Source of the DNA: Agapetus fuscipes
Lineage: Eukaryota > Arthropoda > Insecta > Trichoptera > Glossosomatidae
Assembly (NCBI GenBank): GCA_951799405.1
Contig: OX637340.1
Span: 124,001-188,000, forward strand
Reading direction: 5' to 3'
DNA length: 64,000 nt
In this document: positions 1-64,000 of the stretch, one piece after another
How positions within the stretch are numbered: the first letter of the stretch is position 1
How the letters are laid out: every line of letters starts with the position of its first letter
Position numbers and translations under genes: made by a program
Notes under the pieces: model-generated
Database searches by the model: none
Told to the model about the DNA's origin: nothing
The model's input: only the letters and a program-made list of their open reading frames with translations

Positions 1-23
1 ACTTTAAAAAAAAAATCATATAA

Positions 24-351
24 AACGCAAACGCAACTAAGCTACACATATAGTGTAACTTCTTGCCGCGTTATCCCCGAAGGGGTCGCATGTGGCGAGT
101 TGAACCTATTTATTTTTACAGGTAAGGGGGGCGGCCTTACGCCAACCACTTCAGTTGAAGTGGAGGGTTCCCAGCTCCCGAGAGTGCTGGTACTCATTTC
201 TTGTGAAGGCTGAGTAAACCTTGCCGGTATTTTATTTTGAGGTTTGAAATAAACACCGAAACGGGAAATCATTTCTGACACCCTCGGTGGGATTCGAACC
301 CGAGCTCTCGGCATGGAATGCAAGCACTCTACCACCTGAGCTATCGACCGG
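24..351 (-). mobile_element. SINE1, tRNA-derived SINE, near full length
   Basis: The minus strand begins with a tRNA-like head holding an A box (TAGCTCAGGTGGTAGAG) and a B box (GGTTCGAATCC). A unique body follows, ending in a conserved 3' part that is also seen alone at several other places in the window. The hexamer TCATAT at 16-21 and again at 352-357 looks like the target-site duplication. Other copies or pieces: 10046-10190, 10950-11100, 20300-20533, 35800-36060, 43852-43995 and 61130-61760. It is not a functional tRNA gene because the acceptor arm does not close and the body continues. Confidence 0.8.
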
Positions 352-534
352 TCATATCATCTGCGAATAATAATAATTTACTGTTTTTAAAGCATTTATG
401 GATATCAGATATGAAAATTGTGAATAAAAAAGGACCCAATATAGAACCCTGTGGAACGCCAGAGCTTATCAAAAATCTATGAATATTGTTTTTGTTTTGG
501 AAAAAAAAAATGTTTTGAAAATTATTTTATAAAC

Positions 535-705
535 ATATATTTGTAGCCATTCTGCTCCTGAAGATGCCTCATTAGGCGAAAATGTTCGAGCAAAAACAAA
601 AAGAATATAGTGAATTTAAACCATGTTTTATCATTTCAACTTTTTAAATATTTAAAAAAATGAACTTTCACTGTGTTAACAGATCAACACTAAAAAAAAT
701 ATAAT
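535..705 (+). mobile_element. Penelope-like element (PLE) terminal fragment
   Basis: This fragment carries a hammerhead motif (553-592) followed by an A/T-rich tail and a distal motif (TTTCACTGTGTTAAC). Both recur at the perfect palindrome at 61969-62179, which belongs to the same PLE family. No ORF is present. Confidence 0.55.
553..592 (+). ncRNA. hammerhead ribozyme motif, PLE type (A)
   Basis: Stem I TGCTC/GAGCA (5 bp, 553-557 with 588-592) encloses the core CTGAAGA (558-564, matching CUGANGA). Stem II is GCCT/AGGC with loop CATT. The GAA box follows at 578-580, then a near-palindromic helix III AATGTT and C587 as predicted cleavage nucleotide. The very short helix III suggests a dimeric hammerhead, as reported for PLEs. 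Activity is inferred, not shown. Confidence 0.65.
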
Positions 706-1119
706 AAAACTTTACGTTTATATAAAAACAAAGCGCTTTGCCAGAATGATATGTTAACTAAACCAGCAGCTCTAGTGACGTATTGTAGTTTCCACACATT
801 TTTGGTTAAACGACATTGTTGAGTTTACATGTACGTACTCGGGGTCCAGAGGAGCGACGATTATAGTCGATGATGGCCACTAAGTGACCTCATTTGCGGA
901 GATTCATATTATTGAAATATTATACGGACAATGAATGCTGCGATTGTGGCGCAGTGGACACAGGAGCGCCGGGCGATTATTGTTGTCCCGAGCTATAAAT
1001 CTTGCTATATTGCCGCCATTAATGAAGATAACGGCTAATGGAGCAGTCTATTGAAATATGTTTGTTTGTAATGATGAACTTACAAATGACTGAATTTTTA
1101 CCGCATTATTGCGCTCCAC

Positions 1120-1380
1120 AACTTTAAGCCTGCAGGTACCAAGACAAGCCCAGCGAATGGACCATCGGAGCATGGAAAATATAGTTGTGATGGCGGTCTC
1201 AAAGGAGCGCAGGGCAGCGGGAAAACCCGGAGTAAGATGGATGGACTGAGTGGTAGCTATAGAAGGCACTGGAGAGGGAAGGCGTTGGGACACTGCACAG
1301 GCAACGGTGGCTGTGATTGATCAAGGAGGCTCAGCCCGGGTTGTCGTGCCATTCATAATGATGACGATGACCATGGTTTG
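1120..1380 (+). pseudogene. LINE C-terminal remnant
   Basis: Broken reading frames recall the C-terminal tail typical of RTE-like LINEs: a Trp-Met-Asp segment, then a segment resembling the usual W/A-Q-D-R-x-x-W pattern, then a stop and a GATGACGATGACC end. No continuous ORF. Weak similarity judged by eye only. Confidence 0.4.
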
Positions 1381-1661
1381 CTAAAAGGATGGCACAATAA
1401 AATACATGCATGATGAAATTGTTTCTAAATTACTTTTGGAGAACATTTAAGGGTGCATCTTCCGGCCTATTAATTTTTACAAAAAAAACGCCGATCACAT
1501 GAGAAAAATTGAGAATTAAAAAAATTAAGCTTAGTGTATATGAAGAAGAAATATGAAAAGAAAAGAGCAAAAGGAAAGCCGAGAAAAGTATATTCAGCTC
1601 AAAAAGATTTATGAACCTGTGAAATATTGCGATACACAGAATTAACGCAATTTAACTAACT

Positions 1662-1691
1662 AGGGGCTCCGCCCCTGGCTGCTACGCAGCC
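1662..1691. repeat. two abutting perfect mini-hairpins
   Basis: AGGGGC-TCC-GCCCCT at 1662-1676 is followed at once by GGCTGC-TAC-GCAGCC at 1677-1691. Both have 6-bp stems and 3-nt loops, and they are far more GC-rich than their surroundings. Function unknown. Confidence 0.7.
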
Positions 1692-1869
1692 CAACCCCTT
1701 AACATTAGGCAATGTGTATATTGCACATAGTTTTGCATCTAGGGAATCAATCATTAGAAAACATGTAAAAAAAAAATGCAGTTTTTGTAAAAAAAAATTT
1801 TTTTAAGTCTTTTAACAAAAGAAAGAAAACTAAAAGCAAATAAAAAAAAGAAATCGGTTTTAATTTGCT

Positions 1870-2075
1870 CCATTATAGTCCTTAACTTATATGTTGGTAT
1901 GAGGCTGACCACCCAAACTGTTAAAAAATGTTGCACTTTGCCAATGTCACCCAACAAAAGAAGAGCCTGTATGAAGAAGGTTATTACTCTGGAGGAAATT
2001 TAAGAAGTATGTAAGGACAGAAAGAAATGGCGGTTGGTCTGTTATTTTGGCGGCTATTTATCTATAATCTATAAT
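1870..2075 (+). mobile_element. RTE-B fragment, rearranged
   Basis: The start of the RTE-B 3' UTR (ACTTATATGTTGGTATGAGG and what follows) is joined to the last coding part of the same LINE (residues like MKKV...EVCKDRKKW). This order is reversed relative to 3545-4395, so the copy is rearranged. Confidence 0.6.
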
Positions 2076-2313
2076 CTAAGCTGCAAAGATATGTTAACAT
2101 TTAAGACTCATATTAAATGCATGCCCACAGACAGGCACATGTAGGTTCGCGCCTACACATTTTGCATGTGTGCATAAAAATAAACAAAACCTCACGTGAA
2201 CATAAATCTTGCAACTCCTGCCGCCGTTCCCTGAACCGGGGTGGCATTGGCAAAAGTGAACCGATTTTTACAGCACGGGGGGTCAGCCTCATACCAACAG
2301 TTAAGGAGCACAA
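2076..2313 (-). mobile_element. RTE-B 3' UTR copy
   Basis: A 5'-truncated copy of the RTE-B 3' end, read on the minus strand. It starts at the GGTATGAGGCTGACC motif and ends in the CAGCTTAGATTAT tail. The full context of this repeat, downstream of LINE coding sequence, is at 3545-4395. Confidence 0.75.
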
Positions 2314-2487
2314 ACAATTATAAATGATTTACAAAAATTCTTAATTACTTATACACATAACAGATCCAAATTAAAATAAAGTAAAATTAGACTTAACATA
2401 TAAATTAAAAAGGAATTGGTTTTGTTTTTAGTTTTGATGTCCAGACATATTATTATTTGTTGATTTAAAAAATGTAATTTGTCGTGT

Positions 2488-2746
2488 ATGTTCCTGGACT
2501 TATAGGTTGGTATGCGGCTGACCACTCATGCTGTAAAAATAGTTCACTTTGCCAATGTCATCCCTGTTTCAGGGAACGACGGCAAGAGTTGCAGGGCTTA
2601 TGTTCATTTGAGATTGGGTTTTTATATTGTAGGTCCACATGCGGCATGTCTTAGCGCGAAATTATACATGTCTGCTTGTGGGAATGCATTTAATATAAAT
2701 CTTAAATGACATATATCTTTGCAGCTTAGATTAAATTAGATTAGAC
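2488..2746 (+). mobile_element. RTE-B 3' UTR copy
   Basis: A 5'-truncated copy running from ACTTATAGGTTGGTATGCGG to a (GATTA)n-like tail. It contains an uninterrupted 65-codon frame that also survives in the copies at 4160, 16787 and 46937 (minus). Confidence 0.8.
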
Positions 2747-3160
2747 CCCTGTTCCAGGGAAGGTTGGCAAAAGTTACAGGCAAAAGTTTGTTTGTGGGCA
2801 TGCATCGTATATGAGCTTTGAATCTATATACATCCTTGCAACTTAGATTATAGACCTGTGTGTCAGGGAAGGTCGGCAAAAGTTGTAGGGCTTATGTTCA
2901 TTTGAGGTTTGGATTTTATTTGTAAGTACACATTCAGCATTTGTAAGCGCGAACTACACGTGTTTGTTTATGAGTATGCATCTGAGAGCTGTAAATGAAT
3001 ATATCCTTGCAACTTAGATTATATATTATAGATTATATTATAGTATCTGTAAACCGACATTATATCCATAGATTGGGTTTTTTGGTCCATATGGGACATG
3101 TGTAAGTGTGAACTTATACGTGTCTGCTTGTGAGAATGTTGTAATATATCTTTGCAACTC
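2747..3160 (+). repeat. three partial RTE-B 3' UTR copies in tandem
   Basis: Segments at about 2747-2862, 2863-3047 and 3048-3160 each repeat part of the RTE-B 3' UTR and the first two end in the CAACTTAGATTAT tail. They follow directly on the copy at 2488-2746, so four partial copies lie head to tail. Confidence 0.65.
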
Positions 3161-3544
3161 GTAAAAAAAAAAACTTTCGAATTTTGCCGCTAGATGACTA
3201 TTTAGTCTTTTTATATTTTGCATACATTTTCTTACATTTCAATACAAAACAAAAACAGGTTTAAAAAAATGTGGCGGCTTTTTAAAAATACTTTTTTCAG
3301 AAATTATAATTACTTCTACTACAAACTACTGTTTTACGAAAAAATATTTTTTTTTTGTAAATATTGAAAGAAGTTATAGTGTATTGGAGTGTGTTTCTCA
3401 AACACATACATGAATGGTCCTGTTTTGCAGCATATATACAAAATTTTCTTTTCTATGATTGCAAATGTATTTCATCTGCTGTGATGGCATTAATTTTGAA
3501 AATAGAAACTCAAAGCGAATGACGACGAAAGACGACGATGAAGG

Positions 3545-4395
3545 GTAATATAATAAAGGATGCTCGATTGGCGGTACACAGTGGCATACTTTTACCCACC
3601 TTGATGTATGAAAGTGAAGCCTGGACGGTGAATGAAAGTGAAATTAGTTAGGTCCATACTGTTGAAATGGACTTTCTAAGAATTATGATTGGATAAAGCG
3701 GAGTGACAGGGTGAGAAATGATTTTGTAAGAGAAGAATGTGATGCAAGAGAAAGTGTGAAAGTGAAGATTAAAAGAAGTTTGTTAAGATGGTTTGGGCAT
3801 ATGGTGAGAATGAATGAGGAAAGACTGACGAAGAAAGTATATGTTGGTAGAATAGATGGATGTCGTGGTAGAGGAAGACCGAGAAAGGTATGGATGGACC
3901 AAATATCCGAAATTGCGAATGAATGGAATATCCAGTCATAATAAAAAAAGAGCCTGTATGAAGAAGGTTATGACTCTGGAGGAAATGAAAGAAGTATGTA
4001 AGGACAGAAAGAAATGGCGGTTGATCTGTAATGTTGGCGGCTAGGGTTTATTAAAGTGAAATTTGTTTTATGTTTTAGTTTTTGATGTCCATATATATTA
4101 TTATTTATTGATTTAAAAAATGTAATTTGTCGTGTATGTTCCTTGACTTATAGGTTGGTATGCGGCTGACCACCCATGCTGTAAAAATGGTTCACTTTGC
4201 CAATGTCACCCCTGTTACAGGGAAGGACGGCAAGAGTTGCAGGGTGTATGTCCATTTGAGATTTGGTTTTTATATTGTAGGCTCACATGAGGCACGTGAA
4301 AGCGCGAACTTGTACGTGTCTGGTTGTGAGAATGCATGTAATGTGAATCTCTAATGTAACATATATTTGCAACTTAGATGAGATTAGATTAGAAA
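3545..4395 (+). pseudogene. RTE-B LINE, 5'-truncated: RT C-terminus plus 3' UTR
   Basis: The coding remnant encodes the C-terminal part of an RTE-type reverse transcriptase. In order it shows a motif like LPTLMYESEAWTVNE, then WFGHMVRMNEERLTKKVY, then GRGRPRKVWMDQI, then EVCKDRKKWRLICNVGG. These parallel residues 876-1022 of the intact LINE at 22208-25294. The frame is broken by a stop near 3650 and by frame changes near 3690 and 3940. The 3' UTR (about 4050-4395) ends in (GATTA)n and is the source of the roughly twenty RTE-B fragments scattered through the window. The family differs from the intact LINE, whose tail is (TTACAG)n. Confidence 0.85.
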
Positions 4396-4399
4396 GCAA

Positions 4400-5130
4400 G
4401 AGAAGGATATATGTGAATATGAGTAATTTTCCAGGAAAGAGGTACAATGATACAAAAAAGACACAAAACATTTATAAAAAATTGCAGAGGTTCTGGCCAC
4501 TACTGGAGTAGTGGCGAAAAGAGTTTTCATTAGAATCACACTAACAAAATATAAAAACAAGTAAATTCACAAAAAACAAAAATTTTTCAACAAAAGCATT
4601 CGATAAATACAAATCTTCAACAAAAATGTCAAATAACGAGAAGTGTTTCAATTCTCAGACTTTAAAATCATTTCTTTAGTGAGAAAGAGTTTGAAGTATT
4701 TTTTGCAAACAAAAAAGATTGTTTGTTATTTGCCATGGTAAACTTTTGCAAGTGACATTAAATCAGTAGAGAATACGAGAATCGTTACAGATTATTTTTG
4801 CAATGTCGCGCTTGACGAGTGAAGGGCTTTCAGCGCAATGCGTACTTCCAAGAAAATCGCTCTTAGCAATTCGCAGCTGTATTTGGGAATTGGCTTAATT
4901 TCGCACGCAGCACGTTCCCTATTGTAGAAATGAACCAAAGTCGCAAACAACATGCAAATTCCTGCGTAAGCATCGTTATTACTTTATTAATAATCTGGCA
5001 TTTTGATTATTTACAAGGAACAAGTGATGCATTTGTATTTTCACGGGGTAAAGGATGTAGACAGATATGCCAATTTTTACATTGAAAATTTCCATTGAAA
5101 TGCTTAATTATTTTGCAAAAGGTTTCAAGA
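4400..5130. other. region upstream of H2A.X, no element recognised
   Basis: A/T-rich sequence with no ORF of substance. Within about 90 bp of the H2A.X start there is a TATA-like AATAAAAGG (5132-5140) and an ACAGTC element (5171-5176) that could be the core promoter. That placement is only suggestive. Confidence 0.3.
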
Positions 5131-5217
5131 AAATAAAAGGCGCCAAATTGATCAAAAGTTTCCAATTTTGACAGTCGCATTTTGGGAAAGATATAGTTAA
5201 TTTTGTGCCTTTTAATT

Positions 5218-5628
5218 ATGGCAGGAAAGAGCAAGAGCGGCGGGAAGGCGAAGTCTCGCAGCAGCCGCGCAGGGCTCCAATTCCCCGTGGGGCGCATCCA
5301 CCGCCTGCTGCGCAAGGGCAACTACGCTGAACGCGTGGGGGCCGGAGCGCCCGTGTACCTAGCTGCCGTGCTGGAGTATCTGGCTGCGGAAGTATTGGAG
5401 CTGGCGGGCAACGCTGCTAGGGACAACAAAAAATCCAGAGTGGTCCCCCGTCACCTTCAGCTCGCCGTCCGCAACGACGAAGAACTCAACAAGCTCCTGT
5501 CTGGCGTCACCATCTCTCAGGGTGGGGTGCTGCCTCAGATCAACCCTGTCCTGCTGCCTCGGAAAACCAATACCGGCAGCAAAAGTAAAAGCCAGGATGA
5601 CTCTAAAAAGTTCTCTCAAGAGTATTAA
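5218..5628 (+). CDS. H2AX: histone H2A.X
   Basis: A 136-residue replacement histone H2A. The N-terminal tail ([20 protein letters not shown]) is followed by the invariant H2A fold: [20 protein letters not shown], then [39 protein letters not shown], and NDEELNKLL, which supplies acidic-patch residues. The C-terminus is SQEY, the SQ(E/D)-hydrophobic motif phosphorylated by ATM/ATR-type kinases at DNA breaks, which defines H2A.X. The ATG at 5218 is chosen because the five residues that could precede it lack an ATG start and the histone tail begins here. The gene is intronless and markedly more GC-rich than its flanks. No canonical histone stem-loop (GGCYCTTYTNAGRRCC) is seen downstream; instead a 26-nt hairpin starts at the serine codon of SQEY. 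It could be the resident gene or an intact retrocopy; the intact frame favours function. Confidence 0.93.
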
Positions 5629-5673
5629 ATTAGTCATTTGAGAAAAGAAATGACTAATGTAATACTCTTGAGA
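5614..5673 (+). repeat. 26-bp near-perfect hairpin spanning the H2A.X stop codon
   Basis: The left arm 5614-5639 and right arm 5648-5673 are complementary at 25 of 26 positions, with an 8-nt loop (5640-5647). The left arm begins exactly at the TCT serine codon of the SQEY motif and includes the TAA stop. In the mRNA it would fold into a long stem at the position where histone 3'-end signals normally lie. Confidence 0.85.
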
Positions 5674-5775
5674 TCCAACTGATTTTTTTTTATGGAGTCA
5701 GAATGAAGTTTCAAATTTTCTATTTTTCCAGATGGGCAAATGTCATAAGTCTGTGTTAATTAAGTCCTTTGCAGC

Positions 5776-6101
5776 GGTCCGGTCCGTAGTCCGTAGTGGC
5801 AACACTTCGGACTCGTAAATGGAAGGTTGTGGATTCGGATCCCGGCGGAGCACAAAAATATACCATTTATATTTCGAATGTGCTCTTCGCTGGGTTGAAA
5901 AATTCATAAACCTTTACCAATGACCGGTCACCAAAGGTCCATCCAGCCTTACAGCAACTGGGTCTTGCTTGAGTATTGGCGCTTTGTAGCGACGACCAAG
6001 CTCGTACACCTCTGCGGCACTACAACAAGTGTCATAGACCCCTAGAGTCTTTAGAATCTAGGGAGTCTCCCGCACAGGATTTCTTAAAAAAAAAAAAAAA
6101 G
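5776..6101 (+). mobile_element. SINE2, tRNA-derived, with poly(A) tail
   Basis: It starts with a tRNA-like head (TAGTGGCAACACTTCGGACT region, B box GGATTCGGATCCC). The body has the repeated motif GCTCTTCGCTGGGTTGAAAA and a 3' part (GGCACTACAACAAGTG onward), then 15 A at the end. Copies or parts: 16512-16620, 39573-39860, 48525-48790 and 50985-51070. Confidence 0.75.
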
Positions 6102-6132
6102 GCAACGAAAAATTTGGGATTTGGTAACTTAG

Positions 6133-7475
6133 GTCTTCGTCTTTATTTATTTATTTATTCATTCTTTAACGGCACATTGTGCCTTTTACATGTATACAAA
6201 AATAGAAATAAAAATACATTACAGACATAACAGTATCAAAATAAAACAGATTCCTACAAAATAAAGCTTACAATAAGATTACTACAGAATAAAAGTAGAA
6301 GATATTTATGCAAAAAGTAAGAAGATGAAGAGAAAAACATAAGAGAGAAAAGAAAGAAGAAAAACATAAGAGCAATGAGCATATAGCATATAGAGCAATA
6401 AGAGCATGATCAAGTAATAATATTAAAACTTAGGTAAAATAAAAGAACGCACAGATGAGGGTAAACAAAAATTGAAATACACTGCAAAAAAGTTAACAAA
6501 ATAAGTAGAAAATGAAAAATAAAAACAAAGATAAAACAAAAAAAAAAACAAAAAAGAAAAAGCAAGGTCTTATATTAAAGTAACAAAAATATACTAGAAA
6601 TTTGATAAAACTTGAGTAAACAATAGTACAGTACAATATTATAAGAGATGCAACTCTACAATAATTATTATGTACTTATTATGTACCATGGGAGTTGAAG
6701 TACTTAATTAAATTATATTTGTATGTTTTAGGATTTGTATGAGTGTCAGAATCTATTTCATTGTATATATTACCCAAACGTTGAATACGTATTAGTGGGC
6801 TGTAGAAGTGTGTAGATGTATGTGTGGATACAGTGCGATAAGGAACTAAGTTGCGGGTAATAAATGAAGGGATGGAGAAATTAAGTTCGGAAAGTAGGAT
6901 TGGTGAATCAATTAAGGAGTGTTTAATTTTAAAAAGCACAATGAGGTCATTGATTAAACGCCTATCAGTGAGACTATTAAGATTCAAAATACTAAGTAAA
7001 TATTGTGCATTAAATTCAGAGACGGGAATTCTTAATTTGAAATTAATAATTTTTAAAAATTTAAGTTGAATGCGCTCAATGGCTTTTATATGACAGGCAT
7101 AATAGGAAGACCATACGGGGGAACAATATTCCATGGAGCTTCTAACTAGTGACATGTAAAGCGTTTTAATAGAAAGAATATTATTGAAGTCCTTGGTTGT
7201 TCTTGCTACAAAACCTAACATTTTCAATTCCCTTACCCGCAACATAGTTTATATGATTTATAAACGATAATTTGTGATCAAATAAAACACCTAAGTCAGA
7301 AATAACCAAAACACTATTTAACTTTTGTTGACCTATGAAATAATCATGCAAACAGGGATTTTTAATTTTATAAAATCTCATTATTTGGCATTTAGAAATG
7401 TTAAGGTTTAGGTTATTGAAGTGACACCAGTCGACTAGTTTATCTAATGATGATTGATTATCTGTCTGTCTATCT
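6133..7475 (-). pseudogene. jockey-like LINE, 5'-truncated, frameshifted
   Basis: Read on the minus strand, the first piece (about 7475-7181) carries the region after the RT active site, with WCHFNNLNLNISKCQIM (the conserved N-L-x-L-N-x-x-K-C pattern) and DLGVLFDHKLSF. The second piece (7245-6679, another frame) carries SLVRSSMEYCSPVW, typical of the LINE thumb and C-terminus, and runs to a stop. The frames overlap around 7181-7245, so a frameshift is present. The 3' UTR extends to about 6133 and ends in an AATAA-rich tail, seen as TTTATTTATTTATTTA on the plus strand. No endonuclease or YADD box remains. Clade assignment is by eye; CR1-like is the alternative. Confidence 0.75.
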
Positions 7476-8920
7476 GTATGTCTTAAAAAAAACATGAAAA
7501 TACCGGACCTCACAGGCTGATACAGTGATTCATGCTAGACTGCAATATAATTTGATATTACCGTTTGGAAATAAGTACAAAAGTGACGAATGAGCTTTAA
7601 CTGATTGCGTGGTCATGTTGTGTGGCTTTCTATCAACCAATATGATACCTAGCTAAGATTAGACTGCTATATTTATATGTACAAAAGTAGGCTGATAATG
7701 AAGAAGTTAATTGTAAAATCGACTTCCATGTAAAATTTTCAGTTCAAAGGATATCGCATTTGAAATTTATGTTTGGCCACTTGCAGCGCTCATCTCCACA
7801 CTGCACTAAGCAATTACAATTCTTAGTTAACCACAATTATGACTATCGCTACAGATACCAAGCTACCATAAAGGAACAACTGTCCAAATTATACCTCCAC
7901 CGGATAATTGTTTCGGCTCTCAATTCTTATCACCAGTGCAATGCGACACATCACGTAGATTCGACTCTAAGCACAGTAACCCAAGTATAAAACTTTATGT
8001 TTGAAACTCAACCATAGCGTTTACAAAAAATGTAAAGGAATTAAAACATCACCCCTGGTGAGTGTTTTAGTAACCATACGTCTTTGCTGCAATGCTATCA
8101 TCATAATTATTGACGCAATACACCGGGATAAGAGTTTGCATTCTCGATCAACAACAGCCAGAGCTGTTTATCCAACGTTTGTTCCTGCAAACCTTTCCTA
8201 CGCACTATAGTTTGTCACCACTCCAATTTTAGCTTTATCGGGGTCTTTCAACGTCCTCTGTAAAGCCCTACTAATAATATAACCATATCTACAGAGATGG
8301 TATTGGGTCTTCCCACTGCCTTGAGCTTCTCTAGGCCCGTTGCTTAAGTAAATAATATTTTCCAGGTTGTGCTGTTTCATCTGCTGGATATAACCCAGCA
8401 GTCTGCTGACTTTAATTGACCGGACTACATCGACATCTTGGTAAAGTACGAAACATACAGAATTTATATTTTAACCATATATTTCTGATGTTTATCAGAG
8501 ATTTTTTCGAGATGTTGAGAGAGTATTGGTCTCGTTTGGTTATGTCCAGATGATGATGATGATGATTTATAGAACGCTGTTTAGTTCCTTGTCACTGTAA
8601 GGACGCTTTCAGCGTTGATTCATTGAACTTCATCACCTGTTCTTAGGATGCAACACTTTTGCCTGGCACGCATGTCTGAGGGAAGAAGATTCCAGGTGGA
8701 CGGTCCTGCAACGGCGACGCGCAATAATTAAAAGGACAAAATACCAGCTTTCAAAAGCATATGTGAGGACAGGTGAAACGCTATGATTGAGTTACAACTC
8801 AGAGCTTGATACTCGGGGCGCAGTCCGCAAAAGCGGTGATTGTGGAGCATTGGAATGGTAATACGGTGATTAGTCAGGTGGAGGAGATACGGGAGCCTCG
8901 GCGTGCACCTCATTATCATG
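7476..8920. other. stretch without recognisable genes
   Basis: Around 7975-8090 it holds a decayed MITE relic (motifs CAACCATAGCGTTT and CACCCCTGGTGAGTG) related to those at 17810-17880, 41102-41258 and 60849-61012, and a short GAT microsatellite at about 8551-8565. Otherwise I see only short, unconvincing reading frames. Confidence 0.4.
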
Positions 8921-8924
8921 CGGG

Positions 8925-8992
8925 AATATCCAATACTGCGGGATATCTCCAATACTGCGGGAATATCCAATACTGCGGGACATCTCCAATAA
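8925..8992 (+). repeat. short tandem repeat, about 18-19 bp, four copies
   Basis: The unit GCGGGAATATCCAATACT alternates with a GCGGGATATCTCCAATACT variant, four times in a row. Confidence 0.75.
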
Positions 8993-9164
8993 ACCAACAG
9001 GATTACACTGCACGGGCAGATTAGCACGTATACCTGTTCTGTAGTTTTATCTGGAAGACCACTGCAATAAATGTTAGTTACCAAGTACTAAATAACAAAT
9101 GTGCATTTACAATATTGTAATGATTTTTGGGTGGGTTAAAAAAAGAAACCAAAGCTCAAATAAA

Positions 9165-9470
9165 CATAAACTCTGCAATTTTTGCCGACTTTCCATGAAC
9201 CAGGAGAGATTTTGGCTGAAAACATCATTTTTTAAAGTATGTGTGTTTCCTTGACTTATTGATTGGTATGAGGCTGACCATTCCAACTGTTAAAAATGGA
9301 TCACAAGTTTAAGGGAAGATTTGCAAGGTTTATGCCCATTTTCGGTTATTTTATTTTATTTCATTACACATGCGAGTTGTACCTATACGTATGCGCGAAA
9401 TTTTACATGTTTGCTCGTAGCGCGCGTTTAATACAAATAGTTAGATTAAACGTATATAAGTACAGATATC
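9165..9470 (+). mobile_element. RTE-B 3' UTR relics, two orientations
   Basis: A plus-strand copy from about 9245 (GACTTATTGATTGGTATGAG) to 9470 is strongly diverged. An inverted scrap with the TTTGCCGACTTTCC motif lies at 9165-9215. Confidence 0.5.
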
Positions 9471-10045
9471 ATCTTAAAAATAACACAAAACGACATTTAT
9501 CTATTTGGTCTCCATAAAATAAAATGAAAAGAGCCCGAGGCATCTATCCATCGTGTTGAGACACTTCCAGCTGTGGCCCGTGTGTTGTCTCTGGAGTCCG
9601 CTTTGGGAGCATTTGGTGAAATATCGGGCGCGCTGCGGGGTAGATCACTAATTGGAAAGGGTTGCACTCAGGTTCGATTTATAGAGAGAGAGCGTCTTCG
9701 GAGACCGGCAAGAAATATTGGTCTGTGCAAGTTATTTATGTACGAAACAAGTGAGGGGGGAGACAAATACACCCTGCTATTGGTTTTGGGAAAGCCATCA
9801 ATGTTTAATTGGACCCTTTGCCATCTGGATGAAGAACGTTTGTAATATGGGATAATAAACTTGAATTTTTTCAATTAGCTCAAAAATCAATTGAGTATTT
9901 TTGAATACAAAGAAAAGTTCTCAAGTCGTAGTGATTTAACGATTTTATAATTGTAGAGCACTGTGGTGAAATAGTTTCAAAGAAGGAGCTAACATATATT
10001 TTATTGTTTAAAAATATGTTAACCAACTGAGTAACAATGTTTTTT

Positions 10046-10190
10046 GTTTCCGATAGCTCAGTTGGTAGAATGTTTGCGTTCCATGCCAGAGAGCTAGGAA
10101 TTGATCCCCATCAACGATGTAGAAATGATTTCTCGTTACGATGTTAATTTCAAACCCACGTGTGAAAGCTTATGCGGTAAGAATTTGCAC
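10046..10190 (+). mobile_element. SINE1 fragment (tRNA-like head)
   Basis: The A-box region CCGATAGCTCAGTTGGTAG is followed by a decayed B box and the SINE1 body (AGAAATGATTTCTCG). Confidence 0.6.
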
Positions 10191-10199
10191 TACATATAC

Positions 10200-10940
10200 A
10201 TATATATAAACAAATCGCCACCTTAAAGATTAAACTGAATAAGTGCTGCTTCACAGATGAGAAATGGTGGATAAAGCATTTTATTGTGTGTAACTTCTCA
10301 TAGTACGTGAACTAATTATAAGGTATTACCTACTCATGACAAACTTCTAAACTACAGGATTGCCGCAATTGTATTGTGTTTTCTATCGTAGAAAAAATGA
10401 AAAAATGTGCAATTATCTGAGAAACCCATGTTCGCTTCATATGCCACTTATTCAGTTTTACCTTAATGATTGAAATAGGGAATTATAAATAAATTTAAGT
10501 CCAAAAAAGGTACGAATACAAAAGTTGAGTATACATGTAATAAACTTTATAAAGAATATACAAAAAACCCGATATAGTAGTAGAAACAGATTAATATATA
10601 AGATAAACAGATTGTAACTCCGAGTCCCTGATTAAAATATTGGTCGAGTAAATACAAAAGCAAACAGACCCCAAGGCAGATAACCGGAGGGGACCTCTGG
10701 TAGTTTCTTACATAAATCCTAATTCATGAAAGATTGTGGTAGTGGGCGCAAACACAAAACCTAATCCTGGAACTCTACACTCTCGGCCAACAACGGGAAA
10801 ACTGTTGGGCCCTAGGATGAGAATCAATATGGAATAGAGTTTAATGAGAATTGTCCTGAAACCACCAAAAAATTACATAGTTATAAGTTGATTTTAATAT
10901 CATACATGGTCATCCAGAATCTTGTTTGCACGCACATAGC
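10200..10940. other. stretch without recognisable genes
   Basis: A/T-rich with no ORF of note and no repeat I recognise. Confidence 0.3.
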
Positions 10941-10949
10941 TATGCCTTC

Positions 10950-11100
10950 CACGCAACTAAGCTACACATACAGTGTAAATTCTTGCCATGTTATCCTCAA
11001 AGGAGTCGAATACGCCGATAAGGATCATTTTCTTTACAGGTAAGCGGGGCAGCCTTACTCCAACTATATAATTAGAAGTGGTCGGCGTAAGGCCTGTTAG
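10950..11100 (-). mobile_element. SINE1 fragment (3' half)
   Basis: The minus strand carries the SINE1 3' part, recognisable from GCAACTAAGCTACACATACA (plus-strand spelling) and the TTTACAGGTAAG motif. Confidence 0.6.
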
Positions 11101-11384
11101 GTTGAAGGTTTTCTCCTCTCCATGAAATCTCTCATTTTTCCTTTTAGAAAACCTATAAACATTTGCTTGTTTTCATCTGGCTGTTTCATTGACATAACTG
11201 CTTGTTTTTTCTTCATTTGTACGCCAATAATCACTGTTTGTAGGTATTTTCCAGTCACTTGAGTGTTTCTTAAAAAAATACAATATGCGTTATTTGCCTA
11301 TATTTTGGCGTCTTTAAGCATTTCGTGCTTAAACGGATTTTAAGGACCATGCTTCTACTGCAAAAAAACAAACTGTGCTTCTCT

Positions 11385-11540
11385 ATTGTAGAAAAGACAC
11401 GTCTCCTAATAACCTTGGATACCATATCGACAAAACGTTGATAAACCTGTCTTCTTTGAAAATTATATCCAGAATAAAAGTCAAATCCGTTTAGAATTTA
11501 ACATAAAATGACTAACGGTCGTAATTCTCAAAAGAAATTA
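11385..11540 (+). mobile_element. PLE relic related to the element at 51112-51600
   Basis: It shares the order GACACGTCTCCT, then a decayed hammerhead-like segment, then AAATCCGTTT and ACGGTCGTAAT with the copy at 51470-51610. The hammerhead core itself is lost (CTAATAA). Confidence 0.45.
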
Positions 11541-11581
11541 TTTATTTTGTGATTTTCCCATATTTAGATATTTGAGTCATT

Positions 11582-11715
11582 ATTTTGTTAGTGCACACTG
11601 CACATGCAGCATTTTTTAGCGCGAAATTACACGTGTCTACTTATGGATATGCTTTTCATATGAATCTTAAATAAAATGTACATATCTTTGCAATTTGTAT
11701 TCTAGATTATAGATT
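11582..11715 (+). mobile_element. RTE-B 3' UTR fragment
   Basis: The last part of the RTE-B 3' UTR, with GCGCGAAATTACACGTGTCT and the GATTATAGATTA tail. Confidence 0.6.
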
Positions 11716-12234
11716 ACATTGAATAAATGAAATAGAGAAATACTATCACTGAGTAGAAGTAGGTACACCCATATTCTTGGAACCAGCGAGTCCAGTAGGG
11801 AGAGCAAACAGCGCCGGAATATCCAAGTGATTCCGCCTAATCTGGTGAGCGGTATTATGGATTTTCGGTTCAAATGTATAAGTCGGGGTGTAAATTTATA
11901 ATGTGCGAAGATCCCCCCCCCATCCCCCCTCCCTGACCCGTCTCTTTCTGCGCCCCCAAGTCTCCAAAACGGACACCCCAACATAATCTGATAAGAGGAC
12001 ACCCTTGGATAAAGCTAGTGAATGTACTTACGAGTACCTACATAAATTCTATAATAAGATAAGGTATTGAACTTTAAAATCTTCGGTCTGTTCTGAAAAG
12101 CGACAACAAATTTCATGTGGCCAAAAAAAGACGATCGCTTTAATTTAATTGAAAGAAAGAAACAAGCACGTGGTGATATTTTAAGTCTTTGTCCTGGCGG
12201 AGGAACAAAACAAAATCCCTTCATTTTCATACAT

Positions 12235-12365
12235 GCTCCTTGCTGGATTGAAGAGTTTATGTATCATTACGAGTATCAAAGACTGTTAACCAAAGTTAAT
12301 CCAGTCTTGCAGGAAATGGGTCTTGTTTGAATTGATGCTTTGAAGTGACGACCAATCTTCCAGAA
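12235..12365 (+). mobile_element. decayed SINE2-like fragment
   Basis: Motifs resembling the SINE2 3' half (TTCGCTGGxTTGAA-like start, then GGGTCTTGTTTGAATTG and GACGACCAA) appear in the right order, but with much divergence. Confidence 0.3.
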
Positions 12366-12801
12366 AGTCAATTAATAGAAAAAATCTCAAGACAGATAAC
12401 ATAACTTTACGTTACAAAACAACGATGCAAATGTTCGGCATATCAGTGATAAAGGTGTGCTAAATACAAATACAATGTATTTTTTTATTTAAATTGGAAG
12501 TTTGTCGACGTTATGAAACAGCATATTCAGGAGTGATGGGAATTCAAGGTGAGAGGTGGCGTACACAGGAATAGATAGCATAGACGGAAGGGACATGGTA
12601 TAGAAGTATGTAAGATTACTGAGAAGAATTACCGAGTAATGAAACCGGGCAAAGATCCGCTATTGATAGAAAAGGGACGTCCGAACACGGGCACACGCTC
12701 TTCACAGAAGGGTGGAGAATGGTAGATGGGGGTGTTAGGAGGTGATGGAGAGGAGTACCAGAGAAGGGAGGAGATGTGTCATTTGGTGTAATGGCCTAAA
12801 G

Positions 12802-13040
12802 CAGGGGTGTCCAACTCAAAATCGTGGTGGGCTGGATTAAGTACTTTTGTAATCTTGGCGGGCTAGAATTTTTTTGTTGTACTTTTGTCCATGAAAATTC
12901 TGGCCATATACTGGCACGCAATTTCAATCTTCGCAGAAAAAAATTCGCGCCCCGCAATTAAAAAACCGGTACCTTAAATACATGAAAAACATATTGCGCA
13001 ATAACTAATGTCGTCGCGGGCCGTATATTGGACAAGCCTG
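12802..13040. mobile_element. hAT-type MITE with perfect 8-bp TSD
   Basis: The left end CAGGGGTGTCCAACTC and the right end, read inversely as CAGGCTTGTCCAATAT, form terminal inverted repeats of the hAT type. GCCTAAAG at 12794-12801 and 13041-13048 is a perfect 8-bp target duplication. At 239 bp with no ORF it is non-autonomous. Confidence 0.9.
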
Positions 13041-13334
13041 GCCTAAAGGCTTGATCCACCGTGTTTGAGAAGCAGCAAATATTTCAGACCCTGCATTGAT
13101 ATATTATATTATGAATATCTCTGCTTCAGAAGGTATTACATAATAATAATAAATTTTGAAAAGATTTTTGTGAAACACTGTGGAAATTCATTTTAAAAAA
13201 TTGATTATTTTTCAATAAAAAATTAAAAAATAAAAGAAATTAAAAACTTTGTTTTATTCCACTTTTATTGTTTTTGAGTATGTTACAAACGTTTTCGGAA
13301 TAAGACGAAACCATGGAGAAGGATTTTATACACA

Positions 13335-13862
13335 GGGAAGCTCACAACAGACCTTGTAAAGATATGTAAAAAAGACAATTTTAAAGCAGCATTTTACACT
13401 AGCTCTAATATTAAAAAGTACATCCTTAATAACAAATCAAAACTGCCGCAAAAAGACTACAGTGGAGTTTACAAAATAAAATGTAATGATTGCGATATGT
13501 TCTACATTGGCCAATCAGGTAGAAAAATATCTGAAAGGTTTATGGAGCATAAAAAAGCAATCAAAAACGTTTTGATTCACTCTGAAATAGGAGAACACGC
13601 GAGAGAAAAAGGACACAGTTTTAATATGGATAATTTAGAATTAATAAATAGCTGCCAAAAAGGGAGAAAGTTGGACATATTAGAAATATTAGAGATAAAT
13701 AAACATAGAAATAAAAGTAATATGCTAAATATTCAACTTCCCGCCATTACGTCTCCTCTCCTAACAATATTAGCTCCGCCCCAAAACTCACCATCTCCCT
13801 CCCACATACCTACCTTGCTACCCCCTCCCTTACCACCAATAGATCCCACACCCATGTCTTAA
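13335..13862 (+). pseudogene. Penelope-like GIY-YIG endonuclease domain, truncated
   Basis: From about 13335 the frame reads TGKLTTDLVKICKKDNFKAA, a segment like the RT-endonuclease linker of Penelope-like elements. The GIY-YIG domain follows: GVYKIKCNDCDMFYIGQSGR gives the G-V-Y and Y-I-G halves and the first Arg, then SERFMEHKKAI and SEIGEHAREKGHSF, the conserved E-H-x-x-x-x-x-H region. The C-terminus is Pro/Ser-rich. The first ATG in frame is at 13497, inside the domain, so this is a truncated ORF whose true start is lost with the RT. The enzyme would nick target DNA during retrotransposition. A related copy is at 25504-25848 on the minus strand. Confidence 0.85.
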
Positions 13863-13889
13863 TTTTTAAGTTTGATTTTAGTAATTGTT

Positions 13890-13929
13890 GTTACCCGATG
13901 ATGGAAGGTATTCCGAAAACGTTTGTAAC
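13890..13929 (+). ncRNA. hammerhead ribozyme motif, PLE type (B)
   Basis: Stem I GTTAC/GTAAC (13890-13894 with 13925-13929) flanks the core CCGATGA (U4 replaced by C). Stem II is GGAA/TTCC with loop GGTA. GAA follows at 13915-13917, then the palindromic helix III AACGTT and T13924 as cleavage nucleotide. It lies 27 nt after the endonuclease stop codon. The U4C change may reduce activity. Confidence 0.6.
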
Positions 13930-14037
13930 ATACTCAAAAACAATAAAAGTGGAATAAAACAAAGTTTTTAATTTCTTTTATCTTTTATTTTTTATTGAAA
14001 AATAATCAATTTTTTATAATAATAATAATAAACCATA

Positions 14038-14092
14038 GCTCTGTGATTTTGAACTCAAGCACCCTGCTTACTAAGCTATCGACCGGATAACC
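14038..14092 (-). mobile_element. SINE1 head scrap
   Basis: On the minus strand, TCCGGTCGATAGCTTAGTAA and a decayed B box match the SINE1 tRNA-like head. Confidence 0.4.
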
Positions 14093-14895
14093 GGGCTTAC
14101 ATTGTAGCTGCTAACTAGTGCAATACTTTAAATCCCGTATTCAAGATAAATGCTATGAGAACTTACAATGCTTTGAGTCATCCTAAGCTTGTTGTTTCAG
14201 ATCACAGCATCAACCAAACGCTTGGAATTCCCACATAGCATTGATCGTGAATAAGGGCGTTAGACTATATAATGAGATGTCACAAATAAGAGGGAGGGAG
14301 GCAGTATCGGTAACGAGAGGATGTTATTAGACTGCGAGAGATATGAATGGGTGCAGATTAGCGAGCTCGGGTTCGAGTACTTACATACATGCGTACATGA
14401 AAGTGATGAAAGCATCCCTTAGATAAGAAATAAGAGCTTCTACTTTCACCCCAGCGCCTTGTATATTGAAATTACTACCTTGCATTTCAAGGGTTTGGCT
14501 TAGAAAGTTTAAGCATTCGCAAAAAAATCTCGAGAAAAACTTATAGAAGTCCAAATTTTAATGAAATATTTTAAATACATAGAAAGGAAAGTATAATATC
14601 TGTTTTTTATGGTGTCTCCTAAGCCATAAAACCAAAAGTATTTTTTCAGGAAACATGTAAAATAATCACGAAATGGTTTTCCTGAAGTTTTGTGGGGATC
14701 AAATCAAAAACAATTACTCATTCTCTATTTTCCAGTAACGCTGTCCATAAACTCTGAAACAACCCAAAATAGGAATAGCATATTTCAATCAAAAATTATA
14801 CAAAAAGAAACCTTTAAGTCAAAAAGGTTACTTGTACTTACATTAAATTCAGAAGTCTTATTTAATGTTAGACTTTTTAAAGTTGGTGTATTCAC
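14093..14895. other. stretch without recognisable genes
   Basis: A/T-rich sequence. An open frame at 14690-14902 has no recognisable similarity. Confidence 0.3.
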
Positions 14896-15106
14896 ACTGT
14901 GAAAATTCATTTTTAGGATAAATTATAAAAATAAAAATAAAAAACACAGAGTTTTATTTTTTACAAATTGAGTATTTAATTCCACCTCAAGTACTTTCGA
15001 CTATTTCACGTCATTATCAAGAGGATACTAAATTACATCATAAATCATTATTTTTATTTTATTTCTCTATGGTTTTTGTCTTGTCAATTTTTTGTAATTT
15101 AGTATT

Positions 15107-15145
15107 CTCTTGATAATGACGTGAATAAGTCGAAAGTACTTATAT
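15107..15145 (+). ncRNA. variant hammerhead-like motif (U3/A8), split by insertion
   Basis: The core reads TTGATAA (15110-15116), so the usual C3 and G8, which pair with each other, are U and A. Stem II is GAC/GTC (15118-15120 with 15129-15131). GAA is at 15132-15134 and the palindromic helix III AGTACT at 15135-15140. The matching stem I strand (GAGG) lies beyond the inserted RTE-B fragment, at about 15399, and would pair with CTC at 15107-15109. Confidence 0.35.
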
Positions 15146-15396
15146 AATCTATAATCTAAGTTGCAAGGATATATTCATTTAAAGCTCTCAGATGTATGCC
15201 CACAAACCAACAAGTGTAGTTCGCGCTTACAAATGCTGAATGTGTACTTACAAATAAAATCCAAACCGCAAATGAACACAAGCCCCACAACTTTTGCCGA
15301 CCTTCCCTGAAACAGGGGTGACATTGGCAAAGTGAACCATTTTTTACAGTATGGGTGGTCATATACAGCCTCATACCAACCTATAAGTCAAGGAAG
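15141..15396 (-). mobile_element. RTE-B 3' UTR copy nested in a PLE end
   Basis: The complete tail-to-GACTTATAGGTTGGTATGAG segment on the minus strand, inserted just after the hammerhead helix III of the PLE right arm. Confidence 0.75.
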
Positions 15397-15465
15397 TTGA
15401 GGTGGAATTAAATACTCAATTTGTGAAAATAAAACTCTGTGTTTTTTTTAATTTTTATAATTTAC

Positions 15466-16445
15466 TTATTCAATGTATAATATTTGATCTTAAGGGTGAT
15501 TGAGAGGTCAGCGCGCCCAACTTTGATGACCGAAATAACCCATATTTTGAATGGTAAGGTAGTATTTTTTCTCCAGTTTAAATTAACACATAAAATCAGG
15601 TATTTTTTTCCATAAAATACCAATTCAAAATAATTTTATTTACGGAGATACCTTAAATGGAGATTTCCACTGTTCTTATGAATAAATCCTAACTTTTTTT
15701 TATTTCAAAACATTCATTTTGATTAGTTTTATTTTTTCTACTTGTTAGTTGTTTTTTTTTACTTTTCATTGATTTTTTATGATTATTTAAAAAGTACCCA
15801 AATTTTGCATACGATATTGTAGCTAAATTCGTCTTTTAATGGTTTATTTTCCTTTTAGGATTTGAAGTGATATTTTTTATGTTTTCAATGCATTACTTGT
15901 TTTATTTTTTCTCCTCTAATTTATAATTAATAATGGAAAAAGAAAGATTTTCATACAAAAAATGATCCAGTCTTTGGCGCCACGGATAAACTGTGGCGGA
16001 TTCGTGAACTGGCTTTAAATATAATATCTCCTCCGTTTTTGACCAAAAAATTATGAGTCCGAAATTTAGGGGTAACGGAGTTCAAGCGTTTACGTTAAAA
16101 CTGGACCAAACAGGTACAAAAATGCATGAAAACCAAAACGCCAGCTCGAGATGCTGTTTAAGATTCGATACATTTTTCGCATGCGGTCTATTTCCTATAG
16201 TTACGAGAATTTTACACTTCGGGTATACTCGTATATCTTCGTATATCGACGGAAATGCACGAGTGGCTGTGGTTTAGTAAAATACGTATATACAGGTATT
16301 CCACTAGAAAGATTCATTGGCAAAACATAAATTATTTCGCGGTGTCAGAATATCGTCGCCTTACTTTCAAAACCTCGTATCTCAAAAAAAAATATATTTT
16401 GCTTAAGTACTTCTTTCTATATAATATTACATAACTACTACATAC
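15466..16445. other. stretch without recognisable genes
   Basis: Very A/T-rich (15550-15960), then a 74-codon open frame at 16053-16277 without recognisable similarity. No repeat identified. Confidence 0.3.
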
Positions 16446-16447
16446 TC

Positions 16448-17036
16448 GATGGTTTGAGCATATGGAGAGAATGAATGAGGAAAGACTGACGAAGAAAGTA
16501 TATGTGGCAAGAATGGAAGGGCGTGGGTTCGAATCCCGGCGGAGCACAAAAAATATACCATTTATATTTTCAAATTTGCTCTTCGCTGAGATGAAAAATT
16601 CATAAACCTTTACCAAAGACTGGAGGAAATGAAAGAAGTATGTAAGGAAAGATAGAAATGGCGGTTGATCTGTAATGTTGGCGGCTTGGGTTTATAAAAT
16701 TGGAATTTGTTTTAGTTTTGATGTCCATAGAAATGATTATTTATTGATTTAAATTGTCGTGTATGTTCCTTGACTTATAGGTTGGTATGCGGCTGACCAC
16801 CCATGCTGTAAAAATGGTTCAATTTGCCAATATCACCCCTGTCTCAGGGAAGGACGGCAAGAGTTGCAGGGTGTATGTCCATTTGAGATTTGGTTTTTAT
16901 GTAGTAGGTTCACATGAGGCATGTGCAAGCGCAAACTTGTACGTGTCTGGTTGTGAGAATGCATGTAATGTGAATCTCCAATGTAACATATCTTTGCAAC
17001 TTACATTAGATTAGATTAGAATTGATATAAATCTCT
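16448..17036 (+). mobile_element. RTE-B 3' end, split by SINE2
   Basis: Coding residues like WFEHMERMNEERLTKKVY (16446-16505) break off where a SINE2 fragment sits (16512-16620). RTE-B coding resumes with GGAAATGAAAGAAGTATG, then the full 3' UTR and a GATTAGATTAGA tail. The 3' UTR keeps a 75-codon open frame at 16787-17014. Confidence 0.8.
16512..16620 (+). mobile_element. SINE2 fragment nested in RTE-B
   Basis: From the B box (GGGTTCGAATCCCGGCGG) through the GCTCTTCGCTG motif to the CTTTACCAAAGAC segment. Confidence 0.7.
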
Positions 17037-19690
17037 GCAGCTTAGATTAGATAAGTAAATTATTTAAGTTAACCTGCTTTGTTTCATTGCTATAAAAATC
17101 ACTTTAAGCAGAAATAAAGCACTTACTGCCTCTTTAATTGTACATTTGCTAAGAAAAAAAGTAGTATCTGTCACTTACTGCTTTTATGCTTAGTTTTTCT
17201 TATAACCAAAAAGCAGTAAGTGTTATAATTTTATGAATTTTTAATTTATTTTCATATTTTTTAATAGTTATACGTAAAAGGTCACTCACAAAAACCATGG
17301 TAAAAAATTGAAACTGAAATCTTTAAATTTAAATAAGTTAGCCCAACAAACTCAAGTTTGAAGTAGATTATCTCAAAACAAATATTTTGCAGATACTTCC
17401 TTTTTGGTAAGCAGGGCAGAACAGCAGAACGTCGCACTGGTAAATAAAAATAATGCTCTGCACACAAATCCGTGTTTGTATTCAAGATGCAATAAATTGT
17501 TAAAGTTTGTGTACAACACTCATACAACACTATTATGTGTGCTGAATCTTTTATCTGAAGATTCACAATTAATTATATAAAAAGTAAAACGCTCTCAAGG
17601 AGCGTTGTGTTACTTTCTATACAATTTTGTGAAAAATGAAATGTGTAACAAATAATAAATTAATTTATTTCGAAATAAAGTAAAAACTTTTATTTTAAAA
17701 ATGTACAACTTATTGCTTTTAATTAAAGTCAGGATTTTTTTGATGTATTATAAAAAAGAAACACAAAATGGCTAAGAAAAGTTTCTAAGCCCTACCGGTG
17801 AATTCAAAAAGCGTTTACACAACCATAGCGTTTATCCAAAAGTTTATAAAAACTAAAACGCTGGGGAGTAACGCCATCTAATCATGATGAGTCAAAGTTA
17901 TTTGACATAAAATTACGATTTTAGTTTCATAAAACAATTAAAGAGGTTCTTTAGTCCCGATATTAATAATCTTCTTAAACTCTCGTATACGAAACTTAAA
18001 AACAAGAAATACATCAAACAGTTTGAAAAGAAGAACACCGTTCAAATAAATAACGATTTGATAATTTTCACGCTTTTGTTAACAGGATGCATCAAGTCAA
18101 TTATGGTAACTGCCTCATACCATAAAAGCTGCGAATTTCAGCACAAAACATGACTGCAATGTAAATAAGGGGAGACAGGAGGGTGTTGCGATTAAAATGT
18201 GCGCTACCCTGTTCTGTTCAAAAGGTTCAATAATGCGACAAAACGAAGACGGGGAGAAATTCATCCCCTCGCAAGTCAAGCAAAAAGCGCTGCACCTACT
18301 CGAGTCAAGTCATTTTAGACTAGAAAGCAAAGTGAAGGGTGATTTTTATCAAGATAATGTAATAAGGCGCCCATTTTAAAGCATTCTTTTAAGGTTCTAC
18401 TGAGCCTCCTTTGAGACGAAAATTACCTACTTAGGTAACATGGAAAACAACACAAAGAGCGCAATGTACTTTTGCTTTTCTTCTCAATTTTAAGTCAATT
18501 ACCGACAAAGATAGTACTACTTCATTTATTTTAGATAACAAAAAACATCTCAAGGCCGGTCACATGTTAACGCACTTATCGCGGGCACTTTCTGAGAAAT
18601 GGGTCTTTGACCTTATTGACGTCACATTACAACTCCACAACTTCGAATAATAAACGTTATAAGCGAAGTACGAGAAAGTATGCGTTTGTTATTGTATGAG
18701 ACGGTTATGAGGTACATGTCCTTAACAAAGGTACAAATTTTCGTACAAAAATAAATACATGAAAAAACGTTGACGTTTAATTTCAGGACAAAGCATTACT
18801 GCAGTAGATCCAGAAGGAAAATTGTGGAGTCAAATTTGTCTAATAATATTGGAATGGCTGCATCATCAAGATATGAGTGACGGGGCGGAAGTAAGGTCTA
18901 TTCTTACCCAGGGTGTGCTAATAGCCCTCGAGTGGCACGTTGATTAGTCCCCTATCTATAATCTATTCCTAAACCCACCCCCGAGGGTAGGATACCAAAG
19001 AAAAGCGAAGGTACCCATCCAGGAAAAGGGGTCGCTGTCCTCCAAGCATAGAAAATCTTCGCTAAGGGTTGAAATATTAATTAACCCCTAACTGAAAGAA
19101 TACTACAGAATTATTTTTTACCGAGCGACAAATTTGAGCTACAGAAAAAAATACGTCTGAAATGTTTAATAATCTCAAGGGGGATTGATTTCGTAATCTA
19201 ATGACAAAGCAGATAAGATGAAAAAATAATTATTAACGTCGTGATTATAAGTTTGGAGTTAAGCCTTGAGCGAAATTGAAAAGCTTATAAAGCTGAAACG
19301 TAATTTGAATATTTCCTTAATTTAACTTTTTGGCTTTTTATGAGTTTTTTTTTTTAATTATACCCAGATCCCTTTCAATATTTTATCTAATAAACTCCCT
19401 CATATTATTTAAACTAAAAAATAACCTTGGCATCGTATGTTTTACTCTTTACAAAAGAATGAATATTTTTTAAGTATCAAAAGACTGTATAAGTGAAATT
19501 ATCTGCGGTTAAAAAACGAGGATTTTCGATTCAAAAAGAATAACCACAAACTGACATGTAGAAAGATCTTTTCAATATAAGGACCATTCTATCTCTAATG
19601 GAATAAAAAACATTCAATCTTCAAATACCCATTTAATTTTTGTGCCCCATTTTTCAATTAAAATATAAACAGGTAAGTTTCCTCGATCCT
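17037..19690. other. 2.6-kb stretch without recognisable genes
   Basis: Contains inverted scraps of CACTTACTGC/GCAGTAAGTG near 17128-17220 and a MITE relic at about 17810-17880 (CCATAGCGTTT...AAAACTAAAACGC). A 60-codon frame at 18197-18379 is not recognisable. Regulatory or intronic function cannot be judged. Confidence 0.35.
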
Positions 19691-19694
19691 TCAT

Positions 19695-19850
19695 CTCGAT
19701 AATCTAAGTTGCGAAGATAAATTGAAATAAGAGATTCAAATGTAATCTAAAGTATACAGAAGCCTTGAAACTTTTGCCGCCCTTTCCTCATACAGGGGCG
19801 ACAAAGTAAACATTTTTTTGCGGTATGGTATAAGTATAATCCATAATTAC
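19695..19850 (-). mobile_element. RTE-B 3' UTR relic
   Basis: A diverged minus-strand copy with a TTGCCGCCCTTTCC motif and a GATAATCTAAGTTGC tail (plus-strand spelling). Confidence 0.55.
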
Positions 19851-20072
19851 TAATCAATGTGTAAATAATAATGATTAAAAAACCTGATGTAGACAAATTT
19901 GTCCTTAAAACTAAATTAGTCTTGTGTTAAAGTCTTCAGTATGCGAGTGCATTGCGCTCTGTGGTGGTTTATGTATGTATGCATTTAGGAACTTGTAAAT
20001 TTTGTGCAGCGCCAGGAATTTCTTAATAGCAACTGAGGCGGATCTAATGCACATAAAATAATAATTGTTTTT

Positions 20073-20150
20073 GGCCGAGTGGCTGCAGCCGCCTTGGTTT
20101 GGCTTTCAAGCCTGCACAAAAGGCGTACATTCACGGACGATTCTCATTTT
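20073..20150 (+). repeat. tRNA-like scrap
   Basis: GGCCGAGTGGCTGCAGCCG resembles the A-box region of tRNA-Leu/Ser, but no B box follows, so this is at best a SINE remnant. Confidence 0.25.
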
Positions 20151-20299
20151 TTTCAGAAAAAGTAGTTAAGGCCATGGCAAAATGGATTCATTGAAAATAC
20201 GAAATGTAACAAAACTGCACCCACGAGTATACTCGTAGGACAATTTCTAACTGATTTGTCCTCAAAGAAAAGAAAGGAACGTAGCAAAAGGAACTCATT

Positions 20300-20533
20300 A
20301 CTTTTACAGGTTAAGGAAGCCGGCCTTAAGCCAACAACTTCACTTGAAGCAAGGATTTCTCAACTTCCAAGGGGACCGGACCTCATTTCTTAAAAAAACT
20401 GATTATAAACATGCCAGTATTTTAATTTCGGGTTTAAAATGATCACCGCGACGGGAAATCATTTCTGTCATCCTAGGTGTTATGGAACCCAGCCCTCTGA
20501 CATGTAACTCAAACGTTATTACATCTACCGGAT
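20300..20533 (-). mobile_element. SINE1 copy, diverged
   Basis: The minus strand carries the SINE1 head and body (GGGAAATCATTTCTGTCATC in plus spelling, CAACAACTTCACTTGAAG motif). Confidence 0.65.
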
Positions 20534-21500
20534 GGATTAATGCATAATATAAATCCATTTAATTATTGAATGGGCATTTAAACAATGAAAGAACGAGAAA
20601 TAAGGAAATAATCACACCGCCATGCTGCGGTTCGGCGCTCGGACACATTGCTCAGCGGGGTGATTGTCCCCGTGCTCGCCTCCCGCTGTACCGCGCTGCA
20701 GTGGCGAGGAGCTGAAGGAAGCGATATTCATTACACGCTAAGTGCAAAGTTACCCGGGCCCGGCCGGAATGGATATTGTCAACAATTTACAACAGTTTTC
20801 TCTCGAGCGATAACGATATTTGCTAATACGTAATATTCTTCCAGTAATTGGAGCCCGAAACACGACAGTCTATGTGTACATTGTGATACGCTCCCGGAAT
20901 GTAATTAAATTTGCATGCAATTTTGCGAAATTTCACCGGCATTTGCAAAATCAAGGAGGGAGTTCCGAAATTGAAAACAAAATGTATGACGCCGACCAGA
21001 CAGCCAAAAATAAACAGCCTATGAAGAATATTAAATAAAAATACTTAGATAAGTATTTTTATTTATTAAGGTAGACGTAAGAAAATTCAGTTTATTTATA
21101 AAAGAAGATGTTACGCATTCCTAAAAAATGTTCAAACGTGTTAAAATTTTGCGTGATCTTCGATAGAGTGGCACCAAAAGAAGAAAGTGAAGAGTCATAA
21201 AAAATACGCTCTTGGAAATACTGATATATACATATTGTACGAGTACATACATATTATACACGGAATGAGGTAAGAAAAAAATTTACCTTGAAATTAAAAT
21301 TTCCATTGACCGTTTAATTTTATTATAATTTATTGTTTTCTAATGTGTTTTTAAGGCAAATGGAAAAAAACCAAATGTATTTGCCTTTACTCAGTGCACG
21401 CGTATAGTTTATTTTAATTTTATTAAGATTTTTTTATGTAAGCATCAAAGCTTTTCATTCAACTATTTACCTGATAATTTTTGAGCTATGAAGTTCTATT
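20534..21500. other. stretch without recognisable genes
   Basis: Locally GC-rich at 20610-20770, otherwise A/T-rich. Two unrecognised short frames at 20648-20833 and 20820-21038. Confidence 0.3.
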
Positions 21501-21504
21501 ATTA

Positions 21505-21536
21505 AATTTTGAAAAGATTTTTGTGAAACACTGTGT
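21505..21536 (-). mobile_element. PLE end flanking the RTE insertion
   Basis: AAATTTTGAAAAGATTTTTG followed by TGAAACACTGTG matches 13155-13181. The continuation of the same PLE resumes at 25331, so the RTE element at 21537-25330 is inserted into it. Confidence 0.75.
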
Positions 21537-24500
21537 CACTTCTCATCCAGCTGCCGTGGCGTGCGGACATGTCCAACGCTGCTCCGTGTTTTTTATTAAT
21601 TTAAATTACTTAAAGGCATTACTTTGCGATTGAAGTACCTTAATTTGTTCCGCGTGTTTAGTGTCCGTGTTATAAAACAAGAGAATTTTAATTAATTCAT
21701 TGTTTTTGTTGTATTTACGCGTTTTTTTTCCTTCAGAAATAACCACGTGGTGTGGACACGTGGTTATCTAATTTGTAAAATCTATTTTTTTCTCGCTTCT
21801 CTCGTGTTTAACGTTAATTTTAATATCTATGTTGTTTCGCGTTTTAGTTTTAACCTTTATAACAAGAGAATTTGTATTAATTCATTGTTTTTTGTTGTTT
21901 TTTAGGCTTTTTTCTTCATTGGAAATAGCCACGTGGTAACCTAACCTCAATATTCGTTAAGTATTGTGCGTCATTTATTTTTGCTGCTTATTTAAATTCA
22001 GTAGTATTATTTTATTTCTTTTTCGTTCTCTTTTTAACTTCATTATTGATTTCATGTCTCGTGGCCCTTTTTTACTTTTTTGACCACGTGTTTTATTTCA
22101 CCTGGCTGACAACCAGGATATTTTTAGTTGTGTGCAAACTTGCGTCAGTATGGCATTAGTTCACTGTGCTGTGATGTGGGCTCCTGTGGGCAAACGATGA
22201 GATAGTCATGCGAAGGCGCACTAGGGCTGACAATCCTAGTCGCCATGCTGTTGGAGGAGTGTCAGATGGCCCCTGCAGGGTTGCCAAAAGCTTTACCAGG
22301 TACAGTGGGAAACCACAGTGGCCTGGTAAGAGCAGACGTAAGAAAGGAGATGAATGGAATATTGCTACTTTGAATGTAAGAGGTATGAAAAATAAGGAAG
22401 AAGAACTATTGAAAGAGATGAATGAGAGAAAAATTAAAATTTTATGTGTGACCGAAACTAAAATGAAAGGTGAAGGAGAGAAAGTTCTGAGTAATGGAAA
22501 TTTGTTCATTTACTCAGGTGTGAAAGATGGATGTCCTAGACAGGGTGTTGGTGTGATTGTTAGTGAATGTGTGAAGAGCTATATCAGGAATTATGAATGG
22601 ATCTCCCCTAGGATTCTCCTAGTAAGGATCAAGTACGACAGAACGAATTTTCTACTGATAGCATGCTATGCGCCAGTAGATTCAGAATGTATGGAGATTA
22701 AAAATGAATTCTGGGATATGCTTGACGATAAAATCAGAATGAAAGACAAAGAAGAAAAGGTGATTCTGCTTGGTGACATGAACGGATGGGTGGGTAGAAG
22801 AAAGGAAGAGTATGAAAGGGTAATAGGACCAAACGGAAGGGGTGTCATCAATGGCAGTGGGAGACGGCTTGTTGACATGTGTGTGGAGCATGGGATGTTT
22901 GTATCAAATACTTGGTATAAGCATAAAGACGTGCACACATACACGTGGTATGGGCCAAATACTCGCACAGTCATTGACTACATATGTATGGAAGAATGTA
23001 TGAGAGGTGCCATAAGAGATGTCAGAGTCTACCAAGGTATATCCGTGGGCTCAGACCATCATCTCTTGTGTGCAAAAGTAATGATAGGCGAAGTAAAAGA
23101 TAGGAAAAGAACGAAAGTGATTAAGATGAAAAGAGTGAAAGTGGAAAAATTAGATGATGAAAATGTCAGGAATGATTTTGAAGCTGAAGTAAGCCAGATT
23201 TTGAAATCGGATGAATGTAAGGAACTTGTGAAGAATGCATGTGTAGAAAAAATGTGGAAAACATTTAAAACATGTTTGGTTGAAAGCGCAAAGAAAGTAT
23301 GCGGTGAAGTTACGATTGGGCATAAAAAAGGCAATGAATGGTGGAATGATCAGGTTAAACAAGCAGTGAAAGAGAAGAAAGAGAGCTATTTAAAATGGAT
23401 TAATGACAGAAAGAATAAAGTGTTAGAGACTGAATACAAGGCGAAAAAATGGCTAGCGAAGAATGAAGTTCAAATGAGTAAGAGAAGAATGGAAGAAAAA
23501 TTGAGTGAAAGAGCACAGAATGACTTCTCTGACAATAAAAAGATGTTCTGGAGCTGGGTGAGACAAAACAACGACAGTTGTAGGTCCACAACTCCGGGAA
23601 TCAAAAATGTCAGCGGAGACATTCTGTGGAATAAAGACGATGTAAAAAAGAGATGGAAAGAATATTTTAACGAGGTTTTTGGTGAAGAAGAATGTGATTT
23701 AACTGTGAAAGGAGATTATGATGAGGGTAATGTTTTGAAAATATCGAAAGATGAAGTAAGAAAGGTCATAAAGGAATTAAAGAATGGGAAAGCTGCAAGT
23801 GTGGATGGTGTGAGACCTGAGATGATGAAAGCGGGGGGAGAATGTGTGATTGAATGGATGAAAGAGCTTTGCGAATTGTGTGTTAGTGTCAAGGAGGTTC
23901 CATCGGACTGGAGAGAGGCGGTCATTGTGCCAATTTACAAAGGTAAAGGTGACAAAAAAGACTGCCGTAACTTCAGACCGATTAGCCTTCTTAGTGTGCC
24001 AGGTAAAGTGCTATGCAAGATTCTTATCCATAGGGTAAGATTATCCACCCAGGAGAAGGTCTCAGATATACAATCTGGCTTTATGCCGGAAAGAGGTTGC
24101 GTAGACCAGATATTCGCGCTTCGACAGATAGTCGAAAAACAGCTAGCCGTAAATAAAAAGGTCTACGCGGCTTTCGTAGATCTTGAGAAAGCCTTCGACT
24201 CGGTGGATAGAAGTATGATGTGGTGTGTGCTTGAGAGGTATGGTGTGAACAAAGCACTTCTGAACGCGATACGCGCCATCTATCTTAATAGCAGGGCGTG
24301 TGTCAGGGTGGATGGAGAATACAGCGAGTATTTTAATGTGTACAAGGGTGTGAGACAGGGTTGCATAATGAGCCCATGGTTATTCAATATAATCATGGAT
24401 CATTGTGTTAAACAAGCGAATCTGGAAGGGCATGGCATACAGATTGGAGAGAGAAAAGTCGGAGTTCTGCTTTATGCTGATGACGCAGTATTAATTGCTG

Positions 24501-25330
24501 ATTCAGCAGCGGAACTTCAGGCAATGCTCTCTAGTCTGAACCATGCTCTGTGTGTGAACAAGTTGAAAATTAATGCAAGTAAGACGAAAGTACTGATTTT
24601 TGACAGAATGGATGAAAATGAAGAATGCACGCTCATGTTGAATGGTACGAAAGTTGAAATTGTGGATGAATTTAGATACTTGGGAAGTATGTTTGAGAAG
24701 AATGGAAAGATGACAAGAGAACTTGAGAATAGGATGTGTAAGGGCAAGCAAGTGGTCGGTGCAATAGGAAGAATAGCAAAGAACAAGCGATTGACGATGG
24801 ATCTGAGAATGGCGGTACACAATGGCATATTGTTACCGACTTTGATGTATGGAAGTGAAGCATGGACAGTGAATGATAGCGAAATGAGTAAAGTATGTAC
24901 GGTGGAAATGAAGCATTTGAGAAGCATGACAGGAAAAACTCTGAGGGATAGAGTTAGGAATGAATGGGTAAAAAAGGAATGTAATTTGAAAGAGGATGTG
25001 AAAGTTAAGGTACAAAAGAATGTGATGAGATGGTTTGGGCATGTGGAAAGAATGAACGATGATAGACTGACAAAGTATGTATACAAAGAAAGTGTGAAAG
25101 GAAAAAGAGGGAAGGGACGACCGAGAAAAGTATGGAGTGATCAGATTGAGGAGATTGTGAAAGAATGGGATATACAAAGTGAGCGTAAAAGAAGAAAATG
25201 CATGAAAAAGGTGATGGATATGAATGAATTGAAAGAGGTATGTAAGGATAGGAAAAGATGGAGGCAACTCTGCAGAGGCTCTGGCCACCCCTAGCGGAAT
25301 GGCGACAGAGTTACAGTTACAGTTACAGTT
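21537..25330 (+). mobile_element. full-length RTE LINE (RTE-A) with TSD
   Basis: About 3.8 kb: a 5' UTR (21537-22207), one intact ORF, and a short 3' end in TTACAG repeats. ACTGTGT at 21530-21536 and 25331-25337 is the apparent target duplication, and removing the element rejoins a PLE sequence known from 13155-13204. The full length and intact ORF suggest a young insertion. Confidence 0.88.
22208..25294 (+). CDS. RTE-type LINE endonuclease/reverse transcriptase
   Basis: A 1028-residue single-ORF polyprotein. Residues about 50-290 form an APE-type endonuclease: NIATLNVRG, TETK (Glu83), LLGDMNGW (Asp190, Asn192), TYTWYGP, VIDYI and the terminal GSDHH (Asp283, His284). Residues about 510-800 form the reverse transcriptase: VIVPIYKGKGD, NFRPISLL, QSGFMPERG, AAFVDLEKAFD, GVRQGCIMSP and the catalytic YADD (756-759). 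The C-terminal part has SEAWTVND, WFGHVERMNDDRLTK, GRGRPRK-like and VCKDRKRW motifs typical of the RTE clade. It has no gag-like ORF1, no RNase H and no stops or frameshifts. The ATG at 22208 is the first in a frame that leaves a short basic leader before the endonuclease; a downstream start is possible. The enzyme nicks target DNA and primes reverse transcription there. Confidence 0.93.
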   Translation: MRRRTRADNPSRHAVGGVSDGPCRVAKSFTRYSGKPQWPGKSRRKKGDEWNIATLNVRGMKNKEEELLKEMNERKIKILCVTETKMKGEGEKVLSNGNLFIYSGVKDGCPRQGVGVIVSECVKSYIRNYEWISPRILLVRIKYDRTNFLLIACYAPVDSECMEIKNEFWDMLDDKIRMKDKEEKVILLGDMNGWVGRRKEEYERVIGPNGRGVINGSGRRLVDMCVEHGMFVSNTWYKHKDVHTYTWYGPNTRTVIDYICMEECMRGAIRDVRVYQGISVGSDHHLLCAKVMIGEVKDRKRTKVIKMKRVKVEKLDDENVRNDFEAEVSQILKSDECKELVKNACVEKMWKTFKTCLVESAKKVCGEVTIGHKKGNEWWNDQVKQAVKEKKESYLKWINDRKNKVLETEYKAKKWLAKNEVQMSKRRMEEKLSERAQNDFSDNKKMFWSWVRQNNDSCRSTTPGIKNVSGDILWNKDDVKKRWKEYFNEVFGEEECDLTVKGDYDEGNVLKISKDEVRKVIKELKNGKAASVDGVRPEMMKAGGECVIEWMKELCELCVSVKEVPSDWREAVIVPIYKGKGDKKDCRNFRPISLLSVPGKVLCKILIHRVRLSTQEKVSDIQSGFMPERGCVDQIFALRQIVEKQLAVNKKVYAAFVDLEKAFDSVDRSMMWCVLERYGVNKALLNAIRAIYLNSRACVRVDGEYSEYFNVYKGVRQGCIMSPWLFNIIMDHCVKQANLEGHGIQIGERKVGVLLYADDAVLIADSAAELQAMLSSLNHALCVNKLKINASKTKVLIFDRMDENEECTLMLNGTKVEIVDEFRYLGSMFEKNGKMTRELENRMCKGKQVVGAIGRIAKNKRLTMDLRMAVHNGILLPTLMYGSEAWTVNDSEMSKVCTVEMKHLRSMTGKTLRDRVRNEWVKKECNLKEDVKVKVQKNVMRWFGHVERMNDDRLTKYVYKESVKGKRGKGRPRKVWSDQIEEIVKEWDIQSERKRRKCMKKVMDMNELKEVCKDRKRWRQLCRGSGHP

Positions 25331-25435
25331 ACTGTGTAAATTCATTTTAAAACATTGATTCTTTTTCAATAAAAAAATAAAAAATAAAAGAAATTCAAAA
25401 CTTTGTTTTATTCCACTTTTATTGTTTTTGAGTAA

Positions 25436-25475
25436 GTTACAAATATTTTCGGAATTACTTCCATCTTCGGGTAAC
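25436..25475 (-). ncRNA. hammerhead ribozyme motif, PLE type (C)
   Basis: Minus strand: stem I GTTAC/GTAAC, core CCGAAGA (25464-25470), stem II GGAA/TTCC with loop GTAA, GAA, palindromic helix III AATATT, cleavage nucleotide U. It shares the U4C core change with motif B, so the change is family-wide here rather than random decay. Confidence 0.6.
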
Positions 25476-25503
25476 TAACAATTACTAAATTTAAACTTAA
25501 AAA

Positions 25504-25848
25504 TTAAGACAGTGGAGTGGGATCTATTGGTGGTAGTGGTAAAGAAAGGGGTAGAAAGGTAGATGTGTGGGAGGGAGATGGTGATTTTTGGGGCGGAGCT
25601 AATATTGATAGGAGAGGAGATGTAATGGTAGGAGAACTTTTATTTTTGTGTTTGTTAATTTCTAGTATATCCATTTTTTTTCCTTTTTGGCAGCTATGTA
25701 TTAACTCTAAATTGTCTATATTAAAAGTATGTCCTTCTTCTCTTGCGTGTTCGCCTATTTCCGAGTGAATCAATACATTTTTTATTGCTTTTTTATGTTC
25801 CATAAATCTTTCAGATATTTTTCTACCTGATTGGCCAATGTAGAACAT
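25504..25848 (-). pseudogene. Penelope-like GIY-YIG endonuclease domain
   Basis: The frame continues upstream of 25848 with a segment reading GVYKIKCNNCDMFYIGQSGR, followed by SERFMEHKKAI and SEIGEHAREEGHTF, then a Lys-rich and Pro/Ser-rich tail that ends 29 nt before the hammerhead core. It is close to the copy at 13335-13862, with an internal deletion near ILEINKH. The upstream RT frame (25990-26448) is out of frame with it, and I see a stop and frame change near 25980, so the copy is not functional. Confidence 0.82.
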
Positions 25849-25989
25849 ATCGCAATTATTACACTTTATTTTATAAACTCCACTGTTTTCTTTTTGCGTC
25901 AGCTTTGATTTGTTGTTAAGAATATACTTTTTGATATTAGAGTTAGTATAAAATGCTGCTTTAAAGTTGTCTTCTTTACATACCTATCT

Positions 25990-26448
25990 TTAAAAGGTCT
26001 GTTGTAAGCTTCCCTGTGTATAAAATTCTTTTCCATGGTTTATTGTCTTCACCGTTTTCAGGCACTTTATTAAAGATATATATTTTTGAATGGTTAATGT
26101 TTTTTTCTTTTTTCTAATAATGTTTTTAATTGTATTTTGGTTGTAGCCGTTGTTTATTGCAATTTTGAATATAGTGTTTTCTTCGATAGTGTAGTTTTGT
26201 GAAGTAAGAGGAATGGATAATAATCTGTGAATCATTGAGTTGAATGCCACCATTTTGTGTGGAATGGGATAATTTGACTGTGCATGTATGATGGTGTCTG
26301 TGTATGTGTCTTTTCTATAAATTTGAAAAATTAATTTATTGTCTTCTATTGTTGTGGTTATTACTTGCATAAATATCACTCTGGTGCGAAATGAAAATCT
26401 ATAACTAAGAGTACTTAGTACATTGAAAAGATTTAAGCTAAATTCCAA
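25990..26448 (-). pseudogene. Penelope-like reverse transcriptase, C-terminal part
   Basis: About 150 codons from the region after the RT catalytic core. Motifs of the Penelope RT thumb/linker are visible in order: LIFQIYRKDTYTDTIIHAQS, then NYPIPHKMVAFNSMIHRLL, then IPLTSQNYTIEENTIFKIA and NGYNQ. The palm motifs with the catalytic aspartates are missing, so the element is 5'-truncated at about 26450. The frame ends at a stop just before the endonuclease linker. Confidence 0.78.
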
Positions 26449-26460
26449 CCAACCATTTTG

Positions 26461-28115
26461 TCACAGCGTTCGATGCCAATGACTGCTCCGCTCACCCTAC
26501 AAAGACTGCTACAAGCTGTGATACGGAGTAAGTTGAGTTCCCTGGCGTCTCGCTGCGTTATTAAGGGATTATTATAACCTATCGACCCTGGTATCGGGAG
26601 ACTTCAACACCACCAAACACGAGAATTTACTCAAATTACCTTAGCAACGGGTTTGCGCCGCCAAAGTGCCCGATTCCATATCAAATTGTACATGTACGAG
26701 TACTGACACCTAAATACAAGGATATATTCTGATAGGATATATTCTAATAATGGGATTCTTAGATTAATATTCGTATCCATTAATGATGCTTCGAGAATTA
26801 TTTTTGCTTAGAGTGTGATTACGAACATTGATTGTGATTCAGGTCAAAAACGTTCCAAACAGCCATTAAAAGGAGCAAGCTGGTAATCAGCTTCAGAGAC
26901 AAGGTTTCCAACCAAATGGTCCACCGATGTTGCACAACGACCCAAAAACGATCGTTCAATGGCGATATATTATTATCAATGGTCTTAAATCTCTTTTTTA
27001 TCATATGGGTGTGAGATTTAAATATAAGAGGCAACTCGATGATCAGATTGGAGGCATTCGAAATGGGGCTCTATTGGCGAACGCTTAAAATTCCCTGGAC
27101 AGACTAATAAGCAATAGAGGAAAGGTAAAGTTGACAAGGAGCCGAGGTTAAATATAAAAGTCTCATACTGCGAGAGGAAAAATGTTACTTTCTTCATATT
27201 ATATTGATGAAGACAAGTGAGGGACGACCAGAGGAAACAATCTCAGCTAGAGATTGTAAGAGAGTGGACCGGCAACCAAAGTGTGGAGGAGCTGTTCCGA
27301 AGGGCGCAAGACAGGGACATGTTCACCGAGGTGGTCGCCAAAGTTGGGGCACATCAAGAAAAAGAAGAAATCGGTAGAGACAATTTTTCCGATCTTCCAG
27401 CCGAAGATCACATGATATGCTGTTTAACTGAATACAAAATTTAAATGGCTACAAGTACGTTTTTTTACCGACCATAAGGTCACATAGTAGCACCTACAAT
27501 GTGACAGAATTACGATCCATGCACGGTTGGTTTCCTATACATAGTAATTCGGGTAGAATTTGTTCCGATAAGGTTTTGCCGGCGCACTAGCCCGGGGCGA
27601 AATTCAGCCACTATGTGAAGGATCGCTACCAATGATATCCAAATACAAACACAATTTCATATTTATTGAAAAACTTAGTTAAAGGAAAATAAAATGAGTA
27701 TTTACAACTGTAAATACTCATTTTAAAAGAAAATTAAATGCTTGAACGTTTGTAATGGACACGGCATAAATTCCACATACATTAAAAAACGTGACGTCCC
27801 ACGGTATGGTAGCTAGGGAAAAGAAAAATAAAATTTGGTTATTGGTTGCTAGGCCCTGTTACGTTCACTGATCGAGAAAAAATATTGTGTTGGAATTTTG
27901 TGCCGATTGCTATATTTAAATGATTCATTCTCATTAAAACTTATTTTGAAATGGAAACTTGAAAACATAGCCGACACATTTTTATTTTTTACCGGTGAAG
28001 ATTGAACATTGGCATAAATGCGCTAAGCTTTAGTTCAGACGACTTTGAAAGAAGTACATATACAGAAAATGTAAAAATGGACTATACTCGCATCTTAGAA
28101 TATACGAGTAGGTTG
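26461..28115. other. stretch with only LINE scraps
   Basis: No clear gene. A 75-codon frame at 27217-27444 ends in residues like EELFRRAQDRDMF, which resemble the C-terminal tail of some LINE ORFs. An unrecognised minus-strand frame lies at 26819-27034. Confidence 0.35.
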
Positions 28116-28119
28116 TTAT

Positions 28120-28573
28120 TGTTACGTTTTTCCTGGGTTCTTTTAATTAAAACACAAGTTTAACACAAGTTAGCCATACAGTTTATTTACACAGACTTTC
28201 TTACAATAGATTTATTTTTAACAGACTTATTCTAACAGATTTATTTTAACACACTTATTTATTTCGTACAGATTACATTTATTTTACACCTTATTGGTCG
28301 CCCTGGCAACTAGATACTCCTCTGTGTGAGTGCTTCGAAGACTGACCCGCTTCAGCCCATTGTCGCCCTTCTTATAGCGGAACCTAGGGGCCATTCCAGC
28401 CTGCCCTAGAAACTTCCACTACCACAGTTGTATAGACGATTCTGGACATATTTATTTCATGAAGAGTCCATTTCCTACCTACATACACACCTTACAATTA
28501 CAATCGTCTGGGCCAGAACATTCTCTCAAAACACACGTACACCAATAAACATCTACCAGTGTATTTCGTTACA
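28120..28573 (-). repeat. 3' LTR of the DEK element
   Basis: 454 bp, TGTAAC...GTTACA-type termini in element orientation. The stop codon of the ORF directly abuts it. Its sequence is unlike the 516-bp LTR of the gypsy element at 51966-59719. Confidence 0.92.
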
Positions 28574-30274
28574 TTATCCCCCCCTTAGACTGTTCCGCCC
28601 CGGAACAGTCTTTTCTTTAAGAAGGTACGGGCAGTTTGACCCACAGTTGCATCCAGTGGTCAGGAAAAATGACGTTCCACGGAATTTTCCCCTTAGGGTT
28701 TTGCCCGTCATTGCTGGCTGGTGTGGGGGGGGGTGCTTTCCTCTTGGCGGCCGGCATGGGCGCCTTTCCTTGGCTGGGGGCACCGCTTTGCGTCCCCGGG
28801 CGGCCACCGCTCCTAGGCCCCGCTTGCTCGCCGGCGTCAAAGGATCAGAATCCTTGGTCGTCGGAGCCGCTCTCCTGCTCGGAAGCGAAGTTCTCACTCT
28901 CGCTCTCGTCCTCTGACTCGCTGAGTTGCTTCCTGCCGCGCCATGCTTGGGTCGTCGCTTCTGCTTGCTCTGCTTGGCTGAGCCCCTGCGGGCGGGGGCG
29001 CGGCGCCTGCGGGAGGGAGCGCCCCCCTCCCCCACTGACGGGTCAAAGTCAGAGTCCGCCTCCTGTCCGGAGCCACTCGGGTTGTACGAGCCATCTGAAT
29101 CCCCTAATTCATCCCTGCTGACTTTGGGTCCCCGCACTTTGGTTTCCGGATCTCTTTCATACTCCTCGTTAGAGTAACCTCTCTTGACAATAGCAGCAGC
29201 GGACCTTCTGGGCCTGCCTCCCGTGGCCTCGCCGCGGTCAGTCACCGGCCTCTCCTTCATCAGCCCCCTGGCGTGCGAGGAGACCTGCTTTGGCAGCAGC
29301 AGGAAGCCCATTACCCTGCTGACCAGCTCCGTGGGCGCGCCCCTCTTGTCCAAGCCCAGCTTCTCGCACAGCGTCCGCAGCTGCTTGGGCTCCAGCTTCT
29401 GCACCTCCTCCAGCTTGGCCTTGTGCTCAGGCGTGTCCTTCTCAAACTCGTAGCCCTTGAACTTCTTTTTGTTGCGCTTGATGAGGTTCGTGCGGCACAA
29501 TTGATTGTACCGGAACTTGAGGTCCTCCATCTTGAACCTGGAGATGGCCACCTCCACGTCGGGGATGTGGTCGATGGGGATGCCCCGGCCCGCGGGCACG
29601 GGCACCGGCGGCTCCACGGCCTTCTTCTTCTTGGGAGCCTCCTCCACGGCCTCCTCCGCCTTCTTCTTGGGCGCGGGCTTCTTCTTCACACTGTTGGCCT
29701 TCTTGGCCTTGCCCTTCTTGTCCTTGGCGTCCTCCTCCTTGGCGTCCGTCTCCTCCTTCGCATCCTTGTCAGCCTTCACCTCGGCCGAGTCACTCTTGCC
29801 GTTTTCAGCCGACTTGACATCATCTTTGTCATCTTTGCTGTCAGCTGCGTCCTCAGCCTTGAGCTGGCCGTTGTTTTTGGCCTTCAGGTCTCCCTTCCCC
29901 AGTTTCTGAGACGACTCATCCTCAGTTGACATATCGGCCTTTTTGTCATCCTGATTATCACTTAATTTTACACTATCAGTGTCCTCCGACATTTTTAAGG
30001 CTAGGTTTTTAGCCCTCTCCTCCTTCCAACCAGCTAGGTCTTCCCTCAAGCTCTTGAAGTTGGCAGCCATCTTTGTTTTAAACTCTTCCACGGCTCGCTC
30101 GCGGTCCCCTCCAGACGCCATGACAAAATATGCCGGGTCTTCGCCTGCCTGTTCCAAGGCCTCTATGAGGCGTGCTTGTAAGGCTGCCTTTCCTCCTGAG
30201 GTCTCCAGGTCCCTCTCCAGAAGCTCATTCTTAAGCTCATAGGCTTTGAGGTCCTTGATGTTCACCTTAGCCAT
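28574..30274 (-). CDS. SAP/gag-DEK fusion protein encoded by an LTR retrotransposon
   Basis: A 566-residue intronless ORF. Residues 1-58 (MAKVNIKDLKAYELKNELL onward) are almost identical to the gag start of the gypsy polyprotein at 53702 and contain a SAP DNA-binding motif. From about residue 95-115 the sequence becomes an acidic/Lys-rich segment. Residues about 229-329 match the DNA-binding pseudo-SAP/SAP core of DEK, a chromatin protein: GYEFEKDTPEHKAKLEE and LRTLCEKLGLDKRGAPTELV, ending FLLLPK, are characteristic. A basic Ser/Arg-rich region follows. The C-terminal DEK_C domain is absent. Residues about 534-566 (FFLTTGC to KTVPGRNSL) again match the gypsy C-terminus, but two zinc ligands of its CCCH finger are changed (Thr534, Leu552). 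A frameshift within the captured part is likely near 28930. The central part is very GC-rich. Expression would be from the LTR. Confidence 0.9.
   Translation of the reverse strand: MAKVNIKDLKAYELKNELLERDLETSGGKAALQARLIEALEQAGEDPAYFVMASGGDRERAVEEFKTKMAANFKSLREDLAGWKEERAKNLALKMSEDTDSVKLSDNQDDKKADMSTEDESSQKLGKGDLKAKNNGQLKAEDAADSKDDKDDVKSAENGKSDSAEVKADKDAKEETDAKEEDAKDKKGKAKKANSVKKKPAPKKKAEEAVEEAPKKKKAVEPPVPVPAGRGIPIDHIPDVEVAISRFKMEDLKFRYNQLCRTNLIKRNKKKFKGYEFEKDTPEHKAKLEEVQKLEPKQLRTLCEKLGLDKRGAPTELVSRVMGFLLLPKQVSSHARGLMKERPVTDRGEATGGRPRRSAAAIVKRGYSNEEYERDPETKVRGPKVSRDELGDSDGSYNPSGSGQEADSDFDPSVGEGGAPSRRRRAPARRGSAKQSKQKRRPKHGAAGSNSASQRTRARVRTSLPSRRAAPTTKDSDPLTPASKRGLGAVAARGRKAVPPAKERRPCRPPRGKHPPPHQPAMTGKTLRGKFRGTSFFLTTGCNCGSNCPYLLKEKTVPGRNSLRGG
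28588..28610 (-). repeat. 10-bp hairpin before the polypurine tract
   Basis: GACTGTTCCG and CGGAACAGTC pair perfectly around a 3-nt loop, inside the codons of the shared C-terminal peptide. The gypsy element has the same hairpin with one mismatch at 59167-59189. Confidence 0.75.
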
Positions 30275-30645
30275 TTTTTATTTTAACAAAAATTTAAATT
30301 TACTTCAAAATAATTTACTTCAAAACAAATTATTTTACAAAAAAATATATTTTTAAATTTCAAATAATGATATTAGATAATGATTATTTACTTTGCTTCG
30401 CCAGATCGGCTAATGAGTATTTACTAACACTATCACAATATTATTAACACGTTATTTATGTACACTTCAATCAAATTTTTAGCGGGTAACCACACGATCG
30501 TTTTTAATTCAAGTTTAACCAGTTTTATTTAAAACTTTTTTTTTTTTATTCATCAGTTTTTATTATGTTGTCCACATATATTTTTCAAAAGTCTCAAGCA
30601 CAGTTTTTACTTGGTACTTGGTTTTAAACTTCACACCGACACCAT
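30275..30645 (-). promoter_or_regulatory. leader of the DEK element with PBS-like site
   Basis: Non-coding A/T-rich leader between LTR and ORF. Next to the LTR (minus strand, about 30629-30644) is TGGTGTCGGTGTGAAG, in the position of the tRNA primer-binding site and resembling the TGGCGTCAGGTGCGG of the gypsy element. The primer tRNA is not identified. Confidence 0.65.
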
Positions 30646-31099
30646 TGTTACGTTTTTCCTGGGTTCTTTTAATTAAAACACAAGTTTAACACAAGTTAGC
30701 CATACAGTTTATTTACACAGACTTTCTTACAATAGATTTATTTTTAACAGACTTATTCTAACAGATTTATTTTAACACACTTATTTATTTCGTACAGATT
30801 ACATTTATTTTACACCTTATTGGTCGCCCTGGCAACTAGATACTCCTCTGTGTGAGTGCTTCGAAGACTGACCCGCTTCAGCCCATTGTCGCCCTTCTTA
30901 TAGCGGAACCTAGGGGCCATTCCAGCCTGCCCTAGAAACTTCCACTACCACAGTTGTATAGACGATTCTGGACATATTTATTTCATGAAGAGTCCATTTC
31001 CTACCTACATACACACCTTACAATTACAATCGTCTGGGCCAGAACATTCTCTCAAAACACACGTACACCAATAAACATCTACCAGTGTATTTCGTTACA
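30646..31099 (-). repeat. 5' LTR of the DEK element
   Basis: 454 bp, apparently identical to 28120-28573 by eye. It should supply the promoter for the fusion ORF. Confidence 0.92.
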
Positions 31100-31499
31100 T
31101 TATGAATCATAATCGATTTTGTAACATGTGCAGAAAAGTTGTTCTTTTTAAATTTTCGTGACGCGTAGTCAATGCTATTTTAAATCGTTGGCTGCTACGC
31201 AGAGGGTGCGAATAGTGCTCTCGCGTAGAACATTGTCGGCTATCTACGGAAGCGGATAGCAACGACACTCGCTACGATACTAGCAGACATATGAATGGGA
31301 AATATCTATCGAATGGGACAACGTTACCTTGAAACTTCTCCTCGGAATAGTCCACAATAAGGAGGCAGATGGAGAAACTGATACCTATTGGGCGAACGGT
31401 TATTAGAAGTTACATTTGGTGTAAGTATTGGAATACGGGTATATTCAAAATTTCAATACATAGACGGAAATTTAAAGATTTAAGCTATTTTTAGCAAAG

Positions 31500-31670
31500 A
31501 TTGTTTGACATTTATGATAAAGTTTGTAAACACATACCTGATGATGACCTTCTAGGTCGAAAACGCGTTTGTAACTTATTCTAAAGATTGTAATCTTTTT
31601 AAATATATTTGTGTGAAAATAAACAGTGTTTCTGAATTCCTTCAAAATTGTAAACTAAAACATAAATATG
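31500..31670 (+). mobile_element. PLE terminal fragment (family D)
   Basis: A hammerhead motif is followed by the TTATTCTAAAGATTGTAATC block and GTGAAAATAAACAGTGTTTC, as in the PLE end at 47290-47360. Confidence 0.6.
31530..31578 (+). ncRNA. hammerhead ribozyme motif, PLE type (D)
   Basis: Core CTGATGA (31538-31544), stem II GACCT/AGGTC with loop TCT, GAA (31559-31561), palindromic helix III AACGCGTT, T31570 as cleavage nucleotide. Stem I is short (TAC/GTA). Confidence 0.6.
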
Positions 31671-32920
31671 AGTATGCTTGCGCTTACATATTATGTTACA
31701 TGCATGCATAAGAAGAAAAGAAAACATCATTGAAATAAAATTAAACCAAGAAAGTTTGCCACTTTTTCTTGAAAAGTGTCGAAAATCTTAAAGTGATAAA
31801 ATCAAGATAAATTCAGCAGGCTGAACAGTGAACATGTAGAACGTGGATAGGATTATAAAATAATCAAATATGTCTTGGATAATGTCCTCTCTGGTCCACT
31901 CCAGAATAAGGTGCCAGATAATGTCGAAGCCAACGCAGAAGTCCTGGGAGTAAGGGAACCATGGAGGGAAGCGGTCCAAGACACAGAGTCCTGGAGGATC
32001 GTGGGGCAATAGGCCCTGCGCCTTCAAGATTCGTGAGACGTATTGAGTAAAGAAAGAAACAGAGCAGTCTAATATTAACTTTTTTGTTCAGAAATAATTT
32101 TCTAAACTTTTAAGGTTCCGAATTGCCACATTGCCCCTTCAGTGATAACGTAGGCAAGAAGTTACACTATATGTGTAGCTTATTTGCGTTGCGTTAGTTG
32201 CGTTGATCGACCAATTAATATTAAAGATATAGATAGATCATCAGAGCCGTTTGGTGTGCCAATAAAAGGTGCGCCCTAGAGCATTTTTTTCATACAAACA
32301 AGGTCTTGTAATCGGTTTTCAAGCATCCGCAAGAAAACTAATGTATGGCTCTTTATAACGGATGACATTTTTATCTTAAGTGACATTTTTTCATTGTTTA
32401 CATTTTAGAATTGCTTCATGGCATGTTTGTTCCTATGAAAAGAAACAAACACGTTGGTCTTGTAATGTCTATGTGTTTTATATGAATCGATGTTGAAGTT
32501 TAAACACTGTAAGCCGACTTTGAAATGTTGTACAAATGTAATGGCCTGTAATGCGTTGGTTTGAATTTATAGCTAACCACAAACAAACGGAAAATAAAGT
32601 AAGTGACAAATTAATTAAGTTTTCAATAAGATAATGCCTCTACGCTGGCAGAGGAGCCGCCTTCATTAATAATCCTGGAGCAGCTCTCGTGCGCGGTCCG
32701 CAGTCAAATAATGAGAGAGAAAGTAGACGGGGAGACAAGAGGAGGAGAATTTATGTGACTCCAGGTTGTATGCATATGCACGTATCTGGGAATCTATGAC
32801 TTTATAAAAGACTCAAATAAAATAATTATTTGAATAGAAAATTAACCGTCCATATTTTTTCCATTCATGACTCACCACTGTTTTAGCAAGTTTTGCATCA
32901 GAAAACGATAATTTTTTTAT
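31671..32920. other. stretch without recognisable genes; SINE1 3' scrap
   Basis: At about 32130-32205 the SINE1 3' end is present on the plus strand (GTTACACTATATGTGTAGC, then GCGTTGCGTTAGTTGCG). The rest shows no gene. Confidence 0.45.
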
Positions 32921-32959
32921 TATTCTTTGACTTATGGACTGGTGTGAGGCTGATCAGTC

Positions 32960-35496
32960 TAGAGTGTCCCTTATTTTTCAACTTGAATATTTTTTAACGC
33001 ATAGGGGCTATTTTTTTGCGTATTGCTATAAAACACTCCCTCAGAAAATTTCAGATCATTTGGAGCACAGTAACCCGTGCCGACTTGTATCGGAACATGT
33101 TCATACAATTTATGCTACAGTACAAGCGCGCGGGTGGCACGTTCTCACTTTGTTTTCAGTCAAATGCAATAAATCGTGTTATCAACATGGTTTATTTAAT
33201 TTGAATCATATTTCAGCTTAATAACGAAGTGCTAAAAAAATAATATTCTAAGTTAAAGAGGCACAACACCAAATAACAGGTGACAAATTACCATCAAATC
33301 GTCAAACGAAGGAAGAAAGGTCACGGCAACGCGAAATTGAGGGAAATAAAAGAAAACTTACTGCATGTACTTCACTATATGTTTTCTTACAGAGGATAGA
33401 AGCCAGCTGAACATTACAGACCATCAGGCATCCGTTAAAGTGCTAGGTCTCAGCAAAGACAAATATACAATTAATAAATCTTTCATTCAAATGGTTCTAT
33501 CTGAAATGTGGATGGAATGGCAGAAGCAGCTGCCTGGACATCCCTGCAAGAAAGCATGGATGTCCAGGCATTGCTTTTTGGAGACTGGGTATTCAAGGCG
33601 GTCACTTCAATCATTTGGAATGCTATTCCCGCCTTACGTCTCAAAAGTCACCCCCTCGTCCTATCATATGGACAAGCGCCTTTGCAATGACGCACTGTCA
33701 TAAAAGGTGCTGTATAAATTTTGTACTTCAAGCTATAAAAACGGATTTGTAAAATCATGGTCCTGATATAGCAATTGTTAATTGGGATGGGACAGTGTTC
33801 CGTGAATTATAGACTGCAGGAATTCTTAGGAAGAGCGATTACCGGTCGTTGATTTTTTTCGATGCTAAAGAAAAACTTCTTGTTGTTCCAAAACTAGATA
33901 GTTCTTCTGGTAAAGATCAGGCCATGGCTTTTTAAGCTCGTTTCATGATAGGGACCTTAGTGACTAGATGCGAATAATGTGCTGTGACACTTCAGCTTCT
34001 AGTGTTGGACTAATGTTGGAATTTTGGACAAAAGTTGGAATGAGAGGTATTATTGTTTGCTTGTCGCCAACATGTTTATAAACTCGTCTTAACAAATGTG
34101 TTTGAAGCAAAAATACCTCAAATTACTATAAATACTGATATTTCACTGTTTTATAAATTAAAAGATAATTGGAATAATATTGATTCTACTGACATCCAAA
34201 CTTGCCCAAATTTGTGAAACAATATATCAGTGATTGAGAAATTGATCAATTAGTAGTGTTTTATAAGCATGAAATATAAAAGTTTATTGTACGAGATAAG
34301 TACCGTGAACTGATAGAACTACACATCATGTTTTTGGGTGGTCATGAGAATAAACCTGAAAATAAAGCCTCCTGATGCTTTGCATTAAGCGCGGAGGATG
34401 GCAAGAGCTATTTACTCTTCGGAGATATGTTGCAGTCTTTATTTAAAATGAGCACAAAGAAAATACAAGTCCTTAGAGATATTTGCTCATATATTACCAC
34501 TGTTTATGTGAAACTCTAGGTTCAGTGTAGTTTGGCAGTTAAAGGACCTCATCAAGATTTGTGATTTTTTAAAGTTTTGAAGGGTTATGAGAAAATTGGA
34601 ACAGTTATTTCTCAAGTAGCCTTGAAGAAGTTTTGTCAGCTCTTATGGTATTTGTCAGATGAAATAGCAGTTTCATCAATCTTTGATGATTTGGTGGAAG
34701 ATGAAAAAAAGAAAACTAAAAAGCAAACTTTTGCTAATTTAGAGAGGAAAAGTTCTTGCTAATTACAAAAGAGGTTTAGTCCATCTTAAGAAAAAATATC
34801 AATATCTTTATACGGTACATATAAAATCATCAGTTCTTTTAGTACATTTTTCTAATTATGTATTGATTGTAATGGTATTTTATTATTTGTAATGTTTCAC
34901 ATAAAACTTTGGATCAGTTTATGTATTCCTCAAGCAAAAAACTATATTTTCAAGATTGTAAATTGAAAGGACTTTCCTTCAAGATAGCGTCTCGTCGTGG
35001 AATTAAAATGTTATTTTAAAGGAAAGAAAATTTACCTTTGTTAAAGCAATCAACGATACTGCAGAAAATTTGTGAAAAGAATGAAGATTTTTTTGGCGAA
35101 ATAACGACCAAGGAAGAACAGAAGCAGTGCCATTTACGCTGCGTTCAGTATACAAAAAACTGTATTTTTACTGCAAAAAGAAGACGCTGAAGAGAAAATA
35201 TCTTAATCAAAAGGATCTGTTTTTTTTGCTTTTAATATATTTCCCCATCATTCACAGATATTTTGGCTTATTTTGACACTTAAGAATCATTATAAAAATT
35301 TGAATACCATCATATCTAGAAGAAGTAAATTTCTCTTATTTTGAAAAACTTTGAGGCCTCGTCGGCACGGGTTAGAATCATCGTACAAATATGAAATTTT
35401 GTATCTGAATAGTTTATAGTAATTGTAAAAAAGTTAGAGGGTATGCGTTTTCAAAATCAAAAAAAAATTTTTTTTGGCCATATAAGGGACACTCTA
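32960..35496 (+). mobile_element. decayed hAT-like DNA transposon
   Basis: 15-bp terminal inverted repeats TAGAGTGTCCCTTAT (32960-32974) and its complement (35482-35496). CTGATCA occurs on both sides, consistent with a 7-8-bp target duplication, although two extra bases sit on the left. The interior holds a transposase relic broken by many stops. Superfamily is judged from duplication length and a cysteine-histidine motif. Confidence 0.75.
33365..34765 (+). pseudogene. transposase relic of the hAT-like element
   Basis: Reading through several stops and frame changes, segments recall an invertebrate transposase family: AIVNWDGTVFREL, then KEKLLVVPKLDSSSGKDQAM, a MCCDTSASSVG segment (33975-34010) that could hold a catalytic Asp, and LLFACRQHVYKLVLTNVFEA (about 34050-34110), which contains the Cys-x-x-His motif expected in hAT-type transposases. 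Later segments include HWMARAIYS-like residues near 34390. At least ten stops are visible, so the gene is dead. The family identification is from memory of similar invertebrate proteins and should be confirmed by a profile search. Confidence 0.6.
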
Positions 35497-35799
35497 CTGA
35501 TCACCCATACTGTAAAAAATGGTTCACTATCCAATGCTTTTCCCGTTTCAGAGAAGGTCGGCAAAAGTTGCAGGGTTTATGTTGACTTGAGGTTTGGACT
35601 TTAATTTGTAAGCGCGAAATTACACGTGCCTGCTTGTGAGCATGAATTGAAACTGAATTTTAAATGATACAATATCTCTTTGCAACTAAGATTGTAGATT
35701 ATGGATATGAACGGAAATGCTTTTCTTACGAGTATATTTGAGGTACGAAAAAGTTATAAAAAAAAATGTTTAAATATTAATCATGTTCAGTCTATTAAT

Positions 35800-36060
35800 C
35801 CGGTCGATAGTTCAGGTGGTAGAGTGCTTGCATTCCATGCCGAAAGCTCGGGTTCGAATCCCACCGAGGGTGTCAGAAATGATTTCCCGTTTCGGTGTTT
35901 ATTTCAAACCCCAAAACAAAATACCGGCAAGGTTTACTCAGCCTTCACAAGAAATGAGTACCAGCACTCTCGGGAGCTGGGAAACCTCCACTTCAACTGA
36001 AGTGGTTGGCCTAAGGCCGGCCCCCTTACCTGTAAAAATAAATAAGTTCAACTCGCCACT
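35800..36060 (+). mobile_element. SINE1 copy
   Basis: The tRNA-like head (ATAGTTCAGGTGGTAGAGTG, B box GGTTCGAATCC) and the body match 24-351, but this copy stops near 36060, lacking the 3' part. Confidence 0.8.
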
Positions 36061-36289
36061 CAGAGTAGAAAACAAACCATTAACAAATGGGAGACATTGA
36101 TGTTAATTATTATTTTCTTATTTTATATGTGTAACTTTGTGGCGTATTTATTTAAAATCTTTTTGACATATAAGTACTTTCAAGATATCAACAGCTTTGT
36201 CTATCTGGCGCAAAATGTCTCGGTGTGTGCCAATATATTTAAAACTTAAAATAGCATCATCATTATCTACTGACCGGTGAATTTGAAAG

Positions 36290-36905
36290 AAGAGTAATGA
36301 AGGGCAGGTGTGTACTGGGTGCCACAGCTTGTATCGCCAAAAATCAAAACATATCTAAAAATGCTCGATTGGCGGTACGCAGTGGCATACTTTTACCCAC
36401 CTTGATGTATGGAAGCGAGGCCTGGACGGTGAATGAAAGTGAAATTAGTAAAGTCCATACTGTTGAAATGGACTTTCTAAGACTGACTCTGGAGGAAATA
36501 AAAGAAGTATGTAAGGATAGAAAGAAATGGCGGTTGATCTGTGATGTTGGCGGCTGGGGTTTGGTAAAGTAAAATTGGTTTTATGATTTAGTTTTTTATG
36601 TCCATGTATATATTGTTATTTATTGATTTAAAAAAAATGTAATTTGTCATGTATGTTCCTTGACTTATAGGTTGTTATGCGGCTGACCACCCATACTGTA
36701 AAAAATTGGTTCACTTTGCCAATGTCACCCCTGTTTCAGGGAAGGACGGCAAGAGTTGCAAGGCTTATTTCATTTGAGATTGGGTTTTTATATTGTAGGT
36801 CCACATGCGGCATGTGTTTGCGCGAAATTATACATATCTGCTTGTGGGAATGCATTTAATATAAATCTTAAATGATATATATCTTTGCAGCTTAGATTAG
36901 ATAAG
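36290..36905 (+). pseudogene. RTE-B LINE with internal deletion
   Basis: The coding part (ARLAVRSGILLPTLMYGSEA, then AWTVNESEISKVHTVEMDF) jumps directly to LTLEEIKEVCKDRKKWRL, losing the WFGHM and GRPRK segments. The 3' UTR and GATTAGATAAGATTA tail follow. Confidence 0.82.
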
Positions 36906-37156
36906 ATTATCTAAAAAAAAATGTACACGGCGACAAACTGTTTCATAAATAACTTATATGTAATGCACCTTCTTCAGTGCTACACAGTACTGTGTTCGCT
37001 TAACAATAATGAAGCAGCGCTCATTGTCCACACAAGGGTAGCACACTAGAACAAGGTGCAGGGATGACCAAACAGAAACAACGCTTAGGGGAGGAGCGAT
37101 ACCATCTCTAATTGTCTGATAAACGCCAACAGCGAATAAACAACGGACACCGGAGC

Positions 37157-37668
37157 GATAGAAGCGGCGAAGTGGCGGTGCAGGGATGAGTCAAGTAGGA
37201 ATGAAGAGATAGAAGCGGCGAAGTGGCGGTGCAGGGATGAGTCAAGTAGGAATGAAGAGATAGAAGCGGCGAAGTGGCGGTGCAGGGATGAGTCAAGTAG
37301 GAATGAAGAGATAGAAGCGGCGAAGTGGCGGTGCAGGGATGAGTCAAGTAGGAATGAAGAGATAGAAGCGGCGAAGTGGCGGTGCAGGGATGAGTCAAGT
37401 AGGAATGAAGAGATAGAAGCGGCGAAGTGGCGGTGCAGGGATGAGTCAAGTAGGAATGAAGAGATAGAAGCGGCGAAGTGGCGGTGCAGGGATGAGTCAA
37501 GTAGGAATGAAGAGATAGAAGCGGCGAAGTGGCGGTGCAGGGATGAGTCAAGTAGGAATGAAGAGATAGAAGCGGCGAAGTGGCGGTGTAGGGATGAGTC
37601 AAGTAGGAATGAAGAGATAGAAGCGGCGAAGTGGCGGTGCAGGGATGAGTCAAGTAGGAATGAAGAGA
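37157..37668 (+). repeat. 51-bp minisatellite, ten copies
   Basis: The unit begins GATAGAAGCGGCGAAGTGGC and is repeated ten times with only one or two substitutions in the copies read. Because 51 is a multiple of three, the minus strand stays open (37108-37653) as THPCTATSPLLSLHSYL repeats. That frame has no other coding feature and is taken as a by-product. The array sits between two RTE-B tails. Confidence 0.95.
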
Positions 37669-37764
37669 TTTATGTGTAACTAGAATAAAATTGTAATTAG
37701 TGAAGCAAATTTAAAGGTCGTGATAAAATAAATTAATGTGTTAATTCAGTAAAGAGTTGTTCAG

Positions 37765-38028
37765 TTGTTCCTTGACTTATAGGTTGTTATGCGGCTGACC
37801 ACCCATAATGTAAAAATTGGTTCACTTTGCCAATGTCACCTCTGTTTCAGGGAAGGACGGCAAGAGTTGCAAGGCTTATGTTCATTTGAGATTGGGTTTT
37901 TATATTGTAGGTCCACATGCGGCATGTGTTAGCGCGAAATTATACATATCTGCTTGTGGGAATGCATTTAATATAAAACTTAAATGATATATATCTTTGC
38001 AGCTTAGATTAGATTAGATTAGATTAGA
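37765..38028 (+). mobile_element. RTE-B 3' UTR copy
   Basis: From GACTTATAGGTTGTTATGCG to a (GATTA)n tail. It is very close to the copy at 36660-36905, sharing the GGTTGTTATGCGG variant. Confidence 0.8.
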
Positions 38029-38164
38029 AAACGCAAGTTTATTTTTGAGACACATGCGATGAGTCAGAATTTTAAAATTTTGTTCGAATATTTTTTGAAA
38101 TTTGAGTATTATTTTATTTTATTTTAAAAAACCACACAATTTGAATTCACTTATTGCCTTTTAA

Positions 38165-38357
38165 GTCGGTCTTATGGCCGCGGGTATCAAGACAGGTTAT
38201 TTGGAACCGGATAACGCTGGTTCGAATCCCGCGACGATAACTTCGACCCTGGTTCAACAGATGCCACAAGCTTCTGCTTTCGCATGAAGACAACTAGCCA
38301 GGCAAAATAGGTTGGTGGATTGCATTCCTTTCCACAAATCTATTAAAAAAAAAAAAA
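38165..38357 (+). mobile_element. SINE3, tRNA-derived, with poly(A)
   Basis: A head with the B box GGTTCGAATCCCG is followed by ATAACTTCGACCCTGGTTCA and GATTGCATTCC, then a run of about 17 A. A second copy is at 60440-60641. Confidence 0.7.
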
Positions 38358-39572
38358 AAAACACTTCGCTTCAAAAAGACATCCTCAGAAGTTTTTTTTT
38401 TTAATTTTTGAGCGTACTTTTCTTTAGAGTCTTGGCACATTAAATTATGCTCATGATACACCAGTGATTGATCAACATCAAATAACCCGAAAAAAAGGCA
38501 TCTACAATCAGTCTGTCCTTCGTCGTGCAGAAAATGCGCCTCTTGAAGACGTTGGTTATATTGCCAGCAAAACGTCGAGAATAATGTATGTTTGCCGTAA
38601 AAGAATCGTAGCTCCGATAAAAAAATCCATAATGGATGCTATTTTTCAATTGAGGGTTAGAATTACTTAAGCCTTTAAAAATAGTATGGAAACCACAAGA
38701 AGCCTGTTTTTCTACTACTGCTGCGGACGTAATGCATTTTGAAAAACAATATGTTTGAAAATGATCTACATTTTTTTGAAACTATATTCTTCGTTACTAA
38801 ATAAGAGAGAAGAAATTATAGAAATACATTCCTTAAAAGTCATGGCGAACAAGAAACTGTGTAAACATTTTGAATTACCGGTGAAAGTACGGTGAAAGTT
38901 CGTTTATTTGTAAAAGTCTGTGTACACGATAAACTTGTAACAAATTGATGACAATTTGTAACGTTTTACGATTGAATCTCGCTACTCACAATAAATCAAA
39001 GTTTATAAAATTGAACGTGTAAAGAATTTAGAATAATTTTCCGGCACGTCAAAGTTTTTGCGATGGCGACGCGTACTTTTTCCTCTCTTTCATTTCAAAG
39101 TAAACGGAGCTCGTAATAATGCTTGTGAAAAATCTCCATGTCTCAGGGGAGGGGTTGGGGGAGGTAGGGAGAGGGGGAGGGAATCAATCAAAAATCCCAT
39201 CACGTATGAAAAATTAGTAAGGGAAGAAATCAGCGATGTGTTTTATAAGACATACAAATATGTCATAAGATTCTTTTTTATTTATACAACGAACTTTTCA
39301 TGTGTTGAAAACAAGTCATCTAAAACGTTATTTATGAGCAATGTATTAATGCACTTCTAGTTTTATAAAAAAAACTTTACATCATCAGGCACAAATTATC
39401 ACCGGATTTTACATGAATTGACAGAGAAATTGTGACAAAAGGTAAACCAATATTTTATTATTTGTTGATAAGGACCATTTGTCAACGACGATACCATGTT
39501 GAAAGCACCATTGGGCAAGGATTCTACCTGGATGGGTGATCGCTCAGGTACACCTCGTGTTGTTGGCATTTC
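38358..39572. other. stretch without recognisable genes
   Basis: Short frames at 38464-38670 and 39058-39360 have no recognisable similarity. A purine-rich GGGGAGGGGTTGGGGGAGG tract lies near 39146-39180. Confidence 0.3.
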
Positions 39573-39860
39573 TTGGACCGTTCCGTAGTCCAGTGGCAAC
39601 ACTTCGGACTCGTAAATGGAAGGTTGTGGATTCGAATCTCAGCGGAGCACAAAAAATGTACCATTCATATTTGCAAATATGCTCTTCGCTGTGTGAAAAA
39701 TTAATATATCTTTACCAAAGACCGGTCACTAAAGGTACATCCAACCTGACAGCAACTGGATCTTGCTTGAGAATTGGCGCTTTTTACAGCGACGACCAAG
39801 CTCGCAGAGGGCTCTTGAGGTGTTACACACAAAAACAGCGCTCACCAAATAAATCATCCT
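39573..39860 (+). mobile_element. SINE2 copy
   Basis: Starts TTCCGTAGTCCAGTGGCAAC, has B box GGATTCGAATCTC, the GCTCTTCGCTGTG motif and the GGCGCTTTTTACAGCGACG segment. Confidence 0.75.
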
Positions 39861-40344
39861 AAAATTATATTATTATTATTATTCTCTCGAGTAAGTGTAA
39901 CGTTTGCCCGCAGAGAAAAAAAAACAAATTTGTGCGGAGTCCATAACCTGAACGTAAATAAAATATTGGGTTTCAAAAAATATAAAAAAGTAGGTGCAAT
40001 TATTCTGTCACTGGTTTGATTCGAGCTCGGAACTTCCGGTCATAAAGCGGAATTTACCGGTTATCTTGTATCCTCTTGCACGTATGGGGTATCAGGGTGA
40101 TTCATGTCGGGATTAGGGTTGAAATTAAGGCATTCGTGCAGTACGGCGCACAACCAGGAAAATGTCTAAACTTTTCTCATACTAACCGTGTAATTGAAAT
40201 CTGACGTATAAATATATTATATAACGGGAATGTGCACGATGTATGAATGAGTGTAGTAACATACGCCAACAAATGCCATTTTGTAGAGATGATGATTTCT
40301 TGTTTGCCCTCTTTTTTGTATGTTTTACAATTACGATATTTTTT

Positions 40345-40760
40345 CATGGTTATCTGGATGAAATGAAAGAAGTATGTGACGTCCAAAAAATAGTGATTGA
40401 CATGCAGTGTTAGCGGCTACAGCTTTCAATTTTATTGTCAATTTTTACTTGTGTTGTTTGTTTTGTTTTCATGGTTAATAATGCATTTTACATTTGTTTC
40501 TTGACTAACACGTTGGTGTGAGGCTGTCCACTCATACTGTAAATAATTATTCACTTTACCAATTTCCCCCCTGTTTCTGCCATCCATCATCCATGCAAGA
40601 GTTAAAGGCCTGATGATTATTTGAAATTTGATTTTATTTTGCAAGTACATATGCAGCACGTGACAGCACGAACTCTTGTACACATGAATACAATAAAGCG
40701 TGTAATTCAATTGGACATAGACCTTGAAACCGAGTTCGGCAAAAGTGAATCAATTTACAC
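40345..40760 (+). mobile_element. RTE-B relic
   Basis: Diverged coding end (GGATGAAATGAAAGAAGTAT) and 3' UTR with GACTAACACGTTGGTGTGAG, GCACGTGACAGCACGAACTC. Confidence 0.5.
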
Positions 40761-41101
40761 CTGAAATATAAGTAAATCGATCATTTTGACAAACCTACTT
40801 CTTCTTCTTTTAGCGCTACTTCTATTGAAGATCGGCGATCATCATGTCTATTTTAACCTTAGATGTTGCGGCTCGAAACAGGGAAATGGTGCTTATGTTG
40901 AACCATTGTCTCAGGTTTTTTCAGCCGCATTCCTGAGTAGATCTTTAAGTTCCAAATGAACCGACGCAACCCTACATGTCTTTTAACTTTTTCCGGCGTT
41001 TTTTAGTTTTGCGTCCTACGTATCCCATACGTTAGGATATGGTGTACTATTAGGATTAAATGGTTTGTGAGCGAGAAGATAGGATGTCCGATTCCTTTCA
41101 G

Positions 41102-41258
41102 TACCCCAAGTATACACCTTTACGAATAAACTCACCATAGCGTTTCATAAAAAAATATTGAAAACTAAAACGTTTCCCAAGAGCGCTGTTTTGGTTACGG
41201 TACATTTTTTGTTTGAGTTTAAACATAAAGTTTTACACTTTGCGTACAGACTGGGGTA
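41102..41258. mobile_element. MITE relic
   Basis: TACCCCA-type inverted ends around a CCATAGCGTTT...GAAAACTAAAACG core shared with relics at 7975-8090, 17810-17880 and the better-preserved 60849-61012. Confidence 0.45.
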
Positions 41259-41486
41259 ATTTTATCTCCGATACCCTGTGGTAACCCTGTGAGACGTGCG
41301 GATGACAAAAGGGAGCGGCAGGGTTAAACAATAAGGGTTCTTCTTATTCAATTTTTTTAGAGAAATAAAATGATAACGAAGTGAAATCTTTAAATAGACT
41401 CACCGGAAACTTACGGAAGGCGGTTGAATATTTAGAAACACCAGTAATTATGCAACCAATATTCCTTTATCGTTATATTTATAGAT

Positions 41487-41900
41487 TGTCGGAAAGACAC
41501 TGAATGATAGACTTCACAATAATTGAGTGATGAACGAGTGTGGTATAAAAGAGAATATGAGAATGAAAGTACAAAAACACACGATGAGATGGTTTGAACA
41601 TCTTAAAAGAATGGATGATGAACGACTAACGAAGAAAGTGTACAAAGGGAAAGAGGAAATGAAGCGTGGAAGGGGAAGACCAAGGAAGGAATGGATAGAC
41701 TATATAGGTGAGGTTGCGAAGGAATGGAACCTTGAGAGTGAGAAAAATAGAGGAGTATGTATGAGGAAAGTGATGAATGGCGAAGAGATGAAAGAGGTAT
41801 GCAAGGATAGAAAAAAAGTGGAGACACATCTGCGGAGGTACCGGCCAACCCTAGTAGAACGACAGGATATAGTAACAGCATATACACACATAGATAATAT
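41487..41900 (+). pseudogene. RTE LINE, C-terminal coding fragment
   Basis: An open stretch (about 41490-41880) encodes RWFEHLKRMDDERLTKKVY, RGRGRPRKEWIDYIGEV and EEMKEVCKDRKKVETHLRRY, matching residues about 941-1024 of the intact LINE at 22208. It is 5'-truncated and its 3' end lacks the RTE-B 3' UTR, so it belongs to a third RTE subfamily or to RTE-A. Confidence 0.8.
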
Positions 41901-42359
41901 ATACTCCATAGAATCTATAGATTGTTACATATACGTAACATACTTTTTGATCGTCCGATCAGCTGTTAACCTGCGGACATGGTGAATCGCTATGCTATTA
42001 TATAAATATCGAAGTAGTGAGACTGTATTGTGTATACCCTGAACTTCTTTTAATGAAAATATTGATGGGTATACCTACCTACATTTTAAAGTTAATTCAG
42101 TGTCCATCAATTCAAACTTAAAAAATAGCAAATTGAAACAATAAAAAAATGTTCATACTTGCTTTAAATTAAATTATTTGAACGAATTTTCCATAGTACA
42201 AGGAATGTACGATGTTGTTTTTCGTTATTTCTTTGTACTTTTTAACAGAGGCGGCTCCTCAATAAAAATGTTGGCAGTTCATAATTTTCGCAATTTCATT
42301 TTTTCTTGTATTTTTTTTACTTTGAATGGAATTGCAAGAAATACGTACCTAAATATATA

Positions 42360-42560
42360 TTGTTTTATTTAGTTATTAAAAAAACTGTTTTATTTTCACT
42401 TTTTTTTATTATTTTTTTAAAGGACACAAACGTTTTCGACTACACAGTAGTCATCATCAGGTCTGTGTTCTTTAAAAAAATATTAATAAAAAGTGAAAAT
42501 AAAACAGTTTTTTTAATAACTAAATAAAGATGAATTTTCATAGTGTTAATACACCAACCA
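42360..42560 (-). mobile_element. PLE inverted-end hairpin (family E)
   Basis: Arms 42360-42427 and 42461-42529 (TTTAGTTATTAAAAAAACTG and its complement) flank a hammerhead motif at the centre, so the transcript could fold with stem I extended along the whole arm. The GAATTTTCATAGTGTTAATA end motif follows. Confidence 0.75.
42421..42470 (-). ncRNA. hammerhead ribozyme motif, PLE type (E)
   Basis: Minus strand: core CTGATGA (42454-42460), stem II GACTAC/GTAGTC with loop TGT, GAA, palindromic helix III AACGTT, cleavage nucleotide U, then GTGT, which can pair with ACAC upstream of the core. Confidence 0.6.
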
Positions 42561-42689
42561 TCCAAAATATATTGTTTTATTTACTTATACACGAGTAGGT
42601 AAGTACCTACACCCGTTTTGGTGCATAACAAATAAGCGTATTTTAAGCTCGTACTTACAGTTACATATTTGAAATGGAAATCCATCCGT

Positions 42690-42943
42690 CGCTCCTTCGC
42701 TTGAGCGAAAGCCTCAATCAAAGCCAGATCAGCACAAAATTTTACACAATCAATTATTCTAGATATAATTATTAATCTGTTGGAACGCACGTCGTCATTG
42801 AACTTTTTACTTGATTGTCTATAATTAACATCAAGCATCTGTCGAAGTTCTGTTCGGCCTAATAAATTGAAATGCATTACAAGCTCAACTTGAGTTTGCG
42901 AAAGTGCATGCTGTTTAACTTTTATCTTTTTCACCATCTTCAC
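42690..42943 (-). pseudogene. hAT/DUF4371-type transposase fragment
   Basis: Minus-strand residues LGRTELRQMLDVNYRQSSKK and FNDDVRSNRLIIISRIIDCV, ending KFCADL, resemble the N-terminal part of DUF4371/TTF-finger hAT-derived proteins. The frame then diverges. Fragment only. Confidence 0.45.
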
Positions 42944-43850
42944 ACACTTGCGATGCTTTCAAATAATGTTTTTTTTCAAAAACTATTCAACTATTTTTTT
43001 TTATAATGTCCACGTTTACTTTATTATTAAAATTTATCGTCAGAAAATTAGTAAAAAACAAAATTGTAAGTTGTTTCACGATAAATTAGAAAATAATGGA
43101 AAAAATCTTCACGTTCGATGAAAAAACATCCAGCAACTGTTTATTTTAACGTCAACTGATGACGGAATGGAGGTCAACCAAATTCGAGTTACTGGCTTAT
43201 ATTATTTGTAATCAATATCCTACAAGGATTTCATTGTTTTCGAATATCTACGCACGAATAATTATAATATGCCGGCAATGCACGCATCTGTCTTTGTCGT
43301 ACGCACTAAAAAGCCTATAATTTATCCGCTCTCTCCCTCCATATCACGGTTTTTAACCGATCTCAGAAAATGTATGGAAATAATCCATTCAAATCTGTTC
43401 ACTTGGACAAATGCACGAGGAGTAGAACTAAACAATAATATTATGTATTGTGGACGGCGGGTTTGTACTAGCGCTCCATATAATTATGATTTTTTACTTC
43501 AGCAACCAATCAAAACATCTGCCACAAAATATACTTTTATATTTTAAAGTTGATACAATTATTTTATTAAAATTAGTACAAAATCTAGGCAGTACACTGC
43601 CCCGTTGAACTGTATTAGGGAACCGCCTCTGCTTTTTAATGCATTTATAAGATAAAACCTAGTTCCACATTGCTTTCATATGCACGTACGATATGAAACC
43701 ACTCGTACCTACAAACCGCACGCTTAGAGGTCGTTAATCATCAACGATTTGTAACTAAATCTAATTTCCTTTTTCATCAAAGGATGCGCCCACAAAAGTG
43801 GAGGACGTTTTATAATAATTTGTGATTGTAATTTCATCACCTTTGACCTT
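42944..43850. other. stretch without recognisable genes
   Basis: A/T-rich. A 92-codon frame at 43269-43547 is not recognisable. Confidence 0.3.
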
Positions 43851-43851
43851 G

Positions 43852-43995
43852 ATCAACGCAACTAAGTTGCACTTACAGCGTAACTTCTTGCCTGCGTTAT
43901 CCCCAAAGGAGTCGCATGTGGCGATTCAGAATCTAGTTGTTTTTACGGGAAGGGGGCCGGCCTCACACCAACCACTTCAGTTGCAGTGGGGGTAC
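43852..43995 (-). mobile_element. SINE1 3' half
   Basis: Plus-strand spelling CAACGCAACTAAGTTGC, GTTATCCCCAAAGGAGTCG and CAACCACTTCAGTTG identifies the SINE1 3' part. Confidence 0.65.
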
Positions 43996-45365
43996 GATCG
44001 CGAAAATCATAAAGATCACTTTTATCACACAATTCTGTGGGAGAATAAATTAAAATGCTGCATCGTTAGACAGCTAGAGTGTGCCTCATAATTAGCAGCT
44101 GATTCTGCTCCCCCAAGTATGAAACTATACAATATCAATCACAACATTTTACCAAAAATATACTGTTACTTACACGTTCGCTAGATTCACTGTTTTAGTT
44201 TCACGCATTCTTTGGTGAGTTTAAACGAAGGGTTTAATATTGGAAGCGATGCAGTGAAGTAGGCGGGCTAAAGGGAAATTCCCGTAGGCTGCTCAACAGG
44301 GGGCGGAAGGGGAAATGGGCGGTACTGGAGAGGGGAGGGCGGGTGACTGTATGTATTCTGCAGGTGGGAAGCAGTCATTGAAAAACCGTAATTATGAAAA
44401 ACAAAACAAACCCTTTTTTATTATTTTGAATCAGAATTACCGTCATTTAACATTTTTTATACAATCTATAACTATTTTTTACCAATTGCACAGATGAAGA
44501 ACGAACAGATTTTTCAACATTTCATTGAAGTGGTATTAGTCGTCAATAGGATACATCTTTTTTACGATAGTTCATGACTTCGCAGCATGCGAGACATACA
44601 ATGTTGAGAATCTCGTTTCTTCTCTTGTTTAGCCGGTAATTTACCCTGGAAAGATTATTATCGAATTCACATCATTGTCAGATATATACAAAACTTGCAT
44701 ATTTGTTCTCTATTAGCAATAACGTATCAATCTTTAAAGCCAGCTCTGTGGATAGTCTATATTTTTAGATAACTTCAACTTTTTGTTCAGACTTTTTGTT
44801 CACATTTTTTGAAATGTGAAAGGACTATGTGATTTATGAATAAATTATAAGGAAGACTTAAGCATATAATCATGTTAACCTATTTGAACATGTCACAATG
44901 CTATGTCATTTCAGTAACTACACCGGACACTAGGATTTGCTAGCAACGAGGTTGAAAAAGGTTGGTCACAGATGGTTTACGGAAGTTACGGTATCCCTGT
45001 GAATGACGCTGGGAAGGGTTGCAGCCAGTTGAAGGCGCGCACTTACACGTTGTGTATGGTATAAAGCCATAAGGGTGACTGGCGCAGCGACCACAGGCCA
45101 GACGCCATCAAATTTATATGCAGTTATGGGCAGAGGGTTAAAAGCTTTTCAATGTATGCGAAATGGCTTTTGAATACATGATTTACATCCAGGATAACAA
45201 AACAATACATTATTATTTATTGATCCGCGACACAGACGGCCGGGACTTCCCATTTCGTGTTTAAAAGTGATCTATTATTAACAGACGTTAAGTGCAGGGC
45301 TGGCCATATGAACCGTGGGAGTTTTGTGCATTCCATTTTGTGTGCGCTGAGCTTTGCAGGGTTTC
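43996..45365. other. stretch without recognisable genes
   Basis: Mostly A/T-rich, with a purine-rich segment at 44240-44350. No element or ORF I can name. Confidence 0.3.
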
Positions 45366-45367
45366 AA

Positions 45368-45607
45368 TAATCTATAATCCAAGTTGCACAGATATATTAA
45401 ATTTAAGATTTATAATAATGTATTCCTGCAAGCAGACACGTATAAGTTTGCGCTTACACATGTCGCATGTGAACCTACAACATAAAATACCAAATGAACA
45501 TCAGCCCCGCAACTCTTGCCGATCTTCCCTGAAACAGGGGTGACATTGACAAAGATAATCATTTTTTACAGTACGGTAGTCAGCCTCATACCAACCTATA
45601 AGTCAAG
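45368..45607 (-). mobile_element. RTE-B 3' UTR copy
   Basis: Minus-strand copy from GACTTATAGGTTGGTATGAG to the CAACTTGGATTATAGATT tail. Confidence 0.72.
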
Positions 45608-46795
45608 TAATTAACGGATAGGGTTAACGAATAAAATATGTTGTATAAATAAATACTTCGCTGATAAAGTCCGGTCGATAGTTTAGTTGGTACAAAGTTT
45701 GAGTGTTAAACTAGAGGGATTAAGTTTTCATTATTTTTTTTTAATATTTAGTTTTCATTTGTTTTTTCAACCGATATAAATTCAAGCTTTAGAGTTTTTT
45801 TCCTACTCAAGTTATAGTAGGCACAAGTACGATTTAGTTACCTGCAAAATTAAAAAAAAAACGTACATACAACCAGTTCCTTCGAGAGCACTGATCTAAT
45901 GTAAGCTATATAGTTGTCGTATGGCTGGACACCTTATCTACGAAAATAACTAAGTTTTACACGCTTAATGCCATTTTAACGGGCACAAACTAGAACATCA
46001 CTTACAGTGTTCGGAAATCGTGCGTTTGCTGTACCGGGTCCCTTTTCGTGGAACTAGCTGCCACCAGAACTCCGAGGTCGTCATTCTAGGAAAATCTTAA
46101 AAACACCATTCAAGACCCACCACTTCGCCGCAAAAACACAGCAAACGTCCTTGGAGTGAAAAGCACCACGAAACATTGTTGCAAGGAGTCATCATTATAT
46201 CATCATCAAAGTGGTAGGAACTTGTCAACTAAGAATATTCCGCTTAGAAGTGGATTTTTGGTGAGTTTATAACAAAAAATGTCACATGTGCAAAAAACCT
46301 GAAAGACATGATTTTTTTTCTTAATTCGCATAAAACTTGTATTTTTCACTTTGTTTATGCGGATGTATTTATTAAGAAACAGGCGTTAAGGTAAAATCTG
46401 AAATTGCAAATCGTAGAAAGTTGTATCCGATGATAGCTGAAGGCATTTTTTTTTAAATTTTCTGAAATGTAGTTCACGTTGGAACTAACACAAAAACATT
46501 ATTTACAAATTCATCGTTACTCACAATAATTTAAACATACAAAATGTTGCAATGGATTACTCATGTAATCGTCTTATTGTCAAATAAACTTTAAAACGAT
46601 TTTATTTCGACATTTTTCCTTTTCAGTTGATCTGCTCTTTAAGCACGCCTATGAATCATATTGAGAGTTATGCAATCTTGGTTCACACCAGCTTAGTGCT
46701 ATTTAATATGACTTACCGATTGTTTTTTTAAACATTTGAATATTCTTGACAGTAAAGGAAATAAAGTAATGCAAACAATAACAATTTATTTAATT
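45608..46795. other. stretch with a SINE1 head scrap only
   Basis: CCGGTCGATAGTTTAGTTGG at 45671-45690 is a decayed SINE1 head. No other feature recognised. Confidence 0.4.
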
Positions 46796-46881
46796 TATAA
46801 TTTTTTGAATACATTCAAACCAAAACACTGTTTATTTTCACAATAAAATTTATTTAAAAAGATAAAAACCTTTAAAACAAA

Positions 46882-46920
46882 TTACAAACGTTTTCCACCT
46901 AGTAGGTCATCATCAGGTAT
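46882..46920 (-). ncRNA. hammerhead-like motif, PLE type (F), partly decayed
   Basis: Core CTGATGA and helix III AACGTT are intact, but the last base of stem II is changed (GGTG instead of GGTC before GAA). Confidence 0.4.
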
Positions 46921-47176
46921 CTAATCTAATCTAATCTTATCTAAGTTGCAAAGATATGTTACATTGGAGATTCACATTACATGCATTCTCACAACCAGAC
47001 ACGTACAAGTTCGCGCTTGCACATGCCTCATGTGAACCTACAACATAAAAACCAAATCTCAAATGGACATACACCCTGCAACTCTTGCCGTCCTTCCCTG
47101 AGACAGGGGTGACATTGGCAAAGTGAACCATTTTTACAGCATGGGTGGTCAGCCGCATACCAACCTATAAGTCAAG
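46921..47176 (-). mobile_element. RTE-B 3' UTR copy nested in a PLE end
   Basis: Full tail-to-start copy, with an open 73-codon frame (46937-47158) nearly identical in peptide to that at 16787. It is inserted next to the hammerhead core. Confidence 0.82.
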
Positions 47177-47237
47177 GAACTATATGAAGTATAGTTATGA
47201 TAGAAGGTATGATATGAACGTTTGTAATTTGTTCAAA

Positions 47238-47276
47238 TTACAAACGTTTTCGACCTAGTAGGTCATCATCAGGTAT
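47238..47276 (-). ncRNA. hammerhead ribozyme motif, PLE type (G)
   Basis: Core CTGATGA (47266-47272), stem II GACCT/AGGTC with loop ACT, GAA, palindromic helix III AACGTT, cleavage nucleotide U. Stem I is short (TAC/GTA). Confidence 0.6.
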
Positions 47277-47439
47277 GATATGAACGTTTGTAATTTGTTT
47301 TAAAGATTTTAATCTTATTAAATAAATTTTATTGTGAAAATAAGCAGTGTTTTGGTTTGAATGTATTAAAAAAATTATAAATTAAACAATATGAATTTTC
47401 ACAGTGTTAATACACAAACAATACAAAATATAATAACAA

Positions 47440-47600
47440 TTTCATTTTCAGCAAAAGTTTTCCGAGACTTCTCTAACTGCTTGGAGGTCGGCTAGAGTTG
47501 CAGGGTTTTTTGCTTTGTCCATTTTAGATTTCAGTTTTTGTTTTGTAATTTTTCATAATGTAAGTGCACATTTTCATTTGAAGCTTATGTGCGTGCATTA
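47440..47600 (+). mobile_element. RTE-B relic
   Basis: GGAGGTCGGCTAGAGTTGCAG and the following segment match the middle of the RTE-B 3' UTR, diverged. Confidence 0.4.
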
Positions 47601-47791
47601 TCAAATAATCCTAAATTTGAACACAATAATAATACAGGTTTAATTACCTCTTATTTCAGCCATGTTACGCAAAGTGGTAATACGTGACCAGATATATAAA
47701 TTATACAAGCTAAATACAGAAAGGAAACAATTTTTATTTTTGAATTTTATTGATTGTAGAGGCATTAACTTTGTAATCGTTCATCATTAAT

Positions 47792-47957
47792 GATAAAAGA
47801 AAAACAGTTTTGTTTTCGATTACGTGAGTATATTTTTATATACCACAACCGGTTTCGCAAACATCCACCTGATGATGCGAACGAATGTTTGCGAAACCGG
47901 TTGTGGTATATAAAAATATACTCACGTAATCGAAAACAAAACTGTTTTTCTTTTATC
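47792..47957 (+). mobile_element. PLE palindrome, perfect 73-nt arms (family H)
   Basis: Arms 47792-47864 and 47885-47957 are exact inverted copies around a 20-nt spacer. The right half plus spacer make a complete hammerhead motif. The left arm ends inside stem II, as in the PLE at 13155-14025. Confidence 0.88.
47865..47910 (+). ncRNA. hammerhead ribozyme motif, PLE type (H)
   Basis: Best-formed motif in the window. Stem I CCAC/GTGG (47865-47868 with 47903-47906), core CTGATGA (47869-47875), stem II GCGAAC/GTTTGC (six pairs) with loop GAAT, GAA (47893-47895), palindromic helix III ACCGGT, T47902 as cleavage nucleotide. Confidence 0.75.
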
Positions 47958-48520
47958 TTTATTTTTGAACTTTAGAATGTAGACACAGAGAATTACTTAA
48001 CATATCTTGAGATGTTTCCTCAGTTCTTTTCATTCCAAAATCTACAATTTTATCATGAACTTTTGCTACTTTTCACCTGTCTGCTCACTACTAAACATTG
48101 ATCACAATAATTAAACGCTACTTTATTTATCTTGCTATAATTTATCAGTTCCTTTCATTCCAGAATTAGAAATTCCATCGTGGACTTTGCTATTTTTCAC
48201 TTGTCTGCTAACTGCTAAACAGTTGGCACAAATATATACCGCTAAGCTCGTGTGAGCGTAGCACAATGCAGGCGCTTTAATTATAGAGCAAAGCTCTGGC
48301 TAAGTATGGTGCGGCGCTTTCATCACGAGGCTCGTAGCGTTATTTAATAAGCATTAGTAGTTTAGTGGAGCATCAATCATTCACGGGCCGCCATTTTAAT
48401 TAGTCTCGCCCTTAATTGAATTATGAGGGGAGGCCACTTATAAGTTGCGAGTTAATATCTTAATTCAACGTTATTAATCAGGATTATTTAGCGTAAAGGG
48501 TTGAATAATAGATATATCTG
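47958..48520. other. stretch without recognisable genes
   Basis: Two diverged direct repeats (CTTTTCATTCCA...AAATC region at 48018 and CTTTCATTCCAGAATTAG region at 48152) lie near 48018-48230. Otherwise nothing recognised. Confidence 0.35.
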
Positions 48521-48524
48521 GGTG

Positions 48525-48800
48525 GGTCGTAGTCCAGTGGTTAACGCTTCAGATTATTAGTTGAAAGGTAATGGGCTCAACTCCAACAAAAAAAATACAA
48601 TGAAAATTTTATCGGCCTATACCTGAGACCGGCCACGAAATTTTACCCATTTTTTTTTTTTTTAAGAAATTCTGTGCGGGAGACTCCCTAGATTCTAAAG
48701 ACTCTAGGGGTCTATGACACTTGTTGTAGTGCCGCAGAGGTGTACGAGCTTGGTCGACGCTACAAAGCGCCAATACTCAAGCAAGACCCAGATATACGAG
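48525..48800. mobile_element. SINE2 composite: head on plus, tail on minus strand
   Basis: 48525-48605 is a SINE2-like head (GTCGTAGTCCAGTGG, B box GGGCTCAACTCC). 48650-48790 is the SINE2 3' part in the opposite orientation, ending in poly(T). Two insertions abut here. Confidence 0.65.
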
Positions 48801-49264
48801 GACATTAAGTCTTTCTAGAGCCTGCCATGCAATCCTACCATGCCATTCTGTTAACGTGCCCAGATCCACCTGTGGGATGTACCTCCACTAGTTTCTCCTA
48901 CCTTTTTTTACAAATATTCGCTCCAAGACTATCTTTGTAAACTTGCACCTTCTTGAAATAAAAGTGCTGAACCATCAAGACTATTCTTTTCTGCAAATAA
49001 CCGAACCTCCACACCAGAGCCCAATCCTGAACATTTCGGTCTACGGAACTCAGAATCCTTAACATCTCCACTAGTTTTTTTAGTAACTAGCGGCATCCAC
49101 TGCATTGCAGCTTAGGTACTAGAAGCAGGTCAATGTGCACTTTCCCCGATTAATGGTAGGCCTCACCTTTGAAAGTTCAGCTTTCACCTTGTCACCCCAG
49201 TCCTGAGTATATAGAGGTATTGTATGGTACCTAGATGGTTGCCTAGTGGGAGAGTCTCGACTGG

Positions 49265-49336
49265 TTCCATCCAACTACTAGGTACCATCCAACTACTAGG
49301 TACCATCCAACTACTAGGTACCATCCAACTACAGGT
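49265..49336 (+). repeat. 18-bp tandem repeat, four copies
   Basis: Unit CCATCCAACTACTAGGTA, four nearly exact copies. Confidence 0.88.
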
Positions 49337-49387
49337 CCCATCCTTTTTGTGGCTCTCATTGAAAAAAAACAAGTAAAGAAGACATGT

Positions 49388-49640
49388 CTATAATCTATAA
49401 TCTAAGTTGCAACGATACATTGACATTTCAGGATTATATTTATTGCATGCGCACAAGCAGGCACCTGTAAGCTCGCGCTTACACATGCTGCATTTTTTCT
49501 GTAAATAAACCAAACCCCACACGAACATTCACTATGCAACTCCTGTCGCCTTTCTCTGAAAACGGGGTGGCATTGGCAAAAATGAACCAAGTTTTTACAG
49601 CATGGGGGGTCAGCCTAATACCAGCCCATTACTCAATGTA
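49388..49640 (-). mobile_element. RTE-B 3' UTR copy
   Basis: Diverged minus-strand copy, with TCGCGCTTACACATGCTGC and the ATAATCTAAGTTGCAAC tail in plus spelling. Confidence 0.68.
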
Positions 49641-49975
49641 ATAAATCTGAAATGTTCACATATTATTGCAACGTAGATTATAGATAGACCTAAACAGTAA
49701 ACTACGACCTGTCCGTTTGTAAAGCTGGATGGATTAATGAACATTGTTCAACACGTAAAAGCAATGTAAAAATAAGCGAAGCTGAGAAGGTGATAGGGTT
49801 GATGGAATGGAATATTAATACGAAGAGGGTGGGTGTACATTGGCTGCCTAACATCTGGAGGGTGAAGATCTCAAGTGGCATTAAATATGGACGATTAACG
49901 GGGCTCTGAGGGCGTCTCAGCGACTAATGTTAGCTACCCTTGCTTGTTACAAGGGCTGTTTGTTAGTGGTGCCGA

Positions 49976-50053
49976 AACCCTAGCAAAAGTCTAACAAATA
50001 AAACCCTAGCAAAAGTCTAACAAATAAAACCCTAGCAAAAGTCTAACAAATAA
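49976..50053 (+). repeat. 26-bp tandem repeat, three copies
   Basis: Unit ACCCTAGCAAAAGTCTAACA plus AATAAA, three exact copies. Confidence 0.9.
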
Positions 50054-50980
50054 AAAAGGCGGTAACAAAGTTTTTTATTTCACGAGTTGAGTTTAATATC
50101 TCAAGCGCTTTCAACGTACTTTTACAATTTGTTTGGGTTCAATTTAATTTATTTTACACAATTTAGGTCTCATTTGGTCACATTTGGTACACAGTTAAAA
50201 CTTTTGTACATGCCACTTAATGGCTCAGGTTCTAATGCCCCTTCAAAGCACTGCAATCCGTATTTATAGATGACTAAAGCACACTTTGGCATTCACCCGA
50301 CCATGCCAGAATCGTACCGATCAGAAGCTTCAAGGGAACACTAGTATGTACAATCATACAAAGACTTACATCTACAGACACACATATACAAGTAAGTAAA
50401 AACACAGAGACACACAAACATAAACAAACATACACACACATAAAATCATATATTCGTAACAGTATTAACACGTCAGTTTCAAGGGATAAACTGACGAAAA
50501 ACAAAATATCTAAAAACTACTATAATGTGTTCAGGAGAAAGTTGAAGGGAGTGGAGCTATGAAAGGGGGAGAGAAGGGGTAAAAAAAATACATTAACAAT
50601 TTTGCCATTTTGTTTTTGTCAAAAAAATTATATTGTTTCTAGAGCATTTAGTTGTCTGTATTCCGCATACAGAATCAATGCCAAATGTATGGTCATTTTC
50701 GATGCAATAGTCTGCCATTTCGGAATATCATATATCAATTGAACATTTGATAAAACCAATATCCATGAGGATTATCTATGAGTAGTACAACCACGCACTA
50801 CATTGTTTTTGTATGTAACGTATCCATATTCATCTGACAATAAATGCAGCTTTAAAAGAACAAAGGTGTTTGGATTCCTATCAGTGCCTCAAAACAAAGC
50901 TATCGCAACACACAACACAACACTACGCAGCTAACAGCCCTGCTAAAAATGTTCAGGACATCAACCGCCACATCACCAAC
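50054..50980. other. stretch without recognisable genes
   Basis: CA-rich segment near 50380-50440. No gene or element recognised. Confidence 0.3.
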
Positions 50981-50984
50981 ACTT

Positions 50985-51070
50985 CTGCGGCACTACAACA
51001 AGTGTCATCGACCCCTAGAGTCTCCGAAATTTAGGTAGTATCTCGCACAGGATTCCTTAAAAAAATATCC
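50985..51070 (+). mobile_element. SINE2 3' end fragment
   Basis: TCTGCGGCACTACAACAAG through TCGCACAGGATTCC and a short A run, matching the end of 5776-6101. Confidence 0.65.
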
Positions 51071-51111
51071 AAACACACCTCTTAAACTTTTAAACAAAAA
51101 AATACGTTGCC

Positions 51112-51610
51112 ATGAAAATGTTCTGCCAAGAGAAGTATTCATTCCTACATCTCATCATACAAAGAAGAAGTGAGAGAAGACGAGCGCCAGGTGGCCTGAG
51201 ACAGCGGTTAGGCAGAAGCACAAGATCCTTATTTCGTGCCGCAGTATCGAGGTGCAATTTCTATGATGATTGCCGATCTACACTGAAGATGCACAAGAAA
51301 AAGAAGAATGAAAAAATGAAAGATAATAATATGACAATATCTTCCTTCTGTACATCTGGGGCTACAGCGACATCTATGGATGTATCACCGAAGGTTAATA
51401 AAAATACCTACAACCTTCGACCTCGATCAAACAACAATAATTCAACAGTTCGTTGTTCCTCTTTGTAGAGGACACACGTCTCCTGAGGATGTCGGATATG
51501 ACTCCGACGAAACGTAGAGAAAATCGTTCTTCACTTTTGCACGGTCAGTAAAATCCGTTTTTTTTTTCATTTTTTCATTCTTTAAAATGTCTAACGACCG
51601 TAATCATAAT
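51112..51610 (+). mobile_element. PLE fragment (family I): ORF C-terminus and hammerhead
   Basis: A 118-codon frame (51112-51468) with a basic stretch and the ending NTYNLRPRSNNNNSTVR is followed 10-15 nt later by a hammerhead motif, the same order as in the PLE at 13335-13929. A Penelope origin of the ORF is inferred from this context; no GIY-YIG motif is seen in it. A decayed relative is at 11385-11540. Confidence 0.5.
51478..51521 (+). ncRNA. hammerhead ribozyme motif, PLE type (I)
   Basis: Stem I TCTC/GAGA (51479-51482 with 51517-51520), core CTGAGGA (51483-51489), stem II GTCGGA/TCCGAC (six pairs) with loop TATGAC, GAA (51509-51511), palindromic helix III ACGT, A51516 as cleavage nucleotide. 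Confidence 0.7.
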
Positions 51611-51965
51611 TTAAAATCTTTAAAAAGAAGAATATTTTTTTGCCACAGAAAGCACTTAGATAATATTTTGGGCCGCAAAGGTTCTATGTGACTGCCCTAT
51701 GTAATGTACATGGTAGCTTCCTGGATAATAAATGAACAGGTTCGTGTAGGAATGTATGTACGCTGAAGCGATGCTTACATAATGACGCACAGGGACTAAT
51801 AGTTGATTAAAATAGATTAATAAAATAAAATAAAATACTAATAAAAGCTCATGTGAATTGTAACAAAGAAGTTTTTTATTTTAATCTATTAAAATGAACT
51901 TTCACGAAGTAACTGCCAAAAACCTAGATAATGGGACTAATAGTTATTTGATGTCAAATTAATAC

Positions 51966-52481
51966 TGTTATGTAAATATAAATATTGAAATAAGTATGGG
52001 TAGTTATAGTGTTATGTAAATATAAATATTGAAATAAGTATGGATAGTTATAGTTATAAGAATCCTCAAAAGTATTGGTAGGTAAGATCGATAATTATGT
52101 ATAAGTGTAGAATTCTCTAGGCTAAGTAGGTATTTGTTATAATTATAGGGATACTGTATTGCATTGGTAGGTAGGATTTTGGTTGTGTCTAGGTAGTACG
52201 TGAAACATCGAGAAGTAATAATTACTCTGGAACCGTCTGGCGACTTTAGTTCTGGATCATACTGCTCTGAAGAGTATAAAGGTGCGAATGGCCTGCAGAG
52301 CGGGCCAGTATCATAGAGACTTACAAACACATCGAAGTCATCTGATCAGTGAACCAAAACCAAGTGGAATAATCGAGAAAGTAGTGTGAAAATAAATTTT
52401 GTAACTGTGTAAAATAAATAACTATTGAAGAAGACCTGTGTATTTTTAATTTGAAGACAATTGAACCCTAATTTCGTAACA
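51966..52481 (+). repeat. 5' LTR of the gypsy element
   Basis: 516 bp, TGTTATG...CGTAACA. Its first 44 bp (51966-52009) are repeated in tandem at 52010-52053 with one substitution, in both LTRs. Confidence 0.95.
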
Positions 52482-52483
52482 AT

Positions 52484-52498
52484 TGGCGTCAGGTGCGG
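52484..52498 (+). promoter_or_regulatory. primer-binding site
   Basis: TGGCGTCAGGTGCGG starts two bases after the LTR and has the TGG expected opposite a tRNA CCA end. The tRNA is not identified. Confidence 0.7.
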
Positions 52499-52945
52499 AA
52501 TTGTCAAGAAAAATTAAGATCTTCTGTCTAAAAATAAATAAAATAAATTAAATAGTGTTAAAATGAACTTTATTCAAATTGAACTTTGTGTGAACTGACT
52601 TTTGTGAAAACAAGTGTTTAAATAAATTTTTGTTAAAAGAAAAGACGCAAAAGCAAGTTGCTTATAAATTCTGGAACATCATATGGAACATAATTCTGGA
52701 CATAACATAATGACTATTTTACCGCATTGAGAAAGTCATCAAATTGGACCATAGTTTTTTTATTATTGTGTGTGATTAAAAAAATAAAATAAATAAATAA
52801 AAAAATCTTGAAAAATATTACAAAAGAACGTTCCAGATTCATCGAGAAAAAGTTTTTGAATAACTATCCTTTGTTTACAAGTGTGTGAATGTACATTAAA
52901 TACCTACCTGTGTGTTTGAAAGACTTGAGACGAAATAAATAATTA

Positions 52946-53499
52946 CACCGCCGGACAAAAAAAATTACGAATTTACCTGCTACCGCACCGCTTGACTTTA
53001 CTGAACCCTTTTTCTAAGAAATCCTTTATCGATACCTCTTTCTTTTGTTTGATAAATTAAGGACACATAGTGTCCTTAATTTTGTTATAAAAAATAAAGG
53101 TGAATTCACTAAGTATTAAATATTTTTAAATTTTATAAATATGTTTAAATTTTAAATACTTTACATACTTTAAATTTTAGTAATTTAAAATAAAGCGATA
53201 CGAACCTACTTCTTGAATATTAATTACAAAAAAACATGTCTTTTATTATTCCACCACAAACACTGGACCTTAAATGAACCGTTATGGATTTCTAATTTTC
53301 GGGTAATCTGATACCTGATATATAATGCCAATTTCTAACTACAATTCATGAGTAAGTTTTTATATTTTAACCTTGAAGTAAGGAGTAGTCATCACATATG
53401 TCAAATAATGCAAAAAAACTAATTAAATATCAAGAATAATTAATTTTATGTCAATTTTACTTTTTTTTTAGGACTCGTAATTTTTTTTGTCCGGGGGTG
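52946..53499. mobile_element. TA-flanked MITE (mariner-like) in the gypsy leader
   Basis: Ends CACCGCCGGACAAAAAAAAT and, inversely, CACCCCCGGACAAAAAAAAT form inverted repeats of about 25 bp with one mismatch. TA lies on both sides (52944-52945, 53500-53501). 554 bp, no ORF. Confidence 0.8.
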
Positions 53500-53701
53500 T
53501 ATGTACTATCAGACATTATTATGTTAAAAATATTGGTGATTTAAAAATAAATATTAAAAGACAGTACCTACCAATCAGTGTAATCAGATAAATTATTATT
53601 TTGCTAAAGTACGTATTCAAAACAGCTATATATATAAAACTCAAAACTTGTATTAAATAAATTTAAAAATATTTTTGTTTTGAAGTAAATTTTGAAAAAA
53701 A

Positions 53702-56700
53702 ATGGCAACCAAAGTGAACATCAAGGACCTCAAAGTCACTGAGCTTAAAAATGAGCTTCTGGAGAGGGACCTGGAGACCTCAGGAGGGAAGGCGGCCTTA
53801 CAGGCACGCCTCATGGAGGCCTTAGAACAGTCAGGCGAAGACCCGGCATATTTTGTCATGGCGTCTGGAGGGGACCGCGCCTTGGACGAGCTAAACCTCA
53901 GCATCACCGGAAACTTCACTTCCATGGAGGAAAAGCTGAAAGTGGAGATGGCTGACAACGCCAAGACCCTGGAGGAGAAGATGACCACCAACCTGAAGGA
54001 AGTGGTGACCGACCTGAAGGTGGAAATGGCTGACAACGCCAGGAATCTGGAGGAAAAGGTGTCCCGAAATCTCACAACCCTGAAAGGAGAAATGGAAGAG
54101 AAGATGACAGCCCTGAAGGGGGAAATGGAGACTCGTATATCAAGCCTGGAGGACCGTCTGCGTGCCGAGCTGGCCGACAAGGGCCAGATGGAGTCCACCA
54201 GGATATCCCCCAAAGGCCTTCACGACGAGATCGAACAGGGATGCTCAACTCCAACCAGGGTCACTAGAGGGGATGACGACCCTTCGCTGGCGAAGCACAA
54301 CCTTCCGACCTTCGACGGGAAGACGTCGTGGGAGGAGTATTTGACCCTCTTTGAGACGGCTGCCATGATGGGAGCCTGGAGCCAGCAGAAGAAGGCTTCG
54401 GTTCTCAGCCTGTCGCTCCGAGGAGACGCTCTCAGGGTTCTGCAGGCCATACCCCTGGACAACCGTGGTGACTTTGGGCAGCTGAAGCAGCGCTTGGATA
54501 TGCGCTATGGCCACAAGTGCTTGGAGCAGCTGTACAAGTCACAGCTGAACACAAGGGTGCAGAAGCCCAACGAGAGCCTCCAGGAGTTTGAGATGGACAT
54601 CGCCCGCCTGGTACGAGACGCTTACCCGACAGCCTCCGACGACATCTGTGAGAGCTTGGCAGTGGATAAGTTCCTGAACGGGTTGCGGGAATGGGAGACG
54701 CAACAAGCCGTAAAACTGGCCCATCCCAAGGCTTTGAACGAGGCGCTCAGCCAAGCCCTCGAGTTTGAGGCTGTCAAACAGTCCATCAGGGGCCACGCCA
54801 GGGTTCGTGCAGTCGAGGCAGAGGAGGTCAAGCTACCTACAACCGAGGAGCTAATTGAAAAAGTGCTGGAACGTCTGAGACCTCGAAGACGAGACCCACG
54901 CTGCTGGAACTGCGGACAGCTGGGCCACCTTAGCACCAAGTGTCCCAAGCCTCAAAAACCCAGAAAACAGGCTGCGGAAAAACTAGAAAGGGTTAATGGG
55001 AAGGGGCAACCGTTGACCCACGCTGGAGAGGCCCTGAAATCTGCTGCTACTGTCGCAACCGTGAGAGGAAAAGCCAGCAGCATTTTTATCAATGGCATAA
55101 TAGATGGAGTAACTCGTGAACTACTGGTGGACACGGGAGCAACCAGGACAATTCTGAGACGCGACATAGTGGCACGAGGTAAGCAGATTGCACCAACAAA
55201 GTGGTCTCTGCACACCGCCACGGGAGAGTCAGCACAGGTGTATGGGGAGACGATTGCCACCTTCCAAATTGGCAGCACCACTTTTGATCATCGGACGTTG
55301 GTGGCCAACATTGAAGAAGACGTTATATTGGGAATGGACATACTGGACAGATTTGGGTGCAGTTTAAATTTAAAGAAAGGGTCCATTAAAATTGGAAATG
55401 AAGAAGTCATCCTGCAAAGACGGAAAGAACTGGCTGCACGTGTTATCCTAGCCAAGAATACCGAAGTGAAGGGGCGATCCGAGATGATAGTGAGTGCCCG
55501 CCTGGATTCCAGTAGTACAAATGACCAAATCTGTATGATAGAACCGGAGAACATGGACAATGTTAACAAAGGAGTCATGGTGGCAAGAACAGTGATTCGC
55601 GCAAAGGAGACCATTCCTGTCAAGATCATGAATGTGAACAGCTACCCAGTTAAAATGAATGAAGGTTTTGTTTTGGGCAGATGTGAGAGGATAACTTCCA
55701 TTGTGCAACAGATGACAAACATGTCATGCGAAGGAAACAAATTGTCAACACAATTGGAAGCCCTGGTCCACGACGCTTCCCAAGGTCTAACCGAGGAAAA
55801 CAAACGGAGAGTGAGGAGTTTGATCTGCCGCTACCAGAACATTTTCGAGGACTCTAATGGCCGTCTGGGAAGAACCAAGGTAGTGCGACATAGCATAGAC
55901 ACCGGAGAAGCGAGACCAATAAAACAGGCTCCAAGAAGACTACCCTTTGCAAAGCGGGAAGAAGCTGACAAGATCATCAAAGACATGAGCAAGGATGGCA
56001 TCATAGAACCATCAAGTAGCCCTTGGACATCCCCGGTGGTACTGGTGAAAAAGAAGGATGGTACCACGAGATTTTGTGTGGACTACAGACTGCTCAACGA
56101 TGTTACGAAAAAGGATAGTTACCCTCTGCCAAGGATTGACGACACCTTGGACACATTGGCAGGATGCACCATTTTTTCCACATTGGACCTGAAAAGTGGC
56201 TACTGGCAAGTTGAATTGGATGCCAAAGATAAGGAGAAAACTGCATTCTCGACTGGATCTGGACTTTGGCAGTTCACCGTGATGCCATTTGGCTTATGCA
56301 ATGCCCCCGCCACGTTTGAAAGGCTGATGGAGAATGTGCTGCGAGGACTATCATGGGAAACCTGCCTGGTATACTTGGATGACATAATCATCCTGGGAAA
56401 GGACTTCAACCATCAGTTGAGAAATCTGGAGCAAGTTTTCGGGCGACTACAAGACGCTGGACTGAAGCTCAACCCGAAAAAGTGTAACCTGTTCAAGAAA
56501 CAAGTAAATTACCTGGGACACATAGTTTCTCAACGTGGAGTTGAAGTTGACCCTGCCAAAATTAAGGCAGTAAGAGACTGGCCCGTGCTGAAGGACAAAC
56601 ATGAAACTAGGAGTTTCCTGGGGCTGTGCACTTATTACAGGAGGTTTGTGCCAAGATTTGCGGACATTGCAAAACCGCTCACCAAGCTTACGGAAGAAAA

Positions 56701-59203
56701 CACTCGCTTCCATTGGAGTGATTCCTGCGCACAAGCATTTGAAGAGCTTAAGGGAAGATTAACAAGTGCCCCCATCTTGAGCTACCCACGAAAAGATGGA
56801 AAGTTCATCCTGGATACCGACGCTAGTAATGTGGGGATAGGAGGCGTCCTTTCCCAAATACAGGATGGGCATGAGACTGTTCTGGGTTACTTCAGTAAAG
56901 TGCTTTCCAAGCCGGAACGAAATTATTGCGTGACCAGACGAGAGCTTCTTGCCGTGATAAAATCAGTGGAACACTTTCGCAAATACTTGTACGGGAGAAA
57001 ATTCACACTACGGACTGATCATGCTGCACTGGTTTGGCTTCTGAAATTCAAAAACCCAGAAGGGCAAGTGGCTAGATGGATTGAAAGGCTCCAGGAGTAT
57101 GATTATGACTCCGAACATAGACCTGGCACGCTTCATCGAAATGCGGATGCATTATCCAGACGACCATGCGCCAGTGACTGCAAACATTGCAGCAAGATGG
57201 AGGACAAGGTAGCAATTGTCCAAAGGACGACCACCGAAGATGAGGACTGGCAAGATGAAAAATTGGCGCAAGACCAACTGAATGATCCGGACTTGAAGTA
57301 TGTGATGGAATGGGCGCGAGAAGGAGAAAGGCCAACCTGGGAAAAACTCGCCCCCTTATCACCAACTGTCAAGGCTTATTGGGCTCAATGGGGATCCATA
57401 GTGATAGAAGGAGGGTTTCTGAAACGAAAGATCGAGAAGGAAGACGGCACACTTAGAAGAAAGCAAACCCTCGTTCCGAGGAGCCGAGTACCGGAAATCC
57501 TTGGACTGCTGCATGGAGGAACTTCTGGAGGACATCTAGGCGTTAAGAAGACGCTGGAGAAAGTGAAAGAGCGATTTTACTGGATCAACTGCAGCGAAGA
57601 CGTCAAAGATTGGTGTCGAAAATGTGTAACCTGTGCAACGGCCAATGGACCGCAAAGGAAAAGGCGAGCACCAATGCGTCAGTACAATGTTGGCAGCCCC
57701 TTTGAAAGAATTGCCATCGACATAGCTGGCCCATTTCCTACAACTGAGAAGGGTAACAAGTACATCATGGTGGTGATGGATTACTTCAGCAAGTGGGTGG
57801 AAGCTTACTCAATCCCTAACCAAGAGGCCGTAACCGTGACTGAAGTTCTAGGTACCGAATTTATCAGCAGGTTTGGCGTACCCCTGGAATTACATTCTGA
57901 TCAGGGAAGGAACTTTGAAGCTGCTATCTTCCAGCAAATGTGTGAGCGGCTAGGGATCTACAAGACCAGGACCACTGCGCTACATCCACAGTCTGATGGA
58001 ATGGTGGAAAGGATGAACCGTACCGTGGGGAGGTACTTAGCCAAAGTAGTGTCCAGCCATCAGCGGGACTGGGACCGACATCTGCCTTTGTTCTTATTGG
58101 CTTACCGGTCGGCTGTTCAGGAAACGACGAAGAAGACTCCCAGCAGCATACTGTTTGGGCGAGAAATGCGACTTCCTTGTGATCTCAAATTTGGCTGCAA
58201 ACCAGGTGAAGACCTAGCCGGAGAAGACTATGTGACAGACCTTCGCAGGAGGCTGGATGACATCCATGATCAGGTCCGCATGAACATCGGGGAAGCCAGC
58301 GATCAAATGAAGGAGCGCTATGACACCAGAGCTGACAGCATGGGGTACAAAGCTGGTGACTGGGTGTGGCTTTTTGACCCCAAGAGGCGCCAAGGATACT
58401 GTCCGAAACTTCAGCGTTCCTGGGACGGGCCGTACGAGATCTTGGAGCGCATCAACGATGTGGTCTACCGCATAAAAAAGAGACCAAACGGAAAACCAAG
58501 GGTCGTGCACTACAATCGCCTCTCACCATACCTAGGCGAAAATGATGACCAACCAGCCCAAAAAGTACGACAGTGCGTCGCATCCGAAAGATCACCAGCC
58601 TTTGAGACGTTTTGGGAGAACGCGAAGGCAGGGCAGAAGTTTCGCCATGGAGTGACCACAGAAATCCACAAGGACTTATTTGAGGTCACTAGGGACCACA
58701 CACTGGCATGCAGTGTACCGGAAGATCTAGATATGTCTAGAGGAATTGCACGGGTCTTCCGATACAAATTCGGAGAACCGCAACCCTCGAGCAGCCCGCA
58801 AGGAAGAGCTCTGAGACTACCGAAGGGGCGTCAACAAGCATACTGCCTGGTTGTCCCGGATTCCAGCAACCTGGAAGAGGACTACAAGGCATTGTGGGAC
58901 GGCCTTGTTGAGCTGCGTGACTACATGTTGGAGGATCAGCAGGCGCGTCTGGCAATACCGAAGATGGGTGGCGGCCGCGCTAATCGAGACTGGCGGATAA
59001 TCCGGAGTATGATTGAAGCAGTGTTCTCGGGAGTCGGCATCAGCGTCATGGTGTGCTGCGAGCAAGCGCAGCCGAGAGCCAGTGGGGAGAAATCCGTGGA
59101 CTGCCACTTCTTCCTGACCACAGGGTGTCGACGTGGATCAGCATGTCCCTACCTACACAGAGTCAAGACTGTTCCGGGACGAAACAGTCTAGGTGGGGGG
59201 TAG
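53702..59203 (+). CDS. gypsy gag-pol polyprotein with SAP, macro-like and CCCH domains
   Basis: 1833 residues in one frame. SAP motif (about 5-42), coiled coil (about 65-160), gag/capsid-like part (190-370), zinc knuckle CX2CX4HX4C (401-414), protease LLVDTGATRTIL (474-485), RT (FCVDYR; YLDD at 891-894), RNase H (FILDTDAS), integrase with its HHCC finger (H1271, H1278, C1308, C1311) and D1340/D1400/E1436, then GPY/F (1576). After this, residues about 1645-1790 resemble a macro domain of the TARG1/OARD1 type: EIHKDLFEV, LDMSRGIARVFRYKFG, QQAYCLVVPD and the glycine loop IPKMGGG. The end is a CX7CX5CX3H finger (1801-1819). The stop abuts the 3' LTR. The ATG at 53702 is the first in this frame and starts the peptide shared with the DEK fusion ORF. 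Intact throughout; gag and pol need no frameshift. Confidence 0.95.
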   Translation: MATKVNIKDLKVTELKNELLERDLETSGGKAALQARLMEALEQSGEDPAYFVMASGGDRALDELNLSITGNFTSMEEKLKVEMADNAKTLEEKMTTNLKEVVTDLKVEMADNARNLEEKVSRNLTTLKGEMEEKMTALKGEMETRISSLEDRLRAELADKGQMESTRISPKGLHDEIEQGCSTPTRVTRGDDDPSLAKHNLPTFDGKTSWEEYLTLFETAAMMGAWSQQKKASVLSLSLRGDALRVLQAIPLDNRGDFGQLKQRLDMRYGHKCLEQLYKSQLNTRVQKPNESLQEFEMDIARLVRDAYPTASDDICESLAVDKFLNGLREWETQQAVKLAHPKALNEALSQALEFEAVKQSIRGHARVRAVEAEEVKLPTTEELIEKVLERLRPRRRDPRCWNCGQLGHLSTKCPKPQKPRKQAAEKLERVNGKGQPLTHAGEALKSAATVATVRGKASSIFINGIIDGVTRELLVDTGATRTILRRDIVARGKQIAPTKWSLHTATGESAQVYGETIATFQIGSTTFDHRTLVANIEEDVILGMDILDRFGCSLNLKKGSIKIGNEEVILQRRKELAARVILAKNTEVKGRSEMIVSARLDSSSTNDQICMIEPENMDNVNKGVMVARTVIRAKETIPVKIMNVNSYPVKMNEGFVLGRCERITSIVQQMTNMSCEGNKLSTQLEALVHDASQGLTEENKRRVRSLICRYQNIFEDSNGRLGRTKVVRHSIDTGEARPIKQAPRRLPFAKREEADKIIKDMSKDGIIEPSSSPWTSPVVLVKKKDGTTRFCVDYRLLNDVTKKDSYPLPRIDDTLDTLAGCTIFSTLDLKSGYWQVELDAKDKEKTAFSTGSGLWQFTVMPFGLCNAPATFERLMENVLRGLSWETCLVYLDDIIILGKDFNHQLRNLEQVFGRLQDAGLKLNPKKCNLFKKQVNYLGHIVSQRGVEVDPAKIKAVRDWPVLKDKHETRSFLGLCTYYRRFVPRFADIAKPLTKLTEENTRFHWSDSCAQAFEELKGRLTSAPILSYPRKDGKFILDTDASNVGIGGVLSQIQDGHETVLGYFSKVLSKPERNYCVTRRELLAVIKSVEHFRKYLYGRKFTLRTDHAALVWLLKFKNPEGQVARWIERLQEYDYDSEHRPGTLHRNADALSRRPCASDCKHCSKMEDKVAIVQRTTTEDEDWQDEKLAQDQLNDPDLKYVMEWAREGERPTWEKLAPLSPTVKAYWAQWGSIVIEGGFLKRKIEKEDGTLRRKQTLVPRSRVPEILGLLHGGTSGGHLGVKKTLEKVKERFYWINCSEDVKDWCRKCVTCATANGPQRKRRAPMRQYNVGSPFERIAIDIAGPFPTTEKGNKYIMVVMDYFSKWVEAYSIPNQEAVTVTEVLGTEFISRFGVPLELHSDQGRNFEAAIFQQMCERLGIYKTRTTALHPQSDGMVERMNRTVGRYLAKVVSSHQRDWDRHLPLFLLAYRSAVQETTKKTPSSILFGREMRLPCDLKFGCKPGEDLAGEDYVTDLRRRLDDIHDQVRMNIGEASDQMKERYDTRADSMGYKAGDWVWLFDPKRRQGYCPKLQRSWDGPYEILERINDVVYRIKKRPNGKPRVVHYNRLSPYLGENDDQPAQKVRQCVASERSPAFETFWENAKAGQKFRHGVTTEIHKDLFEVTRDHTLACSVPEDLDMSRGIARVFRYKFGEPQPSSSPQGRALRLPKGRQQAYCLVVPDSSNLEEDYKALWDGLVELRDYMLEDQQARLAIPKMGGGRANRDWRIIRSMIEAVFSGVGISVMVCCEQAQPRASGEKSVDCHFFLTTGCRRGSACPYLHRVKTVPGRNSLGGG
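59167..59189 (+). repeat. hairpin before the polypurine tract
   Basis: GACTGTTCCG/CGAAACAGTC pairs at nine of ten positions around a 3-nt loop; counterpart of the perfect hairpin at 28588-28610 in the DEK element. The G-rich polypurine tract AGGTGGGGGG follows at 59191-59200. Confidence 0.7.
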
Positions 59204-59719
59204 TGTTATGTAAATATAAATATTGAAATAAGTATGGGTAGTTATAGTGTTATGTAAATATAAATATTGAAATAAGTATGGATAGTTATAGTTATAAGAA
59301 TCCTCAAAAGTATTGGTAGGTAAGATCGATAATTATGTATAAGTGTAGAATTCTCTAGGCTAAGTAGGTATTTGTTATAATTATAGGGATACTGTATTGC
59401 ATTGGTAGGTAGGATTTTGGTTGTGTCTAGGTAGTACGTGAAACATCGAGAAGTAATAATTACTCTGGAACCGTCTGGCGACTTTAGTTCTGGATCATAC
59501 TGCTCTGAAGAGTATAAAGGTGCGAATGGCCTGCAGAGCGGGCCAGTATCATAGAGACTTACAAACACATCGAAGTCATCTGATCAGTGAACCAAAACCA
59601 AGTGGAATAATCGAGAAAGTAGTGTGAAAATAAATTTTGTAACTGTGTAAAATAAATAACTATTGAAGAAGACCTGTGTATTTTTAATTTGAAGACAATT
59701 GAACCCTAATTTCGTAACA
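59204..59719 (+). repeat. 3' LTR of the gypsy element
   Basis: 516 bp, apparently identical to 51966-52481, including the one-base difference between its two 44-bp tandem units. Confidence 0.95.
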
Positions 59720-59723
59720 ATAC

Positions 59724-60439
59724 AATCGATCTTGTGTTCACTAACTAGGAAGACTGAAGAATAAGAAATGCTGATACCTTATCATAGCTAATCGAAATTA
59801 TTGTAACAAAATACACATTAAAAACTACACAAGATCCAAAAAGTTTTTCATTTACTAAAAGGGAAAATTTTAAAAGTCATAATGACTTTGAAGGGGTTCG
59901 CAAAATTTCTCAACACAACTGTATCGTTACTTGTTTACAATTCTTTGTTTAAACAAAAACTATGGAGATTTTATTTGTTAATGATTTTTTTTACACACAT
60001 TCAAATGACATAGTAGCTTCCTACAAATTTTATTCTCAAATAGAAACACCATGGCTTATCCACAGAATACAGTGAACTTTCCATACAAAAAAACGATGAT
60101 CCGCGCATCAGACATGGAACAAATGTATTGTAAGTAACAACTGGGTACGATCTGTACAGGGCTACTTTGTTTGTATTAGTATACTGAATGCTTGCCGCCT
60201 CAAGCGACTGTCGTTTTTTTAGAAAAACATTCGAATGCCCAAGAAATCAATCTAGAATGCACGAGAACACCATTCTCGTAGAGCTTACTATCAACATGCT
60301 AGCATTCTCTCGGCACTAGTATTTGCCCGAACATTCCAGACAAACACACGCTCATACTTGTTGACAGCAATTTTAATTACTATGATTACTATAACCATCT
60401 AAACACATGTTCTGACATTTAACAAAAACTATATTTTTT
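59724..60439. other. stretch without recognisable genes
   Basis: A/T-rich; nothing recognised. Confidence 0.3.
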
Positions 60440-60641
60440 ACATTTATTGGACGAGGGGATAAGGCACTCGAATTTAAGCTGTCGCTAGTTCGAACCGCGC
60501 CTGCACCGTGTCCTATCGATAATAACTTCGACCCTGGTTCACCAGATGTCATTGCATGCACATAAGAATCCGCTTGTCTAGGGGAAAAAGGTAGGTTAAT
60601 TGCATTCCTCATGACAAATCTATTAAAAAAAAAAAGTATCA
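60440..60641 (+). mobile_element. SINE3 copy
   Basis: tRNA-like head (B box AGTTCGAACCGC), then ATAACTTCGACCCTGGTTCA and a poly(A) end, as at 38165-38357. Confidence 0.68.
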
Positions 60642-60848
60642 TCTAATGGTAGAAATTTTTGCACGGGTGAGCAACTTTTAGTATTGCAAATGACACAATT
60701 AAAATTTCAATTGACTAACAATCAAAATTGAATAACGGGTCGCACGTGGGACAGGGGAATTAATTGATTTTACTTTTGATTAGAGCAAAAATCAATTACC
60801 TTAATTGACATTCTCTTCACAATAATATATTTATTGCGCCTCTGTGTT

Positions 60849-61012
60849 CTGTACTCCGAGTATAAAACATAACATTAACTCACCTCGATAGCGTACATCG
60901 AAAAATCTATGAAAACTAAATTACTCTCTAGGAGTGCCGTCATATTTTCCATACATTTTTGATTTCACGCAATTGAGGTGAGATTGACGCAATGTTGATA
61001 CCCGGAGTACAG
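60849..61012. mobile_element. MITE, 164 bp, with inverted ends
   Basis: CTGTACTCCGAGTAT at the left and the inverse CTGTACTCCGGGTAT at the right; similarity continues inwards for about 40 bp with gaps. No clear target duplication. Confidence 0.65.
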
Positions 61013-61129
61013 TTCAGTACGAATAGTACGGCAAGGCCTGGAATACAAGGTAATATTGAAATATTAAGGATAGGAACAAGAGTAAACCCGCCAAGTGCAA
61101 ACTGTTTTGCAAGTTTGTGAAATATACTT

Positions 61130-61760
61130 TTTGTTTAAAGTTTCCCCAAGGTCGCCTACTGAAGTGGTTGGCATTAAGGCGTGTTATAAAGCTAAATCTG
61201 CCATTTTTGTTTCTTCCACTTTGTTCTTTGATTTAATTATTAAAATTTAATTAATTTAGTAGTTTCAGTTTTTCCATATTTACTCAAAAACTATTGACAT
61301 TATAAAAAAAATGTTTAGTACGAAACCTAAACAATGTATAGTTTATAATTAAAAAGCTAAAACAAAATTCCAAAATACAGCACACACGAAAAAAAAACCT
61401 AAAAATGTAAAAAAACGCGTTTTTTTAAATATTTTTTTGTGGTGGCAATTCTTACGTTATATATTTTGTGCAAGCTTTATCTTAAAGATAAAAATTAAAT
61501 AAACATGCTTGATTTTTTTCATTACTGTAACTATTTTGCTAAGACCATAAAGTGTAAGAAACAAAAACGGCAGATTTAGCTTTATAACACGCCTTAAGCC
61601 AGCCCGCTTAAGAACCACGCGCTAAGGAGTTGCAATGTGCATGCAATTTAATTGCATTTACTGGGCCTTGACAATAAATGAGAACCAGCTCTCTGGGAAA
61701 CCCCCACTTCGAGTGAAGTGGTTGGCGGAATGCAACCCCCCTTATCTGTAAAAAGAAATA
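61130..61760 (-). mobile_element. SINE1 fragment split by a MITE
   Basis: CTGAAGTGGTTGGCATTAAG (61159-61178) and, after the MITE, AAGCCAGC and ACTTCGAGTGAAGTGG segments belong to the SINE1 body. The right part may include a second SINE1 copy. Confidence 0.5.
61178..61593. mobile_element. TTAA-flanked MITE, 416 bp (piggyBac-like)
   Basis: 38-bp terminal inverted repeats starting GGCGTGTTATAAAGCTAAAT, with one mismatch. TTAA occurs on both sides (61174-61177, 61594-61597), the target of piggyBac-type transposases. No ORF. Confidence 0.85.
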
Positions 61761-61794
61761 GCTTCCTTACACCACCTGCGACACCTTCAGAGAC

Positions 61795-61893
61795 AAACCT
61801 TTCCTGAAACCTGGGTTAGCATCGGGAAATAAGAACCATTTTTTTGCAAAGGGCTCAGCGTCATACCAATCCATTAGTTAAGGAGCTTCAATA
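61795..61893 (-). mobile_element. RTE-B 3' UTR scrap
   Basis: Plus spelling CAAACCTTTCCTGAAACCTG and GCGTCATACCAATCCATTAG mark the start of an RTE-B 3' UTR. Confidence 0.55.
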
Positions 61894-62031
61894 ATATTGT
61901 TATGATTATGCAATATATTAGTAGTTGTTTTTTAGTGTTGATCTGTTAACACAGTGAAAGTCCATTTTTATAAATATTTAAAAATATAAATGGTTAAACA
62001 TTGTTTTAATTCACTTTATTTTATTTGTTTA

Positions 62032-62071
62032 TGCTCGAATATTTTCGCCTAATGAGGCATCTTCAAGAGCA
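62032..62071 (-). ncRNA. hammerhead-like motif in palindrome, left
   Basis: Mirror image of the motif at 62077-62116, with the core TTGAAGA (C3 replaced by U). Confidence 0.4.
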
Positions 62072-62076
62072 GATTC

Positions 62077-62116
62077 TGCTCTTGAAGATGCCTCATTAGG
62101 CGAAAATATTCGAGCA
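62077..62116 (+). ncRNA. hammerhead-like motif in palindrome, right
   Basis: Stem I TGCTC/GAGCA, core TTGAAGA (62082-62088; C3 replaced by U), stem II GCCT/AGGC, GAA, palindromic helix III AATATT, cleavage nucleotide C62111. Confidence 0.4.
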
Positions 62117-62283
62117 TAAACAAATAAAATAAAGTGAATTAAAACAATGTTTAACCATTTATATTTTTAAATATTTATATTAGTACTTGTGTTTTGTTTG
62201 TCTGTGTTAGTTTCATAATAAGTCTATGAAATAACTCTATGATGAAATATCTAGAAATAAGTAGATGCTTAGGTAAATCTAAA

Positions 62284-62530
62284 TCTAAATCTAAGCTGCA
62301 AAGATATGTATCATTTGAGATTCATATTTAATGCATTCCCACAAGCAGACACTCATAATTTCGCGCTTACACATCCGCATGTGGACCTACAGTATAAAAA
62401 ACCCAATCTCAAATGAATATAAGCCCTGCAACTCTTGCCGACCTTCCCTGAAGCAGGGGTGACATTGGCAAAGTGAACCATTTTTTACAGTTTGGGTGGT
62501 AAGCCGCATACCAACCTATGAGTCAAGGAA
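62284..62530 (-). mobile_element. RTE-B 3' UTR copy
   Basis: Minus-strand copy from GACTCATAGGTTGGTATGCG to the CAGCTTAGATTTAGATTTAG tail. Confidence 0.75.
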
Positions 62531-62582
62531 TAAGGTATCTAAAAATGATTTGTATTTATTCGAGATTAATAAAGTGTTTAAT

Positions 62583-62880
62583 CGAATATTCACTGAGAAC
62601 TTCAGCTATGGCTCTGGTGTACCGTGCGAATATTCACTGAGAACTTCAGCTATGGCTATGGTGTACCGTGCCAATATTCACTGAGAACTTAGCTATGGCT
62701 CTGGTGTACCGTGCGAATATTCACTGAGAACTTCAGCTATGGCTCTGGTGTACCGTGCCAATATTCACTGAGAACTTAGCTATGGCTCTGGTGTACCGTG
62801 CCAATATTCACTGAGAACTTAGCTATGGCTCTGGTGTACCGTGCGAATATTCACTGAGAACTTAAGCTATGGCTCTGGTG
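62583..62880 (+). repeat. 43/44-bp tandem repeat, seven copies, derived from LINE coding sequence
   Basis: Unit starts CGAATATTCACTGAGAACTT and ends CTCTGGTGTACCGTG. The last unit runs directly into LINE coding sequence (GGCTCTGGTGTACCTACAG), so the unit is an amplified piece of that LINE ORF. Units of 43 and 44 bp alternate irregularly. Confidence 0.88.
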
Positions 62881-63310
62881 TACCTACAGTACGGCGGAGT
62901 ATGCGCTCCCGTCTGGGCTCGTAGCGATCACTGTAACAAGCTGGATGTGGAGCTGAACAAAACCATGCGCTCCATCTCAGGAACCGTAAGGTCTACACCC
63001 GTCCAGTGGCTCTCGGTCCTGTCCAACATCACCCCCCAACCCTGCGTAGATCCCTAGCATCCATAAAACTGGTCGACAGAATGAGAAGTGACCCGCTGCT
63101 CCCTGCTTTCAAGGACATCTTCCAGCACCCAAACAAGCGACTAAAGTCCAGAATCCCCATCTGGACAATCGATTATCGGAGTAGGGATGCTACATTGCAA
63201 TGGAAGTCCATATGGGAAGAGAAAAGCTTTAAAAACCACGAGCTGATCACTCTGCCACACCAGGAGGTCCCAGGGGTTAATCTTGCGAGAAGACTGTGGA
63301 CGACCTTTTA
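62845..63310 (+). pseudogene. LINE (jockey/CR1-like) C-terminal fragment
   Basis: Broken frames encode YGGVCAPVWARSDHCNKLDV, ELNKTMRSISGTVRSTPVQW and the PPTLRRSLASIKL segment, the usual C-terminal region of jockey-like LINE reverse transcriptases. A frame change occurs near 63010-63040, where a CCCCCC run lies. The 5' part is missing and replaced by the tandem repeat. A long A-rich tail region follows (63310-63640). Confidence 0.75.
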
Positions 63311-64000
63311 TTTTTTATTTTATTTTATTTTTTTAAGGAGAAAAAACAGATACAGACACAAAAACAAATACAAGAAAAATGTAAACATAAACAGTAGTGT
63401 GCCTTAATCCTAAAGAATTCCCACAGATATGTAAAAACAATAGAATAGCTGACGAAAAATAAAAACATAAAAGAAATCGATGAGGTAAAAAGTAAATCAA
63501 ATTACCAACAGAAATAAAAATAAAAATAACAGGAAAGAAAAAAAAAAGTGAAAAGAGAAACTAAGAATAAACAAAAAATATACAAAAAAAGATAAAAAGA
63601 AAAAAAGAAAACCCATTCAAGATATAATGGATAGCACGGACATTTTATAAATACTTTTTAATAGGTCAGATCAAAAGGAGTACTTCACTTTATTAAATAT
63701 ACTTAATTACTAAAATATATATTAAAATCACTGCACATTCTATACATAGGAGCTCTTTGACCTGAGTTTGTTCGACATTTGGGCAGAGAAAATATTTGTA
63801 ACGAACGGGATGCACTCCTTGGTATGCGAAAATTAATCTGACATAGAAGACCAGGGCAATCCGTTTCAGATAGACAAATACTCCTCAAAGTTAACGCACT
63901 CAATAATAAACGCCGATTGTCAAGACTAATTAGGTTTAAGTGAACTAGGCGGTTTTCGTAAGTGCGGTTGACGAAGCTTAAACGATGGAATAGTATTTTT
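63311..64000. other. A-rich tail region, no gene recognised
   Basis: 63310-63640 is strongly A-rich and may be the LINE 3' UTR. After 63640 nothing is recognised. Confidence 0.35.

Follow-up and report, generated by a model that had tools for sequence, protein, structure and literature searches.

How did a gene for a chromatin protein come to lie inside an LTR retrotransposon, and does it do anything there? The question is raised by a locus of the caddisfly Agapetus fuscipes, in a window (the whole stretch of DNA analysed) of 64,000 nucleotides. A complete, recently inserted LTR element occupies positions 28120-31099 of the window on the minus strand, and most of its coding capacity resembles DEK. 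We are highly confident that it belongs to a family of non-autonomous LTR retrotransposons of the Ty3/gypsy type, which has transduced DEK from the host's spliced mRNA; this confidence applies to the identity and origin of the element, and the function of the Gag-DEK protein falls outside it.

Structure of the element

The features of the element and of a related element in the same window are as follows.

28116..28119, no strand: left target-site duplication (TSD), TTAT, 4 bp, by sequence match to 31100-31103
28120..28573, minus: 3' LTR, 454 bp, TGTAACG...ACGTAACA (minus strand), identical to the 5' LTR
28574..28590, minus: polypurine tract adjoining the 3' LTR, overlapping the ORF end and its TAA stop, from the sequence
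28574..30274, minus: single long ORF, Gag-DEK-Pol tail, 566 aa
28574..28717, minus: retroelement 3' tail, last pol codons with a degenerate CCCH-like end ...FFLTTGCNCGSNCPYLLKEKTVPGRNSLRGG, from blast comparisons
28718..29992, minus: captured DEK coding part, corresponding to host exons 1-9 without introns and read in the same frame as gag, from blastn and PDB match
29993..29999, minus: CTTAAAA beside the gag-DEK junction, the same bases as upstream of the host DEK ATG (5' UTR)
29993..30274, minus: Gag N-terminus, with SAP domain (aa 6-41) and long helix (aa 56-98, modelled)
30275..30645, minus: leader, with a PBS-like start ATGGTGTCGGTGTGAAG right after the 5' LTR, from the sequence
30646..31099, minus: 5' LTR, 454 bp, identical to the 3' LTR
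31100..31103, no strand: right TSD, TTAT, 4 bp, by sequence match to 28116-28119
51963..59721, plus: related autonomous-looking Ty3/gypsy element with intact gag-pol
51963-52483 and 59201-59721, plus: LTRs of this relative, 99.8% identical
53696-59203, plus: its gag-pol frame, 1835 codons stop-to-stop, with SAP, CCHC, protease, RT, RNase H and integrase

The initial annotation had described a complete element with a 454-bp LTR pair and a TTAT duplication, and both are present. The two LTRs agree at 454/454 bases, and their ends (TGTAACG...CGTAACA) give the TG...CA termini that, together with a 4-bp TSD, are usual in LTR retrotransposons. Of the primer binding site (PBS) and polypurine tract also proposed there, the tract is seen, and is G-rich, while the leader has a PBS-like start only, without a tRNA match. 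Pol had been said to be gone, and indeed Pfam finds no pol domain in the 566-aa ORF; no second long ORF was found on the element's strand in the window copy. The element lacks a protease, RT, RNase H and integrase of its own, by which autonomy was judged. Its assignment to Ty3/gypsy, as first suggested, rests on matches of its gag start and pol tail to the window's autonomous element, in which RT and RNase H precede integrase. The gag start shares 92% nucleotide identity over 183 bp with this intact gag-pol element, and the 3' tail 75% over 134 bp with the end of its ORF; the tail is also supported by tblastn of the autonomous ORF against related copies.

The ORF begins with a SAP domain (Pfam PF02037, E 2.4e-9, aa 6-41), and a single Gag-like SAP/PNMA protein matches its aa 1-108 (E 2.5e-7). 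The DEK core follows at aa 227-331, where human DEK is matched (2jx3, E 1.2e-11). The ORF can be aligned with lepidopteran DEK proteins between aa 95 and about 525 at ~40%, and moth and butterfly DEKs reach 54-58% over aa 225-400. The predicted structure has a SAP-like fold (pLDDT 92-93 at aa 291-320), the pseudo-SAP part being low, and in a fold search the top four matches were DEK-nucleosome chains, with weak E values (0.04-0.26) and probability 1.00. The central domain had been read as DEK from the letters alone, and this identification is borne out by the sequence match to the human protein and, with the weak E values given, by the fold search. A chance likeness to DEK is ruled out by the PDB, protein and host-exon matches. 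The proposed order of gag start, DEK core and retroelement C-terminus is right as a layout, but the capture exceeds the core and begins at Met1 of DEK. The DEK_C domain (PF08766) is absent from the ORF; only three matches to it exist genome-wide, the host DEK gene among them.

Origin of the DEK segment

The genome's own DEK gene is an intron-bearing gene at a separate locus on contig C11, with GT-AG introns. The captured part begins at its start codon and stops precisely where exon 9 does, at the splice donor, and the eight introns between host exons 1-9, all GT-AG, are missing from the element, in agreement with the initial description of an intronless DEK part. Aligned by blastn, seven of the nine host exons are 92-95% identical to the element, exon 3 being at 74% and exon 4 at 82%. 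The captured DEK thus derives from the DEK gene of the same genome, and its exons 1-9 have taken the place of most of gag-pol. Two other readings were considered and rejected: the intron-bearing gene rules out that the element carries the species' only DEK gene, and uptake from a distant species is ruled out by the 92-95% identity of those seven exons against the 54-58% of lepidopteran DEKs (aa 225-400). It counts against our explanation that the stretch analysed at the host DEK locus, 20 kb long, contains no long element remnant and only short repeats of 80-142 bp.

Spread across the genome

A 20-mer across the gag-DEK junction is present at 252 sites of the genome, against 0 for the reversed control; this is a count of assembly positions of the exact 20-mer that duplicated assembly stretches may inflate. 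A search for further copies had been suggested, and they form a family. Among 26 copies having both LTRs, selected for resemblance to the window LTR and hence biased towards young ones, each sits in its own flanks, 24 have a matching 4-bp TSD and 24 keep the full ORF open. In 24 of the 26 the paired LTRs agree at all 454 bases, and substitutions between them number 0 in the whole set. The other possibility raised at the outset, an assembly artefact of the LTRs, is ruled out by these 26 independently flanked copies and their 24 duplications. DEK was found in 30/30 of the LTR loci cut out; conversely, all 12 of the 12 loci read from a DEK search contained DEK together with LTR sequence, and 62 of 67 DEK matches were without a stop. 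In two of the 26 copies (L038 and L054) the core is cut short at its end and the conserved stretch beyond it is missing, yet both still have the common LTRs. The 252 junctions and the separate duplications show that the element transposed and amplified after the capture.

By what means do the copies move? The fetched DEK copies yielded neither RT nor integrase, and among the fetched loci only one, L058, gave matches to the autonomous ORF starting at residues 200-1750 (C-terminal, 1697-1768). From this we infer that DEK copies are mobilised in trans, and they would move by way of the RT and integrase of autonomous relatives.

Ancestral junctions and the founder copy

L058 is an older copy that retains the ancestral junctions, both of them at DEK splice sites: the 5' junction is the acceptor before the ATG exon and the 3' junction is the exon 9 donor. 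The 19-mer at the ancestral 5' junction has just two occurrences, one in the host gene and one in L058. In a tree of the host gene and 31 copies L058 is the first branch, the host being the sole outgroup, a rooting with which one capture and several captures look alike. We considered whether the divergent copies L058-L061 might stem from captures of their own. Against this stand the exon 9 end point, which the copies have in common, and a 1-nt deletion in exon 9 that puts the last DEK codons into the pol frame. The deletion motif was matched in 35 loci (L058 and 34 others), all of the shorter length, in a count over L001-L069, some of which overlap; the other 34 loci had no motif match and are uncounted. 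The pol end of L058 is matched at 35 places: L058 itself, three at 91% (C33:22259281, C8:14402 and C31:8256339), which are candidates for the autonomous parent, and 31 at 72-80%.

Since each of the two ancestral junctions coincides with a DEK splice site, a chimeric spliced transcript is the probable source of the founder. In such a transcript the element's gag would have been spliced to DEK exons 1-9, followed by the pol end of a nearby element; reverse transcription would then have produced the founder copy. Template switching during reverse transcription, between the genomic RNA and a DEK mRNA packaged along with it, is an alternative of little less than even probability. It would fit the CAG microhomology at both junctions (the CAG at the end of exon 9 is also found in the autonomous relative at the 3' junction, and at the 5' junction of L058 a CAG just before the exon is common with the host), and template switching is cited for LTR-mediated duplication (PMC8277862). 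However, template switching alone would not predict host splice sites at the two ancestral junctions.

Conservation of the reading frame

The reading frame was kept while the family diversified: gaps come in multiples of three in 11/12 cases in the ORF but in 3/25 for the leader (Fisher p 4.6e-6). Omega is 0.24 between the host and the window copy, and 0.27-0.67 in 12 element-only pairs compared up to the VGEGG motif. Over the same region, 31 element copies differ by 42 silent and 71 replacement changes, a silent share above neutral (p 0.0004, 0.005 and 0.03 at kappa 1, 2 and 4). The codon test was not significant for the pairs W-L061 and L061-L066. Mean pairwise ratios are 0.83 for the core and 0.86 for the whole ORF; within the ORF the ratio is lowest in the acidic N-terminal part of DEK (0.38), and the C-terminal DEK part exceeds 1 (1.4-1.8). 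As far as such codon comparisons can tell, purifying selection on the ORF is modest.

The codon tests weaken under transition bias.

What might be conserved here? Among the readings of function, we tentatively put first the possibility that a putative nuclear Gag-DEK, by means of the nucleosome- and DNA-binding fold of DEK, loosens silencing at the copies or guides particles to chromatin. A nuclear role of this kind would account for the conserved frame. Its more specific form, by analogy, is rather doubtful: Gag-DEK may bind germline nucleosomes and open or mark chromatin for its own copies. In Drosophila, overexpressed Dek is reported to relieve heterochromatic silencing (PMC2936522).

It might also be that DEK is inert cargo, its intact look being due to the very recent origin of the copies from a small number of sources, with no need for a Gag-DEK protein. 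Without LTR substitutions in the 26 copies, youth alone predicts open ORFs in single copies; the C-terminal DEK region is relaxed, and L038 and L054 do without part of the core. The bias of gaps towards multiples of three in the ORF compared with the leader, and the excess of silent changes in the 31 copies, speak against this account, which we find somewhat doubtful.

That DEK serves as a replacement for part of Gag is unlikely in our view. The basic, DNA/RNA-binding DEK would here stand in for the lost nucleocapsid zinc knuckle, chromatin effects being secondary, and Gag-DEK would join the virus-like particles of the autonomous relative and package its own RNA. In position this is attractive, as DEK sits between the Gag coil and the pol tail, where the relative has its zinc knuckle and enzyme region, and both the SAP/coil part and the pol tail are retained. 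However, the remaining Gag is gone as well, and the part with the lowest ratio is the acidic N-terminus of DEK, by its composition presumably a poor RNA binder. A domesticated gene family spread by LTRs, its ORF serving the host, for example against other elements, would agree with the conserved frame and with the antiviral defence proposed for accessory domains of retrotransposon polyproteins (PMC6338049), but it is very improbable given that the copies examined are young, each within its own LTRs and 24/26 with their own duplication, and that the junction is present 252 times.

If the reading in which Gag-DEK opens or marks germline chromatin were true, an LTR element of an animal would be equipped with an anti-silencing gene acquired from the host. 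A single host-gene capture can be traced within one genome, from the parent gene through an intermediate to hundreds of descendants, so that its capture, trimming, recombination and selection can be followed one stage at a time. As the cargo is a nucleosome-binding protein that relieves heterochromatic silencing in flies when overexpressed, a direct test is possible of a wider question: do mobile elements take host chromatin factors to evade silencing?

Comparison with known systems

No gag-DEK fusion in another species is named or evident among the 7, 5 and 1 matching proteins (the set of 7 coming from the best 7996 candidates, those sharing most words), and among the gene-capture papers listed, at the level of titles and the beginnings of abstracts, there is no such case. 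Capture of host genes by LTR elements as such is already known, from Bs1 of maize and from a family in Drosophila. Bs1 is low in copy number. It is an LTR element with three transductions, none of its segments being full-length, and its chimeric gene is transcribed and translated (PMC13317346). The DEK element is like Bs1 in bearing host gene sequence, but it lies in an insect genome, its cargo is a lone chromatin gene that lacks the C-terminal end, and it has 252 exact junctions and a conserved frame. LTR-mediated retroposition in metazoans includes the CG17604_r family of Drosophila, amplified by further transposition (PMC8277862). There too a host mRNA was duplicated by an LTR element and then amplified; however, the available part of that account does not mention an in-frame gag-host-pol fusion, while the DEK element keeps its fusion ORF and the intermediate L058 survives.

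Oncogene-transducing retroviruses carry fusions of gag with a host gene, have lost pol and depend on helpers. The initial annotation had compared the locus with them, and the comparison holds for the gag-host gene layout and the loss of pol. It does not extend to the envelope: by Pfam there is no env-like domain in 6/8 other ORFs of at least 60 aa inside the element, the remaining two being antisense and 83 and 89 aa long, and the DEK element, a germline retrotransposon family, shows no sign of infection. To our knowledge, the tumour role of DEK in vertebrates has no bearing on it. Finally, VANC of the VANDAL DNA transposons is an element-encoded protein that counters silencing. The DEK element differs from it in element class and in protein, and the likeness would lie solely in the proposed anti-silencing working of Gag-DEK.

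RESULTS

Structure of the element

The LTR element is complete, as had been annotated, and its LTR pair and target duplications are both present in the window, together with an autonomous-looking relative.

The two elements
28120-28573 and 30646-31099, element on minus strand: LTRs, identical over 454 bases
outside the LTR pair, one on each side: TTAT duplications, matching in sequence
28574-30274, minus: sole long ORF on the element's strand, 566 aa
51963-59721, plus: intact-looking Ty3/gypsy gag-pol element, LTRs 99.8% identical

The single frame of the relative (1835 codons) carries SAP, CCHC, protease, RT, RNase H and integrase. At the end of its pol is a zinc finger of CCCH-like type (Pfam zf-CCCH, with E 0.005 short of the cut-off), an unusual feature for a pol C-terminus. 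The order proposed for the window ORF, gag start, DEK and retroelement C-terminus, was borne out: it begins with a SAP domain and there shares 92% identity with the relative's gag start over 183 bp, continues with a DEK match and ends in codons that are 75% identical over 134 bp to the relative's pol end. With aa 1-108 as a protein query, a single hit was returned (E 2.5e-7), a Gag-like protein carrying both SAP and PNMA domains. Human DEK (2jx3) is matched by residues 227-331 at E 1.2e-11; lepidopteran DEK proteins align from their own first methionine at ORF residue 95 to about 525 with ∼40% identity, and the six named DEK protein matches come from moths and butterflies only. The predicted model of the ORF has a mean pLDDT of 51.9, with disorder over most of its length, a Gag helix at 56-98, a reliable part at 291-320 (pLDDT 92-93) and no confident prediction for the pseudo-SAP part of DEK. 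The top four hits of a fold search were DEK-nucleosome chains, with weak E-values (0.04-0.26) and probability 1.00.

Further features of the window
5197-5628: histone H2A-like single-exon ORF with SQEY end, resembling H2A.X by eye
13278-13862 and 25504-25983: related ORF pieces, possibly Penelope-like, with a GIY-YIG-like stretch (by eye); DNA 85% alike, inverted orientation
22175-25294: non-LTR retrotransposon, its 1039-codon frame encoding endonuclease and RT domains
37157-37669: 51-bp unit repeated ten times in an array (99% alike), several frames open on both strands
2489-2745, 4138-4393, 16765-17027, 36654-36909, 37766-38021, 46918-47180 and 62276-62530: ∼256-bp repeat with many copies, ∼84-97% alike

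Source of the DEK sequence

A DEK_C profile search of the genome led to three places, one of which is the last DEK exon on contig C11; at the other two, neither of two DEK proteins matched. A separate, intron-containing DEK gene does exist there, with nine exons upstream of the last one matching the element ORF. Seven of these show 92-95% identity, and the acidic exons 3 and 4 show 74% and 82% with gaps. Joined, exons 1-9 are open for 506 codons, the exon 4 acceptor having been chosen to preserve the frame. None of the eight GT-AG introns between exons 1 and 9 is present in the element, as the initial annotation had it, and the DEK part terminates precisely at the exon 9 donor. The last host exon, encoding the DEK_C end, is ∼91% identical to moth and butterfly DEKs. 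In the host DEK core, by contrast, the part encoded by exon 5 has diverged unusually far from these proteins (only 52-54% identity); set against this divergence, the identity between host exons and element shows that the source of the element's DEK is the lineage of this genome.

Copies in the genome

Further copies are abundant: a 20-mer across the gag-DEK junction occurs 252 times in the genome (control 0). In a search with the LTR, the best 40 of 1088 candidates were scored, all near-identical, and DEK was present in 30/30 loci cut out, some of which are one and the same copy. A moth DEK protein as query (best 67 of 1309 candidates scored) gave 62/67 matches free of stops; LTR sequence was found in all 12 of the 67 loci that were read, the LTR of the older copy L058 being only 77% alike. 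With the window copy, 27 longer stretches made a set of 28, in 26 of which both LTRs are present and point the same way; in L048 the 5' LTR is truncated and an extra LTR lies inverted, and L055 shows only an LTR within its stretch. Target duplications match in 24 of the 26 (exceptions L034 and L035), all of the form RTAN. The LTR pair is identical over the full 454 bases in 24/26 (L047 has one gap, L049 a truncated 5' LTR), in a sample skewed to young copies by selection for resemblance to the window LTR.

Selection on the reading frame

The full ORF (544 to 668 aa) is retained in 24/26 copies; L042 has lost leader and start, and L052 is frameshifted. The ORFs of 665-668 aa are marked by an in-frame tandem duplication of ∼100 codons in the DEK C-terminal basic part (L031, L034, L041, L043, L044, L049 and L051), and copies appear mosaic. 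Among 25 copies (without L042; the ORF alignment also without L038 and L054), gap intervals are multiples of three in 11/12 cases in the ORF versus 3/25 in the leader (Fisher p 4.6e-6), counting distinct intervals, which are alignment-dependent and cannot be equated strictly with separate events.

Replacement/silent ratios in 22 of 24 aligned copies (L038 and L054 excluded)
gag: 0.51 by segregating sites, 0.46 as pairwise means
acidic part: 0.55, 0.38
core: 0.34, 0.83
C-terminal part: 1.38, 1.78
overall: 0.72, 0.86

In codon comparisons up to the VGEGG motif, the host gene and the window copy differ by dS 0.143 and dN 0.034 (omega 0.24); omega is 0.09 between host and L058, and 0.27-0.67 in 12 element-only pairs. 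Among five element-only pairs tested, constraint was favoured between the window copy and L058 or L068 and between L058 and L066 (the last not at kappa 4), and not between L061 and either the window copy or L066. Because of these gap, ratio and omega results, we conclude that purifying selection on the ORF is real but moderate and is relaxed toward the C-terminal end.

DISCUSSION

How did the fusion arise? L058 (C1:18071619) is the first branch of a tree with the host gene as only outgroup, a rooting that cannot in itself test single capture. Its Gag coil is longer, its 5' junction carries CAGAGCTCTTAAAAATG of the host, and its exon 9 continues directly into the C-terminal part of pol, which it enters at the relative's residue 1697. 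The 19-mer at this 5' junction occurs only twice, in the host gene and in L058. Common to L058 and the window type is the loss of 1 nt in exon 9, which puts DEK in the pol frame. The window type looks derived from an L058-like form via deletions on both sides. Since the two ancestral junctions coincide with splice sites of the host gene, we favour an origin via a spliced chimeric transcript, in which the founder would have joined element sequences upstream of and within the DEK gene; the 20 kb read at the host DEK locus showed no long remnant of an element. Nearly as likely is template switching at CAG, a triplet that the relative has on its pol side.

Neither RT nor integrase turned up in the DEK copies retrieved, in line with the loss of pol proposed earlier, which suggests that they move with the enzymes of relatives. 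That the frame is preserved suggests a useful protein. DEK is a nucleosome binder, as the names of the fold-matched structures indicate. In Drosophila, overexpressed Dek de-represses heterochromatic silencing (PMC2936522). By analogy, Gag-DEK might act in chromatin targeting or anti-silencing, a tentative reading that we nevertheless rank first; that DEK is a passenger comes second, and its service as a replacement nucleocapsid third.

Capture of host genes by LTR elements is established, with maize Bs1 and surveys of rice and sorghum in PMC13317346, and is mentioned in general terms in PMC8232201. For animals, PMC8277862 describes mRNAs duplicated via LTR elements, with one amplified Drosophila family. 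No DEK capture was found in the titles and abstract openings of the open-licence papers searched. What is new, to our knowledge, is DEK as cargo, an ORF that runs in frame through Gag-DEK-Pol, the number of copies and the survival of an intermediate.
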